NCBI GenBank assembly: GCA_030149525.1
Contig: JASBRJ010000308.1
Location: 1-44,226 of the forward strand
DNA length: 44,226 nt
Direction of reading: 5' to 3'
From: a bacterium
GTDB taxonomy: Bacteria > Vulcanimicrobiota > Xenobia > Xenobiales > JADMJV01
The position numbers were made by a program, and so were the translations under genes. The notes below the pieces were generated by a model. It made no database searches and was not told the DNA's origin. It saw nothing but the letters and a program-made list of their open reading frames with translations. Positions 1-44,226 of this stretch are shown here, piece by piece; positions within the stretch are counted from its first letter, which is position 1, and each line of letters begins with the position of its first letter.

Positions 1-235
1 CGCTTCCGGTAGCCGCAGCACCTGCGTTGAACTGGGCATCGCCCACGCTACCACCGGCGTTGAGAATCACGTCTCCACCCAGAGCCACCGCTGCTGCGGT
101 GTTGGCTCCGTTGTTGTCCACGATGTTGCCGCCCGCTTCCAAGACCACTCGGGTGTTGGAAGTGACCTGGTCGGCGTTACCGTTACCCACGGTGATGTTG
201 CCCGCAGTCTCCAGGTGGGCGTCACCGTTTCGTGC
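1..235 (-). repeat. Near-identical DNA repeat in tpsA, copy 1
   Basis: This segment matches 1409-1645 closely at the DNA level over about 230 bp, including third codon positions, at an offset of 1408 bp. Its first ~100 bp also match 2279-2385. It probably continues beyond the left edge. The similarity is much higher than between average repeat units, suggesting recent duplication or gene conversion. Confidence 0.8.
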
Positions 236-3200
236 GGTCACATTTTCGTTCACACGAAGATCACCAGCAGCAACATCTACGCAAACCTCGGTGGCCCCGT
301 CGAGACCGACCACTGTCGTGAGTCCTTTGATGGTAGTCACTTGACCGATGGTAAGTCCGTCGTTGGTAACGATATCCTGTTCACTGAGATTCACATCCCC
401 CGTACCTGCAACTGCAGCCGCGACCAAGGTGTCGATCTCGATAGCATCCTCGGCACCGCCGGTGGCGTCGGAGCCGACCCCGCCTCCGGCGCGCAGAACT
501 ACGTTTCCGCCCGAAACCCCGGTTCCGCCCAGAGCGATAATGTTGGCGCCGTCGGCGAAGCCGTCTCCGTCGCCGTCCGTGGTCGAGTTTCCGTTTCCGT
601 CGGTAATGTTGCCGGTGGCTTCTACACTCACAGTACCGGTGACGTCATCTCCGCCACCCACGGCATTGTCCGCGCCGGTACCGGCCACAATGACACCGCG
701 GTCGACACCCACGGTATCGCCCAACTGAATGTTTCCGGTGGTTCGGATAGCAACATCGCCACGAGACACGATATTTCTGTCTACTACGAGGTCACCGGTG
801 ACATCGATACAGATATCGTTGGAATTGATGCCGTCTACTCTGGTACCCGTCTTCAGTGTAAACAGGTTAGAGGAGACGAAGCCCGCGTTAGTGTTGGAAA
901 GACTACCGTCTCGGAGATCGATGCTTCCGGAGGTCAGGGTCTGAGCAGCTACATTGGTGGCATCGAGATTGATGGCCGAGGCGTTTCCGATACCTGTGTC
1001 CGCGAGGAGCACAACATTGTCGGCGATAAGAGAGCCCGCAGCCACATTGCTGTCAGTGATCTGATCTGCTGCTTCCAGGCTGATGGTTTGACCGGCGGCC
1101 CCTGCTGTGACATCGACTGCGTTGAGGTTAATGTTTCCATCGCTATCGTTGTCGGTATCGCGAGTACGCATGGCGATGGAACCGTTGGTTGCCGTCACCG
1201 CCACGTTAACATCGAGAGCATCGTTGACCACGTCGAGACAGATATCCTGACCCGCCGTTACACCGTTGACGTTGGTTGTTCCACCCGCCTTGTTGGTGTA
1301 GCTGAGAGCTTCGATATCCAGACCGTCGGAGTTAGAGTCTATATCCACCACATTGACATCACCGGTACCGGCTCGTGCGGCCAGGTCGTCGGCGTCGATT
1401 TCAACGGGGCTTCCGGTAGCGGCAGCCATAGGATTGAACTGAGCATCGCCCACACTACCACCGGCATTGAGAATCACATCTCCACCAAGAGCTACCGCTG
1501 CTGCGGTGTTGGCTCCGTTGTTGTCCACGATGTTGCCGCCCGCCTCCAAGACCACTCGGGTGTTGGAAGTGACCTGGTCGGCGTTGCCGTTACCCACGGT
1601 GATGTTACCGGTGGCGTCAAGGTAAGCCTGGCCGTTTCGGGCCGTCACGCTTTCACTGACTTGCAGGTTGTCCGCAACATCGATGCACACCGCACCCGCT
1701 GCGTCCACACCGGTCACGGTATCGCCGTCTTTGAGGGTGCTCAGTTGAGCGATGGTCACATCGGTGCCTGCGGGGTTGGTGACTTCGATATTCACATCAC
1801 CCGAGGTGCGGCTGATCGCTGCAAGGTTGGCCGCTCGGACTTCCAGATCATCGTCACCGGCAGTGACATTATCACCGATACCGTTGACCGCATCCAGAAC
1901 CACGTTAGTGGCCACAATTGAACCGGTTCCGTCTACCGTATCGTTGATGTCGTCGGCAGACTCTACGCTCACCGTCTGGTTGGCCGTCGCGGCGGTGACA
2001 TCGGCACCATTGAGGTTGATGTCTCCGGTACGAGTCTTCAGAGCCACACTACCGTTGGTGGCGGTGACGACCTGATTCACGTCGAGGTTGCCGTTGACCA
2101 CATCGAGACAGATGTCCTGACCCGCCGTTACACCGTTGACGTTCGTTGTACCGCCCGCTTTATTGGTGTAGCTGAGAGCTTCGATGTCCAGACCGTCGGA
2201 GTTGGAGTCTAGGTCGACGATATTGATGTCACCTGTACCGGCGCGTGCGGCCAGGTCGTCGGTGTCGATTTCAAAGGCGCTTCCGGTAGCCGCAGCACCT
2301 GCGTTGAACTGGGCATCGCCCACACTGCCCGCAGCGTTGAGAATTACGTCTCCACCCAGAGCCACTACGGCTGCATTGCCGTTGCCGTTGCTGTCGACGA
2401 TATCTCCGCTGGTGGTCTCGATGATCACCGACTGGTTGGCATCCGTGGTGCGAATCTGCTCTACATTGACGTCCCCGTCACCCACGGTCACGGTTCCGCT
2501 TGCGCGGATCTCCACCACACCGGTACCGCCGGCCGCTGTTCCACTTACGATGCTCTCATTCACGGTGAGGGCACCGGTGGTATCTAAACAGATGTCCGTT
2601 GCAGCGGTGATACCGGTAACAGTTTGGGCTCCACCGTCTTTGTCGGTGTAGTTCGCGGCCACCACATTGGTGAGCCCGGCCCCGTTTTCGTCGAGATTAA
2701 CGTCGCCTGCGGTACGGCTCACAGCTGCCAGATTTGCGGCCTGAACTTCCACATCGACGGTCCCGGCTTCGTCACCGATTCCGTTGACGGAATCGAGAAC
2801 CACGGTGTTACCCACGATTTCACCGTTTCCATCGGTGTCATCGGTGATTTCGTCACCGGCGTCGAGAATGACTCGCCCGGTTGCTCCAGTGGCCTCGATG
2901 TTCTCGCCAACAGCGATACTATTAACAATGTCGCCTTCGGCACTCAAGAAGACTTCGTTACCGCCTCTCACAGCGCGGTCCACGATCAAGTTACCACCGC
3001 CTGCCACAACGTCGAGACAGACGCTACCCGCAGTTTGAACACCGGTGATGTTTCCACCACCTTTTTCCAGAGTCAACTGGGTGACAGTGAGGTTACCCGT
3101 GAGATCGTCGACGAAAACACCGTTGGAGGCCGCATTGGTTGTGCGGGCGGCAAACAGGTCGGTCTGAATCTGTAGAGGTGCAGCAGCGCTTGCCACGGCA

Positions 3201-6200
3201 TCGTCTACCGAGATAACGACCTGTCCGTTAGCGTTGCGAGTCTGGAGATCGACGGTTCCATCGCTGAGGATGTTGGTGATACCACCGGTGGTCGACTCAA
3301 GAGAGACCTTGTCGTCGGCGGTGACCCGGTTATTTTCGTTATTGAAGTTGATATCGTCTCGGGCTTTCAGGGCCACGAAGGAGTTGCCCGCCGCGGTGCC
3401 CTCACCGGCGTTAACCGCCTCGTCGAGTACCAGGCTTCCCTGGACCACTTCGATACAAACATCGTCATCGGCGTCCACACCGGTGATGGTGTCGTTGCCT
3501 TTAAGGGTGTTGACCGAACCGATGGTGAGGCTGCCGGTGGTATCTTGCACGAAGACACTTCCCGTTCCACCCTGGGCAGCCAGTGTCGTGGTGGCGAGAC
3601 TCAGGTCGTCGGAGGCCGCTCCGATTCCGTTAGCCTCTAGAACCGTGACGTTAGCCGAAACGGAGGCAGGACCGCCGTTGGAAGTGTTGTTGTCGTCGTT
3701 GATGGAGCCGCCCGCTTCAAGGGATACCGTGCCGTTGTTGGCGCTGATGCTCTCGGTATTGGCCGCATTCGTACCCCCGGCGTTATCACCGACAGTGATG
3801 TTCCCGGAGGCCAGAATGGCCACATTGCCGTTGGTCGAGGTGACGTCGTCGTCCACATCGAGGTTACCCGTGAGTTCCAGACAAAAGTCGCCTGCCAGGG
3901 AAACTCCGTCGACAGCGACGCCTCCCTTACGAGTACTCCTGTTAGCAATGGTAAGGTTGGCGTCCCTATCCAGAAGGTCCATACTTCCAGCACCGGTGCT
4001 CTGAGCGGCCAGAACGTCGGCATTGAATTCGAACATATTGGTGCTACCGGCGACCGTGCCGGTGCCGTCGCCGGTCACGTTACCACCCACAGAGAGAATC
4101 AGACTATCCCCTGCGTTTATGGCGACCGCTCCAGCACCGTTGCTGTCCACCAGGTTACCGGTTGTGATCTCAACCGAGACATCATCGCCCGCTGAGACAA
4201 CTTTGCCCGCGCCGACGGTGATGTTACCGGTGCTGGTTCGGAGCGCCACATCGTCGGTAGCCACGATGCTTTCGTCGATGTTGATATTGCCACCGGTGAC
4301 GTCGATGCAGATATCCCGGTTACCGGTTACACCGGTCACCGTGACCATGCCACCCGCTTTGTTGGTTATCGTACGCGAAACCAGAGTTAATCCGGCGTTA
4401 TCGATATCGCGAATATTGATATCATCGTTGTTTCCGCCGTTGAGTCCGGCCTGGGCGGCCAGGTTCGCTGTTGTGACCTCAATGTCGTTGGCAGTTCCGT
4501 TCTCGCCGTCGAGACCGATTCGATCTTGAACAGACATCACAACGGTTCCGCCCTGAGAGTCCAGGTTGTTGGCCGTATCGTTATTGTCCACCACATTGCC
4601 GCCGGATATGACGGAGATGGTTTGACCCGAACCACTTCTTACTACACCGGTAGAGCCGTTCCCGAGCTCCATATTACCGTCGGACTCAAGAGCAACATTT
4701 CCGGTAATGGAGGTGACGTTTTGATTGACGTCAAGAATTCCGCCCACATCCAGACAGATATCGTTGGTGGCGGTAATGGTGGCCCCAACTTCCAGTTCAC
4801 CCGCGGTGACCACATCGAGGGCGCCGCCAGAGGTGATTCCGTCTACGTTTCCAGTTTTCAGGGGAACATTATTTTGCACCTGAACAGTACCGGTTCCACG
4901 ACTATCGAGGTTCAGGTCACCGCCCGACTGAGCGGCAAGACCATTATCCACGTCAATGCGCAGGGCTCCGGTTCCGCCAACCCCGATGGTTCCACCGGCC
5001 TTGAGCGCCAGGTCGTCGTCGGAGGTGACCGTAACAGCGCCGTTGTCCTGAACGATGTTTCCGGTGGTCGCTTCAATACCCACGTCGGCGTTGTTGCTGG
5101 CGTCGTTATTGATTTCGGCTCCAATGAAGACATCGCTTGACGCTTCCAAGAAGATATTGCCGTTGATTCGGGTGATATCGTTGTCGATATCGAGATCACC
5201 GTTCTCCACATCAATACAGACGTTGTTGGCATCCACCACTCCGGTTTCCGTGAAGAGACAGATGGTTTCGGTAACACTACCCACTCTGAGATCGGTTGCA
5301 AAAATTGCGCTTCCGCCTCGGATATTGATGTCGCCCTGAGCCACTGGAGTTCCGTTGTTGGTGGAAGCAGCGAAGATTGTCGTGCCGCCGGCAGAGGAGG
5401 CGAAGAGGTTGATAGGAGCAGAGGTTGTTCCGATGGCCCCATTGGACAGCAAGAGAACTTCATCGGCCTGAACCCGGCCCTGGCTTGCAAAATTCGCGTC
5501 GCTCAGATTCTTAGCGTCGGCTCTGATAAAGTCGGCCGACTTCAGAGCCGCCCGGTTTCCTTTGGCCTGAACGTTACCCACCAGCATTCCGGAACCGTTA
5601 CGGGTTTCGATGAGAGCACTCACGTCGGTGGTCTCACCAACAATCACACTTCCGGCGGTAGTAACACCTTCTGAGACCAGATAAACTTCACCGTTTCCAG
5701 CGCTGTTTTCGACCTCAACGTCGTTGTAGATGATATTACCGATATTGCGGAGATAAACGTTTCCGCCCGTCCCGGTGACGGCTCCCAGAGCTTCCCCGGC
5801 TCCGGTATTGTCTCGACCAACATAGATGGAGGACTCCAGAACAACAAGATCCAGAGCCTCCCGTAGCGCGTCGGCCTTGACGGCGGAAGTATTTCCGATG
5901 CGGCCGTTTCGAGTAATACCAACGAACTCTTTTGCGAAGACGTTACCGTTAGTATCGTCGTTCTTCTCGTCGATATTGCCGTTCTGATTCTCCACTGTTA
6001 CGGTACCGTTGGTTGCCGCAACGGTACCGATGAGAATGTCTCCGGCTCCGGTAGAGGTGATGTTCACATTACTGTTGGCACCGGCTCGGATATCGGTAGC
6101 GCAGATCTCACCAGTGCCGGTGAGAACAACGTCGCCCTCTCTGGGCGGGGTGGGAGGAGCCGTCCCCGGGGTAGCCAGGGTCGGAGGCGTCACACCACCG

Positions 6201-9200
6201 GGAACAAACCCGGCTCCACCGTTGTCGTGGAAAGGAGCCACGAAACTCAGATCGGTACCGGAAACCACTTGGCGATACTCAACGTCGTTGGTGGCGTTGA
6301 TGAAAATATCCCCTTCTCCGGCAGTCGCCCCCTGATTCTCAGTGTAGGCGTTGACTCGAGTCATGTTGGCGCCGGCCTGAGAGATCACCTGAATAGGAGC
6401 GGCATTGGTTCCGATATTAGTCCCCTCGGCAACCAGGGTAATGGTCCCTTGCTCGGTGTTGGTACCGCCGTTGGTCAGGTCGATACCTGCACCACCGGTA
6501 GCCATGAGGATTCCGCCGTCGTCGCCTCGGGCCTGAACTTCAAGCAGAGGGCTCAAATTGAAAGGGTCGGGCCCTGCCGAGACTGCGGTGTAGGTACCGA
6601 TTTCTACGTTTCCGCCGCTTCCTGCAGCCAGAGTGTTGTTCTGACGGGCGAAGGTGTCGTTATTGCCGTTGGGATCGGTGTTAAAAGTTCCGTCGAGAGT
6701 GAAGGCTCCGTTGACCACATAGACCTGAGCCTCGTCCACCGTTCCCGCCGTTCCAATCAGGTCCGACACGGTGTCGAGTCGATTGTTAGCAATCCGCACA
6801 CCACCAGCCTGGAAGCCCGCTGCCACACCGTCCTGGTCCCACAAGACCGTCACGTCGCCGCCGGCCGTGGCGTTGCCCTGATTTACCGACAAGAAGAGGT
6901 TACGGATAGGGGAGGTGTTCTGAATGAATCCGCTGGTATCCAGACCGTTGGCGCTGACACAAATATCCTCAACCGACATAAAGATGGGGTTAGCAGCGGA
7001 CCCCATGCTTCCGGTTTGAGTGATAAGGTCGGCGTTCTTGGCTGTAATGGTACTGCCGCTCGTGTTGGTGATGGAACCGCCACTGATGATACGGACGAAC
7101 TCGTCGTCGGTTCCATCCGCTCCACCACTCACATCGATATCAGATTTAATATCTACGGTACGTCCGGTATTTCGCTCGATGAGCGTAAAGTCTGTACCAG
7201 ACGCGCTCTTGGAGAAGGTCAGGTCGTTGACACCCACTGTGGTAGCGTCCACCGCGTAGCTCACGGTCACGTTACCGCCAGGCCCGAACTCGTCGAAGGT
7301 AAGGCTGTAGTCACTGTTGTCGACATCGATGATCAGGTGCTCGATGGTGGAAGTCTCTGTGAGGAAGACCCCACCGGTGTCCGAGCGAGCCGTGATGGTG
7401 TCGCAGACCTCGGTCTCCAGGTTGTCGCCTGCTGTACCGATGTTGCCGTGGGCCAGCAGAATTACGTTTTCCCCAGCCAGGTCGATGTTGGCGTTACCGC
7501 CGCGAGGGAAGCTCGTGGTGCCCGGGTCGCCTTCGTCGGTGATGTTACCGGCCGCATTGTCGGAAGCGATGAGGGTGAGGGTATTGCTATCGCCGGCCGC
7601 GCAGTCGCCTACATCGGCGTAATCGAGAGAGATGTCACCGGTTTGGGTCTCGAAGGTGACGTTGGTGTTGGCCATACCGTTGTCGGTGATCAACAAGCGG
7701 TCGGTGCCGGAATCAAACGTCATAGTCGACTGACCGGCATCCCAGGAACCGCTGACGTCAGAGCCATTTTGGACCCTCACGATAAGATTCGACGGCCCAT
7801 TGCTGTTAGTGTCCGTGAAAGATATCTCATCGACAGCGATCAACGTGAGTGTCTTATCCACATCAGTCAGCAGGTTAAAAATATCGTCGCCAGAGGTGAA
7901 AGTGGCGTTTCCAAGGGTCGTCAAAACTCCGCCACCGACTATGTCGCTTCCGGTGGTTGTAATATTCACGTCGGTCATCCGGGAATTATTCAACGTGGTG
8001 GTGTTAACGTTAATGTCACCCGCTACTTCAGTGAGAGAGAAGGTTCCCACATCCATCCCGGCGGTTGCCGTGGAGAGATTCGTTCCATCGTAAGCGACAT
8101 TGCCGCCGTTGTTGTTGGTAATGATGTCGAATGCGGTATTTCGACTCTGAACCGTCACACTGTTGAGACCGTCAATATTGTCGAGATCGTACACGCCCGA
8201 TCCGGCACCCACGGCCTGATCATTGATGGCGATAGAGTCGACGTCGGTATCCAGAAGAACCTGGCTCATGGCACCGGTGGAAGTGATAGTCAAGCTTCCA
8301 GCCTTTAAGTCAACAGCCGCATCGTTGGGGAATTGGGTGACCTGCGCACCGCCTCCAAGATTAAAAGCCGCTGTACCGCCTGCCGTGAGAGAGCCGATAT
8401 TTGTGATCACTCCACCAGGGACGTTCAAAGTCAAATTCCCGGTCACGGAAGTCCCGGCGTTGGTGTCGTCCAACTGGAGAAAACCGACCGCATCGACAGT
8501 GGCGTTCCCGCCCACACTTTGGAGGTCGACTGTGCCACCCATTCCGGAGGTAGCGTCGACCACAAGATTTCCGGTAGCGTTGACCGAGACATCGCCACCG
8601 TTGGCGGTAATATCGGCGGCCGCATCACCGTCTTCGGTGAGATTGCCCGCCACTTTAATGTTGATATTGGTGCCGTTGGCAACCACACTATCCACCGTAT
8701 TTCCAGCCGTGCGATTCTCGTAGTTGATGGTGGAGACGTTGCCCGTACCGGTGATGTCGAGCCCGGGGCCTGCCGTATCAATAACGCCACTGGTTCCCGT
8801 CATAAGAACATCAGCGTTATTGTGCTTCACAGTGGCCGAGTCAAAATCTCCCGCAGTCACGTTGAGTCCAACGTTGTTGCCCGCATCCACGGAGAGTTCT
8901 CCGGGACTGTTCGTCGTACTCACGACTCCCAGTCGAGCCGCCCGAGTACCCACTCCACCCGTTGCGGTAAGCTGAACATCGGTATCGGCGCCAACAGTGA
9001 TGTCGGTGCCACCGTCGGAAATAATGCTGCCGTTTTGGGCGGTCAACTTGACCAGCGCACGGCCATTTGCAGCGTCATTGACGCCACCGTTTCCGTCGAT
9101 GCTGATCCCGTCCACGTTCAAGTCGCCCGTAGTCAGCGTTATATCCATGGCCACGTCGTAGCCGTCGGTATTCTGTTCACCGTTGGTGTCAGTGATGGCG

Positions 9201-12200
9201 GTGGAAGTGATAACATTCCCCGCCGCCGTGAAAGTCAGCGAGCCGTTAGCAGCCCCGATGAAAGCATCTGCACTGCCGTCGGTGGTCAAGCCGAACACTT
9301 CTAACTCACCGGCACTGGTTACGAAAAATCCGTTATCACCCCGTCCGGTAATCTCTCTGACGTCCACCTCGATAGGGTCTCCGGCGGTTCCCACCGAGCC
9401 ACCCAGGGCCACCATGTTGAGAGTCTGGGAGAAAATATTGGTGTCATTTTCATCAAAGACTACAGTGGAATTGAGAATGCTTCCGTTGGTGGTTTGAAGC
9501 GAGGCTGAGGACAAAGGATTAGCCGCTGAGCCTAGCTGACCCACCACAATATCACCGGCGTTGCTGCGAGTGAAAGACAGAGAACTGAAACTGTCGCCCG
9601 CACTGTCCTGAACATTGAGAAGATTAGCCTCAGCAGGAGGTGTAGCGACATCGTCGGAGGCGAATTGAACGAAATTGGTATTGGGATCCTGGGCATGAAC
9701 GATATTGACCGGTCCACCGGCTTGAACCGAGAGACTCACCGCTCCGCCGGTCCCCGCCGTGTTGTTCACAGTGATCGGCTCAATCGCTGTGGCCGGAGTG
9801 ACCCCGTCTTTATTGTAAGTGAAGGTACCAATACGCTCACCGGCGCTCAAGCTGATGGTGTCGGCTTGAATCTGTTGACCGGCTGTGAGGGTGTCCAGAA
9901 TGGACCCGCCCGTCTGCAGACTAAAAGAGTTCGCCGTAACCCCGTCCATCTCAAATGTTCTATTTTGCGACTCGATGAAAGTCAGATTGATGGCCGCATT
10001 GTTGAAGTCAAAGGTGGAGAACGCGTTCGTCACCCCGGGCGGGCGATCAAAATTCGGATCGAGAGCTTCGAGGGCAGACTCCAGGTTGGCGTTCGCCACA
10101 GTAACATCGTTACCATCAATGTTGACTCGGCTGTTGTTGGAGCGAACGGTTAAGCCCGTCGTTCCGGCCGTCGTGAAATTGATCTGACTATTGTTGTTAC
10201 GACCTTGCACATCAAGGGTGGTGACACTAGTATTGAGCGTACTTGAGTTACCAATTTGATCCCCTACAAGGGTGGCCGAATCGGCACTGAGATCGGTTGC
10301 AGCAGCGCCCCCATTGATATTGCCCGAGGAGTTCACCGAAACGGTAGCGGCCTGAAGACCATTAAGCTCTACGTTGCTCTGATCGGTAATGTTGACCGTC
10401 GTTCCCACCCCGGTTCCGGTGGAGGGAGAAGCCGTTCTGAGATCACTCGAAGCGACCCTGACCGTGGAACCGATATCCTGCACCGTAAGACTACCGGCCA
10501 CCGCGGGTTGTCCGTTGGCTCCCCCTACGATATCAAGTGTGATATCACTGGAGTTATCGGTCGTGAGATTAAGAACCCTGGGATTGGACTGACTAAAGCC
10601 GGAGATATCCAGGCCACCGGCAGGGCTTCCAGCGGAAGGGTAGGTGGAGTTGGCAGAGACAAGAACATCGCCGTCCCTGGCGTCAAAACTTAGGATGTCG
10701 CCCACGACATTTGCCGCTGCGCCATTCCCGTCATAGATATTCCTATCAACGGCGAGACTGATGGTCCCGGTGCCGGCGCTAATGACAGTCCCGAGATAAA
10801 GATCTCGACCAGAATCGAGAGTGAGACTACCTGTTCCACCGACGCGAATGGAGTCGTTGGGGTCGGCGAAAAGAATATCCCCGGTGTTGGTAGTTAGAGT
10901 GAGGCTGACATTGTCATTGAGAAGGAGCTGATTGTCGGCCAGGTCGTTTATGGTGATCTGGGTTCCGGCGGTCAACTGAACGTTGGTTGTGCCGCTTAGA
11001 CCCTCCAGAAAATTCTCAGAGATGGAACTGCTCTGTCCGCCGTCGGCCACGGAAACGTTGGTGTCGCCGTCGAGTTGCCCGCCACCACCGGAAACGATAG
11101 CCAGAAACTCGGGGTCGATGAGCCAGGTACCGGCGTCCCCATTTGAAGCACTAGCGTCGGCGTAGTCTTCCAGGATGATCCGACCGTACCCGGAGGTATC
11201 GATGAACCCGCCGTCTCCGCCCAGGATGCTTCCTTTAGCTTCAACAGTAGCTCCCTGGGACAGCTTCATGGTTCCGTGAGACAGAGCGATGATCTCGCCG
11301 CCGTTGGAGGCTTCGCCCTGACCACTGGCCTCGATCACAGCCTCAGGACCGACCACTGTCAGCCGACCGGAATCGAGAACGACCTTCCCGGCATCCTTGC
11401 CGCCAGTGCCGTTGGCACGAATGGTCCCATTGTTGAGAACAGTTTCGGCCGCGCCGACAAGACTCACCGTACCGTCGGCGTTCTCGATCAAGCCGCCAGC
11501 TTCGGTTAGGTTCGGGTCCTGAATCACGTTAGCCAGCAACTGAGAGACCGTCTGCCGATCGACGACCACGGTGCCAGGGTTGGCCGTGTCCATGTGACCA
11601 ATGTTGTAGTTGATCAGGTTGCGCCCGTCGAAGTTGAGAGTCGCCGACTCTCCCGACATAAGATTAACTTTGCCCAGATTAGCGACGATGAGACCCTCGT
11701 TGGAAACGAGAGGCGCCATAAGAACGGCATAGCCGCCGTCGGTGATGGTAATTGAGCCCTGGTTAACAACCGAAGCCAGCGCCTTATTCTGGTCTTGAGT
11801 GAAGCGGAAATTGCCGTTCAAGAAATCATCATTGGAAATATTGAGGGTCGAGGCGACCAACCCACCAACATTCACGACCGCGCTGGGCCCGAAGAGGATG
11901 CCGTTGGGATTAATAATGAAAACATTCCCGTTGGCGGACATATTGCCCAGGATGTGGGTCGGGTCTTGACCCGTAACCCGGTTGAGAATAGCCGACAGTT
12001 GATTCGGCTGCAGAAAGCGAACCGATTCTCCGTGGCCGATTCCGAACTTCTGCCAGTCAATGATGGCCTTCTGGGTCATCTGCTCAATATGAAGCGTGTT
12101 AGGCCCCACATTTCTGATATTCACGTCACCGGCACGAACAGTACCGCCCGACGGATTCGCCTGAGCCACTCCCATCCCAAAAAATGAAGAAAGCAAAGCC

Positions 12201-12256
12201 CCCGCAAGCACGGGCTTTGCAAACTTATCTTTAAAAGAGACTAGTCTTTTTGGCAT
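1..12256 (-). CDS. Giant TpsA-type exoprotein / filamentous haemagglutinin-like adhesin (C-terminus outside window)
   Basis: Large secreted exoprotein of a two-partner secretion (type Vb) system, expected to be exported through the outer membrane by the TpsB encoded just upstream. The ATG at 12256 follows a strong Shine-Dalgarno. The frame stays open to base 2, giving at least 4085 residues; the C-terminus is not seen. Residues 1-33 are a Sec signal peptide ending in AQA. About 34-280 is the TPS/haemagglutination-activity domain, with the hallmark NPNGI at 116-120 in the context NGNVFIINPNGI. A GGFIDTSG motif near 350 and GTWLIDP near 376-382 resemble HMW1/FHA-type adhesins. The rest is Gly/Asn/Asp/Thr/Val-rich beta-helix-like sequence. 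In the half nearest the left edge it becomes a regular ~146-residue repeat array. Adhesin is the likeliest role; a contact-dependent-inhibition toxin cannot be excluded because the C-terminus is missing. Confidence 0.93.
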   Translation of the reverse strand, partial: MPKRLVSFKDKFAKPVLAGALLSSFFGMGVAQANPSGGTVRAGDVNIRNVGPNTLHIEQMTQKAIIDWQKFGIGHGESVRFLQPNQLSAILNRVTGQDPTHILGNMSANGNVFIINPNGILFGPSAVVNVGGLVASTLNISNDDFLNGNFRFTQDQNKALASVVNQGSITITDGGYAVLMAPLVSNEGLIVANLGKVNLMSGESATLNFDGRNLINYNIGHMDTANPGTVVVDRQTVSQLLANVIQDPNLTEAGGLIENADGTVSLVGAAETVLNNGTIRANGTGGKDAGKVVLDSGRLTVVGPEAVIEASGQGEASNGGEIIALSHGTMKLSQGATVEAKGSILGGDGGFIDTSGYGRIILEDYADASASNGDAGTWLIDPEFLAIVSGGGGQLDGDTNVSVADGGQSSSISENFLEGLSGTTNVQLTAGTQITINDLADNQLLLNDNVSLTLTTNTGDILFADPNDSIRVGGTGSLTLDSGRDLYLGTVISAGTGTISLAVDRNIYDGNGAAANVVGDILSFDARDGDVLVSANSTYPSAGSPAGGLDISGFSQSNPRVLNLTTDNSSDITLDIVGGANGQPAVAGSLTVQDIGSTVRVASSDLRTASPSTGTGVGTTVNITDQSNVELNGLQAATVSVNSSGNINGGAAATDLSADSATLVGDQIGNSSTLNTSVTTLDVQGRNNNSQINFTTAGTTGLTVRSNNSRVNIDGNDVTVANANLESALEALDPNFDRPPGVTNAFSTFDFNNAAINLTFIESQNRTFEMDGVTANSFSLQTGGSILDTLTAGQQIQADTISLSAGERIGTFTYNKDGVTPATAIEPITVNNTAGTGGAVSLSVQAGGPVNIVHAQDPNTNFVQFASDDVATPPAEANLLNVQDSAGDSFSSLSFTRSNAGDIVVGQLGSAANPLSSASLQTTNGSILNSTVVFDENDTNIFSQTLNMVALGGSVGTAGDPIEVDVREITGRGDNGFFVTSAGELEVFGLTTDGSADAFIGAANGSLTFTAAGNVITSTAITDTNGEQNTDGYDVAMDITLTTGDLNVDGISIDGNGGVNDAANGRALVKLTAQNGSIISDGGTDITVGADTDVQLTATGGVGTRAARLGVVSTTNSPGELSVDAGNNVGLNVTAGDFDSATVKHNNADVLMTGTSGVIDTAGPGLDITGTGNVSTINYENRTAGNTVDSVVANGTNINIKVAGNLTEDGDAAADITANGGDVSVNATGNLVVDATSGMGGTVDLQSVGGNATVDAVGFLQLDDTNAGTSVTGNLTLNVPGGVITNIGSLTAGGTAAFNLGGGAQVTQFPNDAAVDLKAGSLTITSTGAMSQVLLDTDVDSIAINDQAVGAGSGVYDLDNIDGLNSVTVQSRNTAFDIITNNNGGNVAYDGTNLSTATAGMDVGTFSLTEVAGDINVNTTTLNNSRMTDVNITTTGSDIVGGGVLTTLGNATFTSGDDIFNLLTDVDKTLTLIAVDEISFTDTNSNGPSNLIVRVQNGSDVSGSWDAGQSTMTFDSGTDRLLITDNGMANTNVTFETQTGDISLDYADVGDCAAGDSNTLTLIASDNAAGNITDEGDPGTTSFPRGGNANIDLAGENVILLAHGNIGTAGDNLETEVCDTITARSDTGGVFLTETSTIEHLIIDVDNSDYSLTFDEFGPGGNVTVSYAVDATTVGVNDLTFSKSASGTDFTLIERNTGRTVDIKSDIDVSGGADGTDDEFVRIISGGSITNTSGSTITAKNADLITQTGSMGSAANPIFMSVEDICVSANGLDTSGFIQNTSPIRNLFLSVNQGNATAGGDVTVLWDQDGVAAGFQAGGVRIANNRLDTVSDLIGTAGTVDEAQVYVVNGAFTLDGTFNTDPNGNNDTFARQNNTLAAGSGGNVEIGTYTAVSAGPDPFNLSPLLEVQARGDDGGILMATGGAGIDLTNGGTNTEQGTITLVAEGTNIGTNAAPIQVISQAGANMTRVNAYTENQGATAGEGDIFINATNDVEYRQVVSGTDLSFVAPFHDNGGAGFVPGGVTPPTLATPGTAPPTPPREGDVVLTGTGEICATDIRAGANSNVNITSTGAGDILIGTVAATNGTVTVENQNGNIDEKNDDTNGNVFAKEFVGITRNGRIGNTSAVKADALREALDLVVLESSIYVGRDNTGAGEALGAVTGTGGNVYLRNIGNIIYNDVEVENSAGNGEVYLVSEGVTTAGSVIVGETTDVSALIETRNGSGMLVGNVQAKGNRAALKSADFIRADAKNLSDANFASQGRVQADEVLLLSNGAIGTTSAPINLFASSAGGTTIFAASTNNGTPVAQGDINIRGGSAIFATDLRVGSVTETICLFTETGVVDANNVCIDVENGDLDIDNDITRINGNIFLEASSDVFIGAEINNDASNNADVGIEATTGNIVQDNGAVTVTSDDDLALKAGGTIGVGGTGALRIDVDNGLAAQSGGDLNLDSRGTGTVQVQNNVPLKTGNVDGITSGGALDVVTAGELEVGATITATNDICLDVGGILDVNQNVTSITGNVALESDGNMELGNGSTGVVRSGSGQTISVISGGNVVDNNDTANNLDSQGGTVVMSVQDRIGLDGENGTANDIEVTTANLAAQAGLNGGNNDDINIRDIDNAGLTLVSRTITNKAGGMVTVTGVTGNRDICIDVTGGNINIDESIVATDDVALRTSTGNITVGAGKVVSAGDDVSVEITTGNLVDSNGAGAVAINAGDSLILSVGGNVTGDGTGTVAGSTNMFEFNADVLAAQSTGAGSMDLLDRDANLTIANRSTRKGGVAVDGVSLAGDFCLELTGNLDVDDDVTSTNGNVAILASGNITVGDNAGGTNAANTESISANNGTVSLEAGGSINDDNNTSNGGPASVSANVTVLEANGIGAASDDLSLATTTLAAQGGTGSVFVQDTTGSLTIGSVNTLKGNDTITGVDADDDVCIEVVQGSLVLDEAVNAGEGTAAGNSFVALKARDDINFNNENNRVTADDKVSLESTTGGITNILSDGTVDLQTRNANGQVVISVDDAVASAAAPLQIQTDLFAARTTNAASNGVFVDDLTGNLTVTQLTLEKGGGNITGVQTAGSVCLDVVAGGGNLIVDRAVRGGNEVFLSAEGDIVNSIAVGENIEATGATGRVILDAGDEITDDTDGNGEIVGNTVVLDSVNGIGDEAGTVDVEVQAANLAAVSRTAGDVNLDENGAGLTNVVAANYTDKDGGAQTVTGITAATDICLDTTGALTVNESIVSGTAAGGTGVVEIRASGTVTVGDGDVNVEQIRTTDANQSVIIETTSGDIVDSNGNGNAAVVALGGDVILNAAGSVGDAQFNAGAAATGSAFEIDTDDLAARAGTGDINIVDLDSNSDGLDIEALSYTNKAGGTTNVNGVTAGQDICLDVVNGNLDVNQVVTATNGSVALKTRTGDINLNGADVTAATANQTVSVESADDINDTVDGTGSIVATNVVLDAVNGIGDNVTAGDDDLEVRAANLAAISRTSGDVNIEVTNPAGTDVTIAQLSTLKDGDTVTGVDAAGAVCIDVADNLQVSESVTARNGQAYLDATGNITVGNGNADQVTSNTRVVLEAGGNIVDNNGANTAAAVALGGDVILNAGGSVGDAQFNPMAAATGSPVEIDADDLAARAGTGDVNVVDIDSNSDGLDIEALSYTNKAGGTTNVNGVTAGQDICLDVVNDALDVNVAVTATNGSIAMRTRDTDNDSDGNINLNAVDVTAGAAGQTISLEAADQITDSNVAAGSLIADNVVLLADTGIGNASAINLDATNVAAQTLTSGSIDLRDGSLSNTNAGFVSSNLFTLKTGTRVDGINSNDICIDVTGDLVVDRNIVSRGDVAIRTTGNIQLGDTVGVDRGVIVAGTGADNAVGGGDDVTGTVSVEATGNITDGNGNSTTDGDGDGFADGANIIALGGTGVSGGNVVLRAGGGVGSDATGGAEDAIEIDTLVAAAVAGTGDVNLSEQDIVTNDGLTIGQVTTIKGLTTVVGLDGATEVCVDVAAGDLRVNENVTARNGDAHLETAGNITVGNGNADQVTSNTRVVLEAGGNIVDNNGANTAAAVALGGDVILNAGGSVGDAQFNAGAAATGS
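1222..1645 (-). repeat. Near-identical DNA repeat in tpsA, copy 2
   Basis: Bases 1222-1515 match 2092-2385 with few differences at an offset of 870 bp (290 codons, two protein repeats). Bases 1409-1645 match 1-235. The segment covers one cysteine motif (1238) and the beta-strand stretch that follows. Confidence 0.8.
2092..2385 (-). repeat. Near-identical DNA repeat in tpsA, copy 3
   Basis: About 290 bp similar to 1222-1515. It contains the cysteine motif at 2108 and the same downstream codons as copies 1 and 2. Similarity falls off on both sides. Confidence 0.75.
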
Positions 12257-12260
12257 TTAT

Positions 12261-12270
12261 CTTCTCCCCT
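12261..12270 (-). promoter_or_regulatory. Ribosome binding site of tpsA
   Basis: On the minus strand this reads AGGGGAGAAG, four bases before the ATG at 12256. It overlaps the tpsB stop codon (12269-12271), so the two genes are tightly linked and probably translationally coupled. Confidence 0.8.
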
Positions 12271-13819
12271 AGAAGGTCTTACTGAAGGTTAGGTAGGTTA
12301 CCGGGTCTTTTCCGACCCGACGAGTGATGGCGTTGCTCCCTAAAGCCCAGCCGACGTCGGCACGAATGAACGTGTCCTGCGGAAGATTGAGACGAACGCC
12401 AACTCCGGCGCCTGTGAGCGCGACATTAGGGATCTCTCCCGGAGCCGGTTGCTTAAGATAAGCAGTGCCGTGGTCGATAAAGGCGGCCAACTGAAGAAGA
12501 TTATGATCTTCTCCATCGATGGGCTGCCAGCGAAGCTCTGCACTGGCATTGAAGCCGGCGTCCCCAAGGTAGGCAGCCTGAGTATAGCCTCGCACCGAGT
12601 CTATTCCGCCCAGAGCGAATTGCTCGGCGGTTGGAAGAATGCGTGTTGCATATTGATGACTCACGCGACCGATGGCGAACCAGTTCTTGTTGAAAGAGTG
12701 AATGCGAGCCAGGTCCAGATTCCATTTGTGAAAGCCGCCGCCGGCCTGACGACTCGAAAGCGGGTCGTTGGCGTTCATGCCTCCGAAGCCGGTCCCCAGA
12801 TCCTGGGTCATCCGAGCGTTAAAGTAGTTGCGTCCGTGCTTGTCGGCCCAGTCGGTAGAAACTCCGAGAACCAGCTCACGAAGGTGGTCACGCGAGATGG
12901 TCTGGTCAAGAATCAGGTCTTCGATGTTCTGATAAAGGAAACCGCCGGTGAAATCCAGGTTCCAGTCAGGCGTGCGAACGACCGGGTGATTGATAAAGAG
13001 ACCGGCAACGATGGCCTCGCCTCGAATATCCAGAATCTCCAGTTCGCGGCCCACGCCATAAGCAGCATTGGAGAGCAAGAGGCTAGCTTTGGTACCGCTG
13101 TTGGAAATGGGGACAGAGTAGGTGAGATTTCCGAGAGTGACACCTTTTGATGCCAAACTGCGGAGACCACGCAAGGTCAGCCTGTCTCCATTACCAGACA
13201 GGTTTCCGAAGTCCAGGGTTGCGCCGATTCGATCCCTTCCAGTGAAGCGCGAACCGAAGTTATTGTAGTCCACGCTGAAGTGGGTTGGATTCTCATCCAC
13301 TACGTCAAGGGTAAGATCCACCGTATTAGCTTCATCGGACGCCTCCACGATGGAGGAGACCTCTAAATCCGGGAACTCATTCAGCAAGAGGAGTTGACGC
13401 TGAACCACATCCCTCTCGGGAAACTCTTGGGCTCTTACAGGCTCCAGCCACCAATCGAGAAATTCCGTGCTGTAATACTCGTTGCCCTGAACGGTCACCT
13501 TGCCAAGCTTACTCTCGACGATCTTGAAACGGACCACTCCGTCACTGATGTCCTGCGTGGGAAGCGCCGCGCGAATGGTAAAATAACCCTCTTTACGATA
13601 GAGGTCGGTGAGCCGGTCGGCGGCCCCCTTAAGCTGGTCGAAAGTAAGGCTTTGCCCCTTCAGATCCGACAGTGCGCCTTGCAGCGCTTCTTGTGAGAGA
13701 CGAGTATTACCCTCGATCTCAAATTCTTCAACAGTAACCTGCCCCTGAGCAAAACAAACTCCGGCAAGAAAAAGCGACAGCAGAAGCGTCCCCACGCTCC
13801 GTTGCAACCCACTCCCCAT
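12269..13819 (-). CDS. TpsB/FhaC-family outer-membrane transporter
   Basis: Outer-membrane beta-barrel that recognises the TPS domain of its partner in the periplasm and exports it. The 516-residue protein starts with a signal peptide (about 1-25, cut after CFAQ or nearby). POTRA domain 1 spans about 27-101 (opening VTVEEFEIEGNTRL) and POTRA 2 about 103-176. A beta-barrel follows from about 177 to the terminal Phe516, as usual for Omp85-superfamily proteins. The lid-loop signature VRGY is at 409-412, followed by LGDAG. I chose the ATG at 13819 over a GTG at 13831 because an AAGGTGG Shine-Dalgarno (13828-13834) overlaps the GTG. The gene ends 12 bp before tpsA, so tpsB-tpsA form one operon. 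Length is near the usual 550-580 residues, slightly short. Confidence 0.93.
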   Translation of the reverse strand: MGSGLQRSVGTLLLSLFLAGVCFAQGQVTVEEFEIEGNTRLSQEALQGALSDLKGQSLTFDQLKGAADRLTDLYRKEGYFTIRAALPTQDISDGVVRFKIVESKLGKVTVQGNEYYSTEFLDWWLEPVRAQEFPERDVVQRQLLLLNEFPDLEVSSIVEASDEANTVDLTLDVVDENPTHFSVDYNNFGSRFTGRDRIGATLDFGNLSGNGDRLTLRGLRSLASKGVTLGNLTYSVPISNSGTKASLLLSNAAYGVGRELEILDIRGEAIVAGLFINHPVVRTPDWNLDFTGGFLYQNIEDLILDQTISRDHLRELVLGVSTDWADKHGRNYFNARMTQDLGTGFGGMNANDPLSSRQAGGGFHKWNLDLARIHSFNKNWFAIGRVSHQYATRILPTAEQFALGGIDSVRGYTQAAYLGDAGFNASAELRWQPIDGEDHNLLQLAAFIDHGTAYLKQPAPGEIPNVALTGAGVGVRLNLPQDTFIRADVGWALGSNAITRRVGKDPVTYLTFSKTF

Positions 13820-13827
13820 TCTTATAT

Positions 13828-13834
13828 CCACCTT
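13828..13834 (-). promoter_or_regulatory. Ribosome binding site of tpsB
   Basis: AAGGTGG on the minus strand, 8 bases upstream of the ATG at 13819. It decides the start codon, because the alternative GTG at 13831 lies within it. Confidence 0.65.
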
Positions 13835-14062
13835 ATGTTATTCCACCAGCCCTAGAAACTGTTGGATTATCGTTTCGAAAATCGGTTCGCATTGCAAAAA
13901 AACGAACCAACTCTTTTTTCGTGTCCCGCAATTTGGACATCATTACTTATATCATAAGAACCTTGGTGCCCTTCTAGTACAAAGATACTAAGCCGATAAA
14001 GTCAAAAATCTAGCAGTAACAAACTTGAAGAATGAAGAAAGCTTCGCTCAGGTAAGTCGGGA
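13835..14062. promoter_or_regulatory. Divergent intergenic region between tpsB and the response regulator
   Basis: AT-rich region that should hold promoters for both tpsBA (-) and the response regulator (+). Visible elements: an inverted repeat GGTTCG (13884-13889) / CGAACC (13903-13908) with a 13-base A-rich loop, and a short palindrome CTTAT-atc-ATAAG (13946-13958). A weak minus-strand promoter candidate is TTGACT (14000-14005) and TGTACT (13976-13981) with an 18-base spacer. None of these is certain. Confidence 0.3.
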
Positions 14063-14479
14063 TTGCCTTCTGTATCAAAAATACTTCTCGTTGAGGACAA
14101 CCCACTCGATCAAAAGCTCTTTTTGACCATGGCCAAGAAGAAGCAGTATTGGGTGGGGGAAGTTCGTGTGGCCGAAAACGGAAAACAGGCCCTTGAGATG
14201 CTCCGAGCCGCGGAAACCACCGGTTGGCTCCCTGAATTGGTCGTGGTCGATCTGACTATGCCGGAGATGGACGGCCTGGAGTTCCTGCAGATATGCCGAA
14301 CGGACTCGCTCCTGTGCAACCTCCCCATTCTGATTCTCACCTCGTCGGATCGCCCTCAAGACATGCTGGACTCGTATTCCCGCCGGGCCGATGGATTCCT
14401 GAGGAAGCCCGACGGCATCACTGGAATGGAAGAACTGTTTCGGCAGCTTCGGAAGGTTTGGAAAGAAACCCGAAAATAG
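14063..14479 (+). CDS. Single-domain response regulator (CheY/Rcp1-like)
   Basis: Stand-alone phospho-receiver domain of 138 residues with no output domain; it would act by binding a partner protein. Visible features: acidic pair E11-D12 in LLVEDNP, phospho-acceptor D63 in VVVDLTMPEMDG, switch T93 in ILTSS, and K115 in FLRKPDG. The insertion between helix 2 and strand 3 and the overall length resemble Rcp1-type regulators that pair with phytochrome-like or hybrid kinases. The start is a TTG at 14063, giving MPSVSKILLVED; no ATG lies in a suitable place. It is divergent from tpsBA and ends in a terminator-like hairpin. No kinase is adjacent; a receiver protein is cut at the right edge of the window, but any link is unknown. 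Confidence 0.88.
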   Translation: MPSVSKILLVEDNPLDQKLFLTMAKKKQYWVGEVRVAENGKQALEMLRAAETTGWLPELVVVDLTMPEMDGLEFLQICRTDSLLCNLPILILTSSDRPQDMLDSYSRRADGFLRKPDGITGMEELFRQLRKVWKETRK

Positions 14480-14508
14480 AAAAAGCCCCGCAGTTGCGAG
14501 GCTCTTTC
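14480..14508. terminator. Hairpin between convergent genes (probable bidirectional terminator)
   Basis: AAAGCCCCGC and GCGAGGCTCTTT can pair across an AGTT loop, with one mismatch and one bulge. Flanking A and T runs serve both directions. It lies between the end of the response regulator (14479) and the end of the minus-strand gene at 14528. Confidence 0.65.
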
Positions 14509-14527
14509 CATTGTCTGAAACTTTAAC

Positions 14528-15079
14528 TTAGCGGTTGTAAACCTGGTGAGGAATCGGCTCTGCTTTAACTGCGTCTACCGGGTCCCATACCATCATCTTG
14601 ATGTCAAAGTTGTCTTTGGCTTCACACTCGATCTTGACAATGAGTCTCTCGTAATCATTGCCGTCTTGAGGGATGCTGTACTTGTGGTCAACGCGTACAC
14701 GCTCTTGAGTTCCGAGAAGCTTCATGTCAGGTGTGTAGAACGAAACACGAAGACGTTCGGGAATCATGGTCGTGTGGTTGTCGAGCATGGGAAGCACGTC
14801 TGCTACGCCGGTGCGAAGGTGGTCGAGCTCATACTCAATCCTTGAAGATTCAATAGCCCAGTACTTTCCGTTGGCTGCGTCGAAAGTGACATAGCTCTGA
14901 GGGTACATGAAGAAGTTTGAAGTCTTCGACGGGTATTGAAACAGACGATAGCTGTAAGTTCCGTGTTCGGTGTTGGAAGTTACCACTCCACGGTCCTCTT
15001 CGGCCGCCGCAGGTTGAGAGCCCCACAGACCGATCACGAGCGCAGCGGCCACTAGAGTCAGAAATGACCTTAATCTCAT
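14528..15079 (-). CDS. Secreted or periplasmic protein of unknown function
   Basis: 183-residue exported protein that I do not recognise. The ATG at 15079 (MRLRSFLTL...) has an AGGAG seven bases upstream, which supports it over an upstream in-frame start. A signal peptide of about 26 residues ends in PAAA, before EEDRG. The mature part is rich in aromatic and charged residues and looks like one compact mixed alpha/beta or beta domain without membrane segments. It contains a single cysteine (IECEAKD), so no disulphide inside the chain is expected. The gene stands alone between the terminator at 14480-14508 and a 288-bp non-coding stretch, so it probably has its own promoter there. Confidence 0.75.
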   Translation of the reverse strand: MRLRSFLTLVAAALVIGLWGSQPAAAEEDRGVVTSNTEHGTYSYRLFQYPSKTSNFFMYPQSYVTFDAANGKYWAIESSRIEYELDHLRTGVADVLPMLDNHTTMIPERLRVSFYTPDMKLLGTQERVRVDHKYSIPQDGNDYERLIVKIECEAKDNFDIKMMVWDPVDAVKAEPIPHQVYNR

Positions 15080-15367
15080 TCGGGTCTTCTCCTTTGGTTT
15101 TATCAAGCTCAAGAATCGGAAGTGCCCCTCCCGTCCCTTGGCATGGTGAACTGAATGTCACCGTGTGAGAGACCGTTTTCCACAGGTCGATCCTGTTTCC
15201 TCCATGCTTTTTCTAGGGAACAGACCGAGAAGAAACCGTTGGTTCGCCAAATGTTTGCACCCGAATAGAGAAGTGGTGGGTGCAAGCCGATTGCGGTGCT
15301 ACGAAGTGGCAGGTCGGGAGTTCTGGGGGGAAATGATGAGGGCAAGACTTTTGAGAATTGCTCTAAG
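15080..15367. other. Intergenic region with an 8-bp inverted repeat
   Basis: No convincing gene. It should hold the promoter of the secreted protein starting at 15079. A perfect inverted repeat TTGCACCC (15255-15262) / GGGTGCAA (15278-15285) is separated by 15 bases and has no T run, so it looks more like an operator than a terminator. A GTG-started 68-codon frame on the plus strand (15165-15371) has no homology I recognise and no good ribosome site, and I do not call it. Confidence 0.4.
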
Positions 15368-16363
15368 TTAGCGTGGAAGTCGCCGGCCACCTCGCCCCAG
15401 AAACTCCTGATCTTCCACGTAGGAAACGATGGTGGCTCCCTCCTGGGCCATTCGTCGAAGAAGCTCGGTGAGTTCCTGATCGGTGCCCTTGAAAAGGAAG
15501 CGAACAAGATTAGCCGTGGTCATGGAAATACTGAGATGATGGACGCTACTCACTTCGTCGAGAACCTTTACAGCTTTACGGAAACCGGACTCAAACTGCA
15601 CCTGCATCATCTTGAAACAGGACAGACTTGCCCGAAGATGGCTGGTGGGGCCGTAAGCGAGAACCCTTCGCGAGGTGAGAACACAGAGATGGCTTGCCAC
15701 CTCGCTGAACTCCCCCAGGCACGGGGCGGTCGCCACTAAAGTGGTCCCTCGCTCCTGAATTCTTGCCAGGACTCCTCGCATGACGGCCTGTTCGTTGCGG
15801 TCGAGCCGATAGAAAGGATCGTCTAGGAAGAGGAGATCAGGATCGGGAATCACCGCTCTCGCCAACGAGAGACGTTTTCGGAGGGCGAAGGAAAGCGATC
15901 CTATCTTCTGAGCCTCTTGGCCACTCAACTCGCAAACTGCGATAGCCGCCGAGATCATGGGCTTTCGGTAATGGGCATCCAGAGAGTAGACATCGGCAAA
16001 GAAGTCCAGATACTCCCAGACCTGGAGTTCTTCATACACCCCCGGAATCTTGGGGACCATGCCGTTCTGGCGACCGGTGGGACGGCCTTGCGGCTTACCT
16101 TTGAAAAGAACCTTACCCTTTTTGGGGGTTTTGAGTCCTGCCAGGCAAGCCAACAACTCACTCTTGCCCGACCCCTGAGGCCCGAAAATAACAAAAATCT
16201 CACCTCGGCCCAAGCTGAGGTGCAGATAATCCGAATCATGAGCTTTCGATCCCACCAGATGCGGAGGGAGAAGCTTTTCTAGAGTTAGGAGTGGTACTGC
16301 CACGACGGCCCACAATTTTCTAGCGAAAGATAATGGAGTCCTGTGGCGCGAGTCCGAGTTCAC
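15368..16363 (-). CDS. Degenerate ABC-type ATPase, no permease nearby
   Basis: ATP-binding subunit-like protein of up to 331 residues, similar in shape to ABC-2/GldA-type ATPases. Walker A is intact: GPQGSGKS at 61-68. Other motifs are altered: the Q-loop position reads VPKIPG (Lys105 where Gln is usual), the signature is LSFAL (157-161) instead of LSGGQ, Walker B is LLFLDDP with Asp182 in place of the catalytic Glu, and the switch-loop His is Pro214 (ATAPCL). The C-terminal ~90 residues resemble the regulatory extension of these ATPases. The GTG start at 16363 overlaps the preceding gene by 44 bp; a TTG near 16315 just after that gene's stop is an alternative. It is third in the sigma/anti-sigma operon. 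It may bind ATP with weak or no turnover; that is inference. Confidence 0.8.
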   Translation of the reverse strand: MNSDSRHRTPLSFARKLWAVVAVPLLTLEKLLPPHLVGSKAHDSDYLHLSLGRGEIFVIFGPQGSGKSELLACLAGLKTPKKGKVLFKGKPQGRPTGRQNGMVPKIPGVYEELQVWEYLDFFADVYSLDAHYRKPMISAAIAVCELSGQEAQKIGSLSFALRKRLSLARAVIPDPDLLFLDDPFYRLDRNEQAVMRGVLARIQERGTTLVATAPCLGEFSEVASHLCVLTSRRVLAYGPTSHLRASLSCFKMMQVQFESGFRKAVKVLDEVSSVHHLSISMTTANLVRFLFKGTDQELTELLRRMAQEGATIVSYVEDQEFLGRGGRRLPR

Positions 16364-18320
16364 TCCGAATAGCCTTGCGCAAGCTATCGATCTCGGCCTT
16401 ACTCAGCTCTTTCTTGGGTCGAACGTAGACATTGATCTTGCTCCCCCGATTCTCAACCGAGAGAACGACGTTGTAACGCCGCGCGACGGCGGCCTGGGAG
16501 TTTCGGATCCCGGCCACTCTGAAGTCGGCATCACTCACGCTCCCTGCGCTTGGTGCCGGAGAGGAAGAAGAGGCCGACGGGGCTCGGTTGCCTTCCTCTT
16601 GAGAAGGTCTGGAAGGCTTTGCCGGCGGGCGACTCACCTCTGGAAGATTTTCCCACTCGGCTCCCGGTGGACGACCACTTTCCACCTTTGCCACAGCGCC
16701 ACCCGAGGCTTCGGCCGGTCGATTCGGAGGGGAAGGCTTAGCTACCTGATCGGAGGTCAGAACGTTGGCTACCGGTGAGGGTCGCTCTTGTACAGGCGGC
16801 TCGGCAGCCACCCTAGAGCGCGTCACCTTGAATTTCTCGGTGCCGTCCTTGTCGCTCTCCTCAGCCCGCTGCTGCTGAGCCTTCCCCAGCGCCAAGTCAC
16901 GAAGCTTCTGTCTGCGAAGCTCTGCAGGGTCGGTTGTTCGGCTCTCAGATCCGGTTTCGTCATCATCCCCCGAGGAGGAGGCCTCCTCTCGAACCTCTGG
17001 CTCCTTTTCGGCAGTCGCAACGCTGCCGACCACCGCAGGGCTTTCCGCTCGGGTCAAGGCGGAGTTCTCGCTCTCCTTAAAGTTCTCGGCGGTATCCTTT
17101 TTCTTGGCTTGAGCCTGCCCGAGCTTCCCTTTAGGGTCGTAAGACGGAACCTCTTTGTTCTTCTCTTCTTTCACTCCATCGTAGATACGAATCTTTAACT
17201 CCGGACCTTCGTCGCTGCCGGAGTCCTCCTGGCTCTGGTAGGCGTTGGGGGAACCCTTTGCGGCTGCGCGTCCGGGAGCCGATCCGGCCCCTCTCTGATA
17301 GGGGGAGATCTCACTCATACGCTTCGGCCTGGCTGCTCGCTCGGGCCCGTCGGAGGCCGGACGCGATTGAAAATTCGGCTCCGGACGCAGCCTTTCATTG
17401 GAAGGCTTTTCCGCCATAGCCACGGTCTCTGAATCCTCCTTGCCCCACAAAACCTCACGGGCGCTGCCCACTTGTTTCTCAGAGACGAGAATCTTATCGC
17501 CTGTCACGGTATATCTCACACCGTTTGCCATGAGCTTCTCTGCCTGCTCCTTCAGCAACCCCCGATCACTGGATGTGAAGACCGCTACCCCCGAAGGCTC
17601 CTGCGCCTCCCGGCTGCCGGCTTCCGGTTCTGCAATTTCCGCCGATTGAGGCTCGACGGCCGCAGGGGATGGAGGGGCCTGCTCCCCGGCCCGGCCATAA
17701 GCCACTTCGGTAGAAGCCGACTTCGTGGGCGCAGGGTTTGAATTGGTGTAAAAGTGAACTCCGAAAGAGACCAGAACGAAGGCGGCCGCGGTGGCGGTCA
17801 GGCGACGGGCGTCCAGACTGTCAAGCCATGAGGTCGCTCTCTTCCAAACAGAGGCCTTGCCTGCCGCACTGAAGGGAATAACCTTACCCTTTCCGGTGTC
17901 GAGCGCTCGAATCTCCTGCAAGAGTGACTCCGGCATTTCCGGGATATCCTCGTCGGGTCGAAAGACCTCCTTACGCATATCCGCCTGCAAAGCCCGCAGC
18001 ATCTCGTACTCTTCCAGCGCCTGATCGCTTAGAAACAATCTCGCCTTCTGATCGGAACTTCCGGGCATGGAGTCCACTCCGCCGGTGTGCTCGGACAGCA
18101 AAGACACCTCCTCGGGCGTGAGGTCGGCCTGAGGAGGCTTCACGCCTGAGGCAAACGCCGCTCGAAGATCATCGATGACCCCTTTGAGTTCCAGAACTTC
18201 TCGCTGAAGTTCAGGATCGGCATTGACGGCATCCCTCACCTCCTCGTGCTCCTGGGAGTTCAGGACGCCCTCAATATAGGGGATGATTCTTTCCTCTATG
18301 TTTTTGGGGTCGTTCTTCAT
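16320..18320 (-). CDS. Membrane anti-sigma factor-like protein with long disordered region and FliF/YscJ-like segments
   Basis: 666 residues. The N-terminus (IEERIIPYIEGVL, then a helical pair to about 55) resembles anti-sigma domains of the zinc-finger (RsiW/zf-HC2) shape but lacks Cys/His ligands. A single membrane segment lies at about 172-191 (LTATAAAFVLVSFGVHFY). Beyond it is a Pro/Ser/Glu/Lys-rich, probably disordered extracytoplasmic region. Two ordered islands stand out. Residues 250-292 (LLKEQAEKLMANGVRYTV, then TGDKILVSEKQVGSAREVL) look like the FliF/YscJ ring-building fold. The C-terminal 612-666 (VARRYNVVLSV, YVRPKKELSKAEIDSLRKAI) also recalls FliF/YscJ. The gene lies 48 bp downstream of an ECF sigma factor and overlaps the ABC ATPase, so an anti-sigma role is likely by context. 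Confidence 0.72.
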   Translation of the reverse strand: MKNDPKNIEERIIPYIEGVLNSQEHEEVRDAVNADPELQREVLELKGVIDDLRAAFASGVKPPQADLTPEEVSLLSEHTGGVDSMPGSSDQKARLFLSDQALEEYEMLRALQADMRKEVFRPDEDIPEMPESLLQEIRALDTGKGKVIPFSAAGKASVWKRATSWLDSLDARRLTATAAAFVLVSFGVHFYTNSNPAPTKSASTEVAYGRAGEQAPPSPAAVEPQSAEIAEPEAGSREAQEPSGVAVFTSSDRGLLKEQAEKLMANGVRYTVTGDKILVSEKQVGSAREVLWGKEDSETVAMAEKPSNERLRPEPNFQSRPASDGPERAARPKRMSEISPYQRGAGSAPGRAAAKGSPNAYQSQEDSGSDEGPELKIRIYDGVKEEKNKEVPSYDPKGKLGQAQAKKKDTAENFKESENSALTRAESPAVVGSVATAEKEPEVREEASSSGDDDETGSESRTTDPAELRRQKLRDLALGKAQQQRAEESDKDGTEKFKVTRSRVAAEPPVQERPSPVANVLTSDQVAKPSPPNRPAEASGGAVAKVESGRPPGAEWENLPEVSRPPAKPSRPSQEEGNRAPSASSSSPAPSAGSVSDADFRVAGIRNSQAAVARRYNVVLSVENRGSKINVYVRPKKELSKAEIDSLRKAIRSELGLAPQDSIIFR

Positions 18321-18368
18321 AATTGGCTTCTTGCTATCCGTTGTCGTCCGTTCTCAAAAAAAATTCCC

Positions 18369-18968
18369 TCAAATCGGCCCTGAGGACAAAATATTTTTCT
18401 TCAGCTTGGCCAAACACCGTTTCAGTCTGGAACAAACCGTACCCAGGGGCAGTTCCAAAACCCCACAGATTTCTTGATAGGACATTTGACGATAGTACCT
18501 CAAGGTGATGATCTGGCGGCACCCGTCCGGCATTTCCTTGAGCGCGGCGGCAAGTTCGCCGAACTGCTCGGCGTCCAAAATCTCTCTTTCCGGATCACCG
18601 TCCTCGGCAATGAGATGCCGTCGTGCCATCCCTTCCTCACCTTTCCCTTCTTCCAACTCCACGCCTAAGCTTTCCTTAGGTCGTTTCAGAGCCGACTTCT
18701 TGCGCAGGTGAGAAATACAACGATTGCGAGCCAATCGTTCGACGAAGGTGGAGAGCTTCGATTCCATCCTGAAGTTCGGAAGGGAGCGGACCAGCTCGGT
18801 AAAGACCTCCTGAATGCCGTCCTCAACCTCTCCTTTGGAAAAGCCCCAACGCTTCCAACCGACCACGAACCGAATCTGAGAATAGTACGCTCTGTAGAGT
18901 TCCGCCCAGGCCGACTCATCACCGCTCAAACAGCGCTCGACAAGTTCTTTTTCCTGGTCGGAATTCAT
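18369..18968 (-). CDS. ECF-type RNA polymerase sigma factor
   Basis: 199-residue alternative sigma factor with sigma2 and sigma4 only. Region 2 runs from about 10 to 90 (AELYRAYYSQIRFVV, VEDGIQEVFTELVRSLPNFR, FVERLARNRCISHLRKK). After an acidic linker, region 4 at about 135-195 has a helix-turn-helix (MSYQEICGVLELPLGTVCSR). I chose the ATG at 18968 (MNSDQEKELVERC) because family similarity starts there; upstream in-frame codons read as non-coding. No strong Shine-Dalgarno is visible. It is followed 48 bp later by the anti-sigma-like gene and then the ABC ATPase, so it is probably controlled by sequestration at the membrane. Its target promoters are unknown; autoregulation from the 168-bp region upstream is plausible. 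Confidence 0.9.
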   Translation of the reverse strand: MNSDQEKELVERCLSGDESAWAELYRAYYSQIRFVVGWKRWGFSKGEVEDGIQEVFTELVRSLPNFRMESKLSTFVERLARNRCISHLRKKSALKRPKESLGVELEEGKGEEGMARRHLIAEDGDPEREILDAEQFGELAAALKEMPDGCRQIITLRYYRQMSYQEICGVLELPLGTVCSRLKRCLAKLKKNILSSGPI

Positions 18969-19136
18969 GATAATTAGGGGTTGGCATAGAAAACTGGAGT
19001 TCCTTCTGCGCAGATAGTGAGAAGAAAGCGTGGTTTCGGAGGATTCACGAACCGAAAGGCAAAGCAGAGGCATCGATAAGCACCGATCCAGCGCAATCTT
19101 TCGACCTGGAACACAGTCGGTCATTGGAGGCAACCT

Positions 19137-19958
19137 ATGTTTGGGGATACCATAACGCTCGCATATGCTATGCAGCCTGGTGAAAAACTACGATATAAGA
19201 CAGAAGTCATTTCAGAACAAAGCGTTCAACAAGAGGGCCAGCCACCTCAAGGCTTTTCCTCGACCATGGAGATGGTCATGGTTCAAGAGGGAAAAGGCGT
19301 CAACCCCGATGGCTCCATGGAAGTGGAAGTCACCATCGAAGATGGTAGCATCAACAAAGGTGGCCAGACAGAGAAGCTGCCTACCGTTGGAACAAAGATT
19401 ACCATCGTGATGAAGAAAAGCGGCGAGATCGTTCGAACAAGTGTCGACTTTCCGTTCAGCCAGCCGGCTTTCCCCGAGAAGCAGCTCAAAGTCAACGATT
19501 CTTGGACCGGAGACTCTCAGATGGACATCCCTCTCTACAACGATGAGGGCCAACAGACGGGAACCAAGAAAGCCGACTTGACCTATCATTACACCCTGGC
19601 GGGAATAGAGCAGACCAAAGGGTACGAAACGGCTGTCATCAACGTGAGCTGCCCTGAAACCCGCTTCGATCTTCAAGAAGAGATCCAACAGTCGATCACC
19701 GCCACCGGCGTCACCTACTTCGGCCACAAACAGGGGCGACTGGTGAAATCACAGGTTTCTACCAAAACCGAAATCACCGCTCCCGGCACCGTCGTGGGCA
19801 CCAAGATCAAAGTGGTGGTGGAACTCCAAGACGCCAGCGGAGGCTCCGGAGCTATGGGCGGAATCGCCGGCGCTGCCGGACTCGGCATGGGAATGAATAT
19901 CGGCGGCGGCGGAGGCGGCCTGGCCGGCTCTTCCGACGATCAGTTCATCATCTCCTAA
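19137..19958 (+). CDS. Unknown protein with beta-rich body and glycine-rich C-terminus
   Basis: 273 residues, started at the ATG at 19137 with GGAGG seven bases upstream. No signal peptide or membrane helix is evident at the N-terminus. The body (about 8-225) is rich in alternating beta-type sequence (EKLRYKTEVISEQS, KITIVMKKSGEIVRTSVDF, LTYHYTLAGIE) and loosely recalls the DUF6263-type family, a guess from pattern only. The C-terminus (about 232-273) is a Gly/Ala/Met run (GAMGGIAGAAGLGMGMN then GGGGGG) ending SSDDQFIIS. It is divergent from the sigma factor with 168 bp between, and ends at a strong terminator. Divergent placement makes it a possible target of the sigma factor, which is inference. 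Confidence 0.75.
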   Translation: MFGDTITLAYAMQPGEKLRYKTEVISEQSVQQEGQPPQGFSSTMEMVMVQEGKGVNPDGSMEVEVTIEDGSINKGGQTEKLPTVGTKITIVMKKSGEIVRTSVDFPFSQPAFPEKQLKVNDSWTGDSQMDIPLYNDEGQQTGTKKADLTYHYTLAGIEQTKGYETAVINVSCPETRFDLQEEIQQSITATGVTYFGHKQGRLVKSQVSTKTEITAPGTVVGTKIKVVVELQDASGGSGAMGGIAGAAGLGMGMNIGGGGGGLAGSSDDQFIIS

Positions 19959-19980
19959 AACGAGTTCTCAGACTCAATGC

Positions 19981-20009
19981 AAAAAAGGTCGCTTCAAGCG
20001 ACCTTTTTT
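19981..20009 (+). terminator. Rho-independent terminator
   Basis: Perfect 12-bp stem AAAAAAGGTCGC / GCGACCTTTTTT with a TTCAA loop. The A and T runs let it work in both directions, serving the plus-strand gene ending at 19958 and pcm ending at 20024. Confidence 0.95.
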
Positions 20010-20023
20010 CGTATGCCAGTCTA

Positions 20024-20671
20024 TCAATCAGGCAAGCCCGGCAACAGGGGGACAAATCTAACCCTTCCCAGATTCTCGCGGCGATAGCGCCGGGGGCCGA
20101 GCCGTGTCAGTTTGAGCAGAGACTGGGACTCACTCGGACCCACCGGCATAACCAGTCGTCCGCCCAGAGCCAACTGCTCCTTAAGCGCGGGGGGAACGTC
20201 GAGACCTCCAGCAGCCACGGTTATGGCATCGAAAGGAGCCTGCTCCGGCCAGCCTTTCATGCCGTCGGCGAGACACGTGATGACATTGTCGAAGCCCAAC
20301 CGTTGTAGTCGAGCCGCGGCCGTCTCCTGGAGGCTTCGGTGGCGCTCCATAGTAAAGATTTGAGAGGCTAGCCGAGACAGCACGGCCGCCGCATAGCCGG
20401 AACCGGTACCGACTTCCAGGACCCGATCCTCCGGCCGAAGCTCCAGGGCCTCCGCCATAGCGGCCACGATGTAAGGTTGAGAGATGGTTTGTTGCTGAGA
20501 CAGCGGCAAAGGTTTGTCGGCGTAGGCGAAGCGTTGATGGTCTTCTTTGACAAATTCCTCCCGGGGCACCCGGCGCATCACCTGAAGCACGGCTTCACTT
20601 TCAACCCCACGGGCCTCAATCTGCTCCGATACCATCTTGTTTCGAGCTGCCTGTTGTGCTGTGAGTCCCAT
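20024..20671 (-). CDS. pcm: Protein-L-isoaspartate O-methyltransferase
   Basis: Repairs isoaspartyl damage in proteins by SAM-dependent methylation of the abnormal aspartyl carboxylate. The 215-residue protein has the family's usual length. The SAM-binding motif I is VLEVGTGSGYAAAVLS near 80-95, preceded by the family signature QQTISQPYIVAAM. Further family features are TMERHRSL (acidic residue binding SAM ribose) and the ending LGRVRFVPL. I chose the ATG at 20671 (MGLTAQQAARNKMV); the frame is open further upstream, but that part lacks family similarity and overlaps a terminator and a small ORF. It stands alone behind the terminator at 20690-20718. Confidence 0.93.
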   Translation of the reverse strand: MGLTAQQAARNKMVSEQIEARGVESEAVLQVMRRVPREEFVKEDHQRFAYADKPLPLSQQQTISQPYIVAAMAEALELRPEDRVLEVGTGSGYAAAVLSRLASQIFTMERHRSLQETAAARLQRLGFDNVITCLADGMKGWPEQAPFDAITVAAGGLDVPPALKEQLALGGRLVMPVGPSESQSLLKLTRLGPRRYRRENLGRVRFVPLLPGLPD

Positions 20672-20689
20672 ACTCTCTACCCTATCATG

Positions 20690-20718
20690 AAAAAAACGAG
20701 TGATGCGTGAATCACCCG
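20690..20718 (-). terminator. Rho-independent terminator after the small ORF
   Basis: Stem CGAGTGAT / ATCACCCG with one mismatch and a 6-base loop, followed on the minus strand by seven T residues. It lies 54 bp after the stop of the 39-codon ORF and 19 bp before the pcm start, separating the two units. Confidence 0.8.
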
Positions 20719-20771
20719 CTTTTAGGTGTGCGAGCCCGAGGTGTCGTTCGGGCCCTTTATGCCAGCTCGAT

Positions 20772-20891
20772 TTAGTTCTTGCTGGGTAGAAGTGAACCAA
20801 GTAAGCTTCGAACGCCACGTTGTTTGATCAACCAAGTGTTGGTGACCTCAACGGTAGCGGCGCTGCTGCTGTTGTCGGCTTTGGTATTCAT
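20772..20891 (-). CDS. Small ORF, 39 residues, unknown
   Basis: ATG at 20891 with a clear upstream TAGGAGAAAC ribosome site, stop TAA at 20772, then a terminator 54 bp on. The product begins MNTKADNSSSAATVEVTNTW, continues LIKQRGVRSLLGSLLPSKN and has no Cys. The C-terminal half could form a basic amphipathic helix. It follows the 577-residue zinc-ribbon gene by 99 bp. The ribosome site, length and terminator together suggest a real small gene. It is unlike any family I know; a leader peptide or small regulator are both possible. Confidence 0.55.
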   Translation of the reverse strand: MNTKADNSSSAATVEVTNTWLIKQRGVRSLLGSLLPSKN

Positions 20892-20990
20892 ATGTTTCTC
20901 CTAGGACTCGGAACCCTATATCTTTTTAGGGTAAAAGTCCACATGTTTTCTACCCGGATTGCGTCAACAAATTGTTAAACGCCCGCAGCC

Positions 20991-22724
20991 CTACATCTGG
21001 TCGGAGAAACGAGAACTGAGAGAGGTGGGTGCGGTCGGCCCACCGCCTCCTCGCTGAGAGGCGCCGTCCAGGCCGAGCATGTCCGCCGACTCGGCGATAA
21101 AAGCTTCCACTCGCTTCTGAGCCCGAGCCACCATCCACATCTTTTGGATACCGTCGTAATAAAGTTGCATGCCCGATTGCTTCGCCTCTTTCTCATCTGT
21201 TGTGGCGAAGTGACGAAGGTGAACTATGCCCTCCCGACACTCCGCTACGGCGATATCCAGAAGGCTGAGGGCGTCCTCGGCGATGGTGATAAATTCCTTG
21301 GAGACCGCTCGCTGTTCCACATCGAGACCTTCCGGCATTTCCGGAGCATGAAGCTGATTGAGGTTCTGTTCGGCGACATCAATCCGCTGCTCGAAGTTGT
21401 CTAGAACATCCATGAACAGATCACCGTCCAGGCGACCCCGGTCGAACTCCTCCACCTTGTCGAACAGTTCTTGCATCACGGTGGTCATGACCGGCTCATC
21501 GTAGCTCTCGCCGGCACCTTCGCGCATTTCGATAGAACTTGTGGGCCCGGTCGAAAGCGGTTGTGGCAGCGGAGAGCCGCACGACGTGCAGGTCTGCATT
21601 CCCGCCTCATGAACGGCACCACAGCCGGGACAGGTCACCTTGGACTGACTCTCGTTGTATTTCTCTACCGTCTGATTGACCTCGGTGAGAACATCTCCCG
21701 ACTCTATCAGGATGTCGAGCGCTTCTTGGAGTTCAGCCTGCTCAACCTCTTCTCCGTTGGCCAGGGCAACAAGAGACTGAAGACCATCGTCGATGGACTC
21801 CATAACGTCGATCATGTCGGCAATAGCATCGTTGAGAATTTCGGACTCTTGAGGATTTTTGGTGATGCGGTCAAGTTCTTTGAGGTAGCCCTGCAACTCA
21901 TCAGACAGATCGGTCGTGAGCGCACGAAGCACACTGTTGTCGTATTTCTTCTCTATCACACCCCGAGCCACTTTGATGATGAGGTTGATGCGCGGCGAGG
22001 ATGTCTCACCGGTGAGGAACGTGTGAGAGTGATAAGTTTCGAACGCCTCGCTCATCTCGATGAGACATCCTGAGACTTCAAAAAGAAGATCGTCGTATTT
22101 GGAGCGTGGGTCAATGGTGGAAAGTGCGGACAGTTGCTGAAAAAGCTCGGCTAACCTGACCAGAGTTGCCCGCCTTTCAGGGACTCCCGGCTTATCTTTC
22201 TCAGAACTCTTATCGATCTCCTCAACACCGCCGGCATAATAGCTGCCGTAGCGGTTGCAGGTGGACTTCCAGGACTCGGGCGGCACCTTACAGGCGCGAT
22301 ATCTCTCGCCCAGATTGGTCAACAGATTGATGATGGGAAACCGGCTGTCACCGTAGGAGAGATAGGACTCTTCCATGGCCACCACGGCGCTTCGGATCCC
22401 GAAACTGGCTACGGCAAGCATAGTGGCAGCCTTCTTAGCCTCCTCCGAGGCCTGACTTCGAGCAGCCTTGCTGACGGACTCTAAAGCCTCTTGATACTTG
22501 TCGAAAGCGCTCTCTACCATCTGTAACGACTTGTCGTGAGCTTTCACAAACCCCTCGCCCTGTTCATCGGCCTGACCGAGGAAACTGTCGAGAGCTTGCT
22601 CCGCTGCTTCTCGACGAGCCGCCACGAGAGACTCTATGCCCGACCAGTTACCTTGGTAACACGCGTCGATAATAGCTTGCGTCTCAGGGGAGCCGCCTAC
22701 GGGAACTTCAGTGGATGCAGTCAT
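20991..22724 (-). CDS. Helical zinc-ribbon protein of unknown function
   Basis: 577 residues, no signal peptide or membrane segment, so probably cytoplasmic. The sequence is mostly long acidic helices (for example 40-125 and 255-360) with coiled-coil character. A zinc ribbon sits in the middle: C365-P-G-C368 and C379-T-S-C382, 10 residues between pairs. A second helical region (about 410-540) follows, then a Gly/Ser/Pro tail. Its ATG at 22724 overlaps the end of the GNAT gene by 4 bp (ATGA), so the two are coupled; the three-gene operon begins at 24612. I do not recognise the family. The ribbon between two helical arms suggests a scaffold or binding role, which is inference. Confidence 0.8.
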   Translation of the reverse strand: MTASTEVPVGGSPETQAIIDACYQGNWSGIESLVAARREAAEQALDSFLGQADEQGEGFVKAHDKSLQMVESAFDKYQEALESVSKAARSQASEEAKKAATMLAVASFGIRSAVVAMEESYLSYGDSRFPIINLLTNLGERYRACKVPPESWKSTCNRYGSYYAGGVEEIDKSSEKDKPGVPERRATLVRLAELFQQLSALSTIDPRSKYDDLLFEVSGCLIEMSEAFETYHSHTFLTGETSSPRINLIIKVARGVIEKKYDNSVLRALTTDLSDELQGYLKELDRITKNPQESEILNDAIADMIDVMESIDDGLQSLVALANGEEVEQAELQEALDILIESGDVLTEVNQTVEKYNESQSKVTCPGCGAVHEAGMQTCTSCGSPLPQPLSTGPTSSIEMREGAGESYDEPVMTTVMQELFDKVEEFDRGRLDGDLFMDVLDNFEQRIDVAEQNLNQLHAPEMPEGLDVEQRAVSKEFITIAEDALSLLDIAVAECREGIVHLRHFATTDEKEAKQSGMQLYYDGIQKMWMVARAQKRVEAFIAESADMLGLDGASQRGGGGPTAPTSLSSRFSDQM

Positions 22725-23290
22725 GGACTCTTCCTCATCTTTCTTTGCCTGATTAACCTACTTATGTCGTGGGCTCTTTCTTCCTTGGAGCGACCGGGAA
22801 GAGGTTGAGGACCGTCCGGTCCGCAAGCCATGGTGATCTGATAGCGCTCTATTTCGAACCCCTGACGCAGAGCCGCCAAAAGAGCCCTCTCGTTGCTGGC
22901 CGTGACGCGGGCCGTCATAAATTTATAGCCGCGTCGATGGCTCAACCGGGCGGCCTCGGCGACCAGAATTCGGTCCACTCGTTTTCCCAGATAATCTGGA
23001 CTCACGGCCATGTTGTAGAGCAAGGTTTGTTTTTCACCCGTCGTCTCTTCCACGTTGCGAAATTCGAGAACGAGAAAGCCCACCCTTCGCTCACCGTCAT
23101 GGGCCACCAGGATGGCGTAATCCCGCTTGCGGTTGAGCATGATATCGAGGTCGCCCATCCGTTCGGCGGCAACCTGACGCACCGTTTCATTGGAGATATC
23201 CCGCCCGGCCGAGATCCCTTGATCCACGGTCTCCAAGGTTAACTGTTTAATAAACGGGAGATCGTCTTTTTGGGCTCTCCTGACGTTCAA
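22721..23290 (-). CDS. GNAT-family N-acetyltransferase
   Basis: 189-residue acetyl-CoA-dependent acetyltransferase; substrate unknown. The N-terminus VRRAQKDDLPFIKQLTLET is the usual beta1-alpha1 of GNAT proteins. RRVGFLVLEF gives strands 3-4, and MAVSPDYLGKRVDRILVAEA is motif A with a modified acetyl-CoA loop (canonical Q/RxxGxG/A reads LGKRVD). VTASNERALLAALRQGFEIE is the motif B region. The C-terminal ~25 residues are basic (RQRKMRKSP). It overlaps its neighbours by 4 bp at both ends, so it is the middle gene of a coupled operon. Confidence 0.87.
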   Translation of the reverse strand: MNVRRAQKDDLPFIKQLTLETVDQGISAGRDISNETVRQVAAERMGDLDIMLNRKRDYAILVAHDGERRVGFLVLEFRNVEETTGEKQTLLYNMAVSPDYLGKRVDRILVAEAARLSHRRGYKFMTARVTASNERALLAALRQGFEIERYQITMACGPDGPQPLPGRSKEERAHDISRLIRQRKMRKSP

Positions 23291-24612
23291 AGGCTCTTTC
23301 CTAGGTGTAGCTTTAATTTCAAGGCTTCCGCTCGAAGTTTCATAAACCCTGGCGTCGGCCCGGAAACCAACTGGTGCAGCAATCTCCCGGCCAGACTCAC
23401 CTGCCCCAGCTCCAGATAGACTTCGGCTAATTCCAACTTCAGAGCTGCTGTTTCCAAACGATCGGGAGCAAACTTAATGGCCCTACGATAAGACTTTGCC
23501 GCATCTTCCCGGCGCTTGAGAGCAACCTCCGCTCGTGCAATAAGATAGGTAATCTCGGAATCGCGTCGACTCAGGTCAAGGGCGAGAGTGAGGGTCTGAA
23601 GGGCCTCTTGAGGTCGTTGGGCTTCCAGCAGAGCTCTCCCGCAAAGAGTTCGAAGATAAACCTCGGTTCGGGTATCCAAACGTTCTTCTGAGAGCAACTC
23701 CTCCCATCGGTCCGCCGCTTGGGAGAATCTCCCGCTCCGAAAGAAGAGCATCCCTTTGATGAATCTGGATTCGGTGGGATTGACAACGGTCGACAAAAGC
23801 TTTTCCGCCTCCTCAAACCGACTCCGCATCATCGCGCCACAGACCCTATCGATAGGCTGAACCGAATAGGCCGGGTCCAGCTCGACAGCTTCCTCCAAGC
23901 GGCCCTCAAGCGCAAGCCTTGCCGCTCTTGTCCAGCAAGGCCAATCAGGCTTCGATTGAGGCGGCGACTGGGACAATCCTTCCCACATCTCGCGCCCCAC
24001 TGGAGGATCGCTCAGGCACAGCTCCATAAGAGGGCCAAGATAGCGATGCTCAGGGGGTGTGTAGCCACCCAGCAAAGAGTAGGCGATAGTGATGGCGGCG
24101 GGAGAGACCCCCGCAGTGTGCTCTGCAAGGGTGGCCGGGGATTGCCAGATCTCATCGGTAGGGCTCAAAAAGTAGTCTACATCGATGTCCAGCAAGACCG
24201 GGCCTTGCAGATCCGGAATGTCCTCGGAGAAACAGATTACGAAGGGCTTGCCCAGGAGCGTCCCTTCCACTCGCCTTCCCACTTGCTTCAGGCTCATGTA
24301 ATCGGAGAGTTTGAGATGTAGCCAGTTCTGAAGCTCGGTATAACTCCACCCGAGAAGCTCCTCACCACCCGGCAAATGGTTCGGAATAACCCAGACTAGG
24401 GAGGAAACAATACCCTCGCGGATGGCCGGCAGGAGAAAGTTCCCGCAATGGATCTCCGGGGAGTAGACCAATTCGTTAGCTGGAGCCTTCAGATCACTGA
24501 CATCCAAATGGGCGTCTATGTGAAGACAAGGCAACCCTTCAAGGCCCAGTTCCTTCCAAAAGAAGTAGGCTTCGCGATGATCTTCCATGAGACGAGTCGG
24601 CACAGTTTTCAT
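23287..24612 (-). CDS. UPF0489-type protein fused to TPR repeats
   Basis: 441 residues. The N-terminal ~230 residues match the UPF0489 pattern: DHREAYFFWKELGL, CLHIDAHLDVSD (D33, H35, D37) and LDIDVDYF (D142, D144, D146). These two motifs look like the DAHxD and DxD metal ligands of arginase/deacetylase-fold enzymes, so a metal-dependent hydrolase is plausible. The remaining residues (about 255-435) are TPR-like helix pairs (AADRWEELL, EVYLRTLCGRALLEAQRP, ALTLALDLSRRD, AAKSYRRAIKFAP). The ATG at 24612 is preferred because the upstream TTG at 24639 lies inside a terminator hairpin. First gene of an operon with GNAT and the zinc-ribbon protein. Confidence 0.8.
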   Translation of the reverse strand: MKTVPTRLMEDHREAYFFWKELGLEGLPCLHIDAHLDVSDLKAPANELVYSPEIHCGNFLLPAIREGIVSSLVWVIPNHLPGGEELLGWSYTELQNWLHLKLSDYMSLKQVGRRVEGTLLGKPFVICFSEDIPDLQGPVLLDIDVDYFLSPTDEIWQSPATLAEHTAGVSPAAITIAYSLLGGYTPPEHRYLGPLMELCLSDPPVGREMWEGLSQSPPQSKPDWPCWTRAARLALEGRLEEAVELDPAYSVQPIDRVCGAMMRSRFEEAEKLLSTVVNPTESRFIKGMLFFRSGRFSQAADRWEELLSEERLDTRTEVYLRTLCGRALLEAQRPQEALQTLTLALDLSRRDSEITYLIARAEVALKRREDAAKSYRRAIKFAPDRLETAALKLELAEVYLELGQVSLAGRLLHQLVSGPTPGFMKLRAEALKLKLHLGKSL

Positions 24613-24619
24613 GACATGC

Positions 24620-24656
24620 AAAAAGCCTCTCGACACCAACCGGCGTCGAGGGCTTT
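24620..24656 (-). terminator. Rho-independent terminator of the glycine-zipper gene
   Basis: Minus-strand hairpin in which AGCC/GGCT and CTCGAC/GTCGAG pair around an AACC loop, with one bulge and one mismatch, followed by TTTTT. It lies just after the stop at 24682 and just before the ATG at 24612. Confidence 0.8.
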
Positions 24657-24681
24657 CTTAGAATTTGGAAGCTTTACCGCT

Positions 24682-25266
24682 CTATGCGAAACCGCACTGA
24701 CAGGGGCAGCAGTTATGGGTGGGCGGGTAACCGAAATTCGGGCCGTAGGGCTGAGGGAAGCCGTATCCCATGGGGTTGTAGGCGCCTTGACCAAACGGAG
24801 AGCCGAATCCAGGGCCGAAGAAGGGAGGATAGAGACCGCCCGGGTTTGCACCGAAGTGAGCGTTGTAGGGGCCGAAAGCACCCATGTTTTGCCCGTAACC
24901 CAGGTTTTGGTACTGAGGCTGGTTGAGACCGAAAAGATTTCCGACTCCTCGCTCGGCAGCACCGGCAATTTTAGAACCCAGTTTTCCGATGAGCGGACCG
25001 GCCAATAGCCCGGCGGGGCCCATGAGAGCAAAACCGGCTGCGGCTCCTACGATAGGATCGCCTAAAACATCTTTGACGGCACCGAGTCCACCCTTGAGAA
25101 CATGTCCGGCACCTTGAACAACTCCGCCGACCACACTGCCGACAGCTTTGCCTAACTTACCTTGGGCTAGGTATCCAACACCTCTGACGACACCGCCGAC
25201 TGCGCTTCCTACGCCTCTGGCGACTCCGCCGATCGCGCGGCCGATACCGCGTACTACTCCACCCAT
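24682..25266 (-). CDS. Glycine-zipper protein with aromatic/Gly/Pro-rich region and Cys-rich tail
   Basis: 194 residues, unknown function. The ATG at 25266 has an excellent AGGAGGT eight bases upstream. Residues 2-60 are imperfect repeats of the pattern V-x-R-G-x-G-x-A-x-G-G (VVRGIGRAIGG, VARGVGSAVGG, then VVRGVG and VVQGAGHVLKGG). These give GxxxG-type zippers that could insert in or span membranes. A second small hydrophobic part (about 70-105: PIVGAAAGFALMGPAGLLAG) follows. Residues 118-183 are rich in Gly, Pro, Tyr, Phe and Asn. The last ten residues, NCCPCQCGFA, hold all four cysteines. There is no signal peptide. It is a single-gene unit with its own ribosome site and terminator. Confidence 0.8.
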   Translation of the reverse strand: MGGVVRGIGRAIGGVARGVGSAVGGVVRGVGYLAQGKLGKAVGSVVGGVVQGAGHVLKGGLGAVKDVLGDPIVGAAAGFALMGPAGLLAGPLIGKLGSKIAGAAERGVGNLFGLNQPQYQNLGYGQNMGAFGPYNAHFGANPGGLYPPFFGPGFGSPFGQGAYNPMGYGFPQPYGPNFGYPPTHNCCPCQCGFA

Positions 25267-25397
25267 AGTTAGGACCTCCTGATAGTGAGCTACTCGCAAC
25301 ATAGCATGACGAGTCTTATCCATAGCTTACCTCATGATCGGGTCATGACAAGCTGCAGATACAATTTTTTAACAAAGATGGCGAAAATGACACATTT

Positions 25398-26141
25398 TCA
25401 GTTTCGGGTGAGAGGATACACATCCACCTTGACTCCCCTGGAATAGTGAGCCAGATCAGCGGGTCGTTCCGGCGGGTGGAAACCGTTCAACATGAACAGC
25501 CTGGCGTCTTGTCGGGCCACTTCGGCTCTACTCAGCAGATAGGGAGTGTGGTAGACGCGACCACTGTAGATCTTCCCGGCAATCTCCGAGAACAGCACGT
25601 AGCGCTCTGCCAGGAAATACTCTAAAGTGCCCTCTTCGCTCACTTTGGCAGGCTCGGCGGGACGATAGAGATATTCCGAGGAGACTCCGGTCCAGGCTCG
25701 TCGACTTTTGTAGTGAACCCAGCCCTCCTTATCCACTCTCGCCTGCATGACGGCATGCTGATAGGGCAAATGAAAAAGGCGGCGTGCCACTCCAACGGCC
25801 AGAGCTTGATTGGCTTCCAAACAGTAGAACCAAACCCCCGGCTTTCCCCGATGGTCGTAGACATAGGTCCTGAGATTCATTTCCAAAAAATCGGAAATTC
25901 CGGGAACGGTGGGACAAAAGCGAGGGCGAATATTGTTCATGAAAAAGGGGACCACACCCAGGTAAGCTTTGCCCTCGAACGTGTCCAGATATAAGCCTTC
26001 AGGAAGGGTGGAGCGAAGCAAGTCGGGGTCCATTTCCCAGTGAAGAAAGAGAAGATGATTCCAGTTCTGGTGCATGACCTGGAACTGGGCAGGTCGACGG
26101 CAGACCTCTCGCCGACTCTCTCTGCTGGGAGCAACACTCAT
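25398..26141 (-). CDS. DUF2071 (YqjF-like) family protein
   Basis: 247 residues, of the YqjF/DUF2071 type: MHQNWNHLLFLHWEMDPDLL with LPEGLYLDTFEGKAYLGVVP is the family's opening, and LRTYVYDHRGKPGVWFYCLE its middle motif. The fold is an acetoacetate-decarboxylase-like beta structure; the biochemical role is unknown. It starts 9 bp after the stop of the 1415-residue gene, so it is probably the last gene of the GHKL operon, although its housekeeping look suggests only co-transcription. No signal peptide. Confidence 0.88.
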   Translation of the reverse strand: MSVAPSRESRREVCRRPAQFQVMHQNWNHLLFLHWEMDPDLLRSTLPEGLYLDTFEGKAYLGVVPFFMNNIRPRFCPTVPGISDFLEMNLRTYVYDHRGKPGVWFYCLEANQALAVGVARRLFHLPYQHAVMQARVDKEGWVHYKSRRAWTGVSSEYLYRPAEPAKVSEEGTLEYFLAERYVLFSEIAGKIYSGRVYHTPYLLSRAEVARQDARLFMLNGFHPPERPADLAHYSRGVKVDVYPLTRN

Positions 26142-26150
26142 TTCGGGGTA

Positions 26151-29100
26151 TTAGTGGAGACTTTGCTCAAGCCTCTCGGCCACCTTGATCAGAAATTCAT
26201 CCTCATGCTTGTCGGTCAACTCCTCGCTAGCGATATTGACCAAACCCACCCAGGCCAGCAAGATCAGCAAGCGAGCCTCTCGATGACGAGCGTTGCCTTT
26301 GGTGGGAGTATCGACCAGCCAACGAACAGCCGGATGAAGTCGATTGAATCGATGCTGACCCGAGGTAGGGGATCGGTAGACCGCCGGACCCAGAGGCCAT
26401 GATCCAAAACTTGTGGCCGCAAAGAACGCCTCGGCCTTGTTTGCCACCCGCCGCCCTAAAAGCTGGTTCAGATCGGAATGGAAACGGCGCAGCAACTGAT
26501 TTTCCAAATCCTTTCGAGTAGGTGGCCCTTTATCTTCTTCTTTGTCCTTGCTCTTGTTTCTCTGCCGACGACTTTTTTCAAGAAAATTTTCCTCCTGAGC
26601 CTGCTGTTCCTGACGCCTCAAAGTCAACATCTCCACAAAGTCATCGACCTTATTCTGAGCCACCTTGAATGGGGTCAGACCCCAGGCTACCAATTGCCTT
26701 GCCGAATCGACGATTCGCTCCGTGTCGACGAGAGGTGGGCGTTCAAACTCCAGCAGATTCTTAGCTCCCAAAACCGCTCGGAGAACCTTATGGCCTTCGG
26801 AATCAGTGTCTAGGATCAAGACATCTGCAGGGGCCCTGAAAGAACTTTCGGCCATCAAGATAGGCGCTTGCTCTTCGGTGAACTTGAGCGCCAGTGCGCT
26901 GCCGCTCATCCAGGTTCCATCAGCTCGCAAGAACAGGGGAAGGTCCCACAGGACCTGGGCGAGCTTGCCTCCCGGGGAATTCGAACAGCTGGTGATGAAG
27001 CGACTCACCCGATTTAAAACAGAAAGGGCGCGTTCTCGCTCAGCGGAACCGAGCGACTCATGACAGAGGCCTTCTACCCATTCGAGATAGAGAGCGTAGG
27101 TCCACTGCTCCACAACCTCTCGGGCCGGGCGAGGGAATTCCGGAGCAGGATCGGTGTACTGCTGGCTGCTGTGGGCAGCGGGCTCCAGGCCGAAGATGTT
27201 CCCCGAAACGGGCAATCCATGCCAGTCAATAAAACCGAGAACATTCTCCTGAGCGTCAAAACCCAGCAGACGGCTCTTATCATCAACAGCGAGAAGACCT
27301 TTCAGGGTCTTTGACTCAAACGACCTCGCCTTGAGGTGATCGGCCAGCTTGGTGTCGAGGGAGTTGAGGAACTTTTCTCGTTGAGACTCAACATGAAGAG
27401 TCCTCTGCATATCGTTTAAGCGCGCCCTGGATCCGGCCAACTTCAGTAAGAACTTGATATCGGAGGACTTTTCAAAAACGATCATGCGGTTCGTCTTGAC
27501 TCGAACCGAGAAGTCCGGCTCCACAAAGGGGACGGATTTAGAATGTTTCTTTAACACCTCTTCCATGGAGACCACTCCTCCACCGTAGAGCCGAACAATG
27601 GGACTCTTGAGAATCTCGTCTTTGGGAAGCGTATTATGAGAAAGTTGTTGCATCCATGCGAAGGCCCAGGAGGCCACCGCGCGATTCTCGTGACTGAGAA
27701 GCGGGACCGCCTCCCGGGCGCAAAGACCCTTCAACTCACTCACTAGAGACGCTTTCACATTCACCTCTTTGAAATCTCTAGAAAGGGTGATGTCTTCGTG
27801 TTCGATGGCGATAAAGCAATCTCGAGGAAGAATATTCTTTTTTGTTTCTGCCAGACGACCGTCGATGTAGCAAAAGAGAGAGCCTCCTCCGTCACCGGAA
27901 TGCTCAAGAGAGCGAAACCCCAACTCTCCTCGACCGATCGTGAGGGGAACTTTATGGGTAAACTCACCGGGCAATTCGATCTTGTCCACCACGTTCTTGC
28001 CCAGAAAAGCCTTTCGACGCTTCTCTTCTGCCATGTAAAGATCTGCCCGACGAGTCGTCCAGCGATTCCCAAAAAATTTCTGCAAAAGTTCCAGCTCTTG
28101 ATTGTCCGGTGTCAACAGCACCGGTCTTGAGGCCGAAATCCACTGATCAAGGCAAAGAACATGTCCGTGCTCGTCCAGCTCTTTCCGGAGTTCTCTCAGG
28201 CTCAATCTCCTTGTTTCGTGAACGGTTGAAAACCAGGGTTCGGACTCAAACTCCGAGACAAGATCGAGATGAGAGGATAGCAATGTCAGGCGAATAGCTC
28301 TGTCGAACGACTTATCTTTCAGCATGGAGAGTTCCAGCTCTCTGAAGCGCTCATTGACCAACTCTAGAAGTTTCGCATAATCCGAAGCACCGGTTTTCAT
28401 CCCCGACCAGTCGGACTTGGGTTGAAGAGAACCGGCTGAAAGGACGGCCACACCCTCAAAAGTGAAATCAGAGGAATGCTTTTTCTTTTCTAAGGTCACC
28501 CCCTGATGGATGAGATGGAGCATAAAATGTGACTCTCTCTTCTCCCGAAAGCCAACCTCCAGGAAAACATTGTCCTTCTGGTAGACCTGTCTGGCTAGAA
28601 AAGAGACTCCTTCCAGTCTTTCCAAGGAGAGGGGAGGCGGATCCAAGAGCTGGGCGTCGATCTCCTGAAACCTTTCGAAATCCGCGGAAGACAGTTCGAC
28701 AACATTGGCTTTCCCCAGCCGTTTTTTCAACCCGGAAACATTGCCTCGCGTGGTCCAGATGAGAGGGTGAGGCAGAATCTGGAGCGGAAAATTCTCCGAC
28801 TTGGGACGGAACGGCTTCCCTATGAAAACCTTACCGCCGGCGGCCAGCTGCTCTAAGCTATAAACCTCCTTTCCCATACTCTCGGCAAAGAGAGGCGTCT
28901 CAAGATCCACCCGAGACAGAGACTTTGTGGGACCGGAAATCCGTTCCAAAATGAAATGACGCATGGCCGGGTCTACATCGCCTTTAGGGAAAGGCGCAAG
29001 CTTATCGAACAGCTCCCGCAGCTTCTTGTTGAGCGAACTGATTGCGGAGCGATAGAGCCTCCCCGTCCCACGTGACCACAGCTCATCAATCTCCAACTCG

Positions 29101-30398
29101 TCGAAGTTGATAACAGCGACGGAACCGGGGGGCGCCAGATGAGTCAGGTTGTCCGCTGCCAGAAGATGATTCTGGTAGAGAACATCGACCTTAGGCTCCA
29201 CCGAGGAGCTCTTGAGGATACCGATCTCGGCTTGCCATTTCGAGTCTTCGAGCTTCTCCCTCAGGTGGTATTCTCCCGGAGGGAGTTCGGTGGATCTCGG
29301 ACTGCTCTGCCAGCGGGCTTTGTTCTGTTCAGCCTGTAGCTTTCTTCGATAGGCCGGCCCTGCGTCGATCAGCACCTCGGGCGCGAAAATTTGACCCAAA
29401 ACCTCGGCAGTGTTGCCCCCTTCTAGAAGCACGACCGGCCTATCCAGTCTCAGGTTAAACCGCTTTTGAGAGGTGAGGATCTCAAGAGTCTTCTTACTTG
29501 TTCCGACCGTCATATCGTGGAGCGAGCAGTATTCGTCGCGGTCGGCAAGAGGGAAAATCTTCGCATTCTTGAGAGCCGAGGCGGCGGGCTCACTGGAAAT
29601 TTCTGCAGCATACCGGCGAAGAGGTGCGAACATTTCCGGCGAGGGGTCCGACGCCGCTTCGGCCAAGCGCTGAAGAGCGAGTTTTTGGGCTCGCGCCAGA
29701 GCCTCGGAATAGATCTTATCTTGAACCACATGGGAGTAGGAAGCGTCCAACTTGAAGGCGGGACTTTCTAAAACGGCGGAATAAGTGGGCATGGTTTTGA
29801 CCGCCTGAGTTTCCACTACCACGCCGAAACGAACCAGGGTCAGTCTCGTCCAAAGCCCTGAAGCCAAATCGACTTGGGTGCCCGAAACAGGCTTTTGAGG
29901 CAGTTCTTCACCGTTGAGAAACACCTCGCCGGCACTGTATCGAACTCTGCTGCGCAGAGCCTCATCCAAACCTTCGATAATCTGTTGAGACTGAAAGCGA
30001 AAGATGGTCTCGCCGCTCTGAAGCTGTTCCAGAACCGGCGGCTCCACGCACTCGTTCTCCACCGAATTGAAGGCGACACCGAGAAGATGATAAGGCAACG
30101 AATCGGAGTCGGTAGCGAACACTTCCTCCCGGCAACTTTGCAAGCGCGTCTCTTGGAGACGCGCTCCGAAAGCACAGAGGCGGACTCTCTGTCCCTTCGG
30201 CTTGTGCTCGGACATCAACGTGATCTCAAGTCGCGTGCAACCGGCGCTATTGAGGGCCTGAATAGCCAGAAGAACAGCCTCTTCCATAGAGGAGAGCTGA
30301 AAGGAGGCCATCTTCTTCTGAGCTCGCTTTTCATCGAGAGTGAACTCGCCGTCTTCGGTATATTTGCTTCCCTCACGAAAACGCTCCAGCAGACTCAT
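26151..30398 (-). CDS. 1415-residue partner of the GHKL ATPase: degenerate GHKL copy plus repeated modules
   Basis: The N-terminal ~350 residues align by eye with the neighbouring ATPase: SSMEEAVLLAIQALNSAG against PMSFLRELVQNSLDAG, HKPKGQ against HDKPSGQ, and RFGVVVETQ...LESPAFKL against NRGLTLLEG...VRSPYLEH. The catalytic Glu and Mg-binding Asn are replaced by Leu44 and Ala48, and the DNGEGM motif is gone, so this copy should not hydrolyse ATP. The rest contains five copies of a ~65-residue module, starting near 281, 501, 722, 932 and 1152, with pattern [IL]PLF..dG..Sl.el...(P)...vil....e..ll...lg. Between some copies lie beta-rich segments near 374, 609 and 809. A charged Lys/Glu/Arg/Gln linker is at 1262-1295. 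No membrane segments. The ATG at 30398 overlaps the ATPase stop by 4 bp. Confidence 0.78.
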   Translation of the reverse strand: MSLLERFREGSKYTEDGEFTLDEKRAQKKMASFQLSSMEEAVLLAIQALNSAGCTRLEITLMSEHKPKGQRVRLCAFGARLQETRLQSCREEVFATDSDSLPYHLLGVAFNSVENECVEPPVLEQLQSGETIFRFQSQQIIEGLDEALRSRVRYSAGEVFLNGEELPQKPVSGTQVDLASGLWTRLTLVRFGVVVETQAVKTMPTYSAVLESPAFKLDASYSHVVQDKIYSEALARAQKLALQRLAEAASDPSPEMFAPLRRYAAEISSEPAASALKNAKIFPLADRDEYCSLHDMTVGTSKKTLEILTSQKRFNLRLDRPVVLLEGGNTAEVLGQIFAPEVLIDAGPAYRRKLQAEQNKARWQSSPRSTELPPGEYHLREKLEDSKWQAEIGILKSSSVEPKVDVLYQNHLLAADNLTHLAPPGSVAVINFDELEIDELWSRGTGRLYRSAISSLNKKLRELFDKLAPFPKGDVDPAMRHFILERISGPTKSLSRVDLETPLFAESMGKEVYSLEQLAAGGKVFIGKPFRPKSENFPLQILPHPLIWTTRGNVSGLKKRLGKANVVELSSADFERFQEIDAQLLDPPPLSLERLEGVSFLARQVYQKDNVFLEVGFREKRESHFMLHLIHQGVTLEKKKHSSDFTFEGVAVLSAGSLQPKSDWSGMKTGASDYAKLLELVNERFRELELSMLKDKSFDRAIRLTLLSSHLDLVSEFESEPWFSTVHETRRLSLRELRKELDEHGHVLCLDQWISASRPVLLTPDNQELELLQKFFGNRWTTRRADLYMAEEKRRKAFLGKNVVDKIELPGEFTHKVPLTIGRGELGFRSLEHSGDGGGSLFCYIDGRLAETKKNILPRDCFIAIEHEDITLSRDFKEVNVKASLVSELKGLCAREAVPLLSHENRAVASWAFAWMQQLSHNTLPKDEILKSPIVRLYGGGVVSMEEVLKKHSKSVPFVEPDFSVRVKTNRMIVFEKSSDIKFLLKLAGSRARLNDMQRTLHVESQREKFLNSLDTKLADHLKARSFESKTLKGLLAVDDKSRLLGFDAQENVLGFIDWHGLPVSGNIFGLEPAAHSSQQYTDPAPEFPRPAREVVEQWTYALYLEWVEGLCHESLGSAERERALSVLNRVSRFITSCSNSPGGKLAQVLWDLPLFLRADGTWMSGSALALKFTEEQAPILMAESSFRAPADVLILDTDSEGHKVLRAVLGAKNLLEFERPPLVDTERIVDSARQLVAWGLTPFKVAQNKVDDFVEMLTLRRQEQQAQEENFLEKSRRQRNKSKDKEEDKGPPTRKDLENQLLRRFHSDLNQLLGRRVANKAEAFFAATSFGSWPLGPAVYRSPTSGQHRFNRLHPAVRWLVDTPTKGNARHREARLLILLAWVGLVNIASEELTDKHEDEFLIKVAERLEQSLH

Positions 30399-31918
30399 GA
30401 AACCTCACTCCTCTCACGAATCCGAGAAAGTGAGTCTGTAAGAATCTTGCTCTCTCCCTTGAGTCCGAGCCCCAGATCGAGATTCAATTTTCTCACCAGC
30501 AAGCCCAGTGCAAGCTCCGGCTGAACCTGGGCAAGCCTAATCACCTTCTGAAACAAAAGATGATCCCGAACCAGCCCGAGAGCATCACCGGATTGCTGCT
30601 CAGAATCGCCGATTCGCCTGGCTTGCTGAGACGGATTCAAATAGAGCCCCAGGGGTTGCAAATCGCCGCTCCCGGGAATCTTTGTGCGCAGTTCGATCAA
30701 AAAAGTGCTACTGAAGTGACGCGCCCTCTCGGCAAGAAGGTCGAGAAGAGCCTGCTCGGAAACGCTCGCGGCAACTTTCTCATAAACAAAAAAACGGTCG
30801 GTCAAAGGGACGCACAGGCGCCCAAGGCCAGTCAGGAACTGGAGGACAGGGGAGCCCCAGTCGACCCTCAACACCGGCTCTCCCAGGGCCTCGACAGCTT
30901 CTACCAACTCATCATTTTGAGGATGCCAGGCCACAACGGCCGGCAACTCGACCGGGGCCACTTTCCCCTCACCGGTGGGGATGATCGCCCTCTTTTGAGC
31001 AAGCTTCGAAGTGATGGGATAGTTGAGAGCACGAACGGCGGCCTCCCAAAGACTGGGGTCGTCTCCCGCTTCCAATCGTGAAAAAATATCGTCGGGCATA
31101 CTCTCGGTACGGGCCTTTTCAATCTGGCTCATGACCTTACGAAAGTTCTTGTCCCTAAGAATGTTATCCCGGCTCAAGGTGTGTTCGAGATAAGGAGACC
31201 TTACCCGGAACTTCAGATGGGGGATGGGAGACCCAGGCCCTTCCAGAAGGGTGAGTCCTCGATTGTAAAAGCCTTGGAAACCCGACGATTGAGAGTCTGG
31301 GGCGAGAACCGCTTCCGTGCTCTCGGTCTTGAGATGGTAGGTGTAAGGTTCCTCCTGAAAACCGAATGTCTCGTTAATCCTCTCACCGTTGAAAGCGATG
31401 TCCGTATGGGAGTATTTGCACCAGTAAGTGACCGTCTCGCGAGCGTCTTCTATCAGCTGACCGAGGTCTCTTCGCTTAAGAGGGAGATAGAGGGTCACCG
31501 AGGTTCCTTCCACAGGCTCCATGAGCTGCCGCTTTTCGTAAGTCCGGTCCGGTTTGAAGAGAATTCTCCAAAACTCACCCTCACGACCGGTTTCCAGAAC
31601 CACGAGATCGGGTTTCACGGCAAAGATGGAGACGAACCCGATGCCGAATTTTCCTATCTTCGTCAGGTCGTTCTCCTTGGTGGAGCTAAAAAGGCGCGTC
31701 AGCCGATTGTCGATGATCTCCTCGGTCATGCCCTCGCCGTTGTCTTTCACCTGAATGTAGCACTGGCCCGAAGGTTTATCGTGTCCCACATTCACTTCCA
31801 CCAGGGTCGTCCCAGCGTCCAGACTGTTTTGGACCAACTCTCTCAGAAACGACATGGGCTGGGCAAACTGCTGAATCAGTTGCTCCAGGGCATCCTTGGC
31901 TGAATTCTTTCTCGACAT
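30395..31918 (-). CDS. HSP90-type GHKL ATPase
   Basis: 507 residues. The N-terminal ~200 residues carry a Bergerat-fold ATP site of HSP90/HATPase_c_3 type: N-box RELVQNSLDAG (catalytic-type E27, N31, D34), G1 DNGEGM (59-64), and G2 GKFGIGF (89-95). A middle region (about 170-280) includes NRGLTLLEGP and LSRDNILRDKNFRKV, similar to the middle segment of HSP90/HtpG. After that comes one copy of the module repeated in its partner (RAIIPTGEGKVAPVELPAVV). It lacks the HSP90 C-terminal dimer part. I chose the ATG at 31918 because similarity starts there; the frame is open to 32128 but that part overlaps the divergent gene. First gene of an operon with the 1415-residue protein. Confidence 0.88.
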   Translation of the reverse strand: MSRKNSAKDALEQLIQQFAQPMSFLRELVQNSLDAGTTLVEVNVGHDKPSGQCYIQVKDNGEGMTEEIIDNRLTRLFSSTKENDLTKIGKFGIGFVSIFAVKPDLVVLETGREGEFWRILFKPDRTYEKRQLMEPVEGTSVTLYLPLKRRDLGQLIEDARETVTYWCKYSHTDIAFNGERINETFGFQEEPYTYHLKTESTEAVLAPDSQSSGFQGFYNRGLTLLEGPGSPIPHLKFRVRSPYLEHTLSRDNILRDKNFRKVMSQIEKARTESMPDDIFSRLEAGDDPSLWEAAVRALNYPITSKLAQKRAIIPTGEGKVAPVELPAVVAWHPQNDELVEAVEALGEPVLRVDWGSPVLQFLTGLGRLCVPLTDRFFVYEKVAASVSEQALLDLLAERARHFSSTFLIELRTKIPGSGDLQPLGLYLNPSQQARRIGDSEQQSGDALGLVRDHLLFQKVIRLAQVQPELALGLLVRKLNLDLGLGLKGESKILTDSLSRIRERSEVS

Positions 31919-32000
31919 GGCTGGGAGAATATTGGCTGATACTAGCGGAATTGTCCTGTCGGGGAGGATCGTCTTTTTGTTTCGGCAAGTGGCAGACGAC

Positions 32001-33635
32001 ATGCTTTGCCACCTGAATAAATTGTATTCTCCGGCCCAGGCCGAGAGCCTCAACCTGCGACTGCAAAAACTGGCCGATGATTTCGCTCGGGAAAACCCTG
32101 AACTCAGTTCAGAGCCTCGCGGTCTCACCGCCGATCAGAGCGAGATCCTGCTTATTGCCTACGGTGATCAGGTGCAGCCCGCCCTGGGCACGCCTCTTTA
32201 CGGACTCCTGTGTTTCATGAGGGAGCGTCTCCCTGGGGTCACCGGACTCCACCTGCTGCCTCATTTTCCCTACTCTTCCGACGACGGCTTCAGTGTGATC
32301 GACTACCGGCTAGTGGACCCTCAATTGGGGAACTGGAACGACGTGAAAGCTCTGGCCGAAGAATACAGTCTTATGTTTGATGCGGTGATCAACCATATCT
32401 CTTCCCAGAGCTTCTGGGTTCGCGACTTTCTGGCCGGAAAAGATCGCGGATATCTTCTCCAGTCGGACCCGAAAGAGGATCACTCCCAGGTGATCCGCCC
32501 ACGGACGCATCCGCTCCTCACTCCGGTGGAAACAGCCGAGGGGACTCGTCATCTTTGGACCACCTTCTCCGACGATCAGATCGACCTGGATTACTCCAAC
32601 CCCGATCTGGTCTACGAGATAGCCGACATTCTGTTGCTTTACGCCAAGTATGGAGCCCGTTATCTTCGCCTGGACGCGGTGGGCTTTCTGTGGAAAGAGT
32701 TGGGCACCACATGCATGCATCTGCCCCAAACTCACGAATTGGTGAAGTTAATGAGAACGCTCTTCGACCGAGCCGCTCCCGGAGTGTGCTTAGTGCCCGA
32801 AATCAACGGAACCTATGAGGAAAACGCCCCCTATTTCGGCGACGGCCATGACGAGGCCCAGATGGTTTACAATTTTCCTCTCCCCCCACTGGTCGTTCAC
32901 GCTTTTCACAGTGGAAACGCCGATATTCTCAACGATTGGCTGGAAAACCTGAAACTGCCACCTCAAGGCACAACCTTCTTCAACTTTCTCTCCTCCCACG
33001 ACGGTATTGGGGTACGTCCGGTGGACAATCTCTTGAGTCGCGAGCAGGTGAAGGCCATGACCGACAAAGTGTGTGCTCACGGCGGTCGCATCAGCAACCG
33101 TTTGGTGGAAGGCAAAGAGGTGCCCTACGAGATGAACATCACTTTTCATGACGCCCTCACCTCTCCCCACGAACCCACCGAAGCAGGAATCGCCCGAATG
33201 CGATCCAGCCACGCTTTGCTCTTGAGTCTGGCCGGTATCCCCGGGATCTACTTCAACTCCATAGTGGGCTGCCCTAACTGGCATGAAGGCTACACCAACA
33301 CCGGGCGCAACCGGACTCTCAACCGACGCAAATTCGAACGAGACGAACTCGACGGTCTGCTGGACAACGACCCGCAGATGAAGGGCGTCTGCCAGGCCAT
33401 CTTGGAACTCATCGAAGTCCGTTCCAAAGAAGAGGCTTTCCACCCCCAGGCGCCCCAGAGCATAGAGAGACTGCACCCGAGCGTGGTGGCTGTGCGGCGG
33501 GGAGCTGTTCTGGCCATTTCCAACGTAAGCCATGAGGAAGTCACCCTACCGGTGGAAGGAACCGATCTTCTGAGCGGGCGCTCTTTCTGTGGACAGACAG
33601 TCCTTGAGCCTTACGGCGTCGCCTGGTTGAAGTAA
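32001..33635 (+). CDS. GH13 subfamily 18 sugar phosphorylase (glucosylglycerate phosphorylase-like)
   Basis: 544-residue retaining alpha-glucoside phosphorylase of the sucrose phosphorylase group, converting a glucosyl compound plus phosphate to glucose-1-phosphate. Conserved regions: DAVINHIS (region I), LRLDAVGFLWKE with nucleophile D225, LVPEING with acid/base E267, and SSHDGIGVRP with D334. The stretch WKELGTTCMHLPQTHELVKL is close to glucosylglycerate phosphorylases (E. coli YcjM-like) rather than to bifidobacterial sucrose phosphorylase. The acceptor loop reads PEINGTYEENAPYFG, differing from the TETNVPH of YcjM as I recall it, so the acceptor may differ. The ATG at 32001 fits the family N-terminus; the frame is open to 31896, inside the ATPase start. 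No signal peptide, so cytoplasmic. Divergent from the GHKL operon, 82 bp apart. Confidence 0.88.
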   Translation: MLCHLNKLYSPAQAESLNLRLQKLADDFARENPELSSEPRGLTADQSEILLIAYGDQVQPALGTPLYGLLCFMRERLPGVTGLHLLPHFPYSSDDGFSVIDYRLVDPQLGNWNDVKALAEEYSLMFDAVINHISSQSFWVRDFLAGKDRGYLLQSDPKEDHSQVIRPRTHPLLTPVETAEGTRHLWTTFSDDQIDLDYSNPDLVYEIADILLLYAKYGARYLRLDAVGFLWKELGTTCMHLPQTHELVKLMRTLFDRAAPGVCLVPEINGTYEENAPYFGDGHDEAQMVYNFPLPPLVVHAFHSGNADILNDWLENLKLPPQGTTFFNFLSSHDGIGVRPVDNLLSREQVKAMTDKVCAHGGRISNRLVEGKEVPYEMNITFHDALTSPHEPTEAGIARMRSSHALLLSLAGIPGIYFNSIVGCPNWHEGYTNTGRNRTLNRRKFERDELDGLLDNDPQMKGVCQAILELIEVRSKEEAFHPQAPQSIERLHPSVVAVRRGAVLAISNVSHEEVTLPVEGTDLLSGRSFCGQTVLEPYGVAWLK

Positions 33636-33699
33636 GTCGTATCAATTGATCTGGATAAAAACGCCATCCTCTGCGACCATGTTTGACAAGGAGTAGGTC

Positions 33700-35520
33700 A
33701 TGGATTCTTCAGAAGATAAAAAAGTACGCATTGGCGACATTCTTGACGAAATGCGGGCCGGTGAAATCCCACAGAAGACCTCTAAGACCGAGGATGCCAA
33801 CATTGACCAACTCCTCGACGAGATCAGTGTCGGCCAACTCACGAAGTCAAGCTCCGAGCTCAAAATACATATGGAGTTCCTCCATAAGATTGAAGAGCTC
33901 TATCGGGGTCTCTTCGAGAAGTCTTTTCTTCGGCAAACAACTCTCGGAAGCGAGTTGAAGTACGGTTTTGGCCAGGCCATGGGGGCCAAACTTGTCAATT
34001 GGGCCTGGGACGCTCTTGAGCCCAGGTTTGAAGCCGACTCTCATCTTCAGTCACCGCTCCTGGAAATGCGAGTTCCCGCCAAACTGCACCGCCGCTACAG
34101 CGAGCTTCTGGCGGTCATCGGCCCACGTTTCTTTAAAGAAACGGGCGTTGAGCTTCCCCAACCTCTGCTCTTGGAGTCGGAAGAACCTCGCCTTTTTATC
34201 GGCGGGAAAGAGGTCGCCGAACTTCCGGCTCTGGAGATTCAATTGAGGAATCCTCAGGTCCTAGATCACAGGTTACGACTCCACGCCTGGCGCTTTCTGA
34301 CCATCGAAGCTTGCTTGACCATGCTCCGGAAACTTTGGAACCGCCGCCCCGGTCTCCATCAGGTCTTTCTTGAATCAAGGCTTCAGGAAATCGACATCTT
34401 TCAAATCTGCCGAAGACTTCTTCAGTGGGGTTATCCTATTCTCTATTTCGACGCCGTGGTGGAATGCAGCCTTCTAGAGGTTGCCGAGGGAGGGTATGAG
34501 GGCATTTATGGTCGTGCCCGTTCTGTTGCCATGGAGTTTATGGGCGAGAAGTTTTTGAACAGCGGGAGTATCCGCAAAGAGTATCACCGCAAAAATCCCC
34601 CGGCTCTCGAAGCCCTCGGCACGGTCAGTCTATTCGAACTCCGCTGCTGCAAGACGCTTAGAGAGCTATGGGAAACCGGTTCACGACCTTCGTCGGAAAG
34701 TTTCCAAGAGCGACTTCGCTCCGAAATCGCTGCCGAGGATGGGTGGGTCCCGCCCCGAATCGACCGCTCCTATCTGTCCAGCGAGGAGCGAGAAGTCTTC
34801 TGCAACGGTCGCTATCGCGTTCTGATACGAGGCGAGGTCGTTGAAGACGGCACTATCAACCTACAAGACGAGAACCTGGACCCGGCCCGAGAGCTCCATC
34901 TCGCCCTGAAACGTTTGACAAAAAGATATGCCCATCGACTTCTCTCCTATAACGCTCTGGGTCATCTGCTCAAGTTTCTGGGCAAACAAGACCCCTCTTT
35001 ACTCGCCTATTTTGAGGGAGACAGCGCCCTGGTCTCTAAACTTCACCGAGTCATGATCTGCCTTCTGGAGGAAGGCGTTTCGCTGAGAGACCGGGCCACG
35101 ATTTTGGAGACCGTGGTGGAATTCCAGCACAGTTCTCCCGAAGACATCGTGGAGATTGTACGAGAGAGAATGCCCGCTTTTGTCTGCCGTGATCTGCTGG
35201 ATGAGAACGGCCATGTTGCCCTCTCTCAACTGGACGCCGAGCTCGAAATGACCTTAAGCGAATCTCTGCGGCCAGGTCGAACGGGGGAAGCGAGACTCGC
35301 TCTCACTGAAGAATTGAATCAGAAGCTTCTAAAGGCCGTGAGTGAAGCCTCCAAAGGCTTCCTAGAAGACGGCTTAACCCCAAGCTTTCTCACCACACCG
35401 GAACTCCGCAGACCACTCTTTAACTACTTCAGACATCTTGACCCGCGACCGGCCTTTCTCACTGCTGAAAATATTCCGAGAAGGATGTTCCCCTCTCAGT
35501 CTCCGAAGCGCGCGCTATGA
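33700..35520 (+). CDS. Soluble homologue of the FlhA/SctV cytosolic domain (no membrane domain)
   Basis: 606 residues, no transmembrane segment. Residues ~305-595 match the export-gate C-terminal domain of FlhA/SctV: EDGWVPPRIDRSYL with RYRVLIRGEVVEDG corresponds to GF-VPPVRIRDN and YRI-LRGVEVA. KRYAHRLLSYNALGHLLKFL corresponds to the HAHELLGRQEV helix. LHRVMICLLEEGVSLRDRAT followed by ILETVVEF is the hallmark FlhA segment. FLTTPELRRPLFNYFRHLDP then AFLTAENIP is the family's ending. Residues ~120-180 may be a second, divergent copy of the first subdomain (ETGVELPQPLL, RLFIGGKEVAELP). The N-terminal ~50 residues are acidic and polar. A good AAGGAG ribosome site precedes the ATG at 33700. It overlaps pta by 4 bp. 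No other export apparatus gene is nearby, so function in secretion is uncertain. Confidence 0.82.
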   Translation: MDSSEDKKVRIGDILDEMRAGEIPQKTSKTEDANIDQLLDEISVGQLTKSSSELKIHMEFLHKIEELYRGLFEKSFLRQTTLGSELKYGFGQAMGAKLVNWAWDALEPRFEADSHLQSPLLEMRVPAKLHRRYSELLAVIGPRFFKETGVELPQPLLLESEEPRLFIGGKEVAELPALEIQLRNPQVLDHRLRLHAWRFLTIEACLTMLRKLWNRRPGLHQVFLESRLQEIDIFQICRRLLQWGYPILYFDAVVECSLLEVAEGGYEGIYGRARSVAMEFMGEKFLNSGSIRKEYHRKNPPALEALGTVSLFELRCCKTLRELWETGSRPSSESFQERLRSEIAAEDGWVPPRIDRSYLSSEEREVFCNGRYRVLIRGEVVEDGTINLQDENLDPARELHLALKRLTKRYAHRLLSYNALGHLLKFLGKQDPSLLAYFEGDSALVSKLHRVMICLLEEGVSLRDRATILETVVEFQHSSPEDIVEIVRERMPAFVCRDLLDENGHVALSQLDAELEMTLSESLRPGRTGEARLALTEELNQKLLKAVSEASKGFLEDGLTPSFLTTPELRRPLFNYFRHLDPRPAFLTAENIPRRMFPSQSPKRAL

Positions 35521-36431
35521 GCTTTATGGAATCATGCCGCCAAAAAGTCCGCGGCCGCAACTTACGCATTGTTTATCCTGAGGGTGTGGATGAGAGAGCC
35601 GTGAAAGCTGCTGCTCAGTTCAACTCCGAGGGGCTTGGGGAGGCCATTGTCTTGAACGACGTCACCGGCCGACCCGAGTTCGACAAATTTGTGCAGAACT
35701 TTATGGAGCTGCGAAAGCATAAGGGCTGCACTCGGGAGCAAGCGGTTGAGTGCATGAGTCAGCCCCACTTCTTCGGGGCCATGATGGTTCGAGAAGGACT
35801 GGCTCACGGAATGGTGTCCGGTTTGCGTTCCGAAACGAAGCCTTTTCTGCCGGCCTTCCAGGTGATCAAAATGCGCCAAGGCTTTTCCCGCGCCTCTTCG
35901 GTTTTTGTCATGTGCTGGCCCGACCGAACCTTTTTCTACGCCGACTGCTCGGTCAATATCGACCCCGACTCCCAGACTCTGGCGGGCATCGCCGTGGCCA
36001 CGGCCCAGACGGTGAGAGCTTTCGGCCTGGAGCCGCGTGTGGCGTTCTTATCCTTTTCCACTCGGGGAAGCGCCGAGCACGCCCGGGTGGACAAGGTCAC
36101 GGAAGCTCTGCGACTGGCCCGTGAGCAAGCCCCCGAGATCGCCATGGACGGCGAGATGCAGTTCGACGCCGCGCTTCTTCCGTCTGTGGCCGAAAGAAAA
36201 TATCCGGGGAGCGAGGTGGCCGGACAAGCCAACGTTTTCATTTTTCCCGATCTCGACGCAGGCAACATCGCCTACAAGATCACCGAGAGACTTGGGGGCG
36301 CAGCAGCCGTGGGCCCGATTCTGCAGGGGTTGAACAAGCCGGTTAACGATGTGAGCCGGGGATGTTCTGTTCAAGATCTCGTGGACGTGGGTGTGATCAC
36401 CGGAGTTCAGGCCCTAGCCTGTGAGGCCTGA
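35517..36431 (+). CDS. pta: Phosphate acetyltransferase
   Basis: Interconverts acetyl-CoA and acetyl phosphate in the cytoplasm. The 304 residues correspond to the catalytic (PTA_PTB) domain, slightly short against the usual ~325. Conserved stretches: RIVYPEGVDERAVKAA at the N-terminus, GMVSGLRSETKPFLPAFQVI, VFVMCWPDRTFFYADCSVN, ANVFIFPDLDAGNIAYKITE, and QGLNKPVNDVSRGCSVQDLV at the C-terminus, the last being the family's phosphate/CoA signature. The ATG at 35517 overlaps the FlhA-like gene's stop (ATGA), so it is translationally coupled to it. No acetate kinase gene is adjacent in the window. Confidence 0.93.
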   Translation: MSFMESCRQKVRGRNLRIVYPEGVDERAVKAAAQFNSEGLGEAIVLNDVTGRPEFDKFVQNFMELRKHKGCTREQAVECMSQPHFFGAMMVREGLAHGMVSGLRSETKPFLPAFQVIKMRQGFSRASSVFVMCWPDRTFFYADCSVNIDPDSQTLAGIAVATAQTVRAFGLEPRVAFLSFSTRGSAEHARVDKVTEALRLAREQAPEIAMDGEMQFDAALLPSVAERKYPGSEVAGQANVFIFPDLDAGNIAYKITERLGGAAAVGPILQGLNKPVNDVSRGCSVQDLVDVGVITGVQALACEA

Positions 36432-36497
36432 GCTCGGCTCGACCCCTTTCTCCCTCCCAATGAAGGAATATCAAGGCGAACAAGAATTAAAATCAAT

Positions 36498-38375
36498 ATG
36501 TCGCCGGCAAAAATCATTTCAGTACTGCTGGCTCTTGCCGTTCTTCTGGCAGGGGCCGACTGTGAAGTTCTTCACGAGGCCCCGGCAGCAACTCCGCCCA
36601 CTCCGGTGACTGTCCGCTCGGCTCCCGTCGCTCTTTTTCGAAGCGAGGCCACCCGAGAAACTCAAGGCTGGCGTTGGGACTGGGAATGGAGCGGTGCCAA
36701 GCACTGCCTGGATCTTCTGGGGGTTGAGTACGAAGTCGTTTCCCCTGAAGGCTTGAAAAACTGGAGCGGTAAGATTCTCATCTTGCCCAACATCAGGAAC
36801 ATGAGCGCCGATACGGTGGCACAGATCGAGAGGTCGAGGGCCAAAGTGCTGGCCACTTACATGACCTCTTACCGCAACGAGGTCAACGAACCGTGGCCCT
36901 CCAACAACTTTGCACTGGGGAAACTGCTTGGGGTCACTTTTCAGTCCTGGGTTGGCGGTGGAGAAGCGGCCGGCTCCGTACGGTTAGAGAAAAGTCTGGG
37001 AGGCCGCGAGGTGACGCTCGGGCGGGGTCTTGCCATGATGGTGAAGCCTTCGGAGAAAGCAACTATCCTCGGACGCTGGCCCGGCGGTGAGCCCGCTATC
37101 GTAAAATCGGAGCGAGGTCTTTTCATCGGGGAAGACATCTTCTGCCCGGAGAATAGCGACAGTCGACCGGTCCTTGAGGTGGTGGCAACACTTCTGAATC
37201 AACTTGAGCCGGGGCTTGCCAAAATGCCCTCGAGATTAACCTTCTCCGAGCTTCCCGTGCCGCCCACCGAGCGCGTTCAAGCCGGCGGCCGAAGAGTGCG
37301 CGTTGGCCTGGGCACTCTGGAGGGAGAGACTCTCCTAAGAGCCCCCAAAAAACTCACCGTCAACGGCAAGACCGGCCCCAACTTCTACCGCTGGACGAAG
37401 GGGCGTGATATCGAGATTAAAGGCGAGCCCTATCTTGAGGTCATGAGACTGCGCAAGAACGGAACCTACCGCTGGAACGCCTACCGGGGCTCTCTCCGTA
37501 TATCCGCCGAAGGACAGACCGTCAACACCCTCGATTTCGAGGAGTATCTGGCAGGAGTGGTCCCCGGCGAAGTCCCCCTGACATTTCCCAGTGAATCTCT
37601 CAAAGCGATGGCCGTGGTGGCTCGCACCTACGGCTCGACTCACCTGAATCGTCACCACGACTTCGATGTCTGCGACACCGTCCACTGTCAGGTCTACGGC
37701 GGTCTGGGCAAGGAATCGGAAAGCACTAACCTGGCGGTGAGAGCCACCTCCGGCGAGGTTCTCACTTTTCACGGGGGGCCCGTCAACGCTCTGTTTCACG
37801 CAGTCTGCGGCGGAACCACCGCCGCCTCGGCGGAAGCCTGGCCGGGCGGAGGAGGCACACCCTATTTAGCCAGTGTGGACGACGGCAAGTTCTGCTCCCA
37901 TTCCGGACGGTATCGCTGGAAAGAGGAGTACACCAGGGATGAGTTGGCCGATCACTTCCGGGAAGCTCTGGACCGCACCCGCGGTTCGCATTTTTACGGA
38001 CTCTCCAAGTTAACGCGACTCAAAATCGAAGAGAAAAGCCAGAGCGGCCGGGTGAAAATTCTAAGCATAGAGTCCCCCGAGGGTGTCTACCGAGTCGAGG
38101 GCGACGCCATTCGCTGGCTCTTCAGCGGCGGCCGAATCAGTACCGCCGGACTGCAGAGCACCCTCTTCGAGTTGGAAGAGAAGGGCGACCGCTATATCGT
38201 GAAAGGCGGTGGATGGGGCCACGGCGTGGGAATGTGTCAGCAAGGGGCCTCCGGACGCGCCCAGGCAGGCCAGAACTACCACGAGATCCTGGAGCACTAC
38301 TATCCGCAGACAGCCGTCACTGCAAGCGGACCGAAAGAGCAGGGCAAGAGAACTGCTGAAAAGCGCGACTCCTGA
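36498..38375 (+). CDS. Exported SpoIID/LytB-domain protein
   Basis: 625 residues with an N-terminal signal peptide (about 1-22). A central part (60-240) of mixed alpha/beta pattern resembles a glutamine-amidotransferase or ThuA-like fold (KILILPNIRNMSADTVAQIE, ERGLFIGEDIFC). The SpoIID/LytB domain spans about 345-605: DFEEYLAGVVPGEVP with the likely catalytic E358, LKAMAVVARTYG, the cysteine motif CDTVHCQVYGG (C392, C397), HAVCGG, and GGGWGHGVGMCQQGASG. SpoIID enzymes are lytic transglycosylases acting on stem-peptide-free glycan; LytB proteins modulate amidases. The ATG at 36498 has no strong ribosome site in view. The intergenic gap to pta is 66 bp, so this gene may be co-transcribed. Confidence 0.88.
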   Translation: MSPAKIISVLLALAVLLAGADCEVLHEAPAATPPTPVTVRSAPVALFRSEATRETQGWRWDWEWSGAKHCLDLLGVEYEVVSPEGLKNWSGKILILPNIRNMSADTVAQIERSRAKVLATYMTSYRNEVNEPWPSNNFALGKLLGVTFQSWVGGGEAAGSVRLEKSLGGREVTLGRGLAMMVKPSEKATILGRWPGGEPAIVKSERGLFIGEDIFCPENSDSRPVLEVVATLLNQLEPGLAKMPSRLTFSELPVPPTERVQAGGRRVRVGLGTLEGETLLRAPKKLTVNGKTGPNFYRWTKGRDIEIKGEPYLEVMRLRKNGTYRWNAYRGSLRISAEGQTVNTLDFEEYLAGVVPGEVPLTFPSESLKAMAVVARTYGSTHLNRHHDFDVCDTVHCQVYGGLGKESESTNLAVRATSGEVLTFHGGPVNALFHAVCGGTTAASAEAWPGGGGTPYLASVDDGKFCSHSGRYRWKEEYTRDELADHFREALDRTRGSHFYGLSKLTRLKIEEKSQSGRVKILSIESPEGVYRVEGDAIRWLFSGGRISTAGLQSTLFELEEKGDRYIVKGGGWGHGVGMCQQGASGRAQAGQNYHEILEHYYPQTAVTASGPKEQGKRTAEKRDS

Positions 38376-38409
38376 AGGAAAGATTTCATCGACAGCGATT
38401 CTCTGCTGG

Positions 38410-39156
38410 ATGAAAAAACTTGTTTCATCCATTCTTGTGACCGGTCTGCTCCTGGTGGGGTGCTCCGGTAACAAAACTACCACCAACCCCGACCTTGCCT
38501 CTTCTCCTTCTCAGGTAGCCGCCTCGGAAGCGGAGACGACCGCGACCTCTTCCTCCCAGGCAGACACTTCCTCGGAAGCAGAGCCCGCTACCGCTCCCAC
38601 TCCCAAGCTTATGCTCGGCGAACTCAAAGCAGAGGAAATTGCTCTCACCACCGACCACAAAGGACAAGCCGACAGCGCCTTCCAGTTCAAAGGCGACAAG
38701 GGCATCACGGTACCGTTCAATCTGAACCCCGAAGCTATGCCTCAGTGCACCCTGGTCACCTGGGCTCGCTACACCGGTGAAGACAAGGGTGTTCAGCAGG
38801 TTGTCTCTCACGACGACGGAGGTTACGACCGGTCTCTGGGGCTCGATGACCGAGGTGGAGAATGGGGTTGGTCTTGCTTCACCGGTAGCCAGGGTGTTCT
38901 GGGCGGCTTCCCCGTGACGCCCGGTGAGTGGACCTTTCTTGCCGTAAGCTACGATCAGCCCGGAAAAAAGACGACTCTCTACGTGAATGGAGAGAAAAAA
39001 GAGGCCGTCGAAGCTGAATTGGGTGCCGGCCAAGAACAAGTCAGTCTGGGGACCAATCCGAGCTATGGGGAATACTTCCAAGGCGACGTAGAACCGGTCA
39101 TGGTCTTTGATCGCGTTCTCACCGAGGAAGAGATTCAGGCCCTGCAAAAACAGTAG
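38410..39156 (+). CDS. Lipoprotein with LamG/concanavalin A-like domain
   Basis: 248 residues. MKKLVSSILVTGLLLVGC gives a signal peptide with a lipobox and lipidated Cys18. A Ser/Thr/Ala/Glu-rich linker follows (about 19-65), then a LamG-type jelly-roll domain (about 75-245): SAFQFKGDKGITVPFNL, CTLVTWARYTGE, GEWTFLAVSYDQPGKKTTLY, VNGEKKEAVEAE, YFQGDVEPVMVFDRVLTEEE. These domains usually bind glycans or other proteins at the cell surface. The start was moved from the upstream in-frame codon, which overlaps the SpoIID gene, to this ATG because the lipoprotein signal begins here. A weak ribosome site (GCTGG) precedes it. The start is 34 bp after the SpoIID stop. Confidence 0.87.
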   Translation: MKKLVSSILVTGLLLVGCSGNKTTTNPDLASSPSQVAASEAETTATSSSQADTSSEAEPATAPTPKLMLGELKAEEIALTTDHKGQADSAFQFKGDKGITVPFNLNPEAMPQCTLVTWARYTGEDKGVQQVVSHDDGGYDRSLGLDDRGGEWGWSCFTGSQGVLGGFPVTPGEWTFLAVSYDQPGKKTTLYVNGEKKEAVEAELGAGQEQVSLGTNPSYGEYFQGDVEPVMVFDRVLTEEEIQALQKQ

Positions 39157-39196
39157 TCTTAAACCCTAAACGACCAAAGTTTATAACGATTTTTTC

Positions 39197-39220
39197 ACGG
39201 CGAGTCATTAGACTCGCCGT
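39197..39220 (+). promoter_or_regulatory. Perfect 10-bp hairpin abutting the start codon
   Basis: ACGGCGAGTC (39197-39206) and GACTCGCCGT (39211-39220) are perfect complements around an ATTA loop, ending directly at the ATG at 39221. No Shine-Dalgarno is visible downstream of it. No T run follows on either strand; a T run precedes it on the plus strand. It could occlude the translation start or bind a regulator as DNA. Confidence 0.6.
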
Positions 39221-39952
39221 ATGACTTTATTCTGGACAGCGGTCTGCCTGGCGTTCACCAGCCTCCTTCGAGGCGTGGTCGGCTTTGCTACAGCAACAGT
39301 TGCCGTGCCCATCCTCCTCGATCTGGGGTATTCCCTGGCCGAGTGTGTAGCGCTGCTGCTCAGTCTTTCCTTGGTCCAGAGTCTGGCCGGCGCCTATCAA
39401 CTGAGGGCTCAGATCCCCTGGAAGCGGGTTCGACAGGCCACCGTGTGGAGATTTCTAGGTCTGCCTTTTGGATTTCTACTGCTCTTTTCTCTTCAGGACT
39501 TCGACCCTGACGTGGTCAAGGCGTGGGTCGGCGGCTTCATTCTGCTGGCCGTGGGAGCTCAGCGATATGGAAAATTCCTGGCCCGGCCGCTGGCGGGCTG
39601 CTTTGCCCAGGTGTCTTTTCTGAGTGGAGCCTTCTTGAGCGCCTTCGGCTCCGGTGGTCCACCCATCGTTCTATGGACCGTGTCTCAATCGTGGGACCCG
39701 AAACAGAGCCGGGCCTTCTACTTCGGTCTCTCCATCTTCGCTGTCCCTTTGAGTCTGGGAATGCTGGTTGCCGCAATGGGGCAGGACGCGATCGCTATTA
39801 TAGGCCAGGGCCTCTTCTATAGCCCTGTAGTTCTCGTCTGCTCCTGGTATGGGGTCAAACTGGGAGACCGATTCGGTAGGGACTCCCTGAACAGCCTGGC
39901 AGTGGGAATCTTGAGCCTGGGCGCAGCAGCCTCCATCTTGAAAATCCTGTAA
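39221..39952 (+). CDS. TauE/SafE-family membrane transporter
   Basis: 243-residue integral membrane protein with about seven to eight hydrophobic segments, as in the sulfite exporter TauE/SafE family. The first repeat holds LLRGVVGFATATVAVPILLD, the second holds LSGAFLSAFGSGGPPIVLWT; these two Gly/Pro-rich half-repeats are the family signature. Likely carries small anions such as sulfite or organosulfonates, but the substrate cannot be read from sequence. The ATG at 39221 directly follows a perfect hairpin. Neighbours (LamG lipoprotein, AsmA-like protein) do not point to sulfur metabolism. Confidence 0.87.
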   Translation: MTLFWTAVCLAFTSLLRGVVGFATATVAVPILLDLGYSLAECVALLLSLSLVQSLAGAYQLRAQIPWKRVRQATVWRFLGLPFGFLLLFSLQDFDPDVVKAWVGGFILLAVGAQRYGKFLARPLAGCFAQVSFLSGAFLSAFGSGGPPIVLWTVSQSWDPKQSRAFYFGLSIFAVPLSLGMLVAAMGQDAIAIIGQGLFYSPVVLVCSWYGVKLGDRFGRDSLNSLAVGILSLGAAASILKIL

Positions 39953-40004
39953 ATTCTCTTTCCGGGAAAGCGAAACATTGCCTGGCGTCTAAGTTCTATG
40001 AATT

Positions 40005-43000
40005 GTGGCCGAGAAAAAAGTGCGCATAAGGTGGAAGCGAGTTGTCGCCTCAGGCGTTGCTCTGCTGTTGTTCCTGGCCTTCCCTTTTCTTACCTGGCTC
40101 ATGCGTTCCGGTCTGGATCAGCAACTTCTCACCCGAGCCCTCTCCGACGCCTCAGGTATGAAGGTGAGCTTCGCATCCTACTCCCTTAGCTTTGGTGGAA
40201 CCGCTAGCCTCGAACAGCTCAAAGTGGAGTTTGCCGGTGAAGAGTTCCTGACCGCCGAAGGCCTCACAGCCTCCTTCTCCTGGTGGTCTCTCATCCGACG
40301 ACAACCGGAAATCGAAGATTTGAAAGTCCAGAGCCCAAAACTCGTGCTCACGGAACCGCTCTTGGACGCTTTACGCAAGAGACCAGAAGGCGGCGGCAGC
40401 GAACTCGCCATCGACTTTACCGACGCCTCCGTGACCTACCTCAACGAAGAGACAAACCTTACACTCGATCAGCTAGATGGGCGCTATTCCGAGGGCAAGG
40501 TGGAAGTCACTCAAAAAGACAGCTTCAACGGTAGCATCGCCTGGGACCAAGACACCCACACCTACAAGTTTCAGGAGGTACCTCTGGCGCTGATCGGCCG
40601 CCTCACCGGACAGCAGCTTCCCGAGGGCAAGGCCCAACTGGACTTTGTTCAGAAAGAAAAGAGGTTTGAGGGGATCACCACAGTCGAATCCGGTGTTCTG
40701 AACGGAAAAGCTCAGGCCGTTCTTGAGCTGACTGAGACCGGAGTCAGCGGGACTCTCGAAACCGAGGGGCTAACGGTCACGGGCTATCAAGTCGGCCCCT
40801 CTAAAGTGCCCTTCCGCTTGGACGGTACGACCTTCTCCGTGGAGAAGGCGACACTTGCCAACGCGCAAGGTCAGGCCATCAACGTGGACGGTCAGCTTTC
40901 CGAGAAGAGCGCCAATCTCAGCCTAAGGAAAGACAATCTCACCGTTCGTCTGGCCGGGGTGGCACCACCCTTTCAACTCGACGCTCAGTGGGGCGACACG
41001 AGTCTGATTCAAGGCACCCTCAGCCTGAACCCCTGGAGTCTTAACATCACCAATCTCAACGGGGGCTATCTCATGAGACTCAACGACATCGACGGCAAAG
41101 GGTTCGACTTCTCCGGCGCCTTGACTTGGGCGGGCGCACTGGAAGGCTCCCTCACCTCTCCTGGAGGCGATCTGGAGGGCCAAAAGGTGGGGCAAACAAC
41201 CCTCAAGCTCAAGGCCGATTCGGAAGCTGCCGTGGAAGCTTCCGGGACCTGCACGGTGGCGGGTCGGCCTCTCTCCATTGAGGCCCGGCTGCAAGATAAA
41301 GTGTGGCACCTGTCCGCCGAAGGAGGAAAACTTCCGGCTCGTCTCTTCAAAAAAAGCCTGGGTGGCACCGTCGACCTGTCCGCCAAGACGACCTACCCTG
41401 GTGGCACCGGCAATTTCAACATCACTTACTCAGGCGATGAGCAATGGCCCATGATCTCAGGCACGGGAAGTATCACCGGCGACGAAGTGGTCTTCCGTGA
41501 TTTCAAGCTCCCAAGATTCAACCCGCCTGTGGTGGGCTCTGGAACCTACCATATCTCCAACGGCTCCATCGCTTTGGAGGCAGCCCTGAAGGGCCAGAAG
41601 CTCACCGAATTATGGAAGCCCTCACCGGTGGCCGGCAAGCTCTTCGGCACAGTCAAAGTGAGCGGAAAAGAGAGCGCCCCTCAACCGAGCTTCGAGGGCG
41701 AGCTTCGGGAAACAAAGTGGCAAGGAACCGATTTTGGCACGGTTGCGGTCAGCGCAACCGACGGGAGCATGAAAGCTACACTGCAGAATTTCAGCCTGGA
41801 CTCAGTCCCCGAACTCAAACCTTACTTCACCGGAACGGGAACAGTGGTCTTAGAAGGTCTTCCCCCCACCCTCTCCGCCACGGCCGACTTCCCCCAGGTC
41901 CATCTCAAGGGTCATCCCCTCGGTCAACTCAAGGCCAAACTGAAAGTGCAAGAGCAGAAACTTGTGATCTCTTCTCTAAATCTTCCCATGATGTCCATGA
42001 GCGGTTCCGTGAGCCCGGGCAAGATCAATCTGGGGGGCGAAATCAAAGACTTGAACCTCGCCACTCTTCCACTGCCCAAGAAAGTATCGGGTCAGGCCTG
42101 GGGAAACTTTACCGTGGAAGGCTCTCCTGAGAACCCTCGAGGCCGGTTCAAGGGCACGGTAGGCAACCTGATCTATGAGGAGATGGCGCTGGGTAATCTC
42201 CCTCTTGACGCCACCATCAACGGCTCCAAAGTGGAGGCGGAAGTGTCGGGAATGGCGGTGGAAAGCGTGCCTCCTATCAGTAAAGCGTTGCCGGCGCTCA
42301 AAGGCGTTCTCAATCTCGGATTGACCCTGAGTGACAAGCCTCTGGTCGTGGGTCGCCTGAGCAAAGGTCAGTACGCAGACAAACCTCTACCGCCGATATC
42401 TACTCGTCTGTCTATCGGCGAGAAGGCGATTCAGATTCAAAGCCTCACCTTGGAGCAGACGCCTCCGATCACGCTGAGCGGGAGTTTTAAGCCGGACTCC
42501 GGTAACTTTCAACTTTCCGCAAATCTGGACAGGACGAATCTCTCTCCGTTGTTGGAATTGCTTCCGGAGAGGCCGCCTCTCAAAGGGAGCCTGTCCGGAA
42601 AGGTCACTGTGAAGGGTAACCGTACCACAAGCAAAGTCGACTTCGCCGGTTCCGGTCAGGATATCTCCGTGGGGGAGGTGGCTTTGGGCTCTATTCCGCA
42701 ACTCAACCTGAACGCCGGAACAGGGGGAGACTTTATGCTTCAGGTGGACGATATGTCCGCCTCCTCCATCGCCCCTCTGCGAGGCCTCTACCCAAACCTC
42801 CAGGGGAAAGTGAAATTTCGGGCTCGACGAGAAGCTCAGGGGCGATCCATCGGTTTGTCGGCAGAGCTCACAAAGGCCAGTTTGCCGGACATCTCGCTGC
42901 GAGCCGACTGGAACAAAAACACTCTTCAACTCAACTCGCTAAAGGCGGCGCTTCATCCTCCGGTGGAACTGAAAGGCTCGGTGCAGAACGGTCAGGTCAA

Positions 43001-43559
43001 TATCGCAGGGCAGTTAGCCGGACAATCTCTCCGAGAACTCATGCTGTTAGGCGGCTCCCAACCTCCATCGGATGTGGCGGCCCATCTTGCCGGCACCTTC
43101 AAACTCACAGGCCCCCTGAGCAACCCCACCGCCACCCTGGTCGGCCCGGTCACCAATATGCTCTATCGCAACTCACAGCTAGGCTCAGGTGAGCTGGACC
43201 TCGCCGTCAATCAGCGACTTAGCGGCGAACTCCGTCTCAATACCCCGTATGACGCCACCCTGGCCGACGCCGCACCGGGCTCGGTCACTCAGGTGCCCAT
43301 CATCAACAGCATTCTCAAAACCGCCGTCAAGGCGCGAATCACCGCCGTCAAATTCGCCGGAACGCCCTCCAATCCGCAGGTTACTCCCGTTGTGGTGGGA
43401 GTTGGAGTTGCCGGCTCCAATCAGGTCAATCTTCCGGACCTCCCCAACCAACTTCCTGGAGTCCTGGAACAAAACGGAGTCAAACTCCCCGTCCTCAAAG
43501 ACGGCGGCGCCAAGATCAAGATTCCCGGGACGAATCAGTCTATTAAGATTAGACTATAG
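40005..43559 (+). CDS. AsmA/TamB-like envelope protein
   Basis: 1184 residues with one N-terminal membrane anchor (about 14-32: VASGVALLLFLAFPFLTWL) and a long periplasmic part. The opening SGLDQQLLTRALSDASGMKV and the SFGGTASLEQLKVEF stretch match AsmA-family N-terminal domains. The rest is repetitive beta-rich sequence (for example LDGRYSEGKVEVT, VSGQAWGNFTVEGSPENP, LKGSLSGKVTVKGN, LAGTFKLTGPLSNPTATLVG) like the taco-shaped lipid-conducting bridges TamB/YhdP. Such proteins are thought to move phospholipids between inner and outer membranes. The C-terminus differs from TamB's DUF490 as I recall it. The start codon is GTG at 40005 with no evident ribosome site. It has its own 52-bp upstream gap. 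Confidence 0.8.
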   Translation: MAEKKVRIRWKRVVASGVALLLFLAFPFLTWLMRSGLDQQLLTRALSDASGMKVSFASYSLSFGGTASLEQLKVEFAGEEFLTAEGLTASFSWWSLIRRQPEIEDLKVQSPKLVLTEPLLDALRKRPEGGGSELAIDFTDASVTYLNEETNLTLDQLDGRYSEGKVEVTQKDSFNGSIAWDQDTHTYKFQEVPLALIGRLTGQQLPEGKAQLDFVQKEKRFEGITTVESGVLNGKAQAVLELTETGVSGTLETEGLTVTGYQVGPSKVPFRLDGTTFSVEKATLANAQGQAINVDGQLSEKSANLSLRKDNLTVRLAGVAPPFQLDAQWGDTSLIQGTLSLNPWSLNITNLNGGYLMRLNDIDGKGFDFSGALTWAGALEGSLTSPGGDLEGQKVGQTTLKLKADSEAAVEASGTCTVAGRPLSIEARLQDKVWHLSAEGGKLPARLFKKSLGGTVDLSAKTTYPGGTGNFNITYSGDEQWPMISGTGSITGDEVVFRDFKLPRFNPPVVGSGTYHISNGSIALEAALKGQKLTELWKPSPVAGKLFGTVKVSGKESAPQPSFEGELRETKWQGTDFGTVAVSATDGSMKATLQNFSLDSVPELKPYFTGTGTVVLEGLPPTLSATADFPQVHLKGHPLGQLKAKLKVQEQKLVISSLNLPMMSMSGSVSPGKINLGGEIKDLNLATLPLPKKVSGQAWGNFTVEGSPENPRGRFKGTVGNLIYEEMALGNLPLDATINGSKVEAEVSGMAVESVPPISKALPALKGVLNLGLTLSDKPLVVGRLSKGQYADKPLPPISTRLSIGEKAIQIQSLTLEQTPPITLSGSFKPDSGNFQLSANLDRTNLSPLLELLPERPPLKGSLSGKVTVKGNRTTSKVDFAGSGQDISVGEVALGSIPQLNLNAGTGGDFMLQVDDMSASSIAPLRGLYPNLQGKVKFRARREAQGRSIGLSAELTKASLPDISLRADWNKNTLQLNSLKAALHPPVELKGSVQNGQVNIAGQLAGQSLRELMLLGGSQPPSDVAAHLAGTFKLTGPLSNPTATLVGPVTNMLYRNSQLGSGELDLAVNQRLSGELRLNTPYDATLADAAPGSVTQVPIINSILKTAVKARITAVKFAGTPSNPQVTPVVVGVGVAGSNQVNLPDLPNQLPGVLEQNGVKLPVLKDGGAKIKIPGTNQSIKIRL

Positions 43560-43590
43560 GACCCAAGCCCACAACGGTGAAGCCGGAACT

Positions 43591-44058
43591 ATGAGAAACG
43601 TCATCCTTCTATTCGCCGCCCTGTTTTTTTGCACGCATCCCGCTTTTGCGGGCGATCCGGGACAAGACTTCTGGACCCTGGTGGAAATCCGCAAAGAGAA
43701 TTGGGAAATCGACGATCAGGCCACCAAGATCGCGGCCGACTTGCGAGCCGATAAACTGTCGGCGGCTCAAGCCGAAACCTTGTGGCTAATTCTTCATCGG
43801 AAAAGCGAGAAATTGCGAGACCGGAGCGAGCCTTTCGAATCAGGAGAACAGCCCGAGGTGGCAAAAGAGGTGACGAAGATGTTGCGCCTTCAAGTTACCC
43901 GACTAAAAGGGTTGATCGAGGCCGCTCAAGTGGAGTCGAAATCGGGAGTTGAGGCGGCCCGCCCCCTTTGGCAGAAGCAGCTCAGGAGCTACAAAGCTTA
44001 CCAGGCTCAGGAACAGAAGGTGCTCGACCTGATGAATTGGGTGGAAGAAAACCCGTAG
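43591..44058 (+). CDS. Small secreted protein of unknown function, helical
   Basis: 155 residues. The ATG at 43591 starts a signal peptide MRNVILLFAALFFCTHPAFA with cleavage after AFA. The mature part is highly charged and helical (WTLVEIRKENWEIDDQATKI, LWLILHRKSEKLRD, QVTRLKGLIEAAQVES, QKQLRSYKAYQAQEQKVLDL) and may form a coiled coil. No family recognised. It follows the AsmA-like gene by 31 bp, so it may be co-transcribed and act with it in the envelope. Its 3' end overlaps a convergent gene by 77 bp. Confidence 0.75.
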   Translation: MRNVILLFAALFFCTHPAFAGDPGQDFWTLVEIRKENWEIDDQATKIAADLRADKLSAAQAETLWLILHRKSEKLRDRSEPFESGEQPEVAKEVTKMLRLQVTRLKGLIEAAQVESKSGVEAARPLWQKQLRSYKAYQAQEQKVLDLMNWVEENP

Positions 44059-44226
44059 CCAGCGCGCTGAGCAGGGAATCGTGGAGTTGACTGGCTGTAA
44101 ACGGTTTCTTTAGAAAGCCCTGGAACTCAGGGAGTTCCCGGGGGTCGATGGAGTTCTGGGAAAAGCCGCTGGCAAGAATCACGGGCAGGTTTGGAAAATC
44201 CTGACGAAGACGTTTCAGCGTCTCCA
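43982..44226 (-). CDS. C-terminal end of a receiver-domain protein (response regulator or hybrid histidine kinase), partial
   Basis: The frame enters from the right edge and ends at 43982. It reads RQDFPNLPVILASGFSQN, then FQGFLKKPFTASQLHDSLLS, the last strands and helices of a phospho-receiver domain: the conserved switch residue Ser in LASGF and the Lys in KKPF. About 25 residues of non-conserved tail follow. The KPF ending with a short tail is common in hybrid histidine kinases, but the body is outside the window. Its end overlaps the convergent small secreted gene by 77 bp. Confidence 0.75.
   Translation of the reverse strand, partial: ETLKRLRQDFPNLPVILASGFSQNSIDPRELPEFQGFLKKPFTASQLHDSLLSALATGFLPPNSSGRAPSVPEPGKLCSS

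Follow-up and report, generated by a model that had tools for sequence, protein, structure and literature searches.

Linked bacterial genes for a compact Hsp90-type ATPase and a giant relative with a dead ATP site look like a natural half-active Hsp90 machine

Hsp90 chaperones are dimers whose joint lies in the C domain; ATP drives closure of the two N domains, and clients are contacted by the middle (M) domain. The mechanism of asymmetric ATP hydrolysis by Hsp90, and the reason for it, are under study with engineered heterodimers. To our knowledge, the known arrangement most similar to the gene pair described here is an Hsp90 heterodimer engineered to have a dead protomer. Such heterodimers of Hsp90 or TRAP1 pair an ATP-competent protomer with a catalytically dead one (Elnatan 2017, PMC5550277; one-dead-arm heterodimers also by Mishra & Bolon 2014, as cited in PMC11687934), but they are laboratory mutants of the same protein, whereas here the asymmetry is encoded by separate genes and the dead arm is remodelled. 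In natural HtpG, TRAP1 and Hsp90, two copies of the same active chain, each with a single middle domain, form a homodimer; the locus analyzed in this study comprises two genes, and its ATP-dead chain has five middle domains.

The eukaryotic protein sacsin (4579 aa) is likewise a giant with repeated Hsp90-like modules. Its repeated unit consists of N plus M, with Glu, Asn and Arg kept in all three repeats (PMC9880540). Sacsin is encoded by one gene with UBL, J and HEPN domains and has intact repeated N domains, in contrast to the larger protein of our pair (P0002), in which one dead N domain is followed by five M domains. No UBL, J or HEPN family of Pfam was found in P0001 (the smaller protein), P0002 or 36 partner proteins related to P0002. 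The first-pass annotation had called sacsin a loose parallel, and loose it is, since M alone is repeated here behind a dead N. Similarity of P0001 to MutL and topoisomerase VI B concerns the GHKL motifs (residues 20-106), but its 50 best Foldseek matches are all Hsp90-type and the homology extends across the M and C domains of Hsp90.

The window analyzed (44,226 nucleotides) is contig C30 of a genome of 8.27 Mb in 398 contigs. This genome encodes five members of the family, four of them paired and one (copy C270) of the solo kind, beside an ordinary HtpG. The features of the gene pair, all on the minus strand, are as follows:

30395..31918, minus strand: P0001, predicted ATP-competent Hsp90-like protein (N-M-C), 507 aa
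31469..31918, minus strand: P0001 N domain (GHKL fold), residues ~1-150, with Glu27, Asn31, Asp59, Gly61/63 and GKFGIGF
30779..31432, minus strand: P0001 lone middle-domain-like module, residues ~163-380, with Arg250 as the equivalent of Hsp90 Arg380 and of the HtpG NVSRE arginine
30398..30763, minus strand: P0001 C-terminal domain (CTD), residues ~386-507, with the family motif LVLNxxHP
30395..30398, minus strand: ATGA overlap of the P0002 start and the P0001 stop
26151..30398, minus strand: P0002, dead-headed giant paralogue of P0001, 1415 aa
29967..30398, minus strand: P0002 dead GHKL domain, residues 1-144, with Leu44, Ala48 and Ala76 at the catalytic positions
29256..29966, minus strand: P0002 middle-domain copy 1, residues 145-381, catalytic Arg replaced by Tyr221 (HMM E = 5e-29)
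28593..29285, minus strand: P0002 middle-domain copy 2, residues 372-602 (HMM E = 5e-15)
27969..28643, minus strand: P0002 middle-domain copy 3, residues 586-810 (HMM E = 3e-21)
27327..28001, minus strand: P0002 middle-domain copy 4, residues 800-1024 (HMM E = 1e-12)
26547..27332, minus strand: P0002 middle-domain copy 5, the most divergent, residues ~1023-1284 (HMM E = 2e-5, match 1059-1284)
26154..26528, minus strand: P0002 probable C-terminal domain in common with P0001, residues ~1291-1415, with the motif FNRLHPAV

P0001 had been described from its letters as a 507-residue ATPase with N-box, G1 and G2 motifs kept, and database searches agree with this description. Pfam assigned HATPase_c_3 (E = 1.4e-13) and SACS (E = 4e-9), and NCBIfam a sacsin-like N domain (NF047352, E = 1.4e-13) plus part of the HSP90-family models. 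Because Pfam gave no match to PF00183 (HSP90) at E ≤ 1, a point of difference from HtpG, TRAP1 and Hsp90, P0001 was classed as a divergent Hsp90 relative and not as a family member. Alignment of an 80-sequence P0001-family profile with 17 HtpG sequences (hhalign, 493 columns, E = 1.7e-20) covered P0001 residues 18-498, i.e. N, M and C, with the catalytic Glu, the Mg-binding Asn, the adenine-site Asp and the middle-domain Arg that in Hsp90 contacts the gamma-phosphate in common. Arg250 (family motif LEHTLTRDNV; kept in 80/80 active relatives) aligns to the arginine of the HtpG middle-domain motif NVSRE (NVSREIL). Within the same full-length alignment LVLNxxHP corresponds to the HtpG C-terminal LEINxxHP, and secondary structure agrees; this domain match is of modest strength, since a comparison of the CTD alone with HtpG reaches no better than E = 0.002. 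Residues E27, N31, D59, G61, G63 and G89-G94 (GxxGxG lid) are invariant in 79-80 relatives. The AF2 model of P0001 (pLDDT 86, pTM 0.79) matched full-length TRAP1/Hsp90 in Foldseek (E = 1.9e-21). On the basis of the HtpG profile alignment and the predicted structure, P0001 is a divergent full-length N-M-C relative of Hsp90, more than a GHKL domain.

The N-terminus of P0002 had been aligned with P0001 by eye. Profiles were required to confirm this alignment, as plain BLASTP was not significant (best piece E = 0.3; N-box/G1 stretch, P0001 residues 29-115, E = 1.6). In hhalign, P0002 residues 34-329 aligned with P0001 residues 17-356 (N plus the first middle domain; 99.3 %, E = 2.9e-20), and the N domain alone matched the active proteins with E = 2e-9. 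The observed score was 226, compared with at most 23.5 for 40 column-shuffled controls of the P0002 N-terminal family against the P0001 family. An HMM built from partners only detected active ATPases (up to 67 bits), and the head family of P0002 matched that of HtpG with E = 6.7e-10. The predicted GHKL fold was checked with an AlphaFold model of residues 1-1200, for which the 50 best PDB matches of Foldseek were Hsp90/TRAP1 without exception (E = 4e-10); the best PDB folds of both proteins are of this type.

The replacement of Glu27 by Leu44 and of Asn31 by Ala48, and the loss of DNGEGM, appear in the residue table exactly as claimed. In addition, the position of Asp59 is occupied by Ala76 and that of Arg250 by Tyr221; with these replacements (L44, A48, A76, Y221) P0002 lacks the residues of an ATP-competent N domain. 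Glu27, Asn31, Asp59, Gly61, Gly63, Gly92 and Arg250 are universal in 79-80 active proteins. None of 69 partners has Asn31 or Asp59 (0/69 each); Gly92 and Arg250 survive in two each (2/69) and Glu27 in 40/69, so the family-wide losses are Asn31, Asp59, Gly92 and Arg250. The fold positions Gln17, Leu28, Phe77, Gly221 and Asp256 are mostly kept in the same 69 proteins. The profile homology, the loss of catalytic residues and the gene pairing in dozens of genomes bear out the suggestion of an active/inactive paralogue pair.

The organization of the rest of P0002 was absent from the first-pass annotation, as was the probable kinship of the two C-terminal ends: five copies of the middle domain in tandem make up residues ~145-1284. 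Profiles of the segments matched each other with E values of 1e-24 (copies 2 and 3) to 2.6e-6, with ~1e-10 for copy 5 against copies 2-4. Against P0001 region 167-376, the five segments gave E = 9e-13, 2e-6, 8e-9, 2e-5 and 0.006, respectively, and head-versus-module (N vs M) negative controls reached 0.1-0.4 %. The AF2 model of residues 1-1200 has one strand-helix pattern five times; it can be trusted for the single domains but not for how they are placed relative to each other (pLDDT 80, pTM 0.43). A module HMM, trained with P0002 copies 1-4 included and P0001 and copy 5 left out, matched P0001 once (163-413) and P0002 five times. Across the family it detected exactly one middle domain in 75/77 active proteins and between one and seven in 63 partners, mostly four or five.

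Partners and active proteins also matched over their last ~125 residues (hhalign E = 7.9e-6, 84 %; score 36.9). In the shuffle control, 197 of 200 scores peaked at 15.7, while the other three exceeded 130 over only 7-17 columns and were treated as hhalign artefacts. Compared directly with HtpG, the P0002-type CTD gave E = 0.014. The C-terminal ends of P0001 and P0002 are probably homologous, this being the weakest link of the model. Given the dead N domain, the repeated M modules and the probable shared CTD, P0002 appears to be a complete paralogue of the ATPase, with N inactivated, M multiplied and C retained. Pfam matched no family in P0002 or its 36 partner relatives (0/36 partners), and no enzymatic domains were found at partner C-terminal ends by Pfam, PADLOC or a meaningful NCBIfam match.

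As a single query in the first GTDB scan P0002 found no relatives; the P0001 family alignment found them. Searched against GTDB contigs, this alignment yielded at least 385 relatives, from which 80 loci (81 ATPase genes) were kept. These are mainly from Myxococcota (Nannocystis, Plesiocystis, Enhygromyxa, Paraliomyxa and an Archangium MAG) and Eremiobacterota/UBP9, with further hosts in Elusimicrobia and an Armatimonadetes MAG. Conservation of the pair in other genomes had been proposed as a check, and dozens of genomes carry it. The dead-headed partner is directly adjacent to 66/81 ATPase genes (63 downstream, three upstream), and that of a 67th (L070) adjoins across a sequencing gap. Three of the remaining ATPase genes lie at contig ends and 11 have no adjacent partner: nine form a solo group, and two (L079 and L127) have a partner nearby. 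The 4-base overlap between the two genes is frequent, with identical -4 spacing in many relatives. Members of the family were present in 13 of the 98 relatives searched, nearly all large-genome bacteria of the same order or class, and the six Myxococcota genomes examined carry 2-5 copies each. An apparent single-chain fusion of ATPase and partner (L070/L038, CPR1, 1901 aa) was rejected, as a 5-N assembly gap in the ATPase CTD joins the frames.

The trees of ATPases and partners mirror each other (r = 0.75; permutations ≤0.145). When paralogous partners were swapped within a genome, r was at most 0.49, and 0/2000 swaps reached the observed value. Together with the overlapping genes, the mirrored trees, including the paralogue specificity within genomes, indirectly support a heterocomplex of P0001 and P0002. 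The two products might instead be co-expressed and independent: P0001 would then be an Hsp90 homodimer, and the giant would serve passively, without ATP, as a holdase or scaffold. Homodimers are what an Hsp90 C-terminal domain usually gives, and solo ATPases as well as orphan giants exist; however, paralogue-specific pairing in the mirrored trees, the stop/start overlap and the adjacency in 66/81 cases make this reading distinctly improbable. As nine of the 81 ATPase genes form a partnerless group, the ATPase can probably also act alone. This group, like the orphan partner-like proteins (e.g. L050), is an observation that goes against the heteromeric model.

Given the homology, the catalytic loss, the tandem middle domains, the gene pairing and the co-evolution observed, we consider it probable that the two genes encode a heteromeric Hsp90-like chaperone with two unequal halves, an ATP-driven arm and a long ATP-dead client-binding arm. 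In the light of established Hsp90 biochemistry, a heterodimer of a motor arm and a repeat-lengthened dead arm would be the simplest machine; the physical heterodimer, the clamp cycle, the binding of clients by the repeats and the role in proteostasis are what we infer. P0001 would be the motor arm, which binds and hydrolyses ATP through a canonical N domain completed by the middle-domain arginine and ends in a putative Hsp90-type C-terminal domain. P0002 would be a duplicated arm unable to use ATP: its dead N fold may serve as a docking surface for the motor N domain, its five middle domains in a row as a long client-binding surface, and its C-terminal domain, probably the same as that of P0001, as the dimer joint, which is constitutive in Hsp90. 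Binding of ATP by P0001 would close the motor N domain onto the dead one, clamping the client along the repeated arm, and hydrolysis would reopen the clamp. In favour of the model, TRAP1 heterodimers engineered to carry a hydrolysis-dead protomer do assemble and close; against it, the dead protomer impairs reopening (PMC5550277). A dead paralogue with a shared C-terminal domain could also restrain P0001 in mixed dimers without activity, while its repeats would tether the giant to a location, but an inhibitor has no need of one to seven conserved middle domains, and we regard such a decoy as highly improbable.

No conserved neighbour family accompanies the pair (at most 3/77 loci upstream and 4/78 downstream, with nothing beyond one subgroup). 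The family had no match on plasmids, and its three phage and eleven viral-contig matches were weak and GHKL-only; a mobile-element origin was rejected on these grounds. The two genes behave like a self-contained module of the chromosome.

Large GHKL proteins of defence systems have been proposed to act as switches. Applied to the present pair, the repeated arm would recognise an invader or damage signal and gate the ATPase as a switch in defence or signalling, rather than as part of a folding machine. Tiamat TmtA, a large protein (1300-1780 positions), resembles P0001 in its N-terminal GHKL stretch, all active proteins scanned (56/56) matched TmtA profiles and a few matched MzaB, in the GHKL stretch, and the number of repeats differs between loci, as is often the case for recognition arrays. 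However, the TmtA matches of P0001 end at residue ~143 and cover profile positions ~20-155 only, whereas P0002 and the other partners (0/36) match no TmtA model. A defence context is also absent: no PADLOC family recurs among the upstream neighbours (at most 2/77), plasmid matches are zero, the phage and viral matches are of the kind given above, and several pairs occur per genome in large-genome lineages. A sensor-switch of this type is therefore unlikely, and proteostasis is favoured over defence as the role of the chaperone-like pair.

The first-pass annotation knew of no described bacterial two-gene system with this arrangement, and our search of the open-access literature on sacsin-like systems in bacteria, inactive or pseudo-Hsp90, pseudo-ATPases of the GHKL type and middle domains in tandem found nothing describing the pair; being confined to open-access texts, this is weak evidence. 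Many large-genome bacteria carry two linked genes, one for a compact Hsp90-type chaperone in working order and one for a giant relative with a dead ATP site and up to seven middle domains, which looks like a natural, half-active and undescribed Hsp90 machine. Whether it is a widespread two-gene Hsp90 of obligate asymmetry, hydrolysing ATP in one arm only and using the dead arm as a ruler-like array of one to seven client-binding middle domains, we judge to be evenly balanced. If true, Hsp90 asymmetry would become directly testable in cultured myxobacteria (Nannocystis, Plesiocystis and Enhygromyxa), where nature would provide a system whose one arm is permanently dead, and large conserved proteins without a Pfam family would gain an identity as a dead Hsp90 head followed by Hsp90 middle domains in tandem. 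At loci L101, L105 and L132 an ATPase has two or three partners; this goes against strict 1:1 dimers and suggests that one motor may serve alternative giant arms.

The pairing of one ATP-competent Hsp90-like ATPase (a relative of the 507-aa P0001) with one dead-headed giant (a relative of the 1415-aa P0002) is varied at five loci (L105, L132, L101, L104 and L116), where a single active ATPase is accompanied by two or three giant paralogues in tandem. The tandem arrays of two of these loci and the 1640-aa giant of genome G026 are located as follows:

L105, 2654-11596: tandem dead-headed giants with a single active ATPase
L132, 11560-19232: tandem dead-headed giants with a single active ATPase
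L047, 9258-14180 (G026, contig C4): 1640-aa giant

The N-terminus of the 1640-aa protein is similar to P0001 (E=1.5e-5) and also to P0002, and by these similarities it is a bridging sequence between the two.

The dead GHKL module also opens short stand-alone proteins of approximately 400-620 aa, identified at five loci:

L057, 8201-9550
L058, 2376-4241
L059, 4476-5666
L060, 6198-7502
L042, 3926-5203

Further short proteins of this type occur, several per genome, some of them close to ATPase/giant pairs. The 1901-aa protein of L070 (MAG CPR1), once counted as an ATPase-partner fusion, is two adjacent genes read as one across a 5-N scaffold gap (3637-3641), an artefact that calls for caution in automatic annotation.

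The RIIA lysis inhibitor of a Vibrio phage (record PP209424, 171157-171894) weakly matches the GHKL/M region of P0001 (24.5%, E=1e-6), hinting that phage RIIA may be Hsp90-like.

Other genes distinguished within the window are:

1-12256 (-): ORF of at least 4084 aa, open at the window start, without a Pfam match
12269-13831 (-): ShlB/FhaC-type POTRA translocator
23287-24639 (-): 450-aa protein, N-terminus weakly similar to peptide arginase (FlmR/OhkR), C-terminus of TPR repeats
33700-35520 (+): 606-aa protein, FlhA/FHIPEP match in the C-terminal part (residues 392-593, 1.6e-29), none to the usual membrane N-terminus
36498-38375 (+): SpoIID-domain protein (2.6e-26)

The first two genes adjoin and together look like a two-partner secretion system with a giant exoprotein. 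The SpoIID-domain protein belongs here to a non-Firmicute genome.
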